DNA from: Pseudomonas sp. TMP9
Lineage (GTDB): Bacteria > Pseudomonadota > Gammaproteobacteria > Pseudomonadales > Pseudomonadaceae
Direction of reading: 5' to 3'
Length of the DNA stretch: 64,000 nt
NCBI RefSeq assembly: GCF_037943105.1
Contig: NZ_CP149803.1
Location: 2,398,001-2,462,000 of the forward strand
The notes beneath the pieces were generated by a model. The model was not told where the DNA came from. It did not search any database and worked only from the letters and a program-made list of their open reading frames with translations. Each line of letters begins with the position of its first letter. Within the stretch, counting starts at the first letter, position 1. This document shows positions 1 through 64,000 of the stretch, one piece after another. The position numbers and the translations under genes are program-made.

Positions 1-27
1 GACGAGTAGCAGGGATTGTTCCATCGA

Positions 28-1416
28 ATGAATGACATAAACGCCCCACGAATTTCCATCCTGCCTGCACCGCCGCTGCGCGAGTATTACTCCCGTGTCC
101 TGGCGTATATCACCATTGCCGCCAGCATTGCTGCGGGCACTTATGCCCAGCATTTCGGTTATGAAATTCTTTGGTCGGTGCCCTACGCCCTGCTCTATCC
201 ACATTTGGCGCACCACCTAAGCCAGCGCCTTAAGCGCGATCACCCGCAGCGCACGGCCCTTTCTCTGTTATTTATCGATGCTGTACACGCTGGCGGCGTG
301 CTTGCCCTGCTCGGCTTCTCGGTGGTGCCCAGCTTGATGTCGCTGCTGATTCTATTATTCAGTTCGCTGGTGATGGGCGGCCTTCGCTATCTTGGCCTCG
401 CGGCACTGATTGCACTGAGCGGCGCAGTAATCAGCGCGGCTCTGCTCGGGATCAAGCCGAATATCCATACCCCAGCGCTGGTTGCACTGGTCAGTATCTT
501 TTTCACCACCCTATATATTTGCATCACCGCCTACTTTGTGCACCAGCAGGGTCTGCGTTTGGCCCAAGTACGTAAGGACATTAGTCGCGAACAAGAAAAA
601 GCCGCTCGCTTGTCGCGCAACTTAGCCAAGTACTTGTCGCCGCAGGTATGGGAGTCAATCTTCACCGGTAAAAAGAGCGTGCGCTTGGAAACTCAGCGCA
701 AGAAGCTCACGGTATTTTTCTCTGATATTAAGGGCTTTACCGAGCTGTCGGAGGAGCTGGAAGCTGAGGCGCTGACTGACCTGCTCAACACCTACCTTAA
801 TGAAATGTCGAAGATTTGCCTGAAGTACGGCGGCACTATCGATAAATTCGTCGGCGACTGCGTAATGGTGTTCTTTGGCGACCCGGCCAGCAAAGGCGCG
901 AAGAAAGATGCCGTTAATGCTGTTTCCATGGCCATTGCCATGCGTAAACACATGAAGGTGCTGCGCCAACAGTGGCGCGCCCAAGGCATCACCAAGCCGC
1001 TGGAAATCCGTATGGGCCTCAATACCGGCTACTGCACGGTGGGTAACTTCGGTGCGGATACGCGCATGGATTACACCATCATCGGCCGTGATGTGAACCT
1101 TGCCAGCCGCCTAGAAAGCGCCGCTGAGTCTGGTGAAATCCTGATTTCTCACGAAACCTACTCACTGATCAAGGATGTGATCATGTGCCGTGACAAGGGC
1201 CAGATCACCGTCAAGGGGTTTACCCGCCCAGTGCAAATTTACCAGGTGGTGGACTTTCGCCGCGACCTTGGGGCCACCTCAAGCTACGTCGAGCATGAGC
1301 TGCCGGGCTTCTCTATGTACCTAGACACTAACGGCATCCAGAATTTTGACAAAGAGAAGGTCATCCAAGCCCTCAGTCATGCCGCTGACAAGCTGCGCGA
1401 TAAGGTCATTATGTAG
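28..1416 (+). CDS. cyaB: Membrane-bound class III adenylate cyclase CyaB (MASE2 domain)
   Basis: Makes cAMP from ATP at the inner membrane. The N-terminal 190 or so residues are hydrophobic with about six membrane segments (MASE2 type, starting near PPLREYYSRVL), followed by a short linker and a class III nucleotide cyclase domain. The metal-binding aspartates lie in FFSDIKGF (about residue 233) and FVGDCVMVFFG (about 277). The ATG at 28 gives 462 aa, close to the P. aeruginosa CyaB length; an in-frame TTG at 16 has no usable spacing to the AGGG upstream. In P. aeruginosa CyaB supplies most cAMP for Vfr and is stimulated by FimV; a FimV-family gene lies just 1 kb downstream here. Family call is firm. 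Confidence 0.93.
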   Translation: MNDINAPRISILPAPPLREYYSRVLAYITIAASIAAGTYAQHFGYEILWSVPYALLYPHLAHHLSQRLKRDHPQRTALSLLFIDAVHAGGVLALLGFSVVPSLMSLLILLFSSLVMGGLRYLGLAALIALSGAVISAALLGIKPNIHTPALVALVSIFFTTLYICITAYFVHQQGLRLAQVRKDISREQEKAARLSRNLAKYLSPQVWESIFTGKKSVRLETQRKKLTVFFSDIKGFTELSEELEAEALTDLLNTYLNEMSKICLKYGGTIDKFVGDCVMVFFGDPASKGAKKDAVNAVSMAIAMRKHMKVLRQQWRAQGITKPLEIRMGLNTGYCTVGNFGADTRMDYTIIGRDVNLASRLESAAESGEILISHETYSLIKDVIMCRDKGQITVKGFTRPVQIYQVVDFRRDLGATSSYVEHELPGFSMYLDTNGIQNFDKEKVIQALSHAADKLRDKVIM

Positions 1417-1593
1417 CACGGCTCACCCCACGATAGAGGCGTGTGTTTACACAGCTGCAACGCCCTCCCTCATCAGGCTTAATCAACGCCCCTCATGCCG
1501 CGGTCAACGCACGGTTGCAAGCTTGCATCGCACTGATTTCAAGCCGCGACTGCCCAGCCTACGTTACCCCCCCACTCAAGGCAACTGCCTGCT

Positions 1594-2445
1594 ATGAATC
1601 ATCGTAATGCGCTCTGGGCCATCCACCTTGGAGCCTTGCTGTTTGGCCTATCGGGGATCTTCGGTAAGCTGGCGAGCACTACCCCGCAGATGATCTCCGC
1701 CGGCCGCGCGCTCTTTGCCGTCGCTGCCTTAGTGCTGTTCGCTAAACTGCTCGGCAACGTGCGCCTGGTGCGCCTCGGTTTGCGCCAGACCAGCCTGCTG
1801 GCTCTCGGCGGACTGCTGCTTGGCGCTCATTGGTGGAGCTTCTTCGAAGCCGTACAAATCTCCGGTGTGGCCATCGCCACCCTCGGCTTTGCCAGTTTTC
1901 CAGCGTTTACCGTGCTGCTAGAAGGGCTGTTATTTCGTGAGCGCACCCGCGCCGTCGAGTACGCTATGGTGGCGCTGGTATGCTTGGGTTTGGTCTTGGT
2001 TACACCGGAGTTCGACCTAAACAGCCAGGCCACCAGTGGCCTACTGTGGGCCGTGCTGTCCGGGCTGTTATTTGCTTTATTGTCTTTGCTCAACCGCGCC
2101 AGCACCCGTGGCATTGAACCGGTGCAAGCGGCGCTGTGTCAGAACATTGCAGTGCTGCTGGTGTTTATCCCGCTGGCTTGGCCGACGCTGCCCAGTGTGC
2201 AGGCACAAGATTGGCTGTGGATGGCCATGCTTGGGATTTTCTGCACAGGCTTGGCACACAGCCTATTTGTGGCCAGCCTGCGAGTGCTAAAAGCACGCAC
2301 TGCAGCGGTGATTTTCGCCCTAGAGCCGATTTACGGGATCAGCTTTGCTTGGCTGTTGTTCAGCGAGGTACCAACGTGGCGAATGCTCGCTGGCGGTCTG
2401 CTGATTGTCAGCGCGATCTTTCTATCGGCTCGCACGGCCAAGTGA
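1594..2445 (+). CDS. EamA/DMT-family inner-membrane transporter
   Basis: A 283-residue protein made almost entirely of about ten hydrophobic helices in two EamA-type halves (drug/metabolite transporter superfamily). The N-terminal half opens with an LFGLSGIFGKL segment. Substrate cannot be told from sequence; members export amino acids, metabolites or other small molecules. It stands alone on the plus strand, 177 nt after cyaB with no recognisable promoter or terminator between them, and converges with the FimV-like gene, whose stop is only 16 nt away. Confidence 0.85.
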   Translation: MNHRNALWAIHLGALLFGLSGIFGKLASTTPQMISAGRALFAVAALVLFAKLLGNVRLVRLGLRQTSLLALGGLLLGAHWWSFFEAVQISGVAIATLGFASFPAFTVLLEGLLFRERTRAVEYAMVALVCLGLVLVTPEFDLNSQATSGLLWAVLSGLLFALLSLLNRASTRGIEPVQAALCQNIAVLLVFIPLAWPTLPSVQAQDWLWMAMLGIFCTGLAHSLFVASLRVLKARTAAVIFALEPIYGISFAWLLFSEVPTWRMLAGGLLIVSAIFLSARTAK

Positions 2446-2461
2446 TCAGCACATGGATAAA

Positions 2462-4489
2462 TCAGGCGATTTTTGCCAGTATCTGGCGCGCTTCCAGCTT
2501 TTGCTGCTCATCGCCTTCATTAATCACTTCATTAAGGATCTGGCAGGCGCTGTCCAGGCTGCCTTGCTCGATATAGGCCTGTGCCATATTTAGCTTGGTC
2601 AGGTTATCGCGGTCATCCGCCAATTGTTCGAGATCATCAAGGAAAACCACGTTGAGCTCATCCCCCTGCCAATCGTCATGGGGGGCTTCTTCCACAAGCA
2701 TCGACTCGGCAAACGGGCTACGAGCATCACGAGCGCCCGAGAGCGCGAAGATATCCGAGCCTTTACGCTTATCCGCTGCATGGCCCTGAACCTTGTCCGC
2801 CATTTTGCTTGGCGTAGCTGGGGCAAAGGGGCTGACCAAGTCCCAGTCGGCGTCCAGAGACATTTCATCCAAGTTAAGCTGTGCGTCATCATCATTGGGT
2901 GCAAACGGCGGCGCTGGAGCGTCATCAAGATGCAGCACCGCATCCTCAAGCAGGTTAGCCGGCGGTAGTGTGGACAGCTCGGGGTGGCGCGCTTTTAGCT
3001 CATCGATACGCAGTGGATTAAAGCCCGATGCACGCACCACTGCCTCATGAGCAACAAACCCTTGGCCATCACCCAGTAACGCCAGCACTTCAAGCAAACG
3101 AAAACTGATATCACTGCGGTGCGGCTGCGCCTCCCACGCTTTGCGCAAGGTAGTGGCAGCCTCGCTTAAGCGGCCATAGGCGATATACATGTTGGCGCTT
3201 TGCAGGGCATCTTCGCCCGCAGCCGGCCACACCGGCCCGGCGCGGGGCGCATCAGCTACATTCAGCGCGGCGCCAGCAGCAGGCTCGGCAGGTGTGACGC
3301 TCATCTCACGCGTGCTCGGCATCAGCGCCGGCGCCACGGGCAGCGGCGCGACGGGCTTTCTACCCCGCCAGAACAATGCCGCTACGGCGGCCAATAGCAG
3401 TACCAGTAAGCCGGCAATAATCGCCAACCAATGGCTGTCCGACTCGGCCATCACCGGTGGGCTTACCTGCACAGGTGCCGGTGCTAATGACGCCTCGGCG
3501 TTGACACGACCGGCCGCTAACTGTGCCTGAAAACCGCTAATCAGTTGATCTCGCACCGCCATTTGCTCGCGCAACTGCTGCACTTGCTGGTCCAGTTGCG
3601 CCACGCTTTGCTGCAATTGCAACGTTTCCAACGTCTGGCTGGCCAACTCTTGTTCGACGCGGGCCTGCTCCTGTACCAACTCTTCAGCCGACAGCTCAGC
3701 ACTGATAGTTAGGGCAGGGTCTGAATCCTCGACCACTTGTAAAAACCCTGTTGCGCCATCTGCCTCGGTGGCTACAGGCGTCTGACTGGCGATACGGTCA
3801 GGCAATAACAGTTGTGCACCCGCGCGTAGACGATTGATATCGCCATTGATAAAAGCGTGGGGATTAAGCACGTGGATATCGTTTATCAACCCTTGAACGC
3901 TCTGCCCGCTGGCGGCAGTCAGTTGCGTCGCAATACTCCACACGCTGTCGCCACTGACCACGCGGTGACTATTACCTTGTTGCGCCGCTGGCAGGACCTT
4001 TTGCTGAGCCGGCGCAGCAACTGCCGTTCGCGGCGCTGCTACCGCAGCCACTGGCGATGGCGAAGAAGAAGCCAAGCTGGCATAAGCGGCCGAGTTGGGT
4101 GGGTCGAGCAATAACGTGTATTCGCGATAAAGCTTGCCGTTAGGGCGCGCCACTTCGACGATAAAATTCAGGTATGGCTCACGCACCGCTTGGGTCGACA
4201 CCACACGCACCACTGTTTTGCCGCCGCTAAGTTGCGGGGTGAAACGCAGCTCACTAAAAAAAGACAGACGCTCGACGCCAGAACGGCTGAACACATCAGC
4301 AGGCGCCAAGCGCACGTGCATGTCAGCGCCGGTCAGGTCGCCTACATCAAGTAATTCGATTTCAGCATCCAGCGGCTGACTCAGCGCTGAACGCAGGGTG
4401 ATATCACCCAAGCCAAGTGCGGGCACCAGCCCCGAATAGAGAACTGAGCTGGACAGCAAACCGATCAGTAATTGACGAACCGTTGCCAT
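2462..4489 (-). CDS. FimV/HubP-family polar landmark protein
   Basis: Bitopic inner-membrane scaffold that in relatives marks the cell pole and controls type IV pili, twitching and cAMP level. Visible order in 675 aa: signal-like N-terminus; conserved FimV N-terminal domain (GLGDITLRSALSQPLDAEIEL, about residues 25-130); a LysM peptidoglycan-binding stretch (about 173-232, HRVVSGDSVWSIA); a coiled coil (about 265-320); a single membrane helix (about 354-372, LAIIAGLLVLLLAAVAALFW); an acidic cytoplasmic region; and the FimV C-terminal TPR-like cap (LNMAQAYIEQGSLDSACQIL). It is shorter than P. aeruginosa FimV (about 919 aa), mainly in the acidic repeats, and does not sit beside asd/truA, so it may be a paralogue. 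Proximity to cyaB suits a cAMP role, but that is inference. Confidence 0.85.
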   Translation of the reverse strand: MATVRQLLIGLLSSSVLYSGLVPALGLGDITLRSALSQPLDAEIELLDVGDLTGADMHVRLAPADVFSRSGVERLSFFSELRFTPQLSGGKTVVRVVSTQAVREPYLNFIVEVARPNGKLYREYTLLLDPPNSAAYASLASSSPSPVAAVAAPRTAVAAPAQQKVLPAAQQGNSHRVVSGDSVWSIATQLTAASGQSVQGLINDIHVLNPHAFINGDINRLRAGAQLLLPDRIASQTPVATEADGATGFLQVVEDSDPALTISAELSAEELVQEQARVEQELASQTLETLQLQQSVAQLDQQVQQLREQMAVRDQLISGFQAQLAAGRVNAEASLAPAPVQVSPPVMAESDSHWLAIIAGLLVLLLAAVAALFWRGRKPVAPLPVAPALMPSTREMSVTPAEPAAGAALNVADAPRAGPVWPAAGEDALQSANMYIAYGRLSEAATTLRKAWEAQPHRSDISFRLLEVLALLGDGQGFVAHEAVVRASGFNPLRIDELKARHPELSTLPPANLLEDAVLHLDDAPAPPFAPNDDDAQLNLDEMSLDADWDLVSPFAPATPSKMADKVQGHAADKRKGSDIFALSGARDARSPFAESMLVEEAPHDDWQGDELNVVFLDDLEQLADDRDNLTKLNMAQAYIEQGSLDSACQILNEVINEGDEQQKLEARQILAKIA

Positions 4490-4649
4490 AAAAATACTCC
4501 CAATAAAACCGCTCCCGTACTCTCGCCACTAAACGTCTAGGACGTGCGCTTCCAGCGCTTGCGAAAGTAGAGAAGGCGGCACATGCAGCCTTGGGATGTA
4601 CATTCCGTGTTTAACCCGGTCGTGCTTGACGAAAAAAGACCCCATAAAC

Positions 4650-4671
4650 AGCAAAAACGGCGGCCGTTTGG
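4650..4671 (-). terminator. Candidate intrinsic terminator of marR-MFS operon
   Basis: Read on the minus strand, arms AAACGG and CCGTTT enclose a 3-nt loop and the right arm runs into a TTTTT tract. It lies about 75 nt past the stop of the MFS gene. The stem is short, so this is a moderate call. Confidence 0.45.
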
Positions 4672-4746
4672 CAAAAAGCCAGCACAGGTGCAAGCATAGG
4701 CCAGCAGTCAATAAAATGACAACTTCGTCACACTGCTGCTTTACTG

Positions 4747-6150
4747 TCAGCGCCGTGCTGATTTAACGCCCAAAGCCGCTACAACCGTGACTGCAAACAC
4801 TGCTGCCACCAGCCAGAAGCCCTGCTTAAAGGCCACCATTTCAGCAAACTGATTACCGCCTTCGGCGCTGTGTCGCCACTCCAGAAAAAAGGTCAGCAAG
4901 TTGACCCCAAATGCACCGCCAAGCTGGCGGACAAAGGTGATGGCGCCTGCGCCTTGGGCCAACTCCTCGGGGCTGAGAATATCCATCGAGCCGGTACTCA
5001 ATGCCGGCAGCAATATCCCCAGGCCGATACGGCCGACGCTGGCCCAGAAGCACAGCAGCAAAAATGATGCGCCCTGTTCAATCCACGCTAACCCCGCCGC
5101 CGACAGCGCAAAGATCAGCAGGCCTGCGCTCAGCAGCACCGCCGCAGTCAGTCGATCACTCAGCCAACCACCGAGAAATGACGCCATACCCATCAACAAT
5201 CCGGCCGGCAGCAGCAACATACCGGCACGCCCAGCACTGAACCCTTCAACGGTTTGCAGATAGAGCGGGATCAAGTAGGTCGAGCCGTACAAGCCCATAC
5301 CCAAGGTCAAGGCGACCCAACTGGCGCTACGAAACCCGGCATGCCGCCAAAGCGCCAGCGGCAGCAAGGGCTGAGCGACGCGTCGGCTTCGCTGAATAAA
5401 CGCAGCAGCGCTCAGCAGCGCAACAACGCCTGGCAACCAGACATTGACCGCAGTCAAGGCAAACCGCTGCGCCTCGGCGAGAAAGCCTAGGGCGGCAAAT
5501 ATCGCCACACAGAGCACAACGAACGCTGTAACGTCCAAGCGCGATTTAGCGGCCTGACGCTCACTCGGCAACAGCCATTGCCCGGCGAACATGGCCAGTA
5601 AACACATCGGCAGCGGCATCCAGAAAATCGCCGCCCAGCCGAAATGATCAACCAGATAACCGCCAATCCCAGGCCCCAGCGAAGGCGCCAGCATGACCCC
5701 CAACCCGTAAATACCCAGCGCCATACCGCGGCCACTGTAAGCGTAAACACGGAAAATCAGCACCATTGCCAACGGCTGTACAAGCCCGGCGCACACCCCT
5801 TGAAAAATACGCAGGGTAATCAGTTGCCACGCACTAACGGCCACCAGCGCCAGCAGCGAGGTGACGATAAAGAGCAGCAAACCGAATTGCGCAGTACGCC
5901 GCGCGCCAAACCGCGCTTGCGCCCACGCGGACAACAACAGCCCGGCGGTCATGGCCGCAAGAAAACCGGTGGACAACCACTGCGCCAGCGGCCGGCCAAT
6001 GGCGAAGTCCGCCATAATCGCCGGCAAAGCGACGTTGATACTGGTGGAGGCCAAGACCATGGCCATGCTGCCGATCATCAGCATCGCCAGCAGCCATTGC
6101 GGGTATCGCGGGCCGAAACGCAGCTGCAGGGTTTCTAAGTCAGCGCGCAT
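4747..6150 (-). CDS. MFS multidrug efflux transporter, DHA2 (EmrB/QacA) type
   Basis: Inner-membrane proton antiporter, 467 aa and strongly hydrophobic. The N-terminal domain carries the family's first-helix motif region (SINVALPAIMADF) and the antiporter motif C (GLGVMLAPSLGPGIGGYL), followed by DHFGWAAIFW typical of DHA2 members. Translation most likely begins at the ATG whose A is shared with the TGA stop of the marR gene (TGATG), so the two are translationally coupled. The regulator-plus-pump operon suggests drug or toxic-metabolite export induced by ligand binding to the MarR protein. Substrate unknown. Confidence 0.88.
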   Translation of the reverse strand: MRADLETLQLRFGPRYPQWLLAMLMIGSMAMVLASTSINVALPAIMADFAIGRPLAQWLSTGFLAAMTAGLLLSAWAQARFGARRTAQFGLLLFIVTSLLALVAVSAWQLITLRIFQGVCAGLVQPLAMVLIFRVYAYSGRGMALGIYGLGVMLAPSLGPGIGGYLVDHFGWAAIFWMPLPMCLLAMFAGQWLLPSERQAAKSRLDVTAFVVLCVAIFAALGFLAEAQRFALTAVNVWLPGVVALLSAAAFIQRSRRVAQPLLPLALWRHAGFRSASWVALTLGMGLYGSTYLIPLYLQTVEGFSAGRAGMLLLPAGLLMGMASFLGGWLSDRLTAAVLLSAGLLIFALSAAGLAWIEQGASFLLLCFWASVGRIGLGILLPALSTGSMDILSPEELAQGAGAITFVRQLGGAFGVNLLTFFLEWRHSAEGGNQFAEMVAFKQGFWLVAAVFAVTVVAALGVKSARR

Positions 6151-6584
6151 CAACGCTTTTCCAAGTTCCTCAAGACCTGAGCATGGACTTTTTGGCAGCG
6201 GCGTAATTCTTCTTCATCAATGCCGGCGAAGACTTCTTGGCGCAGCTGTGCGGAGATGGCCTCAATCTTTTCAATCAACGGCAGCGCTTGAGGGCTTAGG
6301 GCGATCTTCTTGGCCCGGCGATCTTCAGGCACGGCCTGACGGCTGACCAAGCCCTGGGTTTCCAGGCTATCGAGCAGACGTGCCAGCGTTGGTCCTTCGA
6401 CGCCGACGCTTTGCGCCAGCTCGCGCTGGGTCGGTAATTCGGCAAAGCGTCCCAAGTGCAAGAGCACCAACCAACGCGCTTGGGAAAGCCCCAAACCCAC
6501 CAAACGGCGGTCTAACTCACCGCGCCAAGCGCGCGACAGTTGGGCAACTTGCATGGCAAAACGGTGTTGGTCGGTATGGGACAT
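6150..6584 (-). CDS. MarR-family transcriptional regulator
   Basis: A 144-residue winged-helix regulator. The helix-turn-helix region reads LPTQRELAQSVGVEGPTLARLLDSLE, and the wing follows as RQAVPEDRRAKKIALSP, both typical of MarR/SlyA proteins. It probably represses its own operon with the downstream MFS pump, whose start codon overlaps its stop. No strong ribosome binding site precedes the ATG. The palindromic sequence about 30-45 nt upstream is a candidate operator. Confidence 0.88.
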   Translation of the reverse strand: MSHTDQHRFAMQVAQLSRAWRGELDRRLVGLGLSQARWLVLLHLGRFAELPTQRELAQSVGVEGPTLARLLDSLETQGLVSRQAVPEDRRAKKIALSPQALPLIEKIEAISAQLRQEVFAGIDEEELRRCQKVHAQVLRNLEKR

Positions 6585-6610
6585 GGAGAACGGCTCTTAA
6601 CTGTAAAAAA

Positions 6611-6629
6611 CTAATTATTAGCCAGCTAA
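6611..6629. promoter_or_regulatory. Overlapping palindromes, candidate MarR operator
   Basis: Two overlapping inverted repeats lie just upstream of the marR start: CTAAT-T-ATTAG (6611-6621) and TTAGC-CA-GCTAA (6618-6629). MarR proteins bind short AT-rich palindromes near their own promoter, which makes this the natural operator candidate. No binding evidence. Confidence 0.4.
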
Positions 6630-6671
6630 CCATAACCGCCTTAACGAGGCAAGCCTGCAACAGCCTGCCCG

Positions 6672-7688
6672 TCACCACTTGACGTACTGGTCCTCGACAA
6701 AGCCCCAGAGGTTATCAATGCGCACCTCGGGCCGACCCGCTGGCCGCAGCACCCCGCTGAACTGGCCGAAGACCTGTTTAAAATTGCTCGCCAGCAACCC
6801 CGCATTAAGCCGCTCCTTATGCAGGCCGCGCCCTTCAAAGCGCAGCTGCACTTGGCCGTCATGTGAATTGATCAACCAGGGCTGCAAGGGCTGATCGCGC
6901 TCAAAAGCAAACTGCACCGTATCGACCTTGAGCAGTTCACCATCGAGCCAAAAACAATTCTCGGTAAAGCTGGTTTCATTGACCCCACAAGACAGGTTCA
7001 ACCCAACCCGCTGCTCACCCGCTTGACCGGATAAACAGGCCCACTGCCAGTGTGTTTCAGGGCGCATATAGCCCGCCGACCAATCGTGGTGAGCAAATGC
7101 GTCGATGCACGCCAAATCAAAATTACCCAACGTACTGCGCACCTGCCCGGTGCAGCGCACGCCAGCGACTTTCTGCGCATAGACCCAGCCATTCACCCCA
7201 GCCTGTGTGTTGAGGCACATCGGCTGGAACATAGGCTCCGCCTCAGAAAAACACGCATCGATTCGGGTGCCGTCATCCAGTTCGACCAGTAGACGTTTTA
7301 CCTTGGGCGACGCGCTGTTTTCCAAGCGCAGCAGGTTGTTGCCGCTGCGCAATTCGCACACGCCATGGTCGGGTGTTTGCGAGAACTGACTGCCAAATGC
7401 CAAGGGTAATTTGAATTGACGCTCAATCATCCGGCCACTGGCGGGGTGAAACAAATAAACAAAGCCCACGCTCATCAAGCTGAGATTGGCCAAGGCGCAG
7501 CCACCAATCAGCTCATCGCTGATCAAGCCAAAATACTGGAATTGATGAAATCGCCGCCACTTTGCCAGAGCGCCGAGCTTGCGGCCCATGGGCGAGCGAA
7601 AATCGAAGTCGCGGTAGTTGATCAGACCCGGCGCAGCCGGGAATAGGCCAAAATGCGGTTGACCGTTAGCTTGAATCAGTCGGTCCAT
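6672..7688 (-). CDS. DUF2804 domain-containing protein
   Basis: A 338-residue soluble protein recognised as DUF2804 by its N-terminal GLINYRDFDFRSPMGRKLG segment and the repeated beta-rich units with conserved tryptophans (HWQWACLSGQ, NCFWLDGEL, NLWGFVEDQYVKW). Function is not established. The beta-strand pattern resembles lipocalin-like or hydroxyneurosporene-synthase-like folds, which is only a structural impression. It is a single gene between marR and recQ with no operon partner. Confidence 0.8.
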   Translation of the reverse strand: MDRLIQANGQPHFGLFPAAPGLINYRDFDFRSPMGRKLGALAKWRRFHQFQYFGLISDELIGGCALANLSLMSVGFVYLFHPASGRMIERQFKLPLAFGSQFSQTPDHGVCELRSGNNLLRLENSASPKVKRLLVELDDGTRIDACFSEAEPMFQPMCLNTQAGVNGWVYAQKVAGVRCTGQVRSTLGNFDLACIDAFAHHDWSAGYMRPETHWQWACLSGQAGEQRVGLNLSCGVNETSFTENCFWLDGELLKVDTVQFAFERDQPLQPWLINSHDGQVQLRFEGRGLHKERLNAGLLASNFKQVFGQFSGVLRPAGRPEVRIDNLWGFVEDQYVKW

Positions 7689-7786
7689 GGGTCACTCTGC
7701 TCACGTCAAGAGGTGAGGATGCTAGCACCGCAACCAACGCATAGGCATTCACCGCACACGTCACGTGCAGCGGCAAAATCGGCCAC

Positions 7787-9913
7787 TCAGGTCTCGAATT
7801 CAGCCTGCAATGCGGCTCGCACGCAGTACAAAATACCGAGTTCGGCGCGCCCGACGAACTGCTGGCTAATGGCAGCTACCGACGGCAGCTCACCCTCACC
7901 GTCGAGAAAAGCGTCTTGAATCTCGCTGAGCAAGGCCTCAGGTACATCCAACGCTTGATCCAAGGACAGCTGCTGCCGGCCAATGGCTTCAGCCAGCATG
8001 CTGTACACATTTTTTTCACTGCAACTGAGCTGGCTGGCGATTTGCGCTGGGGTCATCCCGGCGCAGGCCAGACTGACCAACTCATGGCGTAAATCGGCCA
8101 CCGCGCGCGGCGCCTCATCACTCGCCCCCAGTACGTTTAGGAAGGCTTCGCCATAGCGCTCCAACTTGCGCGCCCCCACGCCACTGACTCGCGCCATCTC
8201 TGCCAAGGTGCTGGGCTTGCCCCGCAGCATTTCCAGCAAGGTGGCATCGGGGAAGATCACATAAGGCGGCACGCCATGCTCTTCCGCCAATTTACGGCGC
8301 AACGCACGCAGCGCTTCCCACTGGCCACGCTCCTCGCCACGCACCAACTGGCTGGCGGCGCTGCTGGACGCCTTGGCGCTCTGTTGCGGTTTGAGGTCGC
8401 GGCGCAGTTGCAGGCTCACCTCACCCTTCAGCAAAGGCCGGCAACTGTCAGACAGGCGCAGGCCACCAAAGCCTTCAAGGTCAACATCGGCCAACCCGCG
8501 CGCCACCAGTTGGCGGAACAATGACCGCCACTCGCCTTCAGCCAACGCCTTACCCATACCAAACACCGCTAAGTGCTGATGACCCACGGTGCGAATTTTG
8601 TCGTTATCACGGCCGAGCAGCACATCGACCAAATGCCCGACGCCATAGCGTTGGCCGGTACGGTAAACGGCCGACAACGCCTGGCGCGCCGGCTCAGTAG
8701 CATCCCAAGTCTGCACGCCGTCCATGCAGTTGTCGCAATGCCCGCAGGGTTGCGGCATGACCTCATCAAAATAGGCCAACAGCGATTGCCGGCGGCAACG
8801 GGTTTCCTCACACAGCGCCAGCATGGCGTCGAGCTTGTGTTGCTCGACACGCTTATGCCGCTCGTCACCCTCAGAGTTATTGAGCATCTGCTTAAGGAAA
8901 ATCACATCCTGCAGGCCGTAAGCCATCCAGGCATCCGCTGGCAAGCCGTCACGACCGGCACGACCGGTCTCTTGGTAATACGCTTCAAGGGATTTCGGCA
9001 GATCAAGGTGGGCGACAAAGCGCACGTTGGGTTTGTCGATGCCCATGCCAAAGGCGATGGTCGCCACCATGATCAGGCCTTCCTCATTAAGGAAGCGCTT
9101 TTGATTGAAGCTGCGCAGCTCATTGGGCAAGCCGGCGTGGTACGGCAGCGCCGGATAGCCCTGCTCGGAGAGGAACGCGGCAACTTCCTCGACTTTTTTG
9201 CGCGACAGGCAATAAACAATCCCGGCATCGCCCTTGCGCGCCGCAAGGAAGTTCAACAACTGCTTGCGCGGCTGTTCCTTCGGCACGATGCGGTAGAAGA
9301 TATTCGGCCGATCAAAGCTCGATAAAAAGCGCTCGGCATTCTGTAAATGCAGGCGCTGAACAATCTCCTCGCGGGTGCGCATGTCGGCCGTGGCCGTCAG
9401 GGCGATACGCGGTACGTTGGGGAACAGTTCAGCCAGCTGGCCCAACTGCAGGTATTCCGGACGAAAATCATGCCCCCACTGCGACACGCAATGCGCCTCA
9501 TCAATGGCAAACAGGGCAATCTCGAGGTTCTGCAGAAAATTCAACATGCGCGGCTGCACCAGCCGCTCGGGGGCGAGATAGAGCATCTTGATCTCACCGC
9601 GCTTGATTCGCTCAGCAATCTCACGCTGCTCGTCAGCGCTCAAGGTGGAGTTCAGCGCGGCCGCCGCCACGCCCAGCTCATCGAGGGTCGCCACTTGATC
9701 GTCCATCAAAGCGATCAGCGGCGACACCACCACCGCCAAACCTTCACGCAAAAGACCCGGCACTTGAAAGCACAATGATTTGCCGCCGCCGGTGGGCATC
9801 AGCACCAGAGCATCGCCGCCACTGGCCACGCGCTCGATAATCGCCCCCTGACGGCCACGAAAACTGTCGTAACCGAATACGTCTTTGAGGATGCGTTGTG
9901 CGTGCTCGAGCAT
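7787..9913 (-). CDS. recQ: ATP-dependent DNA helicase RecQ
   Basis: 3'-5' DNA helicase of the RecF recombination-repair pathway. Visible in order: Walker A ([12 protein letters not shown]), DEAH box ([20 protein letters not shown]), helicase C-domain with ETGRAGRDG, a four-cysteine zinc site (CEETRCRRQ...PCGHCDNC), the RQC winged helix and a C-terminal HRDC domain ([19 protein letters not shown]). The ATG at 9913 (708 aa) starts with MLEHAQRIL and is preceded by GGAG at good spacing; an upstream in-frame start would add 20 unrelated residues. The C-terminus carries about 100 residues beyond HRDC, with a further helical domain. Confidence 0.96.
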
Positions 9914-10079
9914 GAAGGGTCTCCGAAACAAGCTGCGCATTATACGCAGTGCCGCACAGGCACGCGCAGCCATGGCCGATTTTGCGCCGATATTCAGCCA
10001 TCGCAGGCGCGCACCTATGGCCGCTCGCGCCGCTCTAGACTAGAATCTGGCGTCGTTTACTCCTTCAAGGTAGCCCCCG

Positions 10080-10667
10080 ATGTCTTTCGCCGAGCAACTC
10101 ACCCGCCTGCAAGCCTTCCTCGATGCTGATGAGCTGCATGATGAGGCACTGGACTACATCGCCGCCCACGGCTACCTGACCGCCCTGTCGATCTGCCCGG
10201 AGCAAGTGCCCGAGCGCGAATGGATTGACGCATTGTTCTCTGAGCCGCCGCATTACCGCAGTGATGCCGAGCGTGAAGAGATCGAAGCTACCCTGATTCA
10301 GCTGCAAAGCCACATCGCCCGCCAGTTGGCCAGCGATGATGAGCCGGAGGTGCCGTGCGAACTGGATCTGGGCGATGAGCCGGATGATTCCGACCTGCGC
10401 GGCTGGTGCATCGGCTTTATGGAAGGCGTGTTCCTGCGTGAAGCAGTGTGGTTCGACGATGCTGAAGATGAAGTCAGCGAATTACTGCTACCGATCATGG
10501 TTGGTTCCGGATTATTCGATGAGCAGCCTGAATTTGTTGAAATTGGCGCTGATCGCGACCTCGTCGACAGCATGGTTGAGCAAATCCCGGAACTGCTTAC
10601 CGCCTTGTTCTTGCTGTGCAATGCGCCTGAAGAAAAACCTGCCCTGCTCAAGCCGCGCCACCACTAA
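10080..10667 (+). CDS. YecA/UPF0149 family protein
   Basis: A 195-residue acidic protein with the YecA family pattern: N-terminal HGYLTALSICPEQVPEREW and a central GWCIGFMEGVFL segment. No C-terminal SEC-C zinc motif is present, so it is the short form. Function unknown; relatives often sit beside recQ in Pseudomonas. It is transcribed away from recQ and followed after 9 nt by the DUF454 gene, suggesting a two-gene unit. Confidence 0.85.
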   Translation: MSFAEQLTRLQAFLDADELHDEALDYIAAHGYLTALSICPEQVPEREWIDALFSEPPHYRSDAEREEIEATLIQLQSHIARQLASDDEPEVPCELDLGDEPDDSDLRGWCIGFMEGVFLREAVWFDDAEDEVSELLLPIMVGSGLFDEQPEFVEIGADRDLVDSMVEQIPELLTALFLLCNAPEEKPALLKPRHH

Positions 10668-10676
10668 GCACACGCC

Positions 10677-11075
10677 ATGGCGCGTGACGTTCAGCTGCAG
10701 CGCAACCCGGCCATTCGCTACGCTTTGCTGGCCGTCGGCTGGCTAAGCGTTGTGCTGGGGGTCATCGGTATTTTCCTGCCAGTGCTGCCGACCACGCCGT
10801 TTTTGCTGTTGGCGGCAGCCTGCTTTATGCGCAGCTCGAAACGCTTCTACCTGTGGCTAATCAACCATCGCCGCCTCGGCCCATGGATTGTTGATTACCT
10901 TGACGGCCAGGGCATTCCACTCAAGGCTAAGGTCTACGCCATCGGCCTGATGTGGTTGAGCATCGGCCTGTCGTGCTACATGGTGCCGTTGTTCTGGGCG
11001 CGGGCCTTTATGCTCACCAGTGCGGTGCTGGTCAGCCTGTATATCCTCAAGCAAAAAACCTTAGCCAAACGCTAG
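10677..11075 (+). CDS. DUF454 (YbaN-like) inner-membrane protein
   Basis: A 132-residue membrane protein with about three to four helices. The diagnostic DUF454 pattern is GIFLPVLPTTPFLLLAAACFMRSS followed by FYLWLINHRRLGPWI. Role unknown in the family. It is probably co-transcribed with the preceding YecA-family gene. Confidence 0.85.
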   Translation: MARDVQLQRNPAIRYALLAVGWLSVVLGVIGIFLPVLPTTPFLLLAAACFMRSSKRFYLWLINHRRLGPWIVDYLDGQGIPLKAKVYAIGLMWLSIGLSCYMVPLFWARAFMLTSAVLVSLYILKQKTLAKR

Positions 11076-11183
11076 TGAACGGCTAAACCCGGCAACAATG
11101 GGTATATTTCGCATTGGTTATATTCAATGCGCCAGCTCGCAGCAGCACCTAGACTTCTCAACTCCCCAGCCAAGGCGCGGCAC

Positions 11184-11876
11184 ATGCCTCACCGTCAGCT
11201 TACTTACGGATGGTTCAAGCACCTCAACCGCGTGTTGCTGGGCAGCTGCATCCTGCTGATCGGTTTGGCCAGCGCTGTGGGCGACTGGGATTTTGGGGTG
11301 ATCCTGCAAAAAGCCGAGAGCCGCTACGGCAACCTTGGCCAAGGCAAATCACGTATCCAGGCGTGGGAGGCACAAATCAAGGCCAGCAGCACGAGCAGCG
11401 AACTGGACAAGCTAACTGAGGTTAATCGCTTCTTCAATCGGCAGATCCGTTTCTCTGACGACATACAAATCTGGAAGCAAAACGACTACTGGGCCACCCC
11501 CGTGGAGATGCTGGTCAAGGGCGAAGGCGATTGCGAGGACTATTCCCTCGCCAAGTACTTCACCTTGCGCCGCCTTGGTATCCCCAGCGAAAAAATGCGT
11601 ATCACCTACGTCAAGGCGCTCAACTACAACCAAGCCCATATGGTCCTGACGTATTACGCCAGCCCAGGCGCCGAGCCGCTGGTACTGGATAACCTGATCA
11701 ACGTAATCAAACCGGCGTCGCAGCGCCGCGACCTGCTGCCGGTTTATGCCTTCAATGCCGAAGGGCTCTATCTCCCAGGTTCCAACAGCAAAAAAAGCGA
11801 TTCGAAAAGACTCTCGCGCTGGCAGGACTTATTGAAAAAAATGCGCACGGAGGGCTTCGCCATCGGCGAAGGCTAG
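11184..11876 (+). CDS. lapG: LapG periplasmic cysteine protease (adhesin release)
   Basis: Bacterial transglutaminase-like cysteine protease that in P. fluorescens and P. putida cuts the large LapA/LapF-type surface adhesin and so detaches the biofilm. The catalytic triad is visible: Cys in GEGDCEDYSLAKY, His in QAHMVLTYY, Asp in LVLDNL. A hydrophobic N-terminal segment (RVLLGSCILLIGLASAV) serves for export. The ATG at 11184 (230 aa) has AAGG at good distance; an upstream in-frame ATG at 11127 has no ribosome binding site. lapD follows after 9 nt, the usual operon. No LapA-type adhesin or LapBCE exporter is in this window. Confidence 0.93.
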   Translation: MPHRQLTYGWFKHLNRVLLGSCILLIGLASAVGDWDFGVILQKAESRYGNLGQGKSRIQAWEAQIKASSTSSELDKLTEVNRFFNRQIRFSDDIQIWKQNDYWATPVEMLVKGEGDCEDYSLAKYFTLRRLGIPSEKMRITYVKALNYNQAHMVLTYYASPGAEPLVLDNLINVIKPASQRRDLLPVYAFNAEGLYLPGSNSKKSDSKRLSRWQDLLKKMRTEGFAIGEG

Positions 11877-11885
11877 GAGGAACCT

Positions 11886-13835
11886 ATGTCTCTACTCAAA
11901 CAGCTATTTCTGGCGATCTGCTTATTTTTGGTAGTGGCCTTCACCGGCAGTTTTATCGCCGGTGTAGAAAGCTCGCGCGAGCAATCGCTCAGCCAACTGC
12001 GCTCACACGCTCAGGACGCTGCCACGGCGCTAGGCTTGTCGATGACGCCGCATGCAGACGACCCGGCGATGATCGAACTGATGGTCAGCTCGATTTTCGA
12101 CAGCGGCTATTTCAACAGCATCCGCGTGGTGCGCATCCCAGGCGATGACGTCATTATCGAACGCCACAGTGGCGATTCGGCAGCTGAAAGCGTGCCACTT
12201 TGGTTCAGTGACTTAGTAGACCTGCAGCCGCAAGGTGGCGATGCATTGATCATGCGGGGCTGGGAGCAAGCAGCGCGGGTTGAAGTGATCAGTAATCCAC
12301 AGTTCGCCCTGGCCAAATTGTGGGACAGCGCCATCGGCAGCCTGCTCTGGCTGCTGCTCTGCGGCTTAGTCAGTGCCGTGCTCGGCGGCTGGCTCCTGCG
12401 CACCCAATTGCGCCCACTGGATAACATGGTCAAACAAGCGCAAGCCATTACCCGCCGCGAATTTCTCACCCTGCCAACAGTACCGCGCACCCCGGAACTT
12501 AAGCGCGTAGTCAACGCCATGAACCAAATGGTGGAAAAGTTAAAAACCCTGTTTGCCGAAGAAGCCGCTCGCAGCGAGAAACTGCGCGAGCAAGCCTACC
12601 AAGACAGTATCACCGGCTTGGCCAACCGCCGCTTGTTTGATATCCGTCTGGCTCATCAACTGGCCATCCATGAACAAAATGCTGAAGGCTATTTGATCCT
12701 GTTACGGGTCAATGATTTGGCAGGCCTCAACCAACGCCTCGGCGGCCAACAGACCGACGCACTGATTGCCGCCATCGGCGAACTGCTCAAACGCCTACTC
12801 GACCAGAAAAACCGTACTGACTGGCTGGCTTCGCGCAGCCGCGGTGGCGAATTTACCCTACTGGTGCCGGGCATTGGCAGTGAAGAAGCCGACCTGCTCG
12901 CCAGCGAACTCCACAACGGGTTGGAAAATCTGCGCCAAACCGGTGCCAGCGACTGCACACCGGTGGCGCACATGGGTATAGCCGCATTTCGCCCCGGCGA
13001 AGAACCCAGCCAAGTCATCGGCCGCGCCGACCAAGCGCTGGCGCAAACGCAAAATGACCCCAGCCAGAACTGGGTGCGCCTGGATGATTACAACACCCAG
13101 ACAACCCAAGGCCTGCATGAGTGGCGTACCTGGATTGACGATGCCTTAAGCCAGCGCAAACTGCAGTTGTACTTCCAGCCAGTGATGCACTGCGCTGACC
13201 GTAACCAGGTGTTGCATCACAAGGTGCTGGCGCGCTTGCTCGACCCGCAGGGTAAAGCGATTGCCGCAGGGCGTTTTCTACCGTGGATCGAACGCCTGGG
13301 TTGGACTGCACGCTTTGACGTGGCCATGCTCGAACACAGCTTGGCGCACCTCAGCCAACATGCCGCGCCGCTGGCTTTGAGCCTGTCTGCTGCAACCCTG
13401 CATGACCGCGCAACACTCGAGCGCATCCAAGAAATTCTCAAACAGCACCCACAGCAAGCCGACCTACTGACCTTTGAAGTGGACGAGCGCCACCTGCCAC
13501 CGGCAGCCGAACTGGAAGCACTCAGCCAAGCCATTCGCAGCACCGGTTACAGCCTCGGCCTGCAGCACTTCGGCGGGCGCTTTAGCCTTATTGGCAACCT
13601 CACTCACCTAGGCTTGGCTTACCTAAAGCTCGACGGCACCTACATCCGCGCCATCGACGAAGAAAGTGATAAACGCATGTTTATCGAAGCCGTGTTCCGC
13701 GCCACTAACAGCATCGACCTGCCACTGATTGCCGAGATGGTCGAAACCGAAGGCGAGCTGACCGCGCTCAAAGAACTGGGTCTATACGGCGCCATGGGCC
13801 GCCTTCTTGGCGCACCGATGCCATGGAAGAACTGA
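11886..13835 (+). CDS. lapD: LapD c-di-GMP receptor with degenerate GGDEF and EAL domains
   Basis: Inner-membrane receptor that, when c-di-GMP is bound, holds LapG through its periplasmic domain and protects the adhesin. Visible order in 649 aa: first membrane helix (residues about 5-28), periplasmic LapD/MoxY N-terminal domain, second helix (about 150-172), HAMP, GGDEF domain whose active site reads RSRGGEF (about 319) instead of GGDEF, and an EAL domain whose signature is replaced by KVLARLL (about 444). Both enzymatic signatures are degenerate, as expected of a receptor rather than an enzyme. A clear ribosome binding site (AGGAGG) precedes the ATG. Confidence 0.95.
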   Translation: MSLLKQLFLAICLFLVVAFTGSFIAGVESSREQSLSQLRSHAQDAATALGLSMTPHADDPAMIELMVSSIFDSGYFNSIRVVRIPGDDVIIERHSGDSAAESVPLWFSDLVDLQPQGGDALIMRGWEQAARVEVISNPQFALAKLWDSAIGSLLWLLLCGLVSAVLGGWLLRTQLRPLDNMVKQAQAITRREFLTLPTVPRTPELKRVVNAMNQMVEKLKTLFAEEAARSEKLREQAYQDSITGLANRRLFDIRLAHQLAIHEQNAEGYLILLRVNDLAGLNQRLGGQQTDALIAAIGELLKRLLDQKNRTDWLASRSRGGEFTLLVPGIGSEEADLLASELHNGLENLRQTGASDCTPVAHMGIAAFRPGEEPSQVIGRADQALAQTQNDPSQNWVRLDDYNTQTTQGLHEWRTWIDDALSQRKLQLYFQPVMHCADRNQVLHHKVLARLLDPQGKAIAAGRFLPWIERLGWTARFDVAMLEHSLAHLSQHAAPLALSLSAATLHDRATLERIQEILKQHPQQADLLTFEVDERHLPPAAELEALSQAIRSTGYSLGLQHFGGRFSLIGNLTHLGLAYLKLDGTYIRAIDEESDKRMFIEAVFRATNSIDLPLIAEMVETEGELTALKELGLYGAMGRLLGAPMPWKN

Positions 13836-13899
13836 CAGATAAACTCACGGCTTAAACGCGGCTCTAAACCTGACCCTGTGCAACCTCCTAAACACCGAC

Positions 13900-14310
13900 G
13901 TAGCCCGGATAAGCCCTAACGCAATCCGGGTAACCTCAGCGCAAGAAGCGCAGGGGTGGCTCACACCGGTATAAACCCGAGGCCTCACCGTTTTTCCCGG
14001 ACGGCGCTTCGCTTGTCCGGGCTACAAAACCCAAGGCTTTGAATGCTGGAGCGTTCCCCATGCAATCCACAAAACATCGGCGTAGCCCGGATAAGCCCCA
14101 GCGCAATCCGGGTAACCTCAGCGCAAGAAGCGCAGGGGTGGCTCGCACCGTGATTAACCCGCGGCCTGAGCATTCCCGGACGGCGCTTCGCTTGTTCGGG
14201 CTACAAAAGCCCAGGGCTTTGAATACTGGACCGTTCTCTATAAAGCCCATCAAACGCAGACGTAGCCCGGATAAGCCTTAGCGCAATCCGGGTAACTTTC
14301 AGCGCAAGCA
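13900..14310. repeat. REP/BIME-type inverted-repeat cluster, two full copies and one partial
   Basis: The 484 nt between lapD and fleR hold no gene. Units begin with GTAGCCCGGATAAGCC and end with TCCGGGCTAC, so the outer ends are inverted complements. Copies lie at 13900-14025, 14082-14204 and, truncated, from 14262 to about 14310, with periods of about 182 and 180 nt. Each has inner palindromes (CCCGGACGGCGCTTC region) and the phrase AGCGCAAGAAGCGCAGGGG. This is the layout of Pseudomonas REP pairs. No RAYT transposase gene is in the window. Confidence 0.85.
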
Positions 14311-14319
14311 TGGCCCGTT

Positions 14320-15726
14320 CTAGCTGGCGAACAAATAACCTTCGACATCCATGCCCGCATCACGCATTTGCGCCAGTTTATAACGCAGGGTGCGCGGGCT
14401 GATGCCGAGGCGTTCGGCGGCTTCTTTGCGGCGGCCGCGCTCGGCACGCAGGGTGTCGATGATCATCTGAAACTCATGCCGGCGCAGGTCATCGCCTAAC
14501 GCTCCAGCTTCGGCCGTCGGGTTATCGACTGGCACCGGTGTACTGTTAGTGACCACCGCCAGCAACGGCTGCACAACAGGCGCAACTGAGGCGCCAATAG
14601 GTGCTTGCAAACAGAGGTCCTGAGGCTGAATCAAACCGCCCTGCTGCAGGATCAATGCCCGCTGGATAGCGTTATCCAGCTCGCGCACATTACCCGGCCA
14701 GCTGTGGCTGATCAGACTCATCTGCGCCTGAGGAGAAAGCCGAATCGGTGCATGGTTCATTTTCTTCACGTACTTGGCCAGTAAACGCTCGGCCAGCGGC
14801 ACGATATCCGCTGGGCGCTCACGCAACGGCTGCCAAGCCAGCGGGAATACCGACAAGCGATAGTAGAGGTCTTCCCGAAAGCGCCCCGCCGCTACTTCTG
14901 CAGCCAAGTCGCGGTTACTGGTGGCCAGCACGCGAATATTCAAGGTGATCGGCTTGCGCGCACCCACCCGCTCGACCTCACGCTCCTGCAGCACACGCAG
15001 CAGCTTGGCCTGCAATCCTAGGGGCATTTCCGAGATTTCATCGAGCAAAATAGTGCCGCCCTCAGCCAGCTCAAATTTGCCCGGCGCGCTGGCAATCGCC
15101 CCGGTAAACGCGCCTTTCTCATGGCCGAACAGGGTGGCCTCGAGCATGTTGTCCGGGATCGCCGCGCAGTTGATGGCAATAAAGGGTTTATTGCCCCGTG
15201 GCGACTGCTGGTGGATAAAGCGCGCCAGCACCTCTTTGCCGGTACCGGATTCACCCGTAATCAGCACGGTGGAATCGCTCTGCGCCACGCGTGTGGCCAA
15301 TGCCAACAATTGCACGCTGGCAGGCTCCTCGGCGACCGGGCCATCCTGTTCGCTGCTGGAAACACGGCCCAAGGCATGCCGATCGACCAGACTCAGTAAG
15401 GCCTTGGGCTCAAAAGGTTTGACTAGGTAATCTGCTGCGCCTTGGCGCATTGCATCCACTGCACGCTCAACCGCGCCAAAAGCGGTCATCAGCAACACCG
15501 GCAATTGCGGCTGGCGCTGGCGAATTTGCGCGAGCAGCTGGTGGCCGTCCATGCCGGGCATATTGACGTCACTGACCACCAAGCCAAAAGACTCTTCAGC
15601 AATCGCTAACAATGCGGCTTCAGCGCAATCAACCGCGCGGTAATCATGCCCGCCCAGCGCCAAGGTATCGGCCAGTGCTTCGCGCAAGGAGCGGTCATCT
15701 TCGACCAATAAAATTTTGCTCGCCAT
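14320..15726 (-). CDS. fleR: FleR sigma54-dependent response regulator
   Basis: Transcription activator of class III flagellar genes (rod, ring, hook). In 468 aa: receiver domain with phospho-acceptor Asp53 in VVSDVNMPGMDG; AAA+ domain with Walker [10 protein letters not shown] and the sigma54-contact motif GAFTGA; C-terminal Fis-type helix-turn-helix (AAERLGISPRTLRYKL). AGGAG precedes the ATG and the cognate kinase gene ends 6 nt upstream. In P. aeruginosa fleSR is followed by fliEFG; here REP repeats and lapD follow instead, so the flagellar regulon is split at this point. Confidence 0.95.
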   Translation of the reverse strand: MASKILLVEDDRSLREALADTLALGGHDYRAVDCAEAALLAIAEESFGLVVSDVNMPGMDGHQLLAQIRQRQPQLPVLLMTAFGAVERAVDAMRQGAADYLVKPFEPKALLSLVDRHALGRVSSSEQDGPVAEEPASVQLLALATRVAQSDSTVLITGESGTGKEVLARFIHQQSPRGNKPFIAINCAAIPDNMLEATLFGHEKGAFTGAIASAPGKFELAEGGTILLDEISEMPLGLQAKLLRVLQEREVERVGARKPITLNIRVLATSNRDLAAEVAAGRFREDLYYRLSVFPLAWQPLRERPADIVPLAERLLAKYVKKMNHAPIRLSPQAQMSLISHSWPGNVRELDNAIQRALILQQGGLIQPQDLCLQAPIGASVAPVVQPLLAVVTNSTPVPVDNPTAEAGALGDDLRRHEFQMIIDTLRAERGRRKEAAERLGISPRTLRYKLAQMRDAGMDVEGYLFAS

Positions 15727-15732
15727 GGCTGC

Positions 15733-16944
15733 TTACTCCTGAATCAAGGGGTGCGCAGCACCCAATAGCGGCAACGTGATAATGGCGCACGTGCCGCGCC
15801 CCGGCCGCGAACGCAGTTGCACATCGCCCTGATGGGCGCGTGCGACTGCTTTGACCACTGCCAGGCCAAGCCCGGTACCGGTGGTTTTGGTGGTAAAAAA
15901 AGGTTCGCCGAGCCGCGCCAACGTCACGCTGTCGATGCCTGGGCCGTTATCACTGACGCACAAGCGAACAGCGTCGCCGCGCTGGTACAGGTGGATTTTC
16001 AAGTGCGCCTCACGACCGCCCGCTTGAATCGCGTTCTCAATCAGATTGAGCACGGTGCCAACGAGCGTGTCGCGGTTACACAGCAACTCACCGGCGCAGC
16101 TGTCGCATTGCCAACGCACCTGCATGCCCAGCACGTGAGGTTCAGCTGCACTGCGCAGGGCATCAAATAGCGCCGTTGGGGCTAAGCGATCCGGCAACGG
16201 CAAGTCGCCACGGGCGAAAATCAACATATCGCGCACCTGATGCTCCAACTCATGCAGGCGCTCTTTTAGTCGACCGGCAAAGCGCTGCTGCTGCTCAACT
16301 GGCAGCACCTGCTCGGTGAGGTGACTTGCATACAGCAACGCAGCCGACAACGGCGTGCGAATTTGATGGGCCAGTGACGCGACCATGCGCCCCAGGGCGG
16401 ACAAACGCTCATGGCGGGACAATTGATCCTGCAAACGCCGGGTTTCTGTCAGGTCAGTCAACAGCACCAACTGGCCCGGCTCAGCGCGCAATGAGCGGGT
16501 GGCAATCGACAAACGCCGGCCATCTTTAAGGGAAATTTCATGGCCATCGTCTTCGCGCGGGGCAAAATTACGCGCGATCACCTGACGCCAGAGCATACCG
16601 GCCAAGGGCTGGCCGAGCAGGGTACGCGCCACTGGATTGGCTTCGCGCACCACGCCCTGACCATCAATGACGATGACGCCACCGGGCAGCAAATCCAGCA
16701 AGCTCTGCAATCGGTTAGCCAGGCGCTCTTTCTCAGCCAACTCCTGCATCCGCTGGGCACTGACCAACGCCAACTGACCTTTAAGCTCGGTCACTCGCGT
16801 TTCAAGCATGCTGTAGGAGCTGCTGAGCTGGGTCGACATTTGGTTAAACAGGGCGAAGGCCTGCTCGAGGCCGGCACGGCTGGCCTGCTCGACAGGTGTG
16901 GCGGGCACTTCGGTAGGTTCAGGGCGTTGGGCGTTGCTAGTCAT
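15733..16944 (-). CDS. fleS: FleS sensor histidine kinase
   Basis: Cytoplasmic kinase partner of FleR. The 403 aa contain a coiled region, a PAS domain (about residues 80-180, LPGGVIVIDGQGVVREANPVA), the phospho-accepting His in LAHQIRTPLSAALLYASHL, and the ATPase N and G boxes (NLIENAIQAGG, DNGPGI, GTGLGLAVVK). No membrane helices, in keeping with sensing an internal assembly signal. Driven by a sigma54 promoter about 53 nt upstream. Confidence 0.95.
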   Translation of the reverse strand: MTSNAQRPEPTEVPATPVEQASRAGLEQAFALFNQMSTQLSSSYSMLETRVTELKGQLALVSAQRMQELAEKERLANRLQSLLDLLPGGVIVIDGQGVVREANPVARTLLGQPLAGMLWRQVIARNFAPREDDGHEISLKDGRRLSIATRSLRAEPGQLVLLTDLTETRRLQDQLSRHERLSALGRMVASLAHQIRTPLSAALLYASHLTEQVLPVEQQQRFAGRLKERLHELEHQVRDMLIFARGDLPLPDRLAPTALFDALRSAAEPHVLGMQVRWQCDSCAGELLCNRDTLVGTVLNLIENAIQAGGREAHLKIHLYQRGDAVRLCVSDNGPGIDSVTLARLGEPFFTTKTTGTGLGLAVVKAVARAHQGDVQLRSRPGRGTCAIITLPLLGAAHPLIQE

Positions 16945-16996
16945 GGTTATCTCTCGCGCAGCGAGCCGTCATAAGACAGTCAGTTGCAAGAGAGAT

Positions 16997-17012
16997 AGCA
17001 ATACCCGTGCCT
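16997..17012 (-). promoter_or_regulatory. Sigma54 promoter of fleSR
   Basis: On the minus strand the sequence reads GGCACGGGTATTGC with the -24 GG and -12 GC 10 nt apart, a close match to TGGCAC-N5-TTGC. The predicted start of transcription is about 42 nt from the fleS ATG. FleQ activates this promoter in P. aeruginosa. Confidence 0.85.
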
Positions 17013-17080
17013 GAAAAATATCCTTTACATTTCAACAGCTTGAAAATGCATAACCGCAGAAGGCGTCAAACTTCCGACTC

Positions 17081-17145
17081 GCTCGCCAGCAAGCTGGTTG
17101 CTACAACAAGCCACACGTGTACAGAGGGCCGGCTTATTGGCGAGC
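17081..17145. repeat. REP-like imperfect inverted repeat between fleQ and fleS
   Basis: CTCGCCAGCAAGCTGG (17082 on) is matched by CCGGCTTATTGGCGAG near 17129-17144 as an imperfect inverted repeat (about 12 of 16 positions) around a spacer. This is the common Pseudomonas intergenic element type and may end fleQ transcription. Confidence 0.6.
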
Positions 17146-17151
17146 GCCTAA

Positions 17152-18624
17152 TCAGTCATCCAGCCCTTCGTCATCACGGCGGCTCATACCATATTTGCGC
17201 ATCTTCTCCACCAGCGTGGTGCGGCGAATACGCAGACGCTCAGCGGCACGCGCCACCACCCCGCTGGCGTCATCCAGCGCTTGTTGGATCAAGCCTTGCT
17301 CCAGGTTGCCCAAATAGTCTTTCAGGTCCAGACCTTCAGGCGGCAGCATGGCCATTGAATCGACACCGGGCAACCCAGCCATCAGCGTGGCGCGCTCATC
17401 CAGCTCTTCACGCAAGCTGGCCACCATGCTCTCGTCTTCATCGTCAACATGACGAAATTTTTTCGGCAACTCACCGACGCCAATCACGCCATAGGGGTGC
17501 ATGATCGCCATGCGCTCAACCAGATTAGCCAGCTCGCGCACGTTACCCGCCCAGTCGTGCTGACACAGCGACATGATGGCCGCCGAGTTGAAGCGGATGG
17601 AGCCACGCTTCTCAAACTCCATGCGCGAAATCAATTCATTCATCAGCAAGGGAATGTCTTCGATGCGCTCACGCAGCGGCGCCATTTCGATGGGGAAGAC
17701 ATTCAGACGGTAATACAGATCCTCGCGGAAGCTGCCTTGCTCAATCATCTGTTCAAGGTTTTTATGCGTGGCCGCGATGATCCGCACATCGGCATTCTGG
17801 GTTTTATTGCTGCCCACTCGCTCGAAAGTTCGCTCCTGCAGAACGCGCAGCAGCTTTACCTGCATAGGCAATGGCATATCACCAATTTCGTCGAGAAACA
17901 GCGTGCCGCCACCGGCCAACTCAAAACGCCCAGCACGACTAGTAATGGCACCGGTAAAGGCACCTTTCTCGTGGCCGAATAACTCGCTTTCCAGCAGCTC
18001 AGCGGGGATTGCCCCGCAGTTGACGGGGACGAAAGGGCCTTCACGGCGCTTAGAATGGTAGTGCAGGTTACGCGCGACTACTTCTTTGCCGGTGCCCGAC
18101 TCACCCAGAATCAGCACACTGGCCTCGGTGTCAGCCACCTGCTGCATCATTTGCCGCACATGCTGAATGGCGCGGCTGGTGCCGACCAAGCTGCGAAACA
18201 AATTGGTCTCACGCTGACGGCCGCGCTCGCGGGCTTGATCGTACATCTCACGGTAAACCTGGGCGCGGTGCAGTGAGTCCAGCAACTTGTTGTAGCTAAG
18301 CGGCATTTCCAGGCTGGCCAAGACACTACGGCGCTGCTCTTCCGGCCACTCCGGTGCAACTTGCTCATTGAGTAATAACGCCGGCAAGAACTCATCCCAC
18401 TCAGCCACCTGTTTAAGTATGGCCAACACGCCGCCTTTAGCGTTCACATCACCGAGCAACACGCTGAGCACTTCACGGCTGGAACCGAGCCCTGCTACCA
18501 GCTGCTGCCAGCCGTGACTGTCACAGGCTAGGTGGTCTTCACCGAGGAAATTAAGGATCACCGCTAAGTCGCGGCGGCGCTCATGGTTGTCGTCAATAAG
18601 GAGGATTTTGGTTTCACGCCACAT
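17152..18624 (-). CDS. fleQ: FleQ master flagellar regulator, c-di-GMP-responsive
   Basis: Sigma54 enhancer-binding protein at the top of the polar flagellar cascade, also a c-di-GMP-responsive regulator of biofilm genes. In 490 aa: an N-terminal receiver-like FleQ domain, AAA+ with Walker [14 protein letters not shown] and GAFTGA, and a Fis helix-turn-helix at the end ([20 protein letters not shown]). Targets likely include the fleS, flgB and flgF sigma54 promoters in this window. No strong Shine-Dalgarno sequence precedes the ATG. A sigma70-like promoter lies about 80-105 nt upstream. Confidence 0.95.
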
Positions 18625-18701
18625 AATTTATTTCTAATCCCGGAGTGAAAAACGCGCCCGCCGCCCACTACAAACTCACTCGGCACCGGCAATTGGCCAG
18701 T

Positions 18702-18730
18702 AGTAAAGTCAATTTTTTGTTAATAGTCAA
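18702..18730 (-). promoter_or_regulatory. Sigma70-like promoter of fleQ
   Basis: On the minus strand TTGACT is followed after exactly 17 nt by TTTACT. A second TTGACT lies inside the spacer. The distance to fleQ (about 80 nt) is reasonable, and fleQ is expected to be sigma70-dependent. Confidence 0.6.
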
Positions 18731-18858
18731 TTTTATGGCGTGCGAATATGCGCTGAAGAGGCAAATGAACGTTATGAGCAAAGAGAAGGGACAATCGAGG
18801 GCAGAACATAGACAACGACTGGAAGGCCGATGCGAGGAGCATCGACCGAGAACGCGCA

Positions 18859-19155
18859 TCAACCGAACAGTTGATAAACCTTGGCACCGTGTTGTGACTG
18901 GTTGAGCTGAACCAGCTCCTGCGCCAAACGCTGCTGCTCAGTTTGGCAAACGTTTACCAACTCACGATAGAGGTCGAGCAACTCCTGCATGCGGGCACGC
19001 AGCGTGTCTTCATCAACCACTGGTTCAACCATGGCTTCATCCACTGCTTGGCGACACTGCACATCCAGCTCACCAATGGCAGTCCAATCTTGGCTGGCCA
19101 AGGCACTGCGCAACGCGCTACCGGTTTTTTCGAGACGCTGGACGCATGAACTCAT
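18859..19155 (-). CDS. fliT: Flagellar protein FliT (FliD export chaperone type)
   Basis: A 98-residue helical protein at the fliT position, after two fliS copies and before fleQ. Predicted all-alpha, with a long helix (DEDTLRARMQELLDLYRELVNVCQTEQQRLAQEL) as in FliT. The ATG has AAGGAG at ideal spacing. In P. aeruginosa the gene at this position (fleP/PA1096) has also been linked to pilus length, so naming rests on position and architecture. Confidence 0.75.
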   Translation of the reverse strand: MSSCVQRLEKTGSALRSALASQDWTAIGELDVQCRQAVDEAMVEPVVDEDTLRARMQELLDLYRELVNVCQTEQQRLAQELVQLNQSQHGAKVYQLFG

Positions 19156-19182
19156 GAATATCTCCTTAGCCAGATAACGCCA

Positions 19183-19563
19183 TCACTCAGCAATCGCGTC
19201 CCAAGCAACTTTTACATTGCGCAGCAATACAGAAACTTCATCCAATGGCGCTATTACATTCTGCACATTGGCTTCAACTAGGCGCGTGGCCATGTATTCA
19301 TAGAGGCTATCAAGATTGGCAGCGACTTCACCACCTGCTTCAAGATTAAGCCCTTCGCGCAGGCCACCGATAATACCTATAGCCTTACTGATCATCTCAC
19401 CCTTAAGAGAAACTTGGTCGCGCTCCATGGCTCCGCGAGCTTGGGCTAGACGAGTGAGCCCCCCCTCCATCAACATCTGAATCAAGCGATGCGGGCTGGC
19501 TTCAATTGCTTGGGCTTGGGTGTTGACGGTTTGATACTGCTTAAGAGCGGCCATCGCGTTCAT
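19183..19563 (-). CDS. fliS: Flagellin export chaperone FliS
   Basis: Cytoplasmic chaperone that caps the flagellin C-terminus before export. The 126 aa show the FliS pattern: YQTVNTQAQAIEASPHRLIQMLMEGGLTRLAQA, then LNLEAGGEVAANLDSLYEYMATRLVEAN. The ATG at 19563 is chosen over the GTG immediately before it. It is the second of two fliS genes in the fliD operon, as in several Pseudomonas. Confidence 0.92.
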   Translation of the reverse strand: MNAMAALKQYQTVNTQAQAIEASPHRLIQMLMEGGLTRLAQARGAMERDQVSLKGEMISKAIGIIGGLREGLNLEAGGEVAANLDSLYEYMATRLVEANVQNVIAPLDEVSVLLRNVKVAWDAIAE

Positions 19564-19635
19564 CACTATTCTCGCTATTGTGCATGCTAGATACTTTAAG
19601 TATCGGCGCTGCAGCGCAAAGCTTTAGCAACAAAA

Positions 19636-20028
19636 TCAACTTCCTACAGCAGGCTCAACCTCTGGGCCAATGGCGTCCCAAGCGTTTTTAATTTGCTCAA
19701 GCAACGCACGAACTTCATCCAACGTCCGCGGTGTACTGTCGAGCGCGACCCCCGCCAAACGGCGGGTCATGTAGTCGTACAGTGAATCTAAATTTTCTGC
19801 AATTTCGCCACCTAACTCTTTATCTAAGCTGGCCTGCAATACACCCAAAATGGTGATGGTGCTGCCAACAGCTAAGCCACGAATTTCAGCATCACCCTCA
19901 ATTTGCGCATGCTTGGCTAGCATCACACGCTGCAGTGCCCCCTCAAGCAGCAGCTGGACTGTGCGATAGGGCGAAACATCATGGCTGGTATTGACCTGTT
20001 TATAAGTATCAATTGGTTTTTGGTTCAT
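19636..20028 (-). CDS. Second FliS-family chaperone (FliS')
   Basis: A 130-residue paralogue of the downstream FliS with the same core ([31 protein letters not shown] and [24 protein letters not shown]). Its ATG shares its A with the TAA stop of fliD, implying translational coupling. Division of labour between the two FliS copies is unknown; one may serve flagellin and the other FliD or a regulator. Confidence 0.9.
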
Positions 20029-21761
20029 TATTTATCCTTCCTTACAAAACCTGGCAGGCTAGCAAGTTGATTGGCCAAGCTCTCACTGGTGCGCTTTAGC
20101 TGTCCAACGAGAGAATCCATGGCGTTATATTGGGCGAATAGACGGGTCTGGACTTTTTCAATACGAAGGTTGAGGGCCTCACGCTGCTTGTCGATATTAC
20201 TGACAGTGCTTTGTAAGCCTTTTTGTCGCTCATCTAGCACGCCACCTGTGCCTACATAAGGTGAGGCTACAGCCGAAAGACGTGACATCAAACCGCCCTC
20301 GCCAGCTAGATACTCTGCAGCCTTGGCATAATTACTGCCCTGTAAGGCTGAATCTAACTTGCTCGAATCCAAGCTGAGCTTGCCATCTTTACCGGTGGTT
20401 ATGCCGAGCTGAGCAAGGGACTGGATACCGCCAGAATCTCCAAGCTGCCCCATCTCTTTGCGAACACCGGACATAAGGTTACGAATTGACGTATCACCCA
20501 ACAGAGGACCGGTAACTGGTTTTTTACCCTCACCTAACTGAACAACTGCGGTGAGTTCGCCCGTGGTTTGAACGAGTTTATTGTAGGCATCTACAAACTT
20601 TTGCAAATTACTGCGCGCCAGCCCGCGATCTTCTCCTACGGTGACATTGACACTTTTACCTGCAGCAATATCAGTAGCAGACTGAGCACTCACCAAATTA
20701 AGTGTTATTCCATCGATTGCATCGGTGATGGTGTTAGTTGCTTTGTCGAAGGAAATGCCATCTACCTTGAACAGCGCTGACTTGGCCACATCTACAGCTC
20801 GACTGTTTGTACCACTGGCAATCGACAAGGCCGTTAGATCATTATCACCAGCCCCAGTGACGCCGTCTGCTACAGAGACGCCAAGATCGCCACCAGATGC
20901 TGTGCGTATGACTAATTGCTCATTACCATCGAGTGCTGCAGAAAACCCCTGTGCACCACCCTGGGCATTAATTTCGTCCACAACCTCAGTAAGACTCATA
21001 CCAGCGCTTATGGTAATCGCCGCGGAGCCAGTGCCTGATGTCAGGTTAAGCGTACCCTCTTTAAAAGTAGCCGCTGATCCGCCGGCAAATGCAGGCAGTC
21101 GCACAGCAGTTTCGTTGGCTGAGTAGCTGAAATTACTGAGTGAGTTGCTGCCTGTAAGTGCACCATCCTCGCTTACGGCCACGGCAATATCGTTACCCGC
21201 TCCAGTTTTGCTTGAGTTCAGAACAAGACGCGAGCCGGAGGAGTCACTGATAATACTGGCACTAATGCCCTGAGACTCGCCGGCACTGTTAATCGCGTCA
21301 CGGACACCAGAGAGAGAATTATTACTGGCATCAATCGTTACATCCAGACTGGCTGTACCTGCTGTGATGTTCAACGACCCGCTGTTGAAGGTGGCTGCGC
21401 TTGAACCAGTGAGGGGGCCACTCACAGATTGCAGTGCCACCTTACTGCTGGATGCCAATTGCTGGACTTGAAGGCTAAAGCTCCCGGCAGTGAGCGAGCC
21501 AGTGGCACTTGCCGTTAATACACTGCTGCTGGATGAGCTTACAGAGGTACGCTGAAACGCAGAAAGCTTAGTCAGCCCCTGCAGCGCAGAATTGAACTCA
21601 TTAGCTACCGAACGAAAAGTGCCCAGCGCCGATATACGCGAGGTGGTGGTTTGCTCAAGGCGATTAAGCTGCAGCTCTTTAGGAGCTCGCTCAGAGTTAA
21701 CCAACGCCTTGACGATACTGTCGATATCGATTCCTGAGCCAACGCCCGTAATCCCGACCAT
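20028..21761 (-). CDS. fliD: Flagellar filament cap protein FliD
   Basis: Pentameric/hexameric cap that folds incoming flagellin at the filament tip. The 577 aa carry the FliD_N start ([32 protein letters not shown]), a long Ser/Thr/Gly-rich middle with two FliD-type repeats, and the helical FliD_C end ([22 protein letters not shown]). It is longer than P. aeruginosa FliD (about 470 aa), with the extra length in the surface-exposed middle. It is linked to fliS' by a one-base overlap. Confidence 0.94.
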
Positions 21762-21835
21762 AAATCACCTCGCCAAAATAATGACTAAAAACACTTGTTA
21801 GGCGTTATCAGTCAAAAGCTGTGCCAACCTGCTGG

Positions 21836-22231
21836 TTAAGCTTCAGCTTTGAACAACAAACTACGAACCTCCGAAAGATTCTCTGCCAATTGCAGCGCTT
21901 CTTCAGAAGGGATTTGCCGAATCACATCACCTGAACCTGCATCGGTCACTTTAACAACTACGCGCCCGCTGCCCTCTTCAAGGGAAAAATTTAAGCTGCG
22001 ACGAACCGATTGAACAAAATCCTGAATCGTCGCTACAGCCGCTTCGATTTCTTCTCGAGAGGCCGGGGAGCCACTCTCAGATTTTGTGATGCTGCTGGTT
22101 GCTACAGCTTCAGATGGCTTACGTTCAACACTCTCTGCAGTAACATTTTTTGCAGAGGAATTTGGTGTGCGCTCAGCCTTAGAAGCAACTGCAGTGGGTG
22201 CTGACGAATTCTGAATAGAACTAATGTCCAT
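21836..22231 (-). CDS. flaG: FlaG-family flagellar protein
   Basis: A 131-residue protein with a disordered, Ser/Glu-rich N-terminus and the conserved FlaG C-terminal domain (LNFSLEEGSGRVVVKVTDAGSGDVIRQIPSEEALQLAENL). FlaG limits filament length in Pseudomonas. The ATG at 22231 is preceded by GAGG; an upstream in-frame start would add 13 residues. Lies between fliC and fliD as is usual in the genus. Confidence 0.92.
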   Translation of the reverse strand: MDISSIQNSSAPTAVASKAERTPNSSAKNVTAESVERKPSEAVATSSITKSESGSPASREEIEAAVATIQDFVQSVRRSLNFSLEEGSGRVVVKVTDAGSGDVIRQIPSEEALQLAENLSEVRSLLFKAEA

Positions 22232-22303
22232 AACTTTATCCTCAGAATGAGGGAACGGGGAGAAGAGCAAAGCCCTCCCCCCCGCAGTCTAGCCCTTTTA
22301 CCT

Positions 22304-23788
22304 TTAGCCGAGCAGGCTGAGGACAGCCTGAGGCAGCTGGTTGGCCTGGGCTAAGATCGCAGTACCAGCCTGCTGCAGGATCTGATTTTTTGTCAGTTCC
22401 GATGTTTCGGCAGCGAAGTCAGTATCACGAATCCGGCTACGAGCAGCCGAGGAGTTCTCAGCGATGTTCTGCAGGTTCGAGATGGTGTTCTCGAAGCGGT
22501 TTTGCACCGCACCAAGTTGAGCTCGCTGGCTGTCGATATTAGAAATCGCACCGTTAACAATACCGAGAGCACTCTGAGCGCCGGCAGCGGTACTGATATC
22601 AATGGTATTCACTGCATCAAGCTCGCTGAAGCCGTCAGCTCCCAAACCGCCAGTAACACCATTCACGCTGAAAGCATCCGCGGCCTCAAGTTGAACTTGG
22701 CCATCGGCACGCGCACCACCACCAGCAACAATTGCTGCAGCAGTACCCACATCGTCTTTGCCATCGAAACTATTCGTCTGCAGACTAGCACCACCAGAAC
22801 CTGCGTAGTTGCTGATGCCAATCGCATCACCGCGGGAGCTTACTAATTCAATGGTATCGCCCTTAGAAACAGCCGATATGCCAGTCTTACCAGTTTCACG
22901 GTTAATTGCATCGGCCAAGGAAGACAGGTCGGTGAGGTCATTCACCACTGCAGAGACGGTAGCAGAGTCAGTAGTAAGTGACTTACTGGTTAGACCAGAA
23001 AGATCGAAAGATACAGTACCCGACGCAGTGATACCGCTAAGCGTTGCAACTGTGCGTGCGTTTGCTGTCACACCAGTTTCATCACTCTTTGCATTAACTG
23101 CGCGCGCTACTTCACTTGCTGAACCGCTGGCTGCGCCAGAGATCGCAACATTACCGTCAGACAACTTGGAGTTGATATTAAATGAGGCACTGCCGTAGGA
23201 ACTGCCCGAGGTAGCACTGAATGCTGCACCGGAAGCTGTAGCCACAGCGCCAGCGCTGTCGGTGGTGAAACGGTTTACGCCAATACGGTCGGTAGCAGCA
23301 GAACCGATGGATACGCTGATGGTTTCATAAGCGTTTGCTCCAACTTGGAATGCCTGCGAACCAAAAGAACCATCAAGAATCTTGCGGCCACCAAAGCTGG
23401 TAGTTTCAGAAATACGGTTGAGTTCTTGTTGCAACTGCGACACTTCGCCTTGGAGGGCTGCACGCTCAGTCGCGCCGTTGGAGCCGTTAGCAGACTGCAG
23501 GGACAAGTCACGAATACGTTGCAAAATACCGGTCGACTGCTGCAATGCACCTTCAGCGGTTTGCGCCAAAGAAATACCGTCGTTGGAGTTACGAGTCGCA
23601 ACGTTCAAACCGTTGATCTGACTGGTCAGACGGTTAGATATCTGCAAGCCGGCAGCGTCATCCTTGGCACTGTTGATACGAAACCCTGTGGACAGACGCT
23701 GCAATGAGGTGTCCAAGCCTTTAGATGAGCTGTTGAGGTTACGCTGAGTGTTGAGTGACGCTACGTTTGTGTTGACTGTAAGGGCCAT
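22304..23788 (-). CDS. fliC: Flagellin FliC
   Basis: Filament subunit, 494 aa. The D0/D1 ends are conserved ([18 protein letters not shown] at the start; [20 protein letters not shown] and [20 protein letters not shown] near the end), with a Ser/Thr/Ala-rich variable D2/D3 middle (about residues 175-390) that offers O-glycosylation sites. The plant-perceived flg22 segment is at residues 30-51 and differs from the canonical peptide at two positions (Phe at 7, Ser at 22). GGAGG precedes the ATG at 23788; an upstream in-frame start adds five residues and is unlikely. Transcribed from a FliA promoter. Confidence 0.97.
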
Positions 23789-23888
23789 GGTGTTTGCCTC
23801 CAAAGGACCGTGATACTAAGTTTGTCTGAGCTTGCGAGCTTCGGGCCTGCTTTGCTCAGACGCCCCATAAAGTTCGCATTCGATCTTT

Positions 23889-23915
23889 ATATCGGCGGTC
23901 TTATGAGCAGCTTTA
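23889..23915 (-). promoter_or_regulatory. FliA (sigma28) promoter of fliC
   Basis: On the minus strand TAAA is followed after exactly 15 nt by GCCGATAT, a perfect sigma28 match, about 100 nt upstream of the flagellin ATG. The rest of the 291-nt gap to the glycosyltransferase gene holds nothing else I recognise. Confidence 0.92.
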
Positions 23916-24079
23916 GCAGCTCGTGCTGTTTTTTTTTCCACAACCAGGACAGACACTTAAGCGACCAAACCATGAAAAACCGAGTAATTGACGATATCTC
24001 GACAGCAAATATCGCTGTTCTTCATGCACAAATACACTTTCTACCGTTGCCCTAAACCATCGCTAGCACTGTGTCGGCA

Positions 24080-27000
24080 TCAATCAGGCAACCATGAGAC
24101 GCGCCATGCTTCGAGATTTGCACCTTCAAGCATCCACCCCTCCTGTATTTGCCGGCGTAGCTCGTCACCCACCATGGCAGTCGCATCCAGATCGCTGATG
24201 TGCATACGGATTGCATCGACCCAGTCCTTAAACCTGTTCTTCACCCGGGTTACCGGCAGTGCGCCCTGATAACAGATGAGATCACTACACACGACCGGGA
24301 AGCCGCAGGCACCGTACTCAAGCAGGCGCAAATTACTTTTGCACTCATTGAATAAGTTTTGCTCAACTGGAGCCAACGCAAGATCAAGATCCAGGCTCGC
24401 CAATGCTGCCGGGTAAAGATCAATGCTGACCCCAGGATGCACCTCATGGACATAAGGGCGGATTTTATCCGGACACATGCCCATAAAAACCCATTCAACT
24501 TCGCCGGCCAATTCCTTCACCACATCAGCAATCAGTTCAAGATCGCCGGTATGGCTGACACCACCGGCCCAGCCTACGCGAGGCTTTCTCCCTCGCCGGC
24601 GCTTAGCCGACAAGTCGCTCCACCAATCCACTGGCAAGCGGTTCTCGATCACCCGAATGTCGCCATGCAAACCGGCAAAGGCCTCGGCCAACGGCGCCGT
24701 AGATACCGTGAACCGGTCAACAAAGCTCAGCCCCTTGCGCAAGGACTTGAGTATGTCCTTGGGCATTTGGGCACGATGCACACTCTTTAGGGGCAAGTTG
24801 GGCAGGTAATCATCTAATTCATAGATGGTGAAAGCGCGCGAAAATCTCTTGATCCGCCGCATGGCGTCCAAGCGCTCATCACCGATCTGACGCTGAAGCA
24901 CGATAATATCCGGATCAAGGCGCTCCAAATCTGGTACCTGCAACAGGCCGATGGACATCATGCCGTCAGCCATACCGGCATCCTTTAGCGCAGAAAACGG
25001 TTTAATCACACGATAGTTACCGCAGCCAAAGGGGTCAGCCGGATGAGCCAGCACTACTGGCAGCGGTCGCCAGCTCAGTGGTCGCCAGGTCAGGCCAGAA
25101 TCGTTCTCCAAATCAAAACCACGACCACTCAATGCCAGATTGCGGTTATAGGCAGGGTCACGCGCGATGTCTGGAAGGTGACGCTCGTAGAGTGCGTCTT
25201 GCTCGCCAACGTCAGGCTCTCGATATACATGTTCATGCATCAGCACCGCATGGGCAGCCCATACGGTCAGGTAGCCTGCAGCACGAACGCGCAGGCAGAA
25301 ATCGACATCGCGGTATGCGCTCAGCGTGACATCCAGGCCGCCAAGCTGACGAAAGATATCAGTGCGTACCATCAGGCAGGCATCACTTACGGCGCTGTAG
25401 TTCTGATCGACCTGCAGGCGTTGCAGATAGCCCGCGCTGTCCATTGCCTCACCGGCGAAAGCCCGGCCAGCAGGGCCACGCAGCCCAAGTAGCAAACCGG
25501 CTTGATCAATACGGCCATCACCGCTCAGCAGTTTGCCGCCAACAACACCGACTTCAGGGCGCTGCGCATGATTAAGCAACTCGTCCAGCCAGACCTCACT
25601 CACCGCCACCGACTCACCAGACAGTAGCAGCAGGTATTCACCTTTAGCGGCCATAGCCGCCTGATTCTGGGCCAACACGATATCGCCCGCAGAAACGACT
25701 TTGAGCCGAGCATCAGCCAGACTGGCAATCCCCTGCAACCACGCCTGAGTATCGGCATCCAATCCATCATGGGCACCGAGCAGTATCTCGTAATGTCCGT
25801 AACGAGTCTTCTCGAGCAAACTATCCAGACAGCGCTGCAGGCAGGCCAAAGGGGCATCAACCGCGATGATGATCGATACCAGCGGCGTACTCGAATGACC
25901 ATAATCGATGCGGTAACGGGCAGTTAGCCCTGGAATAACCCGCGCCTGATAACCGCGCTGGGCAAGATGGCGCTCAATTACTCGCCTCTCATCCGGGTTA
26001 TCCCGCAGTGCAGGCGCGTCAATGATTAGCAGTGGCTCATCAACATGACCCAACCCGAGCAAACCCTCTGCTTCAATTAAGCGGGTGAGAAGATCAAACT
26101 CCAGAGCATCGGCGAACTGCGCATCAAAGCCGCCAGCAGCCAGAAAGACATCACGGCGGAACAGCCAGTGGCGCGCCATAACCAGCGGGAAGCTGAGTAG
26201 CAAATCAAGATTGAAGCCAGGCAGAAAGGCACCACCAAGGCTGCCATCAGGTAAGCGCTGCAACTGATCGCCGTAAATCGCACGACACTTGGGGTTGGCC
26301 GTTAGCTCAAGCCCTGCGACCATCAGCCCACTCGGGGTGAACTCATCGCCAGCACGGACCAGCATGAACCAAGTAAAATCGCTGACACTGATAGCTTGGT
26401 TTAGTTGCTCGGCAATTGCCCCGCCCGCCAGCTGGATAAAGTGCAACTTATCAGAAGCTGATGTGGCCGGTACAGTGCTGCTGGTTAGAACCACAATCTT
26501 CAAAGTGGCATAGAGACAACGCTCACCACTCAGACTCTTCAGGGTTCGCATCAATAACGACGAATCCGTCTCGGTATCGAGCACAATAATGCCGATCAGC
26601 GGTCCGCCATCATGCTCTAGCAAGTAGTGGTTGATCAGTTTGTTTTCTGCTTCCGTTGGCAGGCGTTCGGCGAGCCACCGCTGCAGTGCCGGATCTTCCG
26701 GGCTCGCCTCAGCCAGGACACCCAAACTCTGCAGCATATCTTCACGACCCTGCTTCAGCGCCTCACTGGCCGACCCGAGATAACGCCTATACAAGGTTTG
26801 ATAGAGCTCCGGGAAGTTTTTCCGCTCCCGCCCCAGCATATGATCGCTGCCAGCCGCTTGGTCGCGGGTGTGTACCTCACTGGTAACTACTGGCACATGC
26901 ACAAACGGGTAACGTGTGGCCAGGCGCAGGAGCATGTCCCAGTCTTCGAATGCAGCCAGTCCCGTATCGAACTCTCCGACCTCATCCAGCATGTCACGAG

Positions 27001-29671
27001 GGTGCGCCCAAGTATTAACCGGGATGTAGTTCTGAACAAACAGGCGGTCGCGGTCAAAGATGTCATGCTCAAACGGCCTACTGCGGCCCTGCTCGATCCG
27101 CCGCCCATTCTCCAGGCGCTCACTGACGTACTCCACACCGGTGTACACCACGCTGCGTGGATGCGCCGCAAACGCCTCAGCCAAGACTGCTAAATGGTTC
27201 GGCAGGTAAATATCATCGTCATCTAAGTAGACGACGTAGCGGCCTCTTGCCTGTTTCAAGCCAGCATTACGTGCAGCAGACAAGCCGCGATTAGAGCCCT
27301 GACGAAGGTAGGTGATCGGAAACTCATAACCGGCCAAGAGCGACTCGACTGGGTCGCCATTATCGTTGACCAGTATCACCTCGAAGTCGCGCAGGCTCTG
27401 CTGTTCAACGCTGCCTAAAGCATCCTTGAGTAGGTCTGGACGATTATACGTGGTGAGAATGATCGAGAACTGGCACTCCAACTCTGGACGCTCGGCACTT
27501 TCCAAAAGCGTGTTACGGATCGCCTCGATGCGGGCCTGCAAGGGCACTCGCACCTCAGGTGTATACGCCTCGATACGCTGCCTATAAAGCTGCCAGATCG
27601 GTTGCGCAGCGGCGATCATGCGATCGCGAGTTGCCGCATCAGCAAGGCTTATTTCAAGTATCTCGGTATGCTCGCGCAGAGGCCGATCACTGCCATAGAA
27701 GCTTTTTGAAATCTGCCCTTCGTGAACCCGATAGCCCACAGTGGGTTGACGTAAGAAAACGAAATCTGGAGCAACGCGGCCCAGACGAACCCACAACTCC
27801 CAGTCACCAGCCAGCATGTCGTGACGATGAATACCGCCTTCAGAGAGGGCCACTAAATGCAAAGCGCTGCGCCGTAACATAACGGCCGAGGGCGTGATGT
27901 AGTTGTCGAAACTGAGCAGGTCAATGACCTCGTCACGCCCCCCGCAATACGACTGAGGCCGGTGCCCAGGGTGCTCAGCATACTGAGTGCGCGTGCCCTG
28001 CTCATCGATCCAGTAACACTGCGTATAGCCCAATGCAGCCTGCGGATTAGCATCAAGCGCTTCAACTAGAGAGCTCAAATGTCCTGGATAAAGAATATCG
28101 TCTGAGCCCAAAACAACGATATAACGCCCACTACCGGCGGCCACACACTTGTTGTAATTGCCGGTCATGCCGAGGTTCTGCGCGTTGACCTCGTAATGCA
28201 GGCGTGGCTCGTCAGCGTAGCCCTGCAAAACCGCCAGACTGTTATCTTTCGAACAGTCGTCATAGACCAGCACTTCGACTCGAACACCCTCTTGAGACAG
28301 GATCGAATCAATAGTCTGACCAATAAACGCGGCGTTATTATAGGACATAACGGCCACAGTGACATCGACCTGGGTTGCTGACGCAGCAAGCCCTGGTGAT
28401 AGCGAAGCCAGCACGGCAGGTTTACGCCGATTAGCCAACTCGCCATGCAGCGCCTCAGCGCTCAATGGCTGCTCGGGAAGCGCTTGCGAGAGTTCTTCCC
28501 GGCGTACGGCATCTTGGGCCAGCCAGTGCCGCAGCTCACTCACCGGAAACTCGACACTCCAGTGAAATACGACCGTATGGGTACCAGGCAAACCCTGTAC
28601 TGGGTGGTAAACCAGGCGCACGCCTACTGCAGCTGCCAGGGTGTGGAAGAACCAATACCACATCTGCGGATTGTCCTGAATCAGCATGACCAGGGTTGCC
28701 CCTTGGGGCATCCACAGCAGATTAGCGGCAGCGGCTCCCGACCCCAGGACGCCTAGGTTGCAGGACGCCATACTCCGAACCTGCGTAGCAAAGTCGCTGA
28801 TTTCCGGCTGGAAAGCCTGAAAATCATCGGCTTGCAACTGACGAATCACCTCCTGCTGATTGACGATAGTGCGACCATTACCACCCGGCGGGCGAATTAG
28901 ATAAGCCTTGATCTGGCCGTCAATTGCTTCATAGCGAGACTTCACATAACAGGCCATCCAGGCGATTGCCGTCGGATAAACATGATACTCATCGCCTCGG
29001 TAAACGTAGCCGGCACGCGGCTCCCAGATGTCGGCGGTATCGGAGAAGTAATGAAGAACCGATACGTCGCAAGCGCGCCCAAACTCAACACAGACAGTTT
29101 TCTCCCGCGGCCAGAAGATCGCGAGGGACTCCATGATCGAGCTCGGCAAACCGGCCTCTACCAACAGAACAGTGTCATCCGGCAACACCGCCTGATTGAT
29201 CCAGTAAAAACGCCCAAGTTTTTCGCTCAACCAGTGGGCATAGTTGCCGTTTTCCCAACCAAAAAAAGCGATCGCATTAGCCACGCGTAAGGGCTCACTC
29301 TTGCCACAGTAAAACTGGCATTCGCCACTGTCGTTGATGCGCAGCCCGTGCTTCTCATACCAAGCGTTATTAATTCGGCCGAGGTTGTCATAAACACCGT
29401 CGCAGATGTACTCACCATGAGCGATATCGCCAATGCCCGCCATACCGGCTACCAGGCGCACATCGTGAAAACGCCCACGGTATTGCGCCAACGTAATCTG
29501 CGTTGCCTTACGGACGCTTTGCTCCAACGAGAAGTTCACCATTTCCAGTGAAGGAGGTGACCATGAGTTAGCCGTGGCCAGCTCCATCAGCTCGATGCAG
29601 CCCGCAGCGCTGCGAACAGGTACCACCTTGGCGCTGACGACTGTATCTCGCAGATGACTCCACTGGGGCAT
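24080..29671 (-). CDS. Giant multi-domain glycosyltransferase (flagellin glycosylation)
   Basis: An 1863-residue cytoplasmic protein with no membrane segments. From domain signatures I see: a GT61/DUF563-like domain (about 110-390; NYAHWLSEKLG, LGSGAAAANLLWMPQGATLV); a GT2 domain from about 435 (VAVMSYNNAAFIGQTIDSIL, VLGSDDIL); a second GT2 from about 730 (SIILTTYNRPDLLKDALG, YLDDDDIYL); a divergent GT2-like region from about 1024; another GT2 from about 1264 (LVSIIIAVDAPLACLQRCLDSLL); and a GT4-like C-terminus (about 1540-1863; RVGWAGGVSHTGDLELI, LRLLEYGACGFPVVCSD). It sits directly upstream of fliC, where Pseudomonas keeps fgt genes, so flagellin is the likely acceptor. It may assemble a whole oligosaccharide. 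GGAG precedes the ATG. Confidence 0.85.
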   Translation of the reverse strand: MPQWSHLRDTVVSAKVVPVRSAAGCIELMELATANSWSPPSLEMVNFSLEQSVRKATQITLAQYRGRFHDVRLVAGMAGIGDIAHGEYICDGVYDNLGRINNAWYEKHGLRINDSGECQFYCGKSEPLRVANAIAFFGWENGNYAHWLSEKLGRFYWINQAVLPDDTVLLVEAGLPSSIMESLAIFWPREKTVCVEFGRACDVSVLHYFSDTADIWEPRAGYVYRGDEYHVYPTAIAWMACYVKSRYEAIDGQIKAYLIRPPGGNGRTIVNQQEVIRQLQADDFQAFQPEISDFATQVRSMASCNLGVLGSGAAAANLLWMPQGATLVMLIQDNPQMWYWFFHTLAAAVGVRLVYHPVQGLPGTHTVVFHWSVEFPVSELRHWLAQDAVRREELSQALPEQPLSAEALHGELANRRKPAVLASLSPGLAASATQVDVTVAVMSYNNAAFIGQTIDSILSQEGVRVEVLVYDDCSKDNSLAVLQGYADEPRLHYEVNAQNLGMTGNYNKCVAAGSGRYIVVLGSDDILYPGHLSSLVEALDANPQAALGYTQCYWIDEQGTRTQYAEHPGHRPQSYCGGRDEVIDLLSFDNYITPSAVMLRRSALHLVALSEGGIHRHDMLAGDWELWVRLGRVAPDFVFLRQPTVGYRVHEGQISKSFYGSDRPLREHTEILEISLADAATRDRMIAAAQPIWQLYRQRIEAYTPEVRVPLQARIEAIRNTLLESAERPELECQFSIILTTYNRPDLLKDALGSVEQQSLRDFEVILVNDNGDPVESLLAGYEFPITYLRQGSNRGLSAARNAGLKQARGRYVVYLDDDDIYLPNHLAVLAEAFAAHPRSVVYTGVEYVSERLENGRRIEQGRSRPFEHDIFDRDRLFVQNYIPVNTWAHPRDMLDEVGEFDTGLAAFEDWDMLLRLATRYPFVHVPVVTSEVHTRDQAAGSDHMLGRERKNFPELYQTLYRRYLGSASEALKQGREDMLQSLGVLAEASPEDPALQRWLAERLPTEAENKLINHYLLEHDGGPLIGIIVLDTETDSSLLMRTLKSLSGERCLYATLKIVVLTSSTVPATSASDKLHFIQLAGGAIAEQLNQAISVSDFTWFMLVRAGDEFTPSGLMVAGLELTANPKCRAIYGDQLQRLPDGSLGGAFLPGFNLDLLLSFPLVMARHWLFRRDVFLAAGGFDAQFADALEFDLLTRLIEAEGLLGLGHVDEPLLIIDAPALRDNPDERRVIERHLAQRGYQARVIPGLTARYRIDYGHSSTPLVSIIIAVDAPLACLQRCLDSLLEKTRYGHYEILLGAHDGLDADTQAWLQGIASLADARLKVVSAGDIVLAQNQAAMAAKGEYLLLLSGESVAVSEVWLDELLNHAQRPEVGVVGGKLLSGDGRIDQAGLLLGLRGPAGRAFAGEAMDSAGYLQRLQVDQNYSAVSDACLMVRTDIFRQLGGLDVTLSAYRDVDFCLRVRAAGYLTVWAAHAVLMHEHVYREPDVGEQDALYERHLPDIARDPAYNRNLALSGRGFDLENDSGLTWRPLSWRPLPVVLAHPADPFGCGNYRVIKPFSALKDAGMADGMMSIGLLQVPDLERLDPDIIVLQRQIGDERLDAMRRIKRFSRAFTIYELDDYLPNLPLKSVHRAQMPKDILKSLRKGLSFVDRFTVSTAPLAEAFAGLHGDIRVIENRLPVDWWSDLSAKRRRGRKPRVGWAGGVSHTGDLELIADVVKELAGEVEWVFMGMCPDKIRPYVHEVHPGVSIDLYPAALASLDLDLALAPVEQNLFNECKSNLRLLEYGACGFPVVCSDLICYQGALPVTRVKNRFKDWVDAIRMHISDLDATAMVGDELRRQIQEGWMLEGANLEAWRVSWLPD

Positions 29672-29741
29672 ACAGAAAACTCCGATTGAACCAATTGAAT
29701 AGAAAGAAATAACGTCAAAGGTAAAGACGCAGCGTGCTTAG

Positions 29742-30161
29742 TTAGCCGAGGGGTTTGCCAGAGGCAGCCTGACTGAACTGATCATAATCACGGTAATAGT
29801 CGTCTTCGCTGAAGTGTTCAGACGCCAGCACCATGCACACAGACCCGCTGGAGAAATTGTCGATTTCCCGCCAGATCATTGGCGGGATATAAAGACCGTA
29901 ATAGGAGCGATTGAGGTGGTACTTGAATTTGGTACGACCATCGTCGAGTAAAATATCGAAGCTACCTGACATGGCGATCAGCAACTGGTGCAAGCCCTTG
30001 TGCGCATGCCCACCTCGATGGGAGCCACCTGGCACATCGTAGAGGTAGTAAACACGCTTAATATCAAAGGGAATGTGGTTACCACCCTCGATAAACGTGA
30101 GGTTGCCGCGACGATCCTCAATGATCGGCAGGTCGATGATCTTGCAGTGCTGAAGAGACAT
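29742..30161 (-). CDS. dTDP-4-oxo-6-deoxyglucose 3,4-ketoisomerase (FdtA/QdtA family cupin)
   Basis: Small cupin that shifts the keto group of dTDP-4-oxo-6-deoxyglucose from C4 to C3, the first committed step to 3-amino-3,6-dideoxyhexoses. In 139 aa: DRRGNLTFIEGGNHIPFDIKRVYYLYDVP, then the histidine-rich catalytic stretch GGSHRGGHAHKGLHQLL and YGLYIPPMIWREIDNFS. The ATG at 30161 (MSLQHCK) has GGAG upstream; an earlier in-frame start is not supported. The product may be gluco (Qui3N) or galacto (Fuc3N); sequence alone does not decide. The next two genes upstream give the aminotransferase and acetyltransferase. Confidence 0.85.
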   Translation of the reverse strand: MSLQHCKIIDLPIIEDRRGNLTFIEGGNHIPFDIKRVYYLYDVPGGSHRGGHAHKGLHQLLIAMSGSFDILLDDGRTKFKYHLNRSYYGLYIPPMIWREIDNFSSGSVCMVLASEHFSEDDYYRDYDQFSQAASGKPLG

Positions 30162-30308
30162 ATAAGCGCTCCAAATACGCTGGTAGAACCCACTCCGCAT
30201 ACTCTCGACCATCTATAGAGCGGTAGGGATTGAGCAGCCGTAGTGTCAAAAAAACATGACCACCACGATTTTTATGTTCTATAGCAAAATTTGAACCACC
30301 CATCCATG

Positions 30309-31427
30309 TCACGCACGGAAAGCATTGCATGCGTCGATGGTTCGATCGATCCAAGTATCCGCAAGCCCTGGATAGAGAGGCAGACTGAGTACTTCGCCAG
30401 CCAGCTGGCTGGACAACGGCAAGTTCAGATTGGCGAAGCCTTGGTAAGCCTGCTGTTTATGAATTGGAATGGGATAGTGAATTAGGCTCGGCACACCGCT
30501 GCGCTCCAAATGAGCCTGGAGCGCTTCACGCTGTTCGCAGCGAAGCACAAACTGATGCCAGACATGACTGCTCGCAACTGCCGGCGCTTGCGGCAAACGC
30601 AGGTGTGGATTACAGATCTCGGCGATGTAGCGTGTGGCTATCCTTCGGCGAGCGCATGCATCACTTTCCATGCGCAGCAGTTTCACTCGTAGAAATGCAG
30701 CCTGAAGCTCATCCAACCGCGAGTTGACACCCTGAACCTCGTGCACGTACTTGCGGCTAGAGCCATAGCTGCGCAGCTTACGCACCTGCTCGGCAAGCGC
30801 ATCGTCGGGCGTGGTCAAAGCTCCGGCATCGCCGAGCGCCCCAATATTTTTTACCGGAAAAAAACTGAAACCCGCCGCGTCGCCAAGCGAGCCGGCTGAC
30901 CGACCCTGAGCGTCAAGAGCACCATGGGCTTGGGCCGCATCTTCGATAAGCAAAAGATCATAACGATCAGCGAGTGCCCGCAAACTCCCCATATCGGCGA
31001 GCTGACCATAGAGGTGCACGGCGATCACGGCTCTGGTTCGCGCACCGATAGCCGCTTCAACAGCGGCAGAATCTATGTTGAACGTTACGCTATCAGGTTC
31101 CACCAGCACTGGAGTCAACCCGGCCTCGCTTACAGCCAAGGCAGTGGCGATAAAGCTGTTGTCCGGCAGAATGACTTCGTCGCCCTCAACCAAACGCCCC
31201 AACTGGATATAACCGCGCAGGATCAGGGTTAACGCATCAAGGCCGTTACCGACGCCAATAGCGTGTTGTACGCCGCACGCCGCAGCGTACTCTGCCTCAA
31301 ACGCAGAAACCTCCGCCCCCAGAACATACCAACCAGATCGGAGTACGCGCTGGAAAGCTTCGGTCAATGCGGCTTCATCGCGCAGATTAAGAGCAGCAAG
31401 ATCAAGAAAAGGAAACATGTTACTCAT
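30309..31427 (-). CDS. DegT/DnrJ/EryC1-family sugar aminotransferase (FdtB/QdtB type)
   Basis: PLP enzyme expected to transaminate the 3-keto sugar nucleotide made by the neighbouring ketoisomerase. The 372 aa include the PLP lysine in [16 protein letters not shown] (about Lys192), the typical EDAAQAHGA segment and the substrate-loop histidine region. The ATG overlaps the stop of the acetyltransferase gene (ATGAGTAA), so the two are coupled. The 147 nt between it and the ketoisomerase gene holds no recognisable gene. Confidence 0.88.
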
Positions 31428-31884
31428 CCAGATAGCGCACGATACGTGCAGGATTACCTACAACAAGTGCGCGCGGTGGGACGTCACGAGTGACGACAGC
31501 GCCAGCACCGACCATCGCGCAGCTACCAATAGTAAGACCCGGCAAAATGACGGCAGCAGCGCCGATCGATACGCCTTGTTCAATCACGGTCTCGGCAAAG
31601 CTATCGGGGTAATGCTTGGAGCGCGGTAAGCGATCATTGGTAAATGTGGCATTAGGGCCGATAAACACATCGTCAGCAACACGCAAACCATCCCACAGAT
31701 AGACTCCACACTTCACCGTCACCCGATCACCCAGAACTACATCGTTCTCGATGAAGCAGTGCGCATTTATATTGCAGTCCCGCCCTATACGCGCCCGCTG
31801 CAAAATCACCACGTACTGCCAAACCGAAGTGCCTTCGCCGATCGACTGGCTTTGAACGTCCGCAGATGGATGAATGGATGCCAT
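31420..31884 (-). CDS. Left-handed beta-helix sugar N-acetyltransferase (FdtC/QdtC type)
   Basis: A 154-residue hexapeptide-repeat acetyltransferase with repeated I/V-G-X-X units ([32 protein letters not shown]) and the family mark [10 protein letters not shown]. Expected to N-acetylate the 3-amino group to give dTDP-Qui3NAc or Fuc3NAc. The ATG at 31884 has GAGG at good distance. First gene of the minus-strand set acetyltransferase-aminotransferase-ketoisomerase-glycosyltransferase, diverging from the TagB-like operon. rmlAB, needed for the precursor, is not in the window. Confidence 0.87.
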
Positions 31885-32009
31885 ATATCGCCTCACTTAC
31901 TGAATGGATGAGGGTAGCAAGCCTGATTTGCAGCGTCACGGAAGAACACCTTAACGGCCAGCGGATTTCCAGTAACATGAGCCAACAGTAATTGCCAGGA
32001 TTGGACGGC

Positions 32010-33074
32010 ATGGCGAGCGAACTCGATCGTATTGGTTTTTTGATTCATAATCCTGAGATGTTTAATCACTATCACGCTGTTTGGCAACACCTGCCAGCGG
32101 GCAGTGTGGAAATCGCGGTCACCGGCAAAACCCAGCAAGATATTGATACGGTCATAGCAGCCAGCGAACGGCGGAATTTACCTTGGCGTGATGCCCGTGA
32201 GCGGCTGGCACGCAAGGAACGCTACAACACACTGGTCTCCAGCTTTCCACAACACTATCTGCGCGGCGCCGACTCCCCTTACCTGCCCAAATCTATCGGC
32301 CGCTGCAACCTGAGGTTCATGTACGCCAATGGCAAGGCAGGCTGGAACTTTCAACCGTGGAATCAACAGTACGACAGCATCCTGTGTTTTGGCCCATACC
32401 AGGCTGAACATCTGGAGTTCTGCCGGAACACGCTAAAAGTCCAGATGGGTTACCCGCGCTTTGACCGCTTCTTCAACCAACCACTCGATCGCATTGCGAG
32501 CCTGACCGCACTCAAACTTGATCCGTCGCGCAAGACTGTAGTGTGGCTACCTACCTGGAGCACACTGAGCTCAATTGATCTGTTCGCAGTCGCTATCGCC
32601 CGGCTGCAAACGCACTACAACGTGATCGTCAAGCCACACCCCATCACCCTAACCGACGAGCCTGCACGCATGCGCGAGCTCGAGCGGTTCAACTGTGTGA
32701 TTCGTGAGCACATCGATAACGTCGAGTTGTTCCAGCTGGCCGACTTCCTGCTCTGTGACTACGGTGGCTCAGCTTTCGGCGGTATCTATACCGACCGTAA
32801 TGTACTGCTCCTAGACCTGCCTAACGCCGAGAGCGATCCGTTAATGGGTGAAGACTCCTCCGACATCTGGTTACGCAAGTACATGCCACACCTCACTGCT
32901 CAGCAGGCCGGAAGGCTAGAGGAGATGCTCGATGACGAAGCCTTATGGGCGGCCCAGCGCAGCGTGCGCGCCAGCCTCAGTCAGTACTACTTCGCCCCAT
33001 TTTATGGTTACGCCGGCCAGGTTGCTGCCCTGGCTATTGCCAACGCTGCACGCTCACTAGCAGGAAGAGCCTAA
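32010..33074 (+). CDS. CDP-glycerol glycerophosphotransferase-like (TagB/SpsB family) transferase
   Basis: A 354-residue GT-B protein. The C-terminal half has the family pattern KTVVWLPTWS, VIVKPHPITLTDEP and LFQLADFLLCDYGGSAFGGIYTDRNVLLLDLP. The conserved His in KPHP and the DYGGSAF motif (replacing the usual DYSS) are the catalytic region. Classical members move a phospho-polyol from a CDP donor to a sugar hydroxyl. Here the gene is coupled (TAATG) to the APS-kinase-like gene of the proposed phosphoramidate pathway, so transfer of phosphoramidate from a CDP-type donor is a tempting role. The ATG at 32010 has AGGA upstream; a TTG at 31992 is less likely. Confidence 0.8.
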   Translation: MASELDRIGFLIHNPEMFNHYHAVWQHLPAGSVEIAVTGKTQQDIDTVIAASERRNLPWRDARERLARKERYNTLVSSFPQHYLRGADSPYLPKSIGRCNLRFMYANGKAGWNFQPWNQQYDSILCFGPYQAEHLEFCRNTLKVQMGYPRFDRFFNQPLDRIASLTALKLDPSRKTVVWLPTWSTLSSIDLFAVAIARLQTHYNVIVKPHPITLTDEPARMRELERFNCVIREHIDNVELFQLADFLLCDYGGSAFGGIYTDRNVLLLDLPNAESDPLMGEDSSDIWLRKYMPHLTAQQAGRLEEMLDDEALWAAQRSVRASLSQYYFAPFYGYAGQVAALAIANAARSLAGRA

Positions 33075-33592
33075 TGGTCATCTGGCTGATCGGCCTATCG
33101 GGCTCCGGTAAAACCACCCTAGGCAAAGAAATAGTCAGTCAGTGGAAAACCAGCGCGCCCAACACTGTCTTGGTTGACGGTGACGAGGTGCGGCGAATAT
33201 TTCGCCAAGACACCCAAGCAGCCGATTACAGCATGGCCGGGCGGCGACTCAATGCCGAGCGTATTTTCGAGCTTTGCGCCTGGCTCGACGCCCAGAATAT
33301 CAATGTGGTGTGCAGCATATTGTCGATCTTCCCCGACCTGCGCGCACGCAACCGGGAACAGTTCCAACGTTATTTTGAGGTGTACCTTAACCCGCCGATG
33401 CAGACGCTATTGGAACGCGACACCAAAGGCCTTTATCGCAAGGCCCTGGCCGGCGAAATGAACGATATGGTGGGCGTGGATATTGCCTTTCCAGCGCCAA
33501 CGGCTGCTGACTTGGAAATTGACACCAGCCAGCCAGGCGATGTCAGCGCACTGGCACGTCATATTATTGAGCAGGCACAAGAATCGGCATGA
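33074..33592 (+). CDS. APS-kinase-like protein, predicted cytidine diphosphoramidate kinase (Cj1415-like)
   Basis: P-loop kinase, 172 aa. Walker A GLSGSGKT (7-14), DGDEVRRIF (35 on), RRLNAERI and the late RDTKGLYRKALAGE are APS-kinase features, but the usual SPF loop reads SIFPDLRARNR. No sulfurylase, PAPS reductase or sulfotransferase gene is near, so sulfate activation is unlikely. In C. jejuni the homologue Cj1415 phosphorylates the 3'-OH of cytidine diphosphoramidate; the other three enzymes of that route lie 3-6 kb away here. The ATG shares its A with the previous stop, and the end overlaps the next gene by 4 nt. Confidence 0.8.
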   Translation: MVIWLIGLSGSGKTTLGKEIVSQWKTSAPNTVLVDGDEVRRIFRQDTQAADYSMAGRRLNAERIFELCAWLDAQNINVVCSILSIFPDLRARNREQFQRYFEVYLNPPMQTLLERDTKGLYRKALAGEMNDMVGVDIAFPAPTAADLEIDTSQPGDVSALARHIIEQAQESA

Positions 33593-34164
33593 GCAGCGTC
33601 AGCTATCCCTACAGCCAAAGCAACCGCCTGGAAGAGCGCAACACCTATTTCTATAGCGAGTATCACGGCGCAGCATTCTTTCCTGCTTGGCGCGCCAGCC
33701 GGCAGGCAGCATTGGCCTGCCTCCCAGAGCCGCAACGCCTCGGTTTATCCCTCCCCTACCTTGCCATAACGAATGGCTTCAACACTGCAGCACTGCTCGC
33801 TGGTTTGCTTACGGACGCATCCGACAATCTGCAGAACAGACGCACTGCCGAGCGCCTGCTGCAACGTTTCGAAGTCAGCAAACGTCTCTATCGCAGCTAC
33901 AACAGCGACTTCAGAGCCGTGCTCGACAGTGGATATGAAGAGCTGGAGCTTTACCTGCAGTTCGCCTCGCTATGCCTGCACTACGCCGCACAGCCAAATT
34001 CGCTGCCCTTCCTCAATGGCATGCTGAAGAGCCTGGACAGCTTAATATCCATCAAGGAACGCCTGTGCCCGGAACAAGGCGCGCATTTGGCGTGGCTAAT
34101 CCACGCCGAACATAAGTGGGTGACAGACGTTGCTGCAGCCGTGGCGGTAGAAATAACTCAATGA
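33589..34164 (+). CDS. Conserved-context hypothetical protein, alpha-helical
   Basis: I do not recognise this 191-residue protein. It has no signal peptide or membrane helix and is predicted mainly helical (ASRQAALACLPEPQRL, DNLQNRRTAERLLQRFEVSKRLYRSY, ELYLQFASLCLHYA). It overlaps the kinase gene by 4 nt (ATGA) at one end and the formyltransferase-like gene by 4 nt at the other, so it is made in step with both and probably acts in the same decoration pathway. Confidence 0.75.
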   Translation: MSSVSYPYSQSNRLEERNTYFYSEYHGAAFFPAWRASRQAALACLPEPQRLGLSLPYLAITNGFNTAALLAGLLTDASDNLQNRRTAERLLQRFEVSKRLYRSYNSDFRAVLDSGYEELELYLQFASLCLHYAAQPNSLPFLNGMLKSLDSLISIKERLCPEQGAHLAWLIHAEHKWVTDVAAAVAVEITQ

Positions 34165-34880
34165 CATATCTAAACGATGTAGTGCTAATTGCGGCCCACA
34201 GCGCACGCAGCCAAGCCTATGTGCAAACGCTAGCCGCGCATGAGCTGATGCCGTCCCATGCCCTCGTGCTTGGCGAGGCACCGCCCAGTGAAGCCGGACC
34301 ACTCGCCCCGGCAAAGATCGTGTCGGGGGTTCTTCTCCCGGACCTGAGCATTCCCCTGAGCAAAACCCTGGCCGACGCCGGCGTGCCCAGCACTTACCTC
34401 GCGACCCGTGACATCAATGCAACAGAGGTTCTTAAGGCCGTACGTGACCTTGCCCCGCGCCTGGTGATTTTTTCCGGCTATGGTGGCCACATCGTAAAGG
34501 CCCCACTAATCGAACTGGGTATCCCACTGCTGCACATACACAGCGGCTGGCTTCCAGAGTATCGGGGCAGTACTACGGTCTACTACAGCCTGCTGGAGGA
34601 ACGCACCTGTGCCGCCAGCGCAATACTCCTCGACACCCACATTGATACGGGCCCAGTACTGGCGCGAAAACACTATCCGGCACCGCCCATGGGTACCGAC
34701 ATAGATCGACGTTATGACACGGCGATTCGCGCCGACCTGCTGCTGCAGGTACTACGTCGCTACCAGGCCAGCGGCAAACTGGACGCGCTCATGCACCAGC
34801 AGCGGGAGGACGGCAATACCTATTACGTCATCCATCCGTTACTCAAGCATTTGGCTTTGCTAAGCCTGCCCGAGAACTGA
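34161..34880 (+). CDS. Formyltransferase-fold protein, possible sugar or nucleotide-sugar formyltransferase
   Basis: A 239-residue protein with the 10-formyl-THF transferase fold: LHIHSGWLPEYRGSTTVYYSLLEE (about 124 on) followed by DTHIDTGPVL with the catalytic Asp162. The usual Asn of the Asn-His-Asp triad is His125 here, while His127 and Asp162 are kept. It lacks the C-terminal OB domain of methionyl-tRNA formyltransferase. Role is inferred from context: N-formylation of an amino sugar in the flagellar glycan, or a related transfer. Last gene of the coupled plus-strand operon. Confidence 0.7.
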   Translation: MTYLNDVVLIAAHSARSQAYVQTLAAHELMPSHALVLGEAPPSEAGPLAPAKIVSGVLLPDLSIPLSKTLADAGVPSTYLATRDINATEVLKAVRDLAPRLVIFSGYGGHIVKAPLIELGIPLLHIHSGWLPEYRGSTTVYYSLLEERTCAASAILLDTHIDTGPVLARKHYPAPPMGTDIDRRYDTAIRADLLLQVLRRYQASGKLDALMHQQREDGNTYYVIHPLLKHLALLSLPEN

Positions 34881-34913
34881 TGCAGCAACAAAGACGTCCA
34901 CGTCGATAGCGGC

Positions 34914-36116
34914 TCAGGTAAAGGGTTGGCCTTGATAGCTATAGTGCTTGCGAGCCTCATGGAGGTTCATCCGCCGCTGGGCAGCAGGCAACACCTGAGA
35001 GCGGCGACGCAACACGACAAACAATTTATCGACATCCTGACTAGGCACGAATGCCTTGGTCATCTTGCTGTCTACCAGCTCAAAGTAGCGCTCCATAATG
35101 TCGAACTTATGATCGAGATCGCCATCGTCCCCTGCCGTCCCAGCACCTGGACCGAACACATTGTGGCTTTCGAAAAACAACCAGCCATCTTCATTAGTAA
35201 GGTGCCAAAGCTTGGCCACAAAGCTTTCAAACTCGACAGACAGATTACCGTCGATCGTGCAGTGATTGGCGAAGGAAAGCACAACGTCATAGCGTTTGAG
35301 AGGCGCCCAACTGCTGAAGTCTGCAACCTCAAAGTGAACGTTGCGCTGATCAAGTGCCTCTGCGGTGATGCGACCAATCTCGACCAGAAAGGGGTTGTAC
35401 TCCACAGCATCAACTGAGCCCGCATGACGGGCCAGCTCGATAGCCATAAAGCCATTGTTACAACCGATTTCCAAGACACTCATGGCGGGTTTCAGCCACG
35501 AGGTGAAGCCATAGGCCTGCAAACGTACTTCAGTCGGTTTGACACCGGCCAGACCGATGCGGGCATAACCTTGATAGGCATAGCCCCCGCAGTAGGGTTT
35601 CCCCCAGTGCTTGTTCTGCATGTCCAATAAACTGAATACTCGATCGAGCAGTTCGGTGCGTTGCGGTGCCACCAGCTGCGTCACCACCAGATCACGCCAC
35701 GTGTAGTAACGCGCCAAGAACCCGAACGATGAATCACCGACAGGATTAGCACTACTCAGATAGCTCAGCAGCTGATGCATCAGAGTACCTGGCTGATCCG
35801 CATCCCCCTGCTCTAATACCCATTGCGCGCTGCTGATTTCTATCTGAGCCATAGTGGCGGGCACCCATAGCTGCTCACGCAGACCTTTGACAAGCTGCTG
35901 CATGTTTGGATGCTGGGCACAGACATCTGGCCAGAGCGCCTCCAAATAAACGGGACTCAGCAATACCCTCATGCATAACTGCTCCCATAAAGCGTCCACC
36001 TCTTGAGCACTTATCGCCTGTAAATACTCGCGGGCCTTTTGCTCCAGCGTGTCAGCGGGACGAGGAAAGCGGCTCAGAATCGTAAGAACTGTTTGCCGGG
36101 GGAAACACAAAGGCAT
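34914..36116 (-). CDS. Class I SAM-dependent methyltransferase
   Basis: In 400 aa the first 190 or so residues form an unrecognised helical domain. A Rossmann methyltransferase domain follows, with motif I VLEIGCNNGF (about 213), VDAVEYNPFL, FEVADFSS and VLSFANHCTI. It is the last gene of the minus-strand operon with the glutamine kinase, amidotransferase and cytidylyltransferase genes, the place where C. jejuni has its MeOPN methyltransferases Cj1419/Cj1420, so O-methylation of a phosphoramidate is a reasonable guess. It could instead methylate a sugar. GGAG precedes the ATG. Confidence 0.8.
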   Translation of the reverse strand: MPLCFPRQTVLTILSRFPRPADTLEQKAREYLQAISAQEVDALWEQLCMRVLLSPVYLEALWPDVCAQHPNMQQLVKGLREQLWVPATMAQIEISSAQWVLEQGDADQPGTLMHQLLSYLSSANPVGDSSFGFLARYYTWRDLVVTQLVAPQRTELLDRVFSLLDMQNKHWGKPYCGGYAYQGYARIGLAGVKPTEVRLQAYGFTSWLKPAMSVLEIGCNNGFMAIELARHAGSVDAVEYNPFLVEIGRITAEALDQRNVHFEVADFSSWAPLKRYDVVLSFANHCTIDGNLSVEFESFVAKLWHLTNEDGWLFFESHNVFGPGAGTAGDDGDLDHKFDIMERYFELVDSKMTKAFVPSQDVDKLFVVLRRRSQVLPAAQRRMNLHEARKHYSYQGQPFT

Positions 36117-36133
36117 GGTGAGCGCTCCAAAGC

Positions 36134-36874
36134 TTAATGAGTCAGGTCAGCCACAGAAAATAGCCGGTGATAGAGCGCCAAATCATCTGCCGCATCCACT
36201 TCGCCCCATACTCCTTGAACGGGCGACACCGCAATTTGCCAATCGGCCTGCAAGCCAAGACGTAACAGCGTGGTCATATCCAACCGATCCACCTCTGCTT
36301 CACTGTAACCGGCCAACAGCTCGCGCACTTGCGCCCAGCCCGTTGGGGTGAACTTCAGCAGGCCCATATACTGCCCTTCGATCTCGGCTACATTGCTGCA
36401 GCGCTCACCGATGGTAGCCAAATAGCCGGCGCTATCCAGACGAAAGCTTTCGGCGTCAGCAAGAGGATCGTCAAAGCGTTGAGACCACAGCGCGTGCCAG
36501 TGTGGGTCGTAAGCTATCGCCAGATCTTGCTTAGCAGCCGCTAACCCAGAAACGGTTGCCGCACTGTAAAAAATGTCGCTGTAACTGACGATGCAATCTT
36601 CCGCAGCCAGCCAGCTATCGGCGGCCAATAATGTGCGCACCATATTGCTCTGCTGCCAGCGCGGGTTTTCAAAATAAGTTAACGGCTCAGCGAAGCATTC
36701 AGCGCGGTAACCACGCACCACAGCCAGTTGCTCGATACCTGCCCCGTGCAACGCCGTTAGCTGCCAATCCAGCAAGCGTCGACCATGCAGACGAGCAAAG
36801 CACTTGGGTTCGAGGGTAGTCAATTCGCCCATACGGCTGCCGCGGCCTGCCGCGAGAATGATGGCATGTGTCAT
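36134..36874 (-). CDS. Nucleotidyltransferase, predicted CTP:phosphoglutamine cytidylyltransferase (Cj1416-like)
   Basis: GT-A-fold nucleotidyltransferase, 246 aa, of the phosphocholine cytidylyltransferase-like family. The nucleotide loop is AIILAAGRGSRMGELT (4-19), the conserved Lys follows in LEPKCFARL, and SNMVRTLLAADSWL and VSYSDIFY are the substrate-pocket signatures. In C. jejuni Cj1416 joins CTP to L-glutamine phosphate. The ATG at 36874 lies 7 nt after the amidotransferase stop with GGAATGA as ribosome binding site. A choline-phosphate role is the main alternative, but no LicA/LicD-type genes are near. Confidence 0.82.
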   Translation of the reverse strand: MTHAIILAAGRGSRMGELTTLEPKCFARLHGRRLLDWQLTALHGAGIEQLAVVRGYRAECFAEPLTYFENPRWQQSNMVRTLLAADSWLAAEDCIVSYSDIFYSAATVSGLAAAKQDLAIAYDPHWHALWSQRFDDPLADAESFRLDSAGYLATIGERCSNVAEIEGQYMGLLKFTPTGWAQVRELLAGYSEAEVDRLDMTTLLRLGLQADWQIAVSPVQGVWGEVDAADDLALYHRLFSVADLTH

Positions 36875-36881
36875 TAACAAC

Positions 36882-37484
36882 TCATTCCTTATTCAGACAT
36901 TGCGCAAGAAGTATTTTGTCCAGTTCGGCAAAAGGCATCTCTCGCTCCGGGTGCCACATTATCCCCATGACTGGCAGATGTTCGTGGGTGAAAGCCTCGA
37001 CAACACCGTCATCACTCCGCGCCAGCACCTGCAGGGGTGCGCGGAGCTCTCGGCACGCCCACTGGTGATAGCTATTGACCGAAAAAGTACGGCCATTAAT
37101 CGACACCTGATGACGGTTACCTACATGTCCTGTCACGCGCTCTAGGGGAATGCCGAACGCATCCAGCACCAGTTGCGCGCCACGGCATAGTGCGAAAAGC
37201 GGAATCTGCTCAGCCAGCGCACGGGCCAATAAAGCACGCTCCACGGCATCACGTTCGGGGGCATCTCCGCCGTAGCTAGCCAAATCATTCCCACCAGAAA
37301 GAATCACAGCACAGGGACGCAGATGCTCCCATAGCGCCGCTAATCTCTCGAGGTTATTAGGTACAGGCACAGGCAGCAGGTCACTCGCTGCCAGCCAATC
37401 CAACAGGCGCTGATCGAGCGTATCGCGGCGCTCACCTCGATCAGGCAAAACGTCGACCCGCTGACTGACCAGCACCGTCTTCAC
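36882..37484 (-). CDS. Class I glutamine amidotransferase, predicted gamma-glutamyl-CDP-amidate hydrolase (Cj1417-like)
   Basis: A 200-residue free-standing amidotransferase domain with the full Cys-His-Glu triad: Cys100 in FALCRGAQ, His178 and Glu180 in MWHPERE; GGNDLASYGG gives the oxyanion region. It resembles gamma-glutamyl-GABA hydrolases (PuuD) but is shorter and sits between the glutamine kinase and cytidylyltransferase genes, matching Cj1417, which frees cytidine diphosphoramidate from CDP-glutamine. Start is GTG at 37484 overlapping the kinase TGA (GTGA) with GAGG at good spacing. Confidence 0.83.
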   Translation of the reverse strand: MKTVLVSQRVDVLPDRGERRDTLDQRLLDWLAASDLLPVPVPNNLERLAALWEHLRPCAVILSGGNDLASYGGDAPERDAVERALLARALAEQIPLFALCRGAQLVLDAFGIPLERVTGHVGNRHQVSINGRTFSVNSYHQWACRELRAPLQVLARSDDGVVEAFTHEHLPVMGIMWHPEREMPFAELDKILLAQCLNKE

Positions 37485-39808
37485 CGCAACACCTCAACTC
37501 GACGATTCGCACAATCGATGCTGAGCACCTGCGCTGCCGCCCATTTACGATAAAGCACCTCACCGGCGCCGATCACCGCCGGCAAACCCAGTTCGTTGGC
37601 GCGAATCGCCATATGTGAATTGGCTCCACCGTACGCCGTGATGAAGCCCGCTATACGGTGAGAAAAAATCCAATCGAAACCGGGGTCGGCACTGGGAATA
37701 ACCACAATGGCCCCTTGCAACCGATCACGCTGCAGGTAGTCCACTACGGCAGCCGTAACCTGACGCTGAGTAATAAAATTTGGCTCGGTCTGGGGCATGT
37801 GGAAACAGAGTGCATCCTCTGCCCGAGTAATCAGCGGCGGTAGAACAATCTGGCAAGTCTCGGCATAGCGCCGGCGCCCTTCCTCGATACTGGCCGCAAT
37901 TAACTCCTTAGGGTCGGCGCTGGCGGCATGCAGCTCTTTGATAACCTGGATATTGGCGTAAGACATGTCATCAGCACTAAAGCCCAGGTCTTGGCCCAAT
38001 TCACGAAATAGCGTGAGCGCATCCGACAGGTTGCGTGTGAAGACGAACTTGGCGTACTCACGCAACTCGATGCCTGCTTGAAGAAAATCGAACAATCCCA
38101 CCACATCGTGAGACAACCCATGCTCGCTTAGCAGCCGGCTGATCTCACGCATCTGCGCCAATGACAGGGCAAAACGCGCCTCATCGGGGCGAGGTTCAAC
38201 AGCCATGCGCTGCCAGTCGAAATACAAGTCAGGGGCTTCGTCATAGCGCGGCGATAGGATGTCGTAGGTTCCGGGACGCAAATGCCCGTAACGAGCGAGA
38301 AAGGTCGTGCGATTGAGCTGCTCAAAATCCTGTGTCATCTGCCCGCTGACAGTGGACAAACCACTGAGAAAAGCATCGTATTCGACTTGATTGAGCACAC
38401 CGACAGTGACCAGCGAGCGCAGCAATTGCACCGCAATGAATCCGGCGCGTGCCAAGCCTGCAAACGGCAGAGTGCCGTAGCGGCGACAATCTTCCAGCAA
38501 CCAATAGATGCGGGTGACCGGGTCGGTGTCCGCACCAAGTATTTCATCACGACGCGCCAATAGAACATCGAGCTTTTGCCGATCCGTACGCCACAACCCC
38601 GTTTCATTGTGCACGATACGATTGGTCAGATTACGCAGACTGTCTGCCAACCGCTCGCATTCGGCCTCAGTAAATCCTTCGTTCTGCAAGGCTTGCAAAC
38701 GTTGTGGCAAGTCCAATGTGTAGCAGGAGAAAACGATTTCAAACTCGATCTTGTCATGCAGGTTCGGCGCAGCCAGCAAGCGCTCAATGTAATAATTGAC
38801 CAGCTTGTCAGCTAGCGCCCCTTCTATATCACGGGGGATGAACGAGTTGAAGCTGACGCGCACATCGATATACGGCAAGCCATGGAAGTGCAGCATTAAC
38901 GGGAAACTGCGAAGGTTGCGATAACCGTAATTATTGCGCTGGTAGGCCCAAATCATATCGGTGACCAGCTCGCGATACAGCGACAATGCCAATGGCCGAG
39001 GGCGCACACCAATAATCTCTGCCGGGTTCCAATCCGGCATCACGCCGAACACCGTTCGCTCGCCATGCAAAAAAGGTTGCGGCCGAATTCCCTGGGCGAT
39101 GCGCTCATGAATCAAACGAACCAGCTTGGCGTGGCTTTGCGTATCTGTCGGCTCGCCAGTCAGCACCAAGGGGCGAACCTGGAGCAGGAACAACCGCCCC
39201 TGCTTATCCATGGCAAATTCGATGTCGATGGCCTGTCGACCAAACAGGTTCTGCAACTCTCGCAACACGTCCACCACCGGTGCCAGATCCAACGGAACCT
39301 GGGTCGCGGAGTGGTGGGCGTAAAAGGTTTTGAGCTCGTTGGAGCGCCCCGACGTTACGCTGTCTGTTAGGCCGCTACTTTCATCATAATTAATCACGAA
39401 ATAAGGGGCCAAGGTGGCTGGGTCAAGCCCAAAGCCAACGCCCGCAAGGCTCACATCCGTGACCATCGGCTGCACGAAAAACTGATCATCCGGCCATGCG
39501 GCCTGACCGCCCATGGAGTCAAGCACGCGTTCGACGGCGGCCTCGACCTCATCGTGGGTGACATTCAGATAGGACTCGTACTCACCCGCTGCCGAGGCCT
39601 GCTCACCGTCCTCACGAGCGCTGCTACTGCGCACGGCCATGTAGGGCCAATCCGCCTCATGTAAACGCGTCAAGCAAGCTCCGGCATTCAGTCGCCAGTC
39701 AGCTACAGTAAACAACACTTGGGGCAATACAATAGCGCCCTGCAAACGGCCAGCCAGCAGTGCGAGCGTTCCCGCTTTGGTGGAAAAAGCCAGTGCCTGA
39801 TCGGTCAT
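37481..39808 (-). CDS. PEP-synthase-like phosphotransfer enzyme, predicted L-glutamine kinase (Cj1418-like)
   Basis: A 775-residue protein of the PEP-utilising enzyme superfamily: N-terminal ATP-grasp domain (about 30-230; MAVRSSSAREDGEQASAAGEYESY, IDIEFAMDKQGRLFLLQVRPL), a large central domain without similarity to the PEP synthase barrel, and a C-terminal swivelling domain with the phospho-His in GGANSHMAIRANELG (about His732). A true PEP synthase would need the C-terminal PEP/pyruvate-binding TIM barrel, which is missing. This build and length match Cj1418, which phosphorylates the amide of glutamine. ATG at 39808 is preferred; an in-frame TTG at 39829 is possible. Confidence 0.82.
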   Translation of the reverse strand: MTDQALAFSTKAGTLALLAGRLQGAIVLPQVLFTVADWRLNAGACLTRLHEADWPYMAVRSSSAREDGEQASAAGEYESYLNVTHDEVEAAVERVLDSMGGQAAWPDDQFFVQPMVTDVSLAGVGFGLDPATLAPYFVINYDESSGLTDSVTSGRSNELKTFYAHHSATQVPLDLAPVVDVLRELQNLFGRQAIDIEFAMDKQGRLFLLQVRPLVLTGEPTDTQSHAKLVRLIHERIAQGIRPQPFLHGERTVFGVMPDWNPAEIIGVRPRPLALSLYRELVTDMIWAYQRNNYGYRNLRSFPLMLHFHGLPYIDVRVSFNSFIPRDIEGALADKLVNYYIERLLAAPNLHDKIEFEIVFSCYTLDLPQRLQALQNEGFTEAECERLADSLRNLTNRIVHNETGLWRTDRQKLDVLLARRDEILGADTDPVTRIYWLLEDCRRYGTLPFAGLARAGFIAVQLLRSLVTVGVLNQVEYDAFLSGLSTVSGQMTQDFEQLNRTTFLARYGHLRPGTYDILSPRYDEAPDLYFDWQRMAVEPRPDEARFALSLAQMREISRLLSEHGLSHDVVGLFDFLQAGIELREYAKFVFTRNLSDALTLFRELGQDLGFSADDMSYANIQVIKELHAASADPKELIAASIEEGRRRYAETCQIVLPPLITRAEDALCFHMPQTEPNFITQRQVTAAVVDYLQRDRLQGAIVVIPSADPGFDWIFSHRIAGFITAYGGANSHMAIRANELGLPAVIGAGEVLYRKWAAAQVLSIDCANRRVEVLR

Positions 39809-39877
39809 GTTTTTCGTCGATTCCTTCAAAATTGAACATGCCGCACTGCCCCACTGCTAGAGCAATAAAACTACCTA

Positions 39878-41557
39878 TTAACGCAACTGATTAAACAAAT
39901 TCAGCCCAGCAATCTTCACATAGCTCTGCTGCGCTGCCTCAAGGACGATAGTTTGAAATGACAGGCGCGAGAGTGCTTCTGCGTAGTCTAATTCGCGCAG
40001 GTCAGCTTGGACGGCTTTGTTGATCAGGGTGACATCTTCGTTATCGATTTCAGTCGTCTCGATCAAGTTGAGCCGTGCGCCGATCTCCGTTTGCACTTCA
40101 AGCACCTTGCCCAACCCGTTGTCTAGGTTGGTCAGCGCAATCGCGACCTCATTACGAACCCCCAGGTTGCCCGCAGGTGAGGTCGGGGAAGACTCCAGCG
40201 CCTGACGTAGACGGCTGATGGTGTTTAGGATGCTGATCTGCTCTTTGAATTGCGGCTGCACGCCGAATTCATCGCCACCGGCGGCAGCGGCAGGCGCAGA
40301 CAAAGTGAAGTTGGCGCCATACACGCTAAAGGTTGCGGGATATGGACCACCAACAGAACCCGTGCTAAGAACTGGGCTACCCGGCCCTACCGGCTGGGAA
40401 TAGACCTCGTAATTGCTGGCATCAGTGAACCGCAGCACCACGCCGGAGGTCGGGAATTGCCTATCGAAGGTCGCTTGGTTGCTGATACCCGCAGGCGCAA
40501 TGATCGCAGTGGAATTATTGGTCGATGAGCGATTCACCGCAAAATCCGTTGGCGCCGACTGCAACGTAAAAGTGTGGGTATTGATACCAGGCGCACCGGC
40601 AGTGGCGGTATCTGCCAGAAGGTTATTCAGGTCAAGTTCGTTATCCCCGGGCTTCAGCACGACATCTAGCTGGAAACGCATCCCTCGAAAGGTAATGGCG
40701 GTACCGTTGTTAGTCAGTGGGTCAATCAATCCAGCACCCGGCACCTCCGACGTTACGTCCGCGCCAGCGCTGTCATAAATACGGAACTCTTTACCGCTGA
40801 CGAATGCCAGCGAATAAGGCTCACCGGAGCGAAAATTGCTGTTAAACGCTTGGTTGTCCTGCACCAGCCCTGGCGACATAAAGATCCGCTGATCCGCTGC
40901 AGGTAATGCCGGAACGGTAGTGGCTGGCAAAGGCGGTGTCGGTAATGCCGGATTGTTGACACCGAGCGTATTCACAACCCGGTTGGCATTAGTCACCTCT
41001 TCGAAAAGGCGCTTGCCGTTGTCATTGATCGCTACATTGCTGGAGCCTGCAACCTGAAGGGTGCGCTGCCCTTCATCACCTTGGTAGGAATAGGTGCCGT
41101 CGGGGTTGCGCTGGAAGGGTTCAGTTTTCCCGAGAAAACCGCTGAACAGGTATTCACCGCGAGCATTGCGACTGTTCATTAAGTTCAGCAGCTCGCCCTC
41201 ACGCTCACTTAGCTCTTTGGCAAGTGATTTGCGGTCTTCAGCCGATAACGCACCGCCGCCAGCTTGCACCGCCAATTCGCGAACACGCTGCAGTACATTG
41301 ACTACCGAAGTGATGGTGGTTTCTTCTTGGGCCAGACTGTTCTTTGCAGCGGTGAGGTTTTCCTTGTACTGACCAAGCACTGCCTGTTGTTGTTCGAGTT
41401 GCAGCAGGCGCACCGAGGCTACCGGGTCATCAGCCGGAGTAAGAATACGATTGCCGCTGCTAATCTGCTCCTGAGTGCGAATCAGATTTGCATAGTTACG
41501 CCCCAGGCCGCTAACACCGTTATTGAACGCTTGGATTGAAGAGATGCGCATAACCAT
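39878..41557 (-). CDS. flgL: Flagellar hook-filament junction protein FlgL
   Basis: Second junction protein between hook and filament. Conserved ends: MRISSIQAFNNGVSGLGRNYANLIRTQEQISSG at the start and a flagellin-like helical C-terminus (ALTNLDNGLGKVLEVQTEIGARL, DLDYAEALSRLSFQTIVLEAAQQSY-like). At 559 aa it is clearly longer than P. aeruginosa FlgL (about 440), with the extra in the exposed beta-rich middle. GAGG is best spaced for the ATG at 41557, but the family usually begins at the second ATG (41551). Last gene of the flgF-flgL run. Confidence 0.93.
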   Translation of the reverse strand: MVMRISSIQAFNNGVSGLGRNYANLIRTQEQISSGNRILTPADDPVASVRLLQLEQQQAVLGQYKENLTAAKNSLAQEETTITSVVNVLQRVRELAVQAGGGALSAEDRKSLAKELSEREGELLNLMNSRNARGEYLFSGFLGKTEPFQRNPDGTYSYQGDEGQRTLQVAGSSNVAINDNGKRLFEEVTNANRVVNTLGVNNPALPTPPLPATTVPALPAADQRIFMSPGLVQDNQAFNSNFRSGEPYSLAFVSGKEFRIYDSAGADVTSEVPGAGLIDPLTNNGTAITFRGMRFQLDVVLKPGDNELDLNNLLADTATAGAPGINTHTFTLQSAPTDFAVNRSSTNNSTAIIAPAGISNQATFDRQFPTSGVVLRFTDASNYEVYSQPVGPGSPVLSTGSVGGPYPATFSVYGANFTLSAPAAAAGGDEFGVQPQFKEQISILNTISRLRQALESSPTSPAGNLGVRNEVAIALTNLDNGLGKVLEVQTEIGARLNLIETTEIDNEDVTLINKAVQADLRELDYAEALSRLSFQTIVLEAAQQSYVKIAGLNLFNQLR

Positions 41558-41598
41558 AAAACTAACCTCGAGGTTCTAGACCGCACGCAACTGGTGCG

Positions 41599-43641
41599 TC
41601 AGAACGTGTTAATCAGTGTATCGAACAGGCTGCGGGCAACTTGAATAATCTGTGCTGAGGCTTGGTAATACTGCTCGAATTGGATCAGCTTAGCGGCTTC
41701 TTCATCAAGGTTGACCGCCGAAATCGAATCGCGATTATCAGTAGCCTGTTTGAGGATAGCCCCAGTGGCCTCACCATCAACCCGCGCCTGACTGGTCAGT
41801 GTGCCCACCCGCTCCACTAAATCTCCGTAAGCGTCAGTAAAGCTTGAACCTGTGGTTGCAGGCGCTAGGGGATTGATACCAATGACCGCTCGATTCTGCA
41901 GGTCGATTAGCTTCAAAGCGTTACGGTTATCGGATACACCATTGGTGTTAAACGATACAGAGAAATTATCGCCGCTCTGAGGCCGACCACTGACACTCAC
42001 TTCGTAATCAAAAGGCACCGGTACAGGAGGCGGCCCGGCTGAGGCGGGCACAGTAATGGTCAACTTATTATTCTGCCCCGGCACGATGACACCGGTATCA
42101 ATAGCAGGACCGCCACTAAGGTTAAACACCTCATAACTCTGTACACCTGCTGTAACTGCCCCCATCACGATGCGCAGTGGCGGTGCGTTGCGTAGGCTGG
42201 TTTCCAGATTAGTTTGAGCCACCGGGTCGTAGATATCGATTTCAGTTTTCAGTGTCGGCTGGCTGATCACGCCAGTGCCAATATTCGCTGGGCTGGTTTG
42301 CGATTTCAGCGGAGCAGCAAAGGCTAGCTCCTCTGGCCGCTTCATGTCGGCACGCATAGACTCGCCGGCATTACGCGCCGGCATAACCCGAAAGCGATCA
42401 CCCGCAGCAAACGTACCGCTGGCCACGTTCAGTGAGATGCCTTCGAACTGCGCAGCCGGAACCGCCGTGATATCAAAAGGACCAAAACTGGTACCGTCGC
42501 TGATGCGTCGCGCGGTGAAATCTGTAGCAGTGGTGAACTCAATCTCATAGTCGCTTGTGCTGAGCTGGGTGGTGTCTTCGATCAACACGTTGAGGTTGGC
42601 TGTGGTGTCACTGTTACCCACACGCGCCAAACTGCGTTGACCAATTAGCAACGGATCATTCAGCTCACGAAATAAACCATTACCGAACTGACCATTGAGA
42701 TCCAAGCCCTGCCCAAGCTGACGATTGACTTGATCGGTGACCGACAGCGCCAGTCGCCCGACTGAGTTAAGCGTGGTATCCAGCACGTCTTCGCGGTAGC
42801 GGATCAGCCCGCCCATCTCGCCGCCAGTGATTAACGAGGTAATACCTTGGCGCGAATTGCCGCTGACAAACTGCACTTCACTGCGCAGCGGATCGGACAA
42901 GCCGGGGACCACTTCAAGTCGTGACGCGGTACTGCCTACTACCAAGGGCTGGCCCGAACCGACAAAAAGGTTGTAGCTGTTGTCGTCTTGGGAAACCACG
43001 GTTACACCAATAAAAGTCGACAACTTGCGCACAGCCTCTTCACGCGCATCAAGCAGATCATTAGGCTGCTTGCCGTTGGCTGCAGCCACTGCGATTGCAT
43101 CGTTGTAACCCGCTATTGATGTTGCCAGTTGATTGACTTGGTCACTTACTGCAGAAAGCTGTTTATTGATAAATGCGTTTTGTTCGGATAGACGGTCGTA
43201 GACAGTATTGAAACGCTTGGCCAAACCTTCAGCCTCAGACAACGCTAATTGCCGAGCTGGAATATTGGCAGGGTCTTCTGCAGCGGTTTGCAGCGCAGCA
43301 AATACTTTTTGCAACCCAGGATTGACCCCAGTGGTAGTACCTGCCAGCAAGGAATCCAGCTGATTGATCTGGCCCAGATAGCTCTGGGTATCACTATTAA
43401 GTGCTGTGCTGCTGCGCACCTGCGTATTGAGAAATTCGCTGTAGATACGTCTTACATCGACCAGCGTTGTACCTGAGCCGATGTAACCGACGCCGCTGAA
43501 CTGCGGAATACGCGTAGCCTGTATCGTCTCTTGGCGCGAGAAGCCGGGCGTATTGACGTTGGTGATGTTGTGGCCGGTGACCGCCAGCGAGGTTTTGTTC
43601 GCTGACAGCCCAGACAAGCCAATATTGAGGAGATCAGCCAT
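41599..43641 (-). CDS. flgK: Flagellar hook-associated protein FlgK
   Basis: First hook-filament junction protein, 680 aa. The N-terminus has the rod/hook signature (LLNIGLSGLSANKTSLAVTGHNITNVNTPGFSRQE) and the C-terminus the FlgK end (VNLDEEAAKLIQFEQYYQASAQIIQVARSLFDTLINTF). The middle is a long beta-rich surface region. It starts 6 nt from the flgJ stop and is read in the same operon. Confidence 0.95.
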   Translation of the reverse strand: MADLLNIGLSGLSANKTSLAVTGHNITNVNTPGFSRQETIQATRIPQFSGVGYIGSGTTLVDVRRIYSEFLNTQVRSSTALNSDTQSYLGQINQLDSLLAGTTTGVNPGLQKVFAALQTAAEDPANIPARQLALSEAEGLAKRFNTVYDRLSEQNAFINKQLSAVSDQVNQLATSIAGYNDAIAVAAANGKQPNDLLDAREEAVRKLSTFIGVTVVSQDDNSYNLFVGSGQPLVVGSTASRLEVVPGLSDPLRSEVQFVSGNSRQGITSLITGGEMGGLIRYREDVLDTTLNSVGRLALSVTDQVNRQLGQGLDLNGQFGNGLFRELNDPLLIGQRSLARVGNSDTTANLNVLIEDTTQLSTSDYEIEFTTATDFTARRISDGTSFGPFDITAVPAAQFEGISLNVASGTFAAGDRFRVMPARNAGESMRADMKRPEELAFAAPLKSQTSPANIGTGVISQPTLKTEIDIYDPVAQTNLETSLRNAPPLRIVMGAVTAGVQSYEVFNLSGGPAIDTGVIVPGQNNKLTITVPASAGPPPVPVPFDYEVSVSGRPQSGDNFSVSFNTNGVSDNRNALKLIDLQNRAVIGINPLAPATTGSSFTDAYGDLVERVGTLTSQARVDGEATGAILKQATDNRDSISAVNLDEEAAKLIQFEQYYQASAQIIQVARSLFDTLINTF

Positions 43642-43647
43642 GGTTCA

Positions 43648-44823
43648 TCATCCGTTGGTGGACGGCGTACTGACGGCCGCGACTGTTTGGTAGGTCTGCA
43701 TTTGCCGAGCGATCTGGGCGATTTTGCTGGCGTATTGCGGGTCGGTGGCGTAGCCGGCCTTCTGCAATTCGCGGGCAAACTGCTCGGGCTTGTCGGTAGT
43801 GGCTAAGGCTTTTTCGTAACGACCGTTGTTCTGCAAGAAGCTCACGTAATCATCAAAGCTGTGGGCGAAGGACTCATAGGCGCGGAATGAGGCCGCTTCC
43901 TTAACAGCTTTGCCGCCCTTGAACTCAGTGGTCAGCACGCGCGCTGAGTCGCCTTCCCAGGTGTTGTGGGTTTTGATGCCAAACAGGTTATGGCTGCTGC
44001 TGCCGTCTTGCTGACGAATAATTGATTTACCCCAGCCGGTTTCCAACGCGGCCTGTGCCACTAAATAGCGTGGGTCGACGCCAATCTTCTCGGCGGCTTG
44101 TTCAGCCATCGGCAACATGGCGGCAATAAATTCATCTTTCGAGCCAAAGGCTGCTTTGCCAGGCGCCAGTGGCGGCTGGGCAATACGCCGCCCGGTAATG
44201 GCGTCCATCCCACTCAAAGCCAGTGCTGTGTCTGCAGGGGCAGCAAACGTCTTGGCGGGTATCCAATCGTTTTGCGCCAGTGGCTGTGCGTCCGCCGCCG
44301 TAGCGGTCGGCACGATGCCCGCGAGCAAACGGTCTGTCAGTTTGCTGGGCAGGGACAAGCGCCGTTGGTTGAGCAAGGAGCTGTCATCGCGGCTGCTTTC
44401 AACCTGAGCCAATGGTTTAACCGGCGCAGCTGGGACCGCCTCGTTCACCTGAGCAAACGGATTGGGCCGGCTGTCGGCTTCTTTGATTTTGGACATCTGC
44501 CGCACCAACACGTCGGCCAAGCCAATACCGTTTTGGTGGTTGGACAAGGTGACCGACAGTTGTTGGTCGTGCATGTCTTGGTAGGTTTTGCTCTCGTTGC
44601 TGTTCATAAAGTTGCCCTCACCAAACGCCTCGTTAGCCGAGCGCATGGCTTTGAGCATTTCATTGAGAAACAGCGACTCAAATTCTTGAGCGACTTTCTT
44701 GATGTTTTTTTCGCTGTCGCCGCCCACCTTGAACTGCTGCAAGCGGCCTAGGTCGTTATAGGCGCCACTGTCTACCGGGCTTTTAGCCCCACCGAGTAAA
44801 CCGGCTGAGAGTCGAGAGTCCAT
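43648..44823 (-). CDS. flgJ: Flagellar rod assembly protein and muramidase FlgJ
   Basis: Two-domain form, 391 aa. The N-terminal rod-cap domain (VAQEFESLFLNEMLKAMRSANEAFGEGNFMNS) lets the rod grow; the C-terminal beta-N-acetylglucosaminidase domain (YLVAQAALETGWGKSIIRQQDGSSSHNLFGIK) opens the peptidoglycan. A flexible Pro/Ala-rich linker joins them. Dual-domain FlgJ is normal for gammaproteobacteria. Confidence 0.95.
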   Translation of the reverse strand: MDSRLSAGLLGGAKSPVDSGAYNDLGRLQQFKVGGDSEKNIKKVAQEFESLFLNEMLKAMRSANEAFGEGNFMNSNESKTYQDMHDQQLSVTLSNHQNGIGLADVLVRQMSKIKEADSRPNPFAQVNEAVPAAPVKPLAQVESSRDDSSLLNQRRLSLPSKLTDRLLAGIVPTATAADAQPLAQNDWIPAKTFAAPADTALALSGMDAITGRRIAQPPLAPGKAAFGSKDEFIAAMLPMAEQAAEKIGVDPRYLVAQAALETGWGKSIIRQQDGSSSHNLFGIKTHNTWEGDSARVLTTEFKGGKAVKEAASFRAYESFAHSFDDYVSFLQNNGRYEKALATTDKPEQFARELQKAGYATDPQYASKIAQIARQMQTYQTVAAVSTPSTNG

Positions 44824-44840
44824 TTTGGGCGTGCCCTCCC

Positions 44841-45944
44841 TTAAATCACAATCAGGTCAGCCTGCAGAGCGCCGGCTTGCTTAAGCGCCTCCAGGATGGC
44901 CATAAGGTCGGAAGGCGAAGCGCCCACCTGATTCACCGCGCGGACGATTTCATCCAGCGTGGTCCCGGGGCCGAACTTGAACATGGGCTTGGCTTCTTCA
45001 TCAGCATTGACCCGTGAGCGCGGCACCACAGCCGTCTGGCCGCCGGACAAAGCGTCTGGCTGGCTGACAATCGGATCTTCGGTAATGGTCACTGTCAGGC
45101 TGCCGTGGGTGACTGCAGCCGGCTGCACGCGCACGTTTTGGCCAATCACGATGGTGCCAGTACGCGAGTTGATGATGACCTTGGCCACAGCCTGGCCGAT
45201 CTCAACTTCGAGGTTTTCCAGAATGGATAAGTAGTCCACCCGCTGACCCGGGTCGAGGGGCGCGCTGACGCGGATCGAACCTCCATCGAGCGCTTGGGCC
45301 ACACCTGGGCCAAGCAGCTCGTTGATGTGGTCAACAATATTTTTTGCAGTGGTGAAATCTGGACGATTGAGGTTGAGCGTCAGGCTGTTGCCTTGATCAA
45401 AACCGCTCGGTACCGGCCGCTCGACCATTGCCCCGCCGGGTATACGCCCTGCCGATGGCACGTTGACGGTGATGCGTGAGCCGTCGCCGCCTTCGGCGTC
45501 AAAACCACCGACCACTAAGTTGCCTTGGGCGATGGCGTATACGTTGCCGTCGATACCTTTAAGCGGGGTCATCAGCAAGCTGCCGCCACGCAGGCTTTTC
45601 GCATTACCGATGGAGGATACGGTGATGTCGATGGTCTGCCCGGGCTTTGCGAACGCCGGTAGGTCAGCATGGATCGACACCGCCGCGACGTTTTTCAGCT
45701 GCACGTTGCCACCCGCCGGCACCTTGATACCGAACTGCGCCATCATGTTATTGAAGGTTTGCACGGTAAACGGCGTCTGGGTGGTTTGGTCACCGCTGCC
45801 GTTAAGGCCAACCACCAAGCCGTAACCAATTAACTGATTACTGCGCACACCTTGGATGCTGGCAAGGTCTTTCAGCCGTTCGGCCTGAGCCATTGAAGCC
45901 AGTAACACAGCGGCAGCGGCGATGAGGTATTTACTAAGCGTCAT
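44841..45944 (-). CDS. flgI: Flagellar P-ring protein FlgI
   Basis: Periplasmic P-ring subunit, 367 aa, with a clear Sec signal ([21 protein letters not shown], cleavage before [13 protein letters not shown]). The conserved core reads [25 protein letters not shown]. The ATG at 45944 is chosen because GAGG lies 9 nt before it; earlier in-frame starts lack spacing and would extend the signal peptide. Confidence 0.95.
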
Positions 45945-45955
45945 GGTGACCATCC

Positions 45956-46675
45956 TCAGAACGGCCACATTGGGCTAAGAAAGAAACGGCTCATCCAGCC
46001 CGGCTGCGAAGCATCAGCAAAGGCACCGGTCCCCGAGTAGGTGATGCGAGCATCGGCGATGCGGGTCGAGGACACGGTGTTGTCAGTGGCGATGTCATCG
46101 GAGCGGACCAAGCCGGCAATGCGCACCAGTTCGTCGCCGGTATTAAGGGTCATCCACTTTTCCCCGCGCACCAGCAGAATGCCATTGGGCATCACTTCGG
46201 CCACCGATACGGTGATTGAGCCGGTAAGGCTGTTGCTTTGCCCAGCAGCGCCAGAACCATCCGCTGAACGCGCTGCATCGAAGCTGGCGTCCAGACCTAA
46301 GGTGTCATTGTTCAGGCCCAGCGCACCGATGGAGGCCAGCGGATTTTTCGGCGTTACCGCCATGCCGAACAGGTTGGGTATGCCGAGGTTGGCCGAGCTG
46401 TCTTTGCTGACCTGGCTGTTGCTGTTCTTGCTGGCTTGGGTGCGCTCATTGAGGGTAATGGTAATGATGTCGCCCACGCGGTAAGCCTTGCGGTCACCGA
46501 ACAAGCCATTGTCAAAACCAGCTTGGTAGATGGAGCCATTATTTTGCGAGGCAGGCAGCGGCGTGCGCGGCATTACCGGGGCGTAATAGGGATCGTCCGG
46601 CTTAGGCGCGGGCGCCATGCAGCCGCTCAATGCCAGAGGGCCAAGCAGTGCACTTAGAATAATTAGCCGGTTCAT
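45956..46675 (-). CDS. flgH: Flagellar L-ring lipoprotein FlgH
   Basis: Outer-membrane ring subunit, 239 aa. The lipobox LSGC places the lipidated Cys at residue 19. The conserved middle includes [34 protein letters not shown] precedes the ATG. flgI follows after 11 nt. Confidence 0.95.
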
Positions 46676-46719
46676 ATCGATTACCTCAGTTGTTGCATTC
46701 TGCTAGGTGAGGACCTTGT

Positions 46720-46754
46720 TGGGTTACGCCGCTTCGCGTCTAACCCGCCCTACG
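46720..46754. repeat. REP-like palindrome in the flgG-flgH gap
   Basis: GGGTTA-CGC ... GCG-TC-TAACCC forms an imperfect palindrome followed by CGCCCTACG, the usual Pseudomonas short intergenic repeat. It sits in the 82-nt gap between two co-transcribed genes and could act as an RNA stability or processing element. Confidence 0.65.
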
Positions 46755-46757
46755 CCA

Positions 46758-47543
46758 TTAAAGATTCTGTGAAATAAAGCCGAGCATCTGGTCCGCAGTG
46801 GAAATGACTTTGGAGTTCATTTCATAGGCGCGCTGAGTGGTGATCATGTTCACCAGCTCCTCCACCACACTGACGTTGGAGTTTTCCAAGGTGTTTTGCA
46901 GGGTGGTACCTAGGCCATTCAGGCCCGGTGTGCCGACTTGCGGCGCCCCGCTGGATGCAGTTTCCAAGAACAGGTTATTACCGATAGCCTCCAGCCCCGC
47001 CGGGTTGATGAAATCGGAAATCTGCAAGTTACCAACGATCTGCGGCTGCGGGTTGCCGGCAGTGGTGACGGATACGGTGCCGTCTTCGCCGACAGTAAAG
47101 GTGCGCACTTCATTGGGCAGAACAATGGCCGGCTCCAATGCATAACCGTTAGAGGTCACCACCTGGCCATCGGAGTTGAGGTGGAAACTGCCGTCGCGGC
47201 TGTAAGACACCGTGCCGTCTGGCAGCAACACTTGGAAGAAACCGCGACCGTTAATCGCCATGTCTAGCGGTTGTTCGGTGGTTTGCAGGCTACCGGCGGT
47301 GAAGATTTTTTGCGTGCCCACCACTCGCACCCCGGTACCCAGCTGCAAGCCAGACGGCAGTTGGCTGTCTTGGCTAGACTGGCCGCCCGGTTGACGACGA
47401 ATTTGGTACAGCAGGTCTTCAAACTCGGCGCGATCACGTTTAAAGCCGGTGGTCGAGACGTTGGCCAAGTTGTTGGAAATGGTGGTCAGGTTCATGTCCT
47501 GAGCGGACAAACCCGTCTTACTGACCCACAGTGCCGGAAGCAT
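46758..47543 (-). CDS. flgG: Flagellar distal rod protein FlgG
   Basis: Distal rod subunit, 261 aa, the expected length. Starts LWVSKTGLSAQDMNLTTISNNLANVSTTGFKRDRAEF and ends NVSVVEELVNMITTQRAYEMNSKVISTADQMLGFISQNL, both diagnostic. GAGGAG precedes the ATG. A small perfect hairpin (GGCGTCG-TATTAC-CGACGCC, 47558-47577) lies between flgF and flgG without a T tract, so it is more likely an mRNA structure than a terminator. Confidence 0.96.
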   Translation of the reverse strand: MLPALWVSKTGLSAQDMNLTTISNNLANVSTTGFKRDRAEFEDLLYQIRRQPGGQSSQDSQLPSGLQLGTGVRVVGTQKIFTAGSLQTTEQPLDMAINGRGFFQVLLPDGTVSYSRDGSFHLNSDGQVVTSNGYALEPAIVLPNEVRTFTVGEDGTVSVTTAGNPQPQIVGNLQISDFINPAGLEAIGNNLFLETASSGAPQVGTPGLNGLGTTLQNTLENSNVSVVEELVNMITTQRAYEMNSKVISTADQMLGFISQNL

Positions 47544-47589
47544 ATCGATTCTCCTCGGGCGTCGTATTACCGACGCCGCGTGCTGGTAA

Positions 47590-48330
47590 TTAGGTCATTT
47601 GCAAGACGCGCGCCATGGCTGCCGAATTGTCTTCGGCAGTGCGCATCATCTTCACTTGTAATTCAAATTGGCGAGACAGCGAGAGGATCGCGGTCATCTC
47701 TTCCACGGCGTTGACGTTGCTTGACTCAAGAAATCCCGAAGTGATTTCCGTAGTTGCATCGGCCTGCACCGGGCCTTGGCCTTTGAAGCGAACCAAACCG
47801 TCGGTGCCCTTCTCCATTTGTTTGAGGTCCGGATTGACCAGCTTTAAGCGGTCAACCTCAGCCAACACATTTGGCGCTTCACCCAGCGCACGAATGCTGA
47901 TGGTGCCGTCTTTACCGATTTCGATTTTCTGCTCAGGCGGCACGGCAATTGGTCCGGCGTTGCCCATCACCGGCAAGCCATTGCCGGTGCGCAAAACACC
48001 CAGCGCATCAACGTTCAAGCTGGCAGTGCGCACATAGGCTTCGGTGCCGTCAGGAGCCTGCACCGCCAACCACCCTTTGCCGCCAATCGCCACGTCCAGA
48101 TCGCGACCGGTTTCTTGCAGCGAGCCTGGCGTGAAATCAGTGCCGGGGCGCTCACTCATGGCATAGACCCGCGACGGTAAACCGTCACCGAAGATCGGCA
48201 TGGAGCGCGCCTGCTCGAAATCCCGGCGAAAGCCATTGGTGGTGATGTTCGCTAGGTTGTTGGCGTGGGCACGCTGGGCCAGGGTGTTGTTGTGGGCGCC
48301 AGTCATGGAAACGTACAGCATCTTGTCCAT
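47590..48330 (-). CDS. flgF: Flagellar proximal rod protein FlgF
   Basis: Proximal rod subunit, 246 aa. Diagnostic ends: LYVSMTGAHNNTLAQRAHANNLANITTNGFRRDFEQ and SSNVNAVEEMTAILSLSRQFELQVKMMRTAEDN. GGAG precedes the ATG. First gene of the flgF-to-flgL unit, transcribed from its own sigma54 promoter. Confidence 0.95.
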   Translation of the reverse strand: MDKMLYVSMTGAHNNTLAQRAHANNLANITTNGFRRDFEQARSMPIFGDGLPSRVYAMSERPGTDFTPGSLQETGRDLDVAIGGKGWLAVQAPDGTEAYVRTASLNVDALGVLRTGNGLPVMGNAGPIAVPPEQKIEIGKDGTISIRALGEAPNVLAEVDRLKLVNPDLKQMEKGTDGLVRFKGQGPVQADATTEITSGFLESSNVNAVEEMTAILSLSRQFELQVKMMRTAEDNSAAMARVLQMT

Positions 48331-48380
48331 GGTTATTCTCCGAGTTGGGCGTGTCGCCCGTTGCTCTATACAAGGTATAA

Positions 48381-48396
48381 AGCAATGCTTGTGCCA
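48381..48396 (-). promoter_or_regulatory. Sigma54 promoter of flgFGHIJKL
   Basis: Minus strand reads TGGCACAAGCATTGCT, with -24 GG and -12 GC exactly 10 nt apart. The leader to the flgF ATG is about 40 nt. It lies after the flgE terminator, so flgBCDE and flgF-flgL are separate transcription units. Confidence 0.9.
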
Positions 48397-48444
48397 GCAC
48401 TCAAAAAATAAAGATAACTAATTGTTTTATATGAATTTTAATAA

Positions 48445-48470
48445 ATAAAAAGGCTCCGAATGGAGCCTTA
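48445..48470 (-). terminator. Intrinsic terminator of flgBCDE
   Basis: Minus strand: AAGGCTCC, 4-nt loop, GGAGCCTT, then TTTTATTTAT. A perfect 8-bp stem with a T-rich tail, 66 nt past the flgE stop. Confidence 0.85.
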
Positions 48471-48535
48471 CAAACAATCAAGTGGCGTATTTTTGCCGCC
48501 GCCGACAGGCACGTGCCTACCGCCGGCCAACCCGA

Positions 48536-49852
48536 TTAACGCAGGTTGATAATGGTCTGAGTCACCGCACTCTCAGTTTCGATGGTCTTGGCGTTGGCCT
48601 GGTAGTTACGCTGAGCGACGATCAAGTTGACCAGCTGATCGGACAACTCAACGTTGGAGTCCTCCAGCGCGCCAGACTGCAACGCACCTAAGGTGCCGCT
48701 GCGCGGCGTGCCTCGTACCGGCTCACCTGACTCAAAAGACTGCACCCAAGCGGTTTTACCCACTGGCGTCAGCCCTTGCACATTGGCGAAGTTGGCCAAG
48801 ATAACCTGCCCTTGAATATTCGACTGGCCATTGGTGTACCGGGCAAAAATCACCCCGGTATCGTCGATTTCAAGCCCTGCCAACTGGCCAGTGGTGTAAC
48901 CATCTTGGCTGACGCTATTGACCGCGAAGGTGCTGGCAAATTGAGTGGCCTGACGTAAATCAACATTCACCCCGGTCGCACTCGCGGTTGCGCCGTTGCT
49001 TGACCATACCGGCGGGATCGCTGTGTCTGGCGCTGCCGGCACCCAGGTGGTGAGGTCGATGGTGCCGTCTGCGCCCACGCTAAACCCGGTTGGAGCAGAA
49101 GCAATAAGAGCGGGGATATCTAGCTGACCCGCTGAGGTGAACTGCAGGTCAACCGAAGAAGGCGTGGTCAGGGCTGGGTTGTCCGGGCTGCGGCCATCAA
49201 TCAACACGTTCATCTGCCAGTTGTTTGGCCCGGTCTTGAGAAAGTACTGGGTAAACACATGGGAGTTACCCTGAGTGTCATAAATATTGGTCGACGTTGA
49301 TGAGTTGTAAGACGTGGGGTCAGCCGGATCAAATGGCACCGTGGTCGGCACTAAGTTGGTGGAGTTAAGGTTAAACGTTTGGTCCAGATTACTGGTCGGT
49401 AACGGTGCTTGGCTGGCCGTCTGGATTTGCAGGTCAGCCACCACACCATTCTGCAAATTATTATTAGCATCCACCGTATAACCCTGCAGTTTGTAGCCAA
49501 AGTTATTGACCATAAAGCCGTCACGGTCGGTACCGAAGTAGCCAGCACGGGTGTAGCTCACATCGCCGTTATTGCTGGTTTGAAAGAAGCCATTGCCGTT
49601 GATTGCTAAATCTAGGGCGTTTTGCGTGTTGTTAATGTTGCCTTGGTTAAACAGCTGCGACACGTTGGCGAGCAATACACCGCTGCCTTGAGGATTCTTA
49701 CCAGAACCCAAAACAGACGCGGCATATACATCGGCGAACTCGGCGCGTGATTGTTTAAAGCCTGCAGTGCCCGCGTTGGCGATGTTGTTGCCGGTCACAT
49801 TGAGGTCGCTGGTGGCGGCACGCAGACCGCTAAGACCGATATTGAAACCCAT
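48536..49852 (-). CDS. flgE: Flagellar hook protein FlgE
   Basis: Hook subunit, 438 aa. N-terminus FNIGLSGLRAATSDLNVTGNNIANAGTAGFKQSRAEFADVY; C-terminus LEDSNVELSDQLVNLIVAQRNYQANAKTIETESAVTQTIINLR. The middle holds the FlgE D2 beta domain. AAGGAG precedes the ATG. Last gene of flgBCDE. Confidence 0.96.
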   Translation of the reverse strand: MGFNIGLSGLRAATSDLNVTGNNIANAGTAGFKQSRAEFADVYAASVLGSGKNPQGSGVLLANVSQLFNQGNINNTQNALDLAINGNGFFQTSNNGDVSYTRAGYFGTDRDGFMVNNFGYKLQGYTVDANNNLQNGVVADLQIQTASQAPLPTSNLDQTFNLNSTNLVPTTVPFDPADPTSYNSSTSTNIYDTQGNSHVFTQYFLKTGPNNWQMNVLIDGRSPDNPALTTPSSVDLQFTSAGQLDIPALIASAPTGFSVGADGTIDLTTWVPAAPDTAIPPVWSSNGATASATGVNVDLRQATQFASTFAVNSVSQDGYTTGQLAGLEIDDTGVIFARYTNGQSNIQGQVILANFANVQGLTPVGKTAWVQSFESGEPVRGTPRSGTLGALQSGALEDSNVELSDQLVNLIVAQRNYQANAKTIETESAVTQTIINLR

Positions 49853-49906
49853 GGAAGACTCCTTTGCCGGACAGCCGGCAGCTAAAACCTGGCTAAAAGC
49901 TGTTGG

Positions 49907-50575
49907 TTACTGACCGATCATCTGCACTTGCGACATAGGCACACTACCAAGCCCGGCAAGGTTCAACATCAGCTCACTGCCGCCCAAGGTCACGCTGTCA
50001 ACGTTGGCCGGTAGCAGGGTGTAAAGGCCCTTAGTGCCCTCGGCATAAGATGCCTGCGCTTCAAATTTGTAGGTGCCCGGCGGCAATAGATTGCCGCTGG
50101 CATCTTTGCCATCCCAAATAAAGCTGACGTTACCGGCCGCTTGCTCACCCAGGTTGATGCGGCTTACCGCAGCACCGGACTTGTCGTAAATATTGACGGC
50201 GACGTTACTGCTGCTGGTTGGCAAAATCAGGCTAGCTTTGAAGCTCTCGCTGGTATCAACCACAGCTTTGTCGCCCGGCACGATCACCTTGCGGCCCACC
50301 AGTGACGAGGCCTGCAGCGCCTGAGAAGACTGATAGCCGGTGACCAGCGAACCCATGCTGGTATTCAATTTTTCAATGCCCTCAACCTGGCTGAACTGCG
50401 CCAGCTGGGCGATAAACTCACCGTTGCTTTGCGGCTCCAGCGGGTTCTGGTTATTCAATTGGGCCACCAGCAGATTGAGGAACTCGTTCTTGCCGAGTTC
50501 CTTCTTCTGGTTGCTGTCTTGTTTGATCTGGTATTGATCCATCGTCGAAAGGCTGACATCGCCAACAGTACTCAT
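49907..50575 (-). CDS. flgD: Flagellar hook cap protein FlgD
   Basis: Hook assembly scaffold, 222 aa. The conserved N-terminal region is LGKNEFLNLLVAQLNNQNPLEPQSNGEFIAQLAQFSQVEG; a FlgD Ig-like domain follows (SFIWDGKDASGNLLPPGTYKFEA) with a Tudor-like part. GGAG precedes the ATG. Confidence 0.95.
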   Translation of the reverse strand: MSTVGDVSLSTMDQYQIKQDSNQKKELGKNEFLNLLVAQLNNQNPLEPQSNGEFIAQLAQFSQVEGIEKLNTSMGSLVTGYQSSQALQASSLVGRKVIVPGDKAVVDTSESFKASLILPTSSSNVAVNIYDKSGAAVSRINLGEQAAGNVSFIWDGKDASGNLLPPGTYKFEAQASYAEGTKGLYTLLPANVDSVTLGGSELMLNLAGLGSVPMSQVQMIGQ

Positions 50576-50600
50576 AACCCTGCACTCCTTATTCGCTGGC

Positions 50601-51044
50601 TTACTGACCCAAGGTCAATACGCGCTGCATCATCTGTTTGGCGGTGTTCATCAATTCGGTGTTGGTCTGGAAGGCCCGGCTGGCGGAAATCATGTCAGCC
50701 ATTTCTTCCACCACATTGACGTTGGGGTAATAGACGTAGCCGCCTTCATCCGCCGCTGGGTGGTTAGGTTCATAGCGCGGCATCAGGCTGCTCTGGTCTT
50801 CAACCACGCCCAGCACCTGAACCCCGGCACCGGCATTGTCTTGGTCGGCAAACAGCGAACCACGGTCACCGCCTTGCGCGGACTGATAAACGGTGGCGAA
50901 CACCGGGTGCCGCGCGCGGTAGGTTTGGTCAATGCTTGAGGAGACAGTCTCGGCGTTGGCGATGTTGCTGGCGATGGTATTAAGGCGAGTGCTCTGGGCA
51001 CTCATACCCATCCCGGCGATATTAAAAACACTGCTAAGTGACAT
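50601..51044 (-). CDS. flgC: Flagellar proximal rod protein FlgC
   Basis: Rod subunit, 147 aa, with the rod signature GMGMSAQSTRLNTIASNIANAETVSSSIDQTY at the start and NVVEEMADMISASRAFQTNTELMNTAKQMMQRVLTLGQ at the end. GGAG precedes the ATG. Confidence 0.95.
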   Translation of the reverse strand: MSLSSVFNIAGMGMSAQSTRLNTIASNIANAETVSSSIDQTYRARHPVFATVYQSAQGGDRGSLFADQDNAGAGVQVLGVVEDQSSLMPRYEPNHPAADEGGYVYYPNVNVVEEMADMISASRAFQTNTELMNTAKQMMQRVLTLGQ

Positions 51045-51059
51045 GGCTTCAGGCTCCTA

Positions 51060-51467
51060 TTAGTCGCCGCGCAGGGCACTGGTCAGCCCTTTGAACTTGC
51101 TGTTGAGCAGGGTAAAACTGGCCTGGAATTGCACCGAGTTTTCCGCGTAATTGGATTGTTCGATTTGCAGATCAACGGTGTTCTGGTCGATCGATGGGCT
51201 CATTGGCGTGCGATAGGCGAGGCCCGCGTCACCGGCTGACAGGCCTTCAGCAGCAATGTGCTGGTTGTCTGTTCGATTCAGGCTGACCGCGCCGCGCGAG
51301 CCCTTGGCACTCTGCTCAGCCAAAACGCTGGCAAACTGCAGATCACGCGCCTTGAAGTTGGGCGTGTCCGCGTTGGCGATGTTGTTGGCCAACACTTCAG
51401 CGCGCTGGGTGCGGAAGCTGAGGGCTTTTTCGTGAATGCCGAGTGCTCTGTCGAAACTGATGCTCAT
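51060..51467 (-). CDS. flgB: Flagellar proximal rod protein FlgB
   Basis: Rod subunit, 135 aa: FDRALGIHEKALSFRTQRAEVLANNIANADTPNFKARDL at the start and QIEQSNYAENSVQFQASFTLLNSKFKGLTSALRGD at the end. First gene of flgBCDE with its own sigma54 promoter. In many Pseudomonas flgA, flgM or cheV/cheR lie upstream; here the divergent bfd gene does. Confidence 0.95.
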   Translation of the reverse strand: MSISFDRALGIHEKALSFRTQRAEVLANNIANADTPNFKARDLQFASVLAEQSAKGSRGAVSLNRTDNQHIAAEGLSAGDAGLAYRTPMSPSIDQNTVDLQIEQSNYAENSVQFQASFTLLNSKFKGLTSALRGD

Positions 51468-51517
51468 GGTCAGAAACCTTTGCTCGTTGGCGGTACTGTT
51501 TTGCGTACAAGACCATA

Positions 51518-51533
51518 AGCAAAGCCTGTGCCA
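51518..51533 (-). promoter_or_regulatory. Sigma54 promoter of flgBCDE
   Basis: Minus strand reads TGGCACAGGCTTTGCT; the -24 GG and -12 GC are 10 nt apart. The leader to flgB is about 40 nt. The rest of the 307-nt flgB-bfd gap holds only the Fur-like site near bfd. Confidence 0.9.
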
Positions 51534-51709
51534 TTTTATTTATTGCATATTTATCAGTCACTTAAGCTGTAGATGCGTTAATAAAAGCGGCAAAGCGGCA
51601 AGCGCTTTCCGCCCTCGGCAAGCAGGCGGCAAGGCGCTGGCAACGCAAGGCCGACGTCACGCGCAACAGGTTGCCGACCAGGGAGCATCACGCAATAACA
51701 TTTAACTTT

Positions 51710-51736
51710 GACAAGCATTCTCATTAACATTAGTAT
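51710..51736 (+). promoter_or_regulatory. Fur-box-like site upstream of bfd
   Basis: The reverse strand reads TAATGAGAATGCTTGTC, close to a Fur 7-1-7 half-site array (AATGAGAAT is a frequent Pseudomonas Fur-box core). It lies about 40-65 nt before the bfd ATG, where it would repress bfd under iron sufficiency. Confidence 0.6.
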
Positions 51737-51774
51737 CTTTAGCACCAGCCACTGCCCTGCCATGAGTGCTCACC

Positions 51775-51993
51775 ATGTATGTCTGTCTTTGCGAAGGTGT
51801 TACTGACAGTCAGATCCGCGAAGCCATCTACGAAGGCTGCTGCAGCTACCGTGATGTGCGATCAACCTTGGGTGTTGCCAGCCAATGCGGCAAGTGCGCC
51901 TGCCTGGCCAAGCAAGTGGTACGCGAAACATTGAGCGAAGTGCAAAGCAGTCAGGCGGCCATGGCCTACCCGGCCAACTTTGTAGCGGCTTGA
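51775..51993 (+). CDS. bfd: Bacterioferritin-associated ferredoxin Bfd
   Basis: A 72-residue [2Fe-2S] protein that feeds electrons to bacterioferritin to release stored iron. The four cluster cysteines are visible: C4 and C6 in MYVCLCEGVTD and two in SQCGKCACLAK. The ATG at 51775 is used; an earlier in-frame GTG adds three residues and is unlikely. Bfr follows about 290 nt downstream. Confidence 0.94.
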   Translation: MYVCLCEGVTDSQIREAIYEGCCSYRDVRSTLGVASQCGKCACLAKQVVRETLSEVQSSQAAMAYPANFVAA

Positions 51994-52008
51994 TAGCGAC
52001 GCACTGAC

Positions 52009-52035
52009 AAACCGGACCTTGCGTCCGGTTTTTTA
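52009..52035 (+). terminator. Intrinsic terminator of bfd
   Basis: AAACCGGAC, loop CTTGC, GTCCGGTTT, then TTT. A perfect 9-bp stem with a T tail, 15 nt after the bfd stop. The remaining 250 nt to bfr shows nothing I recognise. Confidence 0.9.
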
Positions 52036-52285
52036 TGCCCCGCTGTTTATAGCGCCACACACCCACACTCGCAACGCGGCTTAAGCCCGTGACAGCGCCA
52101 GCGCCAGCGCTCATAGTCTCTGGCCTTCCTATGTGCCGGCAAATCAACACGTTAGCGCTAAAATGCACACCTTAAACATACTTACTCAGACTGATTTTAA
52201 CTTTGATTTCAACCGCTTAGGTTTGACAGTCGAAAACCTGCAGCCCAGAATCAGGCGCTAATTCCCCTGCAAGGCAGACGCAGAC

Positions 52286-52756
52286 ATGAAAAGCGACAAG
52301 AAGGTCATCCAGCATCTGAACAAGATCCTCGGTAACGAGCTGGTCGCGATCAACCAGTACTTCCTGCACGCACGCATGTATGAAGATTGGGGCCTGAAGA
52401 AAGTCGGCGAGCATGAGTACCACGCGTCCATCGACGCGATGAAGCACGCGGACAAGCTGATCAAGCGCATTCTGTTTCTCGAAGGCCTGCCTAATCTGCA
52501 AGACCTTGGCAAAATCCTGATCGGTGAAAACACCCAAGAAATGCTCGAATGCGACCTGAAAATCGAACACAAAGCGCACATCGACCTGAAAGCAGCGATT
52601 GCCTATTGCGAAAGCACCGGTGACTTCGCCAGCCGCGAGCTATTAGAAGACATCCTCTGCGCTGAAGAAGACCATATTGATTGGCTGGAAACTCAGCTCA
52701 GCCTAATCAAATCAGTCGGCCTGCAGAATTACCTGCAATCGCAAATGGCCGAATAA
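52286..52756 (+). CDS. bfr: Bacterioferritin (BfrB type)
   Basis: Subunit of the 24-mer heme-containing iron store, 156 aa. The ferroxidase ligands are in place (E18 in [11 protein letters not shown]51 region in [13 protein letters not shown] replaced by Asp/His context, E94 and E127 in [19 protein letters not shown]), and the heme-binding Met52 is in IDAMKHADK. Sequence follows the P. aeruginosa BfrB pattern. Together with bfd it forms the iron storage and release pair. Confidence 0.95.
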
Positions 52757-52767
52757 ACGCCTGCGCC

Positions 52768-52808
52768 ATAAACAACAAACCCCGCACTTGGCGGGGTTTG
52801 TTGTTTAT
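52768..52808. terminator. Bidirectional terminator between bfr and grxD
   Basis: A perfect 18-bp inverted repeat (ATAAACAACAAACCCCGC and its complement) around the loop ACTTG. The GC core flanked by A tracts on one side and T tracts on the other serves both convergent genes. Confidence 0.92.
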
Positions 52809-52817
52809 GCAGCCTGC

Positions 52818-53144
52818 TTACGCGTCAGCTTTTTGCGTGGCGTCTTTGATCAGGGTCTGCAGCTCGCCCTTATCAAACATTTCCGCAAGGATATCGCTGC
52901 CGCCGACCAGCTCGCCACCCACCCACAGTTGCGGGAAGGTTGGCCAGTTGCCGTACTTTGGCAGGTTGGCGCGAATTTCTGGGTTTTGCAGAATGTCGAC
53001 AAAGGCGAACTTTTCACCACACGCCATCACAACCTGTGACGCTTTGGAGGAAAAGCCGCACTGCGGAGCGTTCGGTGAGCCTTTCATGTACAGCAGAACG
53101 GTGTTGTTAGCGATCTGCTCTTTGATGGTTTCGATGATATCCAT
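52818..53144 (-). CDS. grxD: Monothiol glutaredoxin Grx4
   Basis: Iron-sulfur carrier glutaredoxin, 108 aa, with the monothiol active site CGFS in PQCGFSSKASQ and the glutathione-binding NWPTFPQLWVGGELVGG. Usually works with BolA and Fe-S targeting, in keeping with neighbouring bfd and bfr. Confidence 0.95.
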   Translation of the reverse strand: MDIIETIKEQIANNTVLLYMKGSPNAPQCGFSSKASQVVMACGEKFAFVDILQNPEIRANLPKYGNWPTFPQLWVGGELVGGSDILAEMFDKGELQTLIKDATQKADA

Positions 53145-53264
53145 TGGGCACCTCAGGGCTTAACTTACCCGACTCTCGGGTCGGCACGGTGGCGGCATTG
53201 TAGCGAAAAGCCGAGCGTAATGCTCGGTCTTCCCGGTGACTTTGCACGCCTCAGCAAACCGCTG

Positions 53265-55373
53265 TCAGGCCGCCTCCACCTGTACCGGCACGCCGTTGAG
53301 CGCGGCGTTACCCGACAATGCGTCGAGTTGCCGCTCATCGGTCAGGTCGTTGGCGCTGGCGCCCGGTTGCGCACTGGCAATGCTCATCTGCACGCCCGGG
53401 CGCGCATGCCCCCAGCCATGCGGCAGGCTGACCACGCCCGCCATCATCTCGTCGCTGGCCGCTACTTGCACCTCAATCACCCCAACCCGCGAACGCACGC
53501 GCACTAACTGGCCGTCGCTGAGCCCGCGCTGGCTAAGGTCTGCCGGGTGCATCAGCAGCTGATGACGCGGCTTGCCCTTCACCAGCCGATGGTAGTTGTG
53601 CATCCACGAATTATTGCTGCGCACATGGCGACGGCCAATCAGCAGCAATTCGCCGACCATAGCCGCTGGCTCTGCAGCAAAGCGTTGCAGGTCAGCCATG
53701 ATCACGCTTGGCGCAGCCTGCACCTGCTGGTTACTGGTTTTCAGCCTTGCCGCCAAGTTGGGCTTGAGCGCACCTAAGTCGAGCCCATGCGGGTGCTCAC
53801 GCAGTGTGGCAAGGGATAGCTTATGGGCGGATTTATCGCCGTAAGTACCAAAGCGCAGGCCCATATCAATCATCTGCTCGGGGGCCATGGTCGGCTTCAG
53901 TGCGGCGCCCGTCTTGGCGGCAAACGCCTTGGCCAGGCCAACAAAGATTTCCCAGTCATGCAGCGCGCCTGCAGGTTTAGCCAGCACCGCTTCATTGAAG
54001 CGGGTGACATTGCGCACCGCGAACATATTAAAGGTGGTGTCGTAGTGATCATGCTCCAGCGGCCCAGTTGGCGGCAGGATCAAGTCGGCATAGCGAGTAG
54101 TTTCGTTGATGTAGAAGTCAATGCTGAGCATAAACTCCAAGCCATCCAGCGCCTGCTCCAGTTGACGACCATTGGGCGTGGACAGCACCGGGTTGCCGGC
54201 CACAGTGACCAATGCACGCACTTGCCCCTCGCCGGCGCTGAGCATTTCCTCAGCCAAGGCCGACACCGGCAATTCGCCGGCGTACTCCGGCAAACCGGAG
54301 ACGCGGCTCTGCCAGCGGTTGAAATGACCGCCTGAGGTCGAGGCGACAATGTCCACCGCAGGCTCTGTGCACAGCACTCCGCCTACCCGGTCTAGGTTAC
54401 CGGTCACCAGGTTAATCAACTGCACCAGCCACTGGCACAAGGTGCCAAAGGCCTGGGTCGATACGCCCATACGGCCATAACACACCGCCGATTCAGCGCT
54501 GGCAAAATCACGCGCTAACTGGCGAATAGTCATCGCTGGCACCCCGCAGCGTGCGCTCATGGCTTCAGCACTAAACCCGGCGATGGCTTGACGCACTTCA
54601 TCCAGCCCAGTGATGGCTAAATGGCTGGCACGACCGAGGTTTTCTTCAAACAGGGTATTGAGTAGGCCAAACAACAGCGCCGCATCCTGCCCCGGCCGCA
54701 CGAATAGATGCTGGTCGGCAATGGCCGCCGTTTCACTGCGTCGTGGGTCGACCACCACCAATTTACCACCGCGCTTCTGAATGGCTTTCAGGCGTTTCTC
54801 GACATCCGGCACGGTCATGATGCTGCCGTTAGACGCCAGCGGGTTGCCGCCCAAAATCAGCATAAAGTCGGTGTGGTCGATGTCTGGAATCGGAATCAAC
54901 AAGCCATGGCCGTACATCAAATGGCTGGTCAGGTGATGCGGCAACTGATCGACCGAGGTGGCAGAAAACCGATTACGGGTCTTCAGCAGACCAAGAAAGT
55001 AGTTGCTGTGGGTCATCAGCCCATAGTTATGCACGCTGGGGTTGCCCTGATACACCGCTACGGCGTTCTGCCCATGCGCCGCTTGGATTGCACTGAAGCG
55101 CTCGGCCACCAGCTCAAACGCTGCATCCCAGTCAATCGCCTGCCATTCGCTGCCCACACGGCGCATCGGCTGGCGCAGTCGATCGGGGTCACTCTGGATA
55201 TCTTGCAGGGCCACGGCCTTAGGGCAGATATGGCCACGACTGAACGTATCCTGAGCGTCGCCTTTGATTGAGCGGATCTGCGTGCTGCCATCGTCCATGG
55301 CTTCAGTTTCAATGGTTAGGCCGCAAATGGCTTCACACAGATGGCACGCACGGTGGTGGAGGGTCTTAGTCAT
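53265..55373 (-). CDS. Molybdopterin oxidoreductase family protein
   Basis: A 702-residue Mo-bisMGD enzyme. The N-terminal [4Fe-4S] cysteines are in RACHLCEAICGLTIE and GHICPKAVAL; the middle holds NPSVHNYG and the MGD-binding LILGGNPLASNGS; the C-terminal dinucleotide-binding domain includes MHPADLSQRGLSDGQLVRV. No Tat signal, so cytoplasmic. Substrate unknown; relatives are annotated as formate-dehydrogenase-like. AGAGG at good spacing supports the ATG at 55373 rather than an earlier in-frame start. No partner subunits adjoin. Confidence 0.88.
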   Translation of the reverse strand: MTKTLHHRACHLCEAICGLTIETEAMDDGSTQIRSIKGDAQDTFSRGHICPKAVALQDIQSDPDRLRQPMRRVGSEWQAIDWDAAFELVAERFSAIQAAHGQNAVAVYQGNPSVHNYGLMTHSNYFLGLLKTRNRFSATSVDQLPHHLTSHLMYGHGLLIPIPDIDHTDFMLILGGNPLASNGSIMTVPDVEKRLKAIQKRGGKLVVVDPRRSETAAIADQHLFVRPGQDAALLFGLLNTLFEENLGRASHLAITGLDEVRQAIAGFSAEAMSARCGVPAMTIRQLARDFASAESAVCYGRMGVSTQAFGTLCQWLVQLINLVTGNLDRVGGVLCTEPAVDIVASTSGGHFNRWQSRVSGLPEYAGELPVSALAEEMLSAGEGQVRALVTVAGNPVLSTPNGRQLEQALDGLEFMLSIDFYINETTRYADLILPPTGPLEHDHYDTTFNMFAVRNVTRFNEAVLAKPAGALHDWEIFVGLAKAFAAKTGAALKPTMAPEQMIDMGLRFGTYGDKSAHKLSLATLREHPHGLDLGALKPNLAARLKTSNQQVQAAPSVIMADLQRFAAEPAAMVGELLLIGRRHVRSNNSWMHNYHRLVKGKPRHQLLMHPADLSQRGLSDGQLVRVRSRVGVIEVQVAASDEMMAGVVSLPHGWGHARPGVQMSIASAQPGASANDLTDERQLDALSGNAALNGVPVQVEAA

Positions 55374-55550
55374 GGCCGGGCCTCTTGTTATGTTCGATGC
55401 GCACAGCACCGTAAGCGTTGGACTATGGCGACTGGTTGCAGGCCACGCCAGCAGGGTTCGCCGCGTGAATTGCGCTGCATCAGGTCAGTCGATGTACACG
55501 TGCATCCGCAAGAGCTGCCTCGCCCTGCACGCGCAAGACGCCTTGGCAAT

Positions 55551-55578
55551 TTGCGCCTGATTGGCGTTTGCTTATAAG
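55551..55578 (+). promoter_or_regulatory. Sigma70-like promoter upstream of argF
   Basis: TTGCGC and TATAAG 16 nt apart, about 115 nt before the argF ATG. The -35 is weak. The other 200 nt of the gap to the divergent oxidoreductase gene shows no clear feature. Confidence 0.4.
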
Positions 55579-55691
55579 ATCGCGCCTTCCCCGTTTCGTC
55601 GCATGGTGCGGCCCCCAGCCGTAGGTTCTGCTGTTTCTTCTATTTATTGAGGCCATTGAACCTGCGCCCCGCTGTTAAAAGGTAGTTAACG

Positions 55692-56612
55692 ATGAGCGCA
55701 AGACACTTTCTCTCGCTGATGGATTGCACACCCGATGAACTGGTGAGCCTGATCCGTCGCGGCATGGAGCTGAAGGACTTGCGCAACCGCGGCGTACTGT
55801 TCGAGCCGCTGAAAAACCGCGTGCTGGGCATGATCTTTGAGAAAGCTTCGACGCGTACCCGCATCTCTTTTGAAGCCGGCATGATCCAACTCGGCGGTCA
55901 GGCTATTTTTCTTTCGCCGCGCGACACCCAGCTGGGCCGTGGCGAGCCGATTGGCGATGCGGCCATCGTGATGTCGCGCATGCTCGACGCGGTGATGATC
56001 CGCACCTTTGCCCACAGCACCTTGACTGAATTCGCCGCCCATTCACGGGTGCCAGTGATTAACGGTTTATCCGATGATCTGCACCCCTGCCAGTTGCTGG
56101 CCGACATGCAAACCTTTCACGAACATCGCGGCAGCATCAAAGGTAAGACCGTGGTCTGGGTCGGCGATGGCAACAACATGTGCAACTCTTATATAGAGGC
56201 GGCCATGCAGTTTGACTTCCAACTGCGCGTGGCCTGCCCCGAGGGCTACGAGCCAAGCGCCAGCCTATTGGCACTCGCTGACGAACGCGTGCAGGTACTG
56301 CGTGACCCGCAGCAGGCCGTGGCCGGCGCTCATTTGGTCAGCACCGATGTCTGGGCGTCCATGGGTCAGGAAGAAGAAGCGGCTGAGCGCATGCGCCAGT
56401 TCCAGCCGTATCAAGTCACCCGCGCCCTGCTCGATGCAGCCGCCGATGACGTGCTGTTTATGCACTGCCTGCCCGCACACCGCGGCGAGGAGATCAGTTT
56501 CGACCTGCTTGACGATCCCCGCTCAGTGGCCTGGGACCAAGCCGAAAATCGCCTGCATGCGCAAAAAGCGCTGCTCGAATTCCTCGTTGATCCGGCGTAC
56601 CACCACGCATGA
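55692..56612 (+). CDS. argF: Ornithine carbamoyltransferase, anabolic (ArgF)
   Basis: Makes citrulline from ornithine and carbamoyl phosphate in arginine synthesis. The 306 aa carry STRTR (carbamoyl phosphate site), [12 protein letters not shown] and [12 protein letters not shown] with the catalytic Cys. Length fits the Pseudomonas anabolic enzyme rather than the catabolic ArcB. The end overlaps the ABC ATPase gene by 4 nt. Confidence 0.96.
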
Positions 56613-57715
56613 GCCAAGCCCTGCTAAACCTTCGCGACCTGAGCTGCGGCTACCCTGAACATAAGGTGGTGCAGCACCTCAACCTGCACCTAAATGCCGG
56701 TGACATCGGCTGCCTACTGGGCCCTTCGGGGTGCGGCAAAACCACCACGCTACGCGCCATTGCCGGTTTCGAACCGGTGCTGGAAGGCGAGATTCAGCTG
56801 GCCGATCAGGTTATCTCCAAGGCGGGGTACACCTTAGCCCCGGAAAAACGCCGGATTGGCATGGTGTTTCAAGATTACGCGCTGTTCCCGCACCTCAGCG
56901 TGGCCGAGAACGTTGCCTTCGGTATCCGCAAGCACGCTAACTGTCAGCGTATTACCGGTGAGCTACTGGACATGGTTAAGCTCAGCCACCTGGGCGCGCG
57001 CTACCCACACGAGCTATCCGGCGGTCAGCAACAGCGCGTGGCCTTAGCCCGCGCTTTGGCCCCGGAGCCGCAGTTGCTGTTGCTCGACGAGCCCTTCTCC
57101 AACCTTGATGGCGAACTGCGCCGGCGCTTGAGCCACGAAGTGCGCGACATTCTCAAAGCACGCGGCACCAGCGCGATTTTGGTCACCCATGATCAAGAAG
57201 AAGCGTTTGCCGTCAGCGACCAAGTCGGCGTGTTCAAAGAAGGCAAACTGGAACAATGGGACACGCCTTTTAACCTCTACCACGAACCACTCACGCCATT
57301 TGTGGCCAGCTTTATCGGCCAAGGTTATTTCATCCGTGGGCAAATGCTCAGCCCAGAGTCGGTGCAAACCGAGCTGGGGTTGATTCACGGTAATCGCGCT
57401 TATAACTGGCCAACCGGCAGCGCAGTGGACGTACTGCTGCGCCCAGATGACATCGTGTATGACCCAGACAGCTCACAAAAAGCCTTGATCGTCGGCAAAA
57501 CCTTCCTGGGTGCAGCCACCCTCTATCGCCTGCAACTGCCCACCGGCAGCCAGTTAGAGGCGATCTTCCCCAGCCACGCCGATCACCAACCAGGTCAGCA
57601 CGTTGGCATTCGGGTGGCGGCCGACCACTTGGTACTGTTCCCCGCACCGGGGAGCATTGCCGCCCAGGTTAGCTTGAGTGAATCAGGCGTGCGCCGCTGC
57701 AGCAGCGACAGCTAA
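56609..57715 (+). CDS. ABC transporter ATP-binding protein (FbpC/PotA-like)
   Basis: A 368-residue ATPase: Walker [11 protein letters not shown]-loop, signature LSGGQQQR, Walker [12 protein letters not shown]-loop VTHD, and a C-terminal TOBE domain. Best likeness is the iron(III)/polyamine group. It overlaps argF by 4 nt (ATGA) and has no permease or binding-protein gene next to it, so its membrane partners must be elsewhere. The same argF neighbour is known in other Pseudomonas. Confidence 0.9.
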
Positions 57716-57720
57716 ACCTC

Positions 57721-58521
57721 TCACGGCAACATAAGCCGGCCACTGGCAATCAGCAGTGCCTGGCCAGCAATTTTCACCCGTTCGCCCTGCAGCTCACACT
57801 GCAGTTCGCCACCGCGTGCAGAACATTGGTAAGCAATCAGGGCATTCTTGCCGAGCTGCTGCGCCCAATACGGGGTGAGCATGCAGTGAGTCGAGCCGGT
57901 AACGGGGTCTTCATCGATGCCAATCGCCGGGGCGAAGTAGCGCGAAACAAAGTCATGCCGCTCGCCAACTGCGCTGATCAGCAACCCTAGGCCTGGCAAC
58001 TTGGCTACCGCCGCGAGATATGGCTGACAAGCCCGTACAGCCGCCTCGCTCGGTAAAATGGCCAATAACTCCTGAATGCCCTGCCCTTCATGCAACGCCA
58101 ATACACGTTGCACCGGCACACCCAGCGCCTGCTCAACCTCGGCCTGCCACTCGCACGGCTGCGCCCGGCGTACCGGGAAATCCAGTACCAGCTGGCTACC
58201 CGCGCGGCTAACTTGCAGCGCACCGGACAAGCAGGTGAAGTCGATCACCTCGCCGGGCTCCTCATACTGCTCAAACAGGACATGAGCCGCCGCCAGTGTG
58301 GCATGGCCGCACAGCGGTACTTCAGCGCTGGGGGTAAACCAGCGGATATGCCAAGCCGCGCCCTCCTTCACCACAAAGGCGGTTTCCGCCAGGTTATGTT
58401 CGGCGGCGATCTGCTGCATTAGTGCTGCGTTTAGCCAGCTATCGAGGCGATAGATCATCGCCGGATTACCGGTAAAAGGTCGCGAAGCGAAGGCATCGAC
58501 TTGGTGAAACTCAAGCTGCAT
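57721..58521 (-). CDS. PhzF-family isomerase-like protein
   Basis: A 266-residue member of the PhzF/diaminopimelate-epimerase fold. It begins FHQVDAFASRPFTGNPA with the catalytic Glu in HNLAETAFV, and has GHATLAAAHVL and the late DPVTGSTHC. No phenazine genes are near, so a phenazine role is not implied. The ATG at 58521 has GGAG upstream. It converges with the ABC ATPase gene, the stops being only 5 nt apart. Confidence 0.88.
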   Translation of the reverse strand: MQLEFHQVDAFASRPFTGNPAMIYRLDSWLNAALMQQIAAEHNLAETAFVVKEGAAWHIRWFTPSAEVPLCGHATLAAAHVLFEQYEEPGEVIDFTCLSGALQVSRAGSQLVLDFPVRRAQPCEWQAEVEQALGVPVQRVLALHEGQGIQELLAILPSEAAVRACQPYLAAVAKLPGLGLLISAVGERHDFVSRYFAPAIGIDEDPVTGSTHCMLTPYWAQQLGKNALIAYQCSARGGELQCELQGERVKIAGQALLIASGRLMLP

Positions 58522-58729
58522 GAAGTGGTTCTCCAACTTATTGCCATCCAATTGATGAAGAGAGCAGAGCATGGCGCAGCGCGCTCATCGGCATGCACTA
58601 CAGCGGTCGACTTTTGCACCGATACAGCTGCACCATCTCAATGCATCGGGTGCAGCGACGGTGCACTGATTAATCGCCAACCGTCCTTATAAATTCACTA
58701 AACATAAATAATTCAGTAACTTAAAAAGC

Positions 58730-58746
58730 TTGGCACGCTGCCTGCT
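58730..58746 (+). promoter_or_regulatory. Sigma54-like promoter upstream of the porin gene
   Basis: TTGGCACGCTGCCTGCT has -24 GG and -12 GC exactly 10 nt apart and matches the consensus at nearly all core positions (CTGC for TTGC). The leader to the porin ATG is about 125 nt, much longer than at the flagellar sigma54 promoters. Confidence 0.65.
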
Positions 58747-58803
58747 CTACGTCCACCGGTCAGCACAAAGGCGTGTCTGCCGCACATCCGACAACGACGT
58801 CAT

Positions 58804-58872
58804 GGCACCCCCTCCTAATTTGGAGATGTGGGCGCCGTGACGTTTTTTTTTGCGTTTTGGGCCTAATTAGGA
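58804..58872 (+). promoter_or_regulatory. Terminator-like hairpin and alternative pairing in the porin leader
   Basis: A hairpin (GGC-CCC-CTCC against GGAG-GGG-GCC arms, 58804-58836, loop TAATTT) is followed by nine T residues (58843-58851), the shape of an intrinsic terminator inside the leader. TCCTAATT (58813-58820), in the hairpin's left arm and loop, is perfectly complementary to AATTAGGA (58865-58872), which carries the ribosome binding site. The two pairings are mutually exclusive, so this looks like an attenuator or switch. No regulator was identified. Confidence 0.5.
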
Positions 58873-58880
58873 AGACCGCT

Positions 58881-60161
58881 ATGCGCATGATTAATCTGTC
58901 TCTGCTGTCGCTGGCCATTGCTAGCACCACCCTCAGCCACGCCGCCTTCGCCGAACAGGCATTGAGCAACCTTTTCACTCAGGGCAAGCCCACCGTCGAT
59001 GTCCGCTACCGCTATGAGCACGTCGACCAGGACAACGCCCTGAACAATGCCAACACTCAGACCGTCCGCACCCGGATCGGCTATCAAACGGGCAAATGGT
59101 ACGGCCTCTCCGCGCTGCTCGAAGCCGATAACGTCAGCCGCATCGGCGATGCAAGCTACAACAACACGCGTAACGGCCAGAGGGACTTCTCGGTAGTCGC
59201 CGACCCGGACGGTACTGAAGTCAATCAGGCCCTGCTGCGCTACGACTTTAAAAAAGGCAACGCAGTCCTCGGTCGCCAGCGCATCAACCTCGACAACCAA
59301 CGCTTCATCGGCGGTGTGGGCTGGCGGCAGAACGAGCAGACCTACGACGGCGTGCTCGGCCAGATCAAACCAATCACCGGCCTTACTCTGACCTACAGCT
59401 ATATCGACAACATCAACAGCATCTTCGGTCCAGGTAACGGCCGGTTCGACAATAAGACAAACCCGGCCAACATCGAAGGTCACAGCCACCTGCTCAATGC
59501 CCAGTACGTGCTCCTGCGTGACTCTCGCGGCGGTCCACAACTAACACTGACCGGCTACAGCTACCTGCTCGGCCTGGACAACATCGCGGTGAGCGGAGCC
59601 GCCGCGCTGGGTAGCCTGTCCAGTCGCACCAATGGCCTGCGCGCCAACGCTGCCATCGGCAACTTCAGCGTCGTCGCCGAGTATGCCCACCAGGAGGACT
59701 ATGCCGACAACCCGCAGGAACTGGACAGCGATTACTACTTGGGCGAGCTGGGCTACACCTTCAAGGCCGGCGTACTCAAGGGCCTCGTGATGAAGGCCGG
59801 CTACGAAGTGCTGGAGGGCGACGATGGCCCAGGCAACCGCGCCTTCCAGACTCCGCTTGCGACTAAGCATGCATTCCAGGGCTGGGCCGACGTGTTTCTC
59901 ACCACCCCGGCTGCTGGTATCGAGGATGCCTACGTCGGTTTTACCGCACCTCTGCTGGGCGGCAGCTTGCAGGCTTGGTACCACGATTTCCGCGCCGAGC
60001 AAGGCAGCAGCCAGTACGGCGAGGAAATTGACGTTTCCTATGCCCATCCAATACCAGGCGTGCAAGGCTTGGTCGGCTTGGTCAAGTACGCCAGCTACGA
60101 TGCCGACGACTTTGCGGTGGATACCGACAAGCTGTGGGTACAGCTGCAGTACACCTACTGA
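58881..60161 (+). CDS. Outer-membrane beta-barrel porin (alginate-export-like family)
   Basis: A 426-residue protein with a Sec signal (MRMINLSLLSLAIASTTLSHAAFA, then EQALSNL) and alternating aromatic beta-strand pattern ending in a C-terminal Tyr (VQLQYTY), the outer-membrane insertion signature. Regions VDVRYRYEHVDQD and RQRINLDNQRFIGGVGWRQNEQTYDG resemble the alginate_exp/porin group. Substrate unknown. The ATG at 58881 has AGGAAG at good spacing; longer upstream in-frame extension would destroy the signal peptide. Its sigma54-like promoter hints at nitrogen control. Confidence 0.8.
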   Translation: MRMINLSLLSLAIASTTLSHAAFAEQALSNLFTQGKPTVDVRYRYEHVDQDNALNNANTQTVRTRIGYQTGKWYGLSALLEADNVSRIGDASYNNTRNGQRDFSVVADPDGTEVNQALLRYDFKKGNAVLGRQRINLDNQRFIGGVGWRQNEQTYDGVLGQIKPITGLTLTYSYIDNINSIFGPGNGRFDNKTNPANIEGHSHLLNAQYVLLRDSRGGPQLTLTGYSYLLGLDNIAVSGAAALGSLSSRTNGLRANAAIGNFSVVAEYAHQEDYADNPQELDSDYYLGELGYTFKAGVLKGLVMKAGYEVLEGDDGPGNRAFQTPLATKHAFQGWADVFLTTPAAGIEDAYVGFTAPLLGGSLQAWYHDFRAEQGSSQYGEEIDVSYAHPIPGVQGLVGLVKYASYDADDFAVDTDKLWVQLQYTY

Positions 60162-60248
60162 CGAGCAGCCCCGCTATGTAGCCTGCATGCGGGGCCATTT
60201 CCGTTGTGCCCGCAGTAACCTTGCGGTGGGTCTCAAGGTGATCCAACC

Positions 60249-60651
60249 ATGCTCAAATCCATATTCGTCAGCCTGTTGGGCAACTATCAGCGCCGCCGAA
60301 TCGATGAACCTGTCCGGCATGCAGCGCATGCTCAGCCAGCGCATTGCCAAGCTGGATCTGGCCATGCGCTGACGCTTACCTGTAGCCAACCTGCTGCAGA
60401 ATTCTGAGCAGGCCGTCGGCGAATTCGAAGTCGCGTTAGACGAGTTGCAGCAAGCCAGTCAGAACACTGCGCAGATCAGCCAAGGCGTAACCCAGGCCGA
60501 AGCGCAATGGCGATTTACCCGCGCAGGCTTCAAGCTCGCCAGCGACTCACGTTATGTGCCGACAATCATCTCCACCACCACCGAAACCCTGCTGTGGCAG
60601 ATGCATGAGCTGACCAGTCAGTACGAAGGAGTGATGCACGCAGAAAACTGA
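60249..60651 (+). pseudogene. Broken type IV pili methyl-accepting transducer N-terminal domain (PilJ_N-like) gene
   Basis: The start codes MLKSIFVSLLGN, then a frame change is needed to continue into AAESMNLSGMQRMLSQRIAKLDLAMR, the hallmark of PilJ_N-type sensor domains, which ends at a stop near 60372. The rest resumes in another segment (LLQNSEQAVGEFEVALDELQQASQN ... QWRFTRAGFKLASDSRYVPTIISTTTETLLWQMHELTSQYE) to 60651. At least one frameshift and an internal stop break it. It follows the porin by about 90 nt, so the two may once have been one unit. Confidence 0.75.
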
Positions 60652-60792
60652 AAACATCCCCTACTGGGCGCAGACGATAACTGCAGTCTCCAAATCAACC
60701 TCGAAACCTGGATAAGTGCAACACAGTCGGGGCTGCCTGACTCCTAGATTGCGCTAAGGCTTATTCAGGCTTCGCAGTGGTAATAATTGAAA

Positions 60793-60956
60793 CCTAGCGG
60801 CCTGTGCGGCCAGTTGGTTAACTCAAGTACGGATGACTGAGGTACTGAGACAAAGCGCTGCGACGAGTCGTAGCTGACTATAGCGAGGAGCGGCAACGCA
60901 GTATCAGGGCCACCGGCGCCGGGGTTGACTAATTGAACTAGCCGCACAGGCCACTG
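60793..60956. repeat. Long-range imperfect inverted repeat
   Basis: The 404 nt between the pseudogene and glpK has no gene I can support. It contains CCTAGCGGCCTGTGCGGCC (60793 on) and, about 130 nt later, CTAGCCGCACAGGCCACTGG as an imperfect inverted partner over roughly 30 nt. Possibly the remains of a lost small element; nothing identifies it. Confidence 0.5.
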
Positions 60957-61055
60957 GAATGGGTTGAGCGCAGCGATACCCATCAAGCAACCAAAGGATT
61001 GCCCCGCTGCATGACACACCCCTCACGAGACTGAGCCGAGCCAGTGTCGGTTTAC

Positions 61056-62543
61056 TCAACCTTCGCTGCGCACCCGCTTCACCGCATCCAGCCAGCCGTC
61101 ATACAGCTTGCTGCGATGGCTATCAGCCATACACGGCTCAAACCGCTGCTGGCGATGCCAATGCTGCGCGATGTCAGCCAGGTCTTTAAAGATTCCGAGT
61201 TGCAAACCTGCCAGATAAGCCACACCCAACGCCGTCGTTTCAGTCACGTCAGGGCGCTCCACTGGCACGCCGAGGATGTCAGCGAGAAACTGCATAACCC
61301 AATTATTTTCCACCATGCCGCCGTCTACCCGCAGTGCGCTGGGCTCAGCTGCGCCGTCTTGGCGCATGGCTTCGAGTAGATCACGGGTTTGGTAACAGAC
61401 CGACTGCAGGCCGGCAGTCACGATTTCTTTGATCCCGGTATCACGGGTTAAACCAAAAATTGCACCGCGGGCTTTCGGGTCCCAGTACGGCGCACCCAGG
61501 CCAGTAAACGCAGGCACGAGGTAAACCCCGCAAGCATCACCTGTCTGCTCGGCTAGGGCTTCTGTTTCACGAGCGTGGCTGATCAGCTTGATGCCATCGC
61601 GCAGCCACTGCACGGCAGCACCGGCAACGAAGATGCTGCCCTCCACCGCATAAGTGACCTTGCCATTCAGGCGATAGCCGACAGTGGTGAGCAGCCGGTT
61701 TTGCGAGGCAACCGGCGTATCACCGGTGTTCTGGATCATAAAACAGCCGGTGCCATAGGTACTTTTCACCATACCTGGCTCGAAACAGGCCTGGCCGATC
61801 AATGCGGCCTGCTGATCACCCGCCATGCCCAATACCGGAATTGCAGCGCCGAGCAGAGCGGCCTCGGTTGTGCCGAAATCAGCAGCGCAGTCGAGCACCT
61901 CGGGCAGCATGCTCGGCGGAATATCGAACAACTCAAGCAGGTCTTCATCCCACTGCTGGCTGTGGATGTTAAACAGCAACGTGCGCGAGGCGTTACTGGC
62001 ATCGGTCTTGTGCGATTGGCCATCCGTCAGACGCCACAGCAAGAAGCAATCCACAGTGCCAAAACGCAGCTCACCGCGCTCGGCACGTTCACGGGCGCCG
62101 GCTACGTTGTGCAAAATCCAGCGCAACTTGGTCGCGGAGAAATACGGATCAATCAGCAGGCCAGTCTTGGCCGCTACCGTGGCTTCATGGCCAGCGTCTT
62201 TCAGTTCAGCGCAGTAATCCGCGGTACGGCGGTCCTGCCAGACTATCGCCGGGTGGATCGGCTTACCGGTCTGCGCATCCCAGACCAAGGTGGTTTCGCG
62301 CTGATTGGTGATACCAATGGCTGCCACCTCATGGGCGGCTAAACCGCTTTGCTTAAGCGCTTCGCGGCAAACGTGCAGAGTGCTCTGCCATAGCTCTTCA
62401 GGGTCATGCTCAACCCAACCATCTTGAGGGAAATACTGTTTGAACTCCTCCTGCGCGCGCGCCACGGGCAAACCTTGGTCACTGAAAATAATCGCCCGGC
62501 TGCTGGTCGTGCCCTGGTCGATGGCAAGCAGGTAATGCGGCAT
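61056..62543 (-). CDS. glpK: Glycerol kinase GlpK
   Basis: Phosphorylates glycerol to glycerol 3-phosphate in the cytoplasm. The 495 aa show [16 protein letters not shown] at the start, [14 protein letters not shown], the conserved ATP region [20 protein letters not shown] and the late [25 protein letters not shown] supports the ATG at 62543; an earlier in-frame start adds 20 unrelated residues. The glycerol facilitator gene glpF, which usually precedes glpK, is not here. Confidence 0.96.
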
Positions 62544-62580
62544 GCAGATTTCCTTGTTTTTATAGGTTATTGAACGACGA

Positions 62581-63051
62581 TTAGCCGCGACCGATGGGGG
62601 CAAATAATCCCTGAGTCAATTGCGCCAGAACAACAGCGTCTAACTGCACCTCGAGTCCACGCCGCCCAGCGCTGACGAAGATGCTGGGGAGCTGCTGAGC
62701 AGATTCATCAATAAAGGTGCGCAGCCGCTTCTTCTGCCCCAATGGGCTTATGCCACCGAGCAAATACCCTGTAGCGCGCTGCGCCGCTGCCGGGTCAGCC
62801 ATATCGGCTTTCTTCACGCCCGCTGCCTGAGCCAAAGCTTTTAAATCCAGCGTACCCACCACCGGCACCACCGCCACCAACAACTCGCCCTTTTCACTGG
62901 CCGCCAGTAGCGTTTTGAACACCTGAGCGGGCTGAAGATTTAGCTTTTCAGCGGCCTCCAGCCCATAGGACGCCGCCTTGTGATCATGGTGATAACTGTG
63001 CACCTGATGCACCGCTTTGGCTTTTTTCAGTAGGTCGATGGCTGGGGTCAT
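62581..63051 (-). CDS. ybaK: Cys-tRNA(Pro)/Cys-tRNA(Cys) deacylase YbaK
   Basis: Trans-editing enzyme that clears Cys from tRNA(Pro), 156 aa. YbaK pattern: [27 protein letters not shown] with the catalytic Lys, [21 protein letters not shown] and the late [16 protein letters not shown]. The ATG at 63051 is chosen over an in-frame TTG; no strong ribosome binding site. It lies 37 nt upstream of glpK on the same strand, so they may be co-transcribed. Confidence 0.9.
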
Positions 63052-63105
63052 GTTCGAATGTGAAAACAATCTGACAAAGTTGGCGTACCTTAGCCGAAAA
63101 AAACT

Positions 63106-63246
63106 GCCGGGAGCAGTTTTTAACGTCGCGCAGCGACGGCCCGCAGGGTGGCCGCCATGGATGGCAGGCCATCAAAAACGCCGGGAGCAGTTTTTAACGT
63201 CGCGCAGCGACGGCCCGCAGGGTGGCCGCCATGGATGGCAGGCCAT
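63106..63246. repeat. Two 67-nt direct repeats in the ybaK-glpR gap
   Basis: The segment starting GCCGGGAGCAGTTTTTAACG and ending GCAGGCCAT occurs at 63106-63172 and again, apparently identical, at 63180-63246 (period 74). Each copy contains palindromes (GTCGCGCAGCGAC; GGCCCGCAGGGTGGCC). A Pseudomonas intergenic repeat duplicated in tandem, between divergent ybaK and glpR. Confidence 0.9.
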
Positions 63247-63265
63247 AAAATCCGCGACGGCAGCC

Positions 63266-63271
63266 TATAAT
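63266..63271 (+). promoter_or_regulatory. Perfect -10 box upstream of glpR
   Basis: TATAAT lies 25 nt before the glpR ATG with GAGGAG between. No good -35 hexamer is visible at 16-18 nt, where the end of the second direct repeat lies. Confidence 0.5.
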
Positions 63272-63295
63272 GGTGCGCACTTCCGAGGAGCTTTC

Positions 63296-64000
63296 ATGAC
63301 CCTGCCGTCCCGCCAACACGACATTCTCGAACTTACCCGCGAGCGCGGCTATGTCAGCATTGATGAGCTGGCCCAAGCGTTTGCCGTGACGCCGCAGACC
63401 ATTCGCCGCGACATCAACCAACTGGCTGAGCAGGGTTTGCTGCGCCGTACCCACGGCGGCGCCGCGAGTGACAGTTCGAGCACTCAGAACACCGCCTACA
63501 GCATGCGCGCCGGCCTGATGCGTGATGAAAAACAACGCATCGCCGCCGCCATTGCCGCGCAAATCCCTAACCATGCTTCGCTGTTTATCAACATCGGTAC
63601 CACCACCGAGGCGATTGCCCGCGAACTGCTGGGCCACAAAGGCTTAAAGATCATTACCAATAACCTGCATGTGGCCGCGCAACTCAGCGCCAAGGCTGAC
63701 TTCGAAGTGCTACTGGCCGGTGGCACTGTGCGCAGTGACTGCGGCGTAGTGGGCCAAGCCGCAGTGGATTTCATCGAGCAATTCAAAGTTGATTTCGCTC
63801 TAGTTGGCATCAGTGGCATTGATGAAGACGGCAGCCTGCTTGACTTCGACTATCAGGAAGTTCGTGTATCCCAAGCCATTATCAGCAATGCACGCCAGGT
63901 GTTTTTGGCCGTTGACTCAAGCAAATTTGGCCGCAATGCCGTGGTCCGTTTGGGCTCAATTGCACTGGTTGATCGCCTGTTTACTGATGCCGCGCCATCC
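63296..64000 (+). CDS. glpR: Glycerol-3-phosphate regulon repressor GlpR (partial, runs off the window)
   Basis: DeoR-family repressor; the first 235 codons are present with no stop before the window end (full length is about 251). N-terminal helix-turn-helix [34 protein letters not shown], then the sugar-phosphate sensing domain ([38 protein letters not shown]). GAGGAG is well spaced from the ATG. It responds to glycerol 3-phosphate and likely controls the nearby glpK. Confidence 0.93.

Follow-up and report, generated by a model that had tools for sequence, protein, structure and literature searches.

What is a block of phosphoramidate-type genes doing between flgL and fliC in Pseudomonas sp. 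TMP9? The window analysed here is a 64,000-nt stretch of that genome, and when its reading frames were checked all those of the block were present as first listed. Glycan-type genes also sit between flgL and fliC, so that by gene content the region is a glycosylation island. Judging from these genes, we think it probable that the island's enzymes produce an activated phosphoramidate and link it to the flagellin glycan.

From their place we take the gene at 39878..41557 (minus strand) to be flgL, whose flagellin-like product has a Flagellin_N domain and marks one island boundary, and that at 41599-43641 to be flgK; the domain scan covered the first of the two. The other boundary is the flagellin FliC (22304..23803, minus strand; Flagellin_N and Flagellin_C), the presumed acceptor protein, with FliD also found by domain scan at this border. 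Between them lies a 1863-aa multi-domain glycosyltransferase (24080..29671, minus strand) with GT61 and GT2 domains, likely the builder of the flagellin glycan. It is accompanied on the same strand by an FdtA-type sugar ketoisomerase (29742..30212, PF05523), a DegT-type sugar aminotransferase (30309..31427, PF01041) and a hexapeptide acyltransferase (31420..31896, PF00132). GC content shows no clear jump across the island.

Counterparts of the Campylobacter donor enzymes

A sequence-only reading of this DNA had reported all four enzyme types of the phosphoramidate-donor pathway. Family scores and alignments with the Campylobacter jejuni proteins, which that reading had suggested, confirm the observation and support the pathway interpretation: at the level of sequence, KIN, AMT, CYT and APSK are intact counterparts of the C. 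jejuni donor enzymes. KIN (37481..39808, minus strand), of the Cj1418-like glutamine-kinase type, has as its only Pfam domains PPDK_N (ATP-grasp) and the PEP-utiliser phospho-His domain, with no PEP barrel, as had been described. Its phospho-His is His739 in the 782-aa numbering from 39829. KIN reaches 976 bits with NF004508, for which the cut-off is 501 and the C. jejuni kinase gets 1126.9, and 65 bits with the PEP synthase family. It is 42.5% identical to its counterpart on the C. jejuni contig by direct alignment (325/764), and all 63 positions conserved in at least 97% of 112 kinase rows are kept.

AMT (36882..37484, minus strand), of the Cj1417-like gamma-glutamyl-CDP-amidate hydrolase type, is 38.6% identical to the C. 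jejuni hydrolase and keeps the catalytic triad of the Cys-His-Glu amidotransferase recognised earlier as Cys100/His178/Glu180. Its best-scoring NCBIfam family is still NF045546, at 121 bits and below the cut-off of 250, which the C. jejuni hydrolase itself passes (324 bits); we count this shortfall against our preferred explanation. Used alone, NF045546 is useless as a pathway finder, having matches in 14 of 14 control genomes and none above the cut-off.

CYT (36134..36874, minus strand), of the Cj1416-like CTP:phosphoglutamine cytidylyltransferase type, is 32.5% identical to its C. jejuni counterpart (77/237). When the latter was searched against the window's own genome, CYT scored 117.8 bits and the next protein 32.2. 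APSK (33074..33592, plus strand), of the Cj1415-like CDP-amidate kinase type, reaches 155.7 bits against NF004041 (cut-off 127) and is 36.3% identical to the APS-kinase-like protein of C. jejuni (61/168); that C. jejuni protein, searched in turn against the window's own genome, gave 104.8 bits for APSK and 39.2 for the genome's CysNC. A role in anti-phage defence was also considered and rejected: among six proteins submitted to PADLOC, APSK alone matched, weakly (VakA, E=0.0008).

The likeness to the Cj1415-Cj1418 methyl-phosphoramidate pathway thus covers all four enzymes over most of their length, catalytic residues included, and the order KIN-AMT-CYT is identical on the C. jejuni contig. 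These three genes had been described as an overlapping operon in reaction order. KIN and AMT do overlap by 4 bases (starts at ATG 39808 and GTG 37484), but AMT and CYT are separated by 7 bases with the ATG start of CYT at 36874, or by 1 base with a TTG start. The reaction order must be given up, since that reading's own listing puts the cytidylyltransferase reaction before that of the hydrolase. APSK (ATG 33074) lies outside this operon, in the opposite-strand run GPT-APSK-ORF191-FORM.

By analogy with the C. jejuni counterparts, we predict the following reactions and products. KIN would use ATP to phosphorylate the amide nitrogen of L-glutamine via its phospho-His, CYT would convert phosphoglutamine and CTP to CDP-glutamine, AMT would remove glutamate to give CDP-amidate, and APSK would phosphorylate the 3'-OH of CDP-amidate. 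GPT may then pass the H2N-PO2 group from this donor to a sugar placed on FliC by the 1863-aa glycosyltransferase. This acceptor sugar would probably be a 3-acylamino-3,6-dideoxyhexose whose synthesis draws on the FdtA-type, DegT-type and acyltransferase genes, and MT400, ORF191 and FORM may tailor the phosphoramidate group or the acceptor.

The candidate transferase and the accessory genes

GPT (31992..33074, plus strand) matches the TagF-like family PF04464 of CDP-glycerol glycerophosphotransferases (34.1 bits, cut-off 22.1). A fold search in the PDB with a model of pLDDT 61 returned TagF chains as its first 12 matches, at 13 to 15% sequence identity, followed at somewhat weaker E-values by many other GT-B enzymes (WaaG, UDP-GlcNAc 2-epimerases). 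GPT resembles TagF in domain, in fold and in the HP and D positions (H216, P217 and D256, invariant in 6 rows), and differs from it in this low identity and in a proposed donor without glycerol. Near the kinase, a TagF-like family match occurs in 15 of 34 other loci of the genus. A further 15 have instead the protein family f7, which matches the TagF-like profile weakly (4 of 15 rows at E <1e-3), and the remaining 4 have neither. We propose GPT, whose gene adjoins that of APSK, as the likely phosphoramidate transferase.

ORF191 (33589..34164, plus strand) belongs to a pathway-linked family without a known domain: matches occur in 10 of 398 genomes of the genus, and all 10 are at kinase loci. 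It has no Pfam match, no PDB sequence match better than E=1 and, by fold search with a model of pLDDT 70, no PDB match below E=0.54. FORM (34161..34880, plus strand), whose type often accompanies ORF191, is formyltransferase-like (PF00551, 31.8 bits, cut-off 26.1). The Asn of the formyltransferase NxH motif is catalytic, and NxH is present in two aligned PDB formyltransferases. In FORM the motif reads HxH: the Asn position is His in all 21 rows over 60 bits, while the His and the Asp are kept (H126, H128 and D163, invariant in 10 rows).

MT400 (34914..36116, minus strand) is by Pfam a SAM methyltransferase of 400 aa. At E 1e-30 it has matches in 7 of the 398 genomes, all of them ORF191-positive. 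A methyltransferase after the operon had been noted before, together with possible O-methylation of the phosphoramidate. The methyltransferase is there, but the case for O-methylation is weaker than it seemed: MT400 is by sequence of another type than the methyltransferase of the C. jejuni cluster and not its counterpart, the best local match being 37 aa at E=0.002. Moreover, no good match to the Campylobacter type was found among 16 window proteins compared. That type does occur in other clusters.

The C. jejuni genes belong to a capsule locus and the present ones to a flagellar island, to which a TagF-like transferase, ORF191, FORM and this other methyltransferase are added; on the 10-kb C. 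jejuni contig no Cj1421/Cj1422-type transferase was identified. It is tempting to speculate that GPT, ORF191, FORM and often MT400 form a second kind of phosphoramidate system. Transfer in it would be TagF-like, with further capping by proteins of new chemistry, namely the HxH relative of formyltransferases and, in ORF191, a new and mostly helical family, and here it would decorate flagellin with a P-N group. We regard this as possible but tentative.

Flagellin or another acceptor

The kinase is present in 35 of 398 genomes of the same genus, and the pathway is therefore not rare there. The hydrolase and the cytidylyltransferase lie beside it in all 34 other genus loci and in 12 of 14 phylum loci, and the first of these counts argues against chance co-occurrence; no APSK was found in the stretches fetched for 9 of these genus loci and 7 of the phylum loci (linkage counts taken without an overlap filter). 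The pathway assignment also survives a quick kinase tree, which took in 56 of the 112 rows and had no PEP synthases as outgroup; in it the six kinases adjacent to FlgL/FlgK form one clade (SH-aLRT 100).

The same donor could serve another acceptor, such as core LPS, a capsule or a diffusible small molecule, with the flagellar site being only an insertion hot spot. Of the 34 other loci in the genus, 5 resemble the window in having the kinase beside FlgL/FlgK. For the remaining 29, the roughly 9 kb fetched to either side contain no match to FlgK, and possession of the pathway therefore does not by itself imply that its product is flagellar. The L066 cluster is flanked by a Mg-chelatase-type (comM-like) gene, a chemoreceptor, a LysR and a MatE gene, with no glycan gene among these four scanned, and the L086 cluster has an ammonium transporter nearby. 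In C. jejuni the donor serves the capsule, as stated in the part of PMC11800397 drawn on here. Every one of the six kinases in the flagellar clade nevertheless adjoins FlgL/FlgK, and FdtA-type, DegT-type and acyltransferase genes travel along in 4 of the 5 flagellar relatives, the fifth (L085) having the last two. Nor did Pfam find a flippase, polymerase or ligase among 12 island proteins scanned. We therefore consider another acceptor unlikely. Sugar genes lie beside 2 of the 5 GPT-type clusters that the genus has outside the flagellar region. We count it in favour of our preferred explanation that an FdtA-like gene accompanies L089, L092 and L138, all of GPT type, and that L089 also has a DegT-like one.

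A second alternative, to which we give little credence, is that the genes make a CDP-amino-acid donor, leaving flagellin with a phospho-amino acid, as proposed for the b-type flagellin of P. aeruginosa PAO1 (CDP-dimethylthreonine). What PAO1 and the island share, for flagellin or next to it, is a cytidylyltransferase together with a TagF-like domain and a methyltransferase (PMC11833859, in the portion used). PA1088-PA1091 and the C. difficile Type A glycan genes cd0240-cd0244 likewise concern a phospho group on a flagellin sugar, from a proposed CDP donor via a TagF-like transferase; in the excerpt of PMC10714395 consulted, CD0244 is proposed to transfer phosphothreonine from CDP-threonine to the flagellin sugar. 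The donor in both systems is, however, proposed to be CDP-(methylated) threonine, and the excerpted descriptions contain no glutamine kinase and no CDP-amidate hydrolase. The four genes pa1088-pa1091 include a phosphoserine-phosphatase-like one, whereas Pfam found no phosphatase domain among the 12 island proteins scanned. The C. jejuni cytidylyltransferase also has CYT as its top match in the window's own genome. Identity of the island genes with PA1088-PA1090 of PAO1, a strain with a phospho group on its flagellin, was rejected, a CDP-threonine route being described there in the portion available.

Going by Pfam names alone, one could also take KIN and its partners for common enzymes of PEP-synthase, amidotransferase and LicC-like type that serve a different pathway. 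This is in effect refuted: the domains, family scores, kept kinase positions and own-genome searches given above rule out KIN as a PEP synthase, APSK as an APS kinase and CYT as a choline cytidylyltransferase.

A possible phosphorus-nitrogen group on the flagellum

Among the phosphoramidates of bacterial surfaces, those of the Campylobacter capsule are the best known; there they matter for recognition by phages and for resistance to serum. The donor pathway is known; what is new is its flagellar setting and the accessory genes. Judged by title, no report in the literature searched describes a flagellar P-N group. In Xanthomonas campestris, too, a proteobacterial surface glycan bears a P-N group, but this phosphoramide is located on the LOS core (PMC8042644, in excerpt). 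That the flagellin of TMP9 carries a phosphoramidate is plausible from gene position and synteny. If so, a rare P-N group would be displayed on the chief protein of the filament, which both phages and host immune sensing target. The analysis also puts names to a family of candidate transferases and to two so far uncharacterised proteins, each individually testable. As the donor pathway occurs in many bacteria, ocean lineages included, phosphoramidate products may be widely overlooked.

Donor enzymes in the flagellar island

In the flagellar region of the window, a block of glycan-type genes is flanked by flgL/flgK and fliC/fliD, where FlgL and FlgK are presumptive names based on gene position. 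The minus strand carries KIN (37481-39808), AMT (36882-37484) and CYT (36134-36874), of the glutamine kinase, gamma-glutamyl-CDP-amidate hydrolase and cytidylyltransferase types, and the 400-residue methyltransferase MT400 (34914-36116). KIN and AMT overlap by 4 bases, and 7 bases separate AMT from CYT. On the plus strand are the TagF-like GPT (31992-33074), the CDP-amidate kinase type APSK (33074-33592), ORF191 (33589-34164) and the formyltransferase-like FORM (34161-34880), with overlaps of 1 to 4 bases between neighbouring genes. Left of GPT lie a DegT-type aminotransferase, a hexapeptide acyltransferase, an FdtA-type ketoisomerase and a multi-domain glycosyltransferase of 1863 residues. 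The start codons given in the sequence-only reading, which had likened the donor enzymes to Cj1415-Cj1418, were correct on checking.

KIN scores 976 bits against NF004508 (cut-off 501), and a domain scan found no PEP barrel in it. APSK exceeds the NF004041 cut-off (155.7 versus 127 bits), and the top NCBIfam family for AMT is NF045546, gamma-glutamyl-CDP-amidate hydrolase, at 121 bits, under the cut-off of 250. For comparison with Campylobacter jejuni, an A+T-biased pattern of the kinase phospho-His motif was run against named genomes and hit 95 stretches; the 80 listed were analysed, C. jejuni isolate S4 (locus L121; whole contig L215) among them. Here APSK, a methyltransferase, KIN, AMT and CYT run in the same direction, and AMT clears the NF045546 cut-off with 324 bits. 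Species, family hits and gene order are the grounds for taking these genes of isolate S4, which is not NCTC 11168, as the probable Cj1415-Cj1418. Window and isolate are identical at 325/764 positions in KIN (42.5%), 73/189 in AMT (38.6%), 77/237 in CYT (32.5%) and 61/168 in APSK (36.3%). When the genome of the window is searched with C. jejuni APSK, the window's APSK scores 104.8 bits versus 39.2 for CysNC; with C. jejuni CYT, the window's CYT scores 117.8 bits and the next match 32.2. KIN retains all 63 positions kept in at least 97% of 112 kinase rows (window included, C. jejuni included twice). In AMT, Cys100, His178 and Glu180 are conserved, each in 93% or more of 95 rows.

A candidate transferase and its possible acceptor

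In the best reading, KIN, CYT, AMT and APSK would make a phosphoramidate donor as in C. jejuni, and GPT would then move the phosphoramidate onto a flagellin sugar. We take the order of steps in the C. jejuni-type pathway to be that given in the sequence-only reading. TagF transfers glycerol phosphate from CDP-glycerol; a TagF-type attack by GPT on CDP-amidate would move phosphoramidate. According to PMC11800397, Cj1415-Cj1418 produce CDP-phosphoramidate 3'-phosphate from glutamine, ATP and CTP.

GPT matches PF04464 with 34.1 bits, and its H216, P217 and D256 recur in five other rows, which are 15 to 21% identical to it. The 12 best PDB matches of its model (pLDDT 61) are TagF chains, followed by other GT-B enzymes; confidence in this predicted structure, as in that of ORF191, is low to modest. 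A GPT-profile member lies near the kinase in 15 of the 34 other genus loci and f7, which matches that profile weakly (E <1e-3 in 4 of 15 rows), in 15 further; neither was found in 4 of the 34.

An FdtA-like gene adjoins the GPT-type clusters L089, L092 and L138, and a DegT-like gene adjoins L089 and L160, in keeping with an amino-deoxy sugar as acceptor. An analogous transfer from CDP-threonine, for flagellin, has been proposed for the TagF-like CD0244 of Clostridioides difficile (PMC10714395), and a comparable case for flagellin in PAO1 (PMC11833859). Alternatively, the same donor could serve an acceptor other than a flagellin sugar. A CDP-amino-acid route is unlikely here because KIN and AMT are both present in the window. 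As for the favoured phosphoramidate transfer, none of the titles listed from the open-licence literature reports a phosphoramidate on a flagellum, an absence that is weak evidence.

Accessory genes

No Pfam family matches ORF191, and the PDB offers no useful match. It occurs in 10 of 398 genus genomes, all among the 35 that are kinase-positive, and the listed coordinates put it no more than 3.4 kb from the kinase each time (hypergeometric P 7e-12 for the association, relatedness ignored). Among the 34 other genus loci, nine have FORM or ORF191, and all nine have both. The pairing is looser elsewhere: L138 (Roseivirga), L157 (KSB1), L160 (Campylobacterales), and L147 and L159 (Pelagibacteraceae) hold both (ORF191 scoring weakly, at 19 to 23 bits, in L160, L147 and L159), but FORM stands without ORF191 in both of the phylum loci with FORM and in 4 of the 9 A+T-rich ones. 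In all 21 FORM rows above 60 bits, His takes the first place of the formyltransferase NxH motif, where two PDB formyltransferases have Asn.

MT400 was found at E 1e-30 in 7 of 398 genomes, all ORF191-positive. In three of them the C-terminal half alone matches, at a separate site, where the 20 kb fetched held no match to any other of the 16 window proteins compared. The genomes of L086, L089 and L092 have an MT400 relative elsewhere.

Spread and possible origin of the clusters

Of 398 same-genus genomes, 35 have the kinase family; in a sample of 398 from the phylum it is present in 15, two of which belong to the genus itself. In stretches of up to 20 kb fetched around the 34 other genus and 14 phylum kinase loci, AMT and CYT adjoin the kinase in 34 and 12, respectively, and APSK lies inside the stretch in 25 and 7. 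Among 80 A+T-rich loci, each cut at 8 kb, a profile search found the kinase in 79, and AMT and CYT too in 49 of the 79. The bias of the motif pattern favoured A+T-rich genomes in this set (L115-L194), of which 38 loci are Pelagibacter-type (SAR11) ocean bacteria, as assigned from titles; all 38 have the kinase by the profile and 28 also the hydrolase and cytidylyltransferase. A search of the open-licence literature gave no paper linking phosphoramidate with Pelagibacter. Clusters also occur in Prochlorococcus and SAR86.

Some kinases have no AMT or CYT neighbours in view within the fetched stretches. Six Actinomarina/OCS155 loci show a distant kinase only, hydrolase and cytidylyltransferase being absent from view, and neither enzyme was found within the 20 kb fetched at L105 and L108, so the kinase there may have other uses. 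The additionally fetched L100 has AMT and CYT, immediately after a comM-like gene; its genome gave no kinase match at E 1e-60, and L100 is perhaps a shortened cluster.

Five of the 34 other genus loci adjoin FlgK/FlgL as in the window (L080, L081, L083, L084, L085). Their kinases are 73 to 98% identical to KIN, against 60% for the next, and a quick tree built from 56 of the 112 rows groups all six in a single clade (SH-aLRT 100). Within this clade, the flagellar island at L085 has among its accessory genes a Campylobacter-type methyltransferase, another TagF-like protein and an APSK only 36.8% like that of the window. Distant from flagellar genes are f7-APSK-methyltransferase-KIN-AMT-CYT at L066 (7100-13380), with no glycan genes among four flanking genes scanned, and the clusters of 14 more genus loci with f7; a comM-like gene is near 9 of these 15. 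Also distant from flagellar genes are the GPT-APSK-ORF191-FORM-KIN-AMT-CYT clusters at L086 (near an ammonium transporter), L087, L088, L089 and L092.

The two halves of the island differ in their nearest kin, because identities run in opposite directions: 61.6% for KIN and 34.3% for APSK against L066, 40.4% and 49.4% against L086. This would fit separate modules brought together because they function together. With five of 34 loci beside FlgK/FlgL, most occurrences of this widespread pathway are not of the flagellar version.
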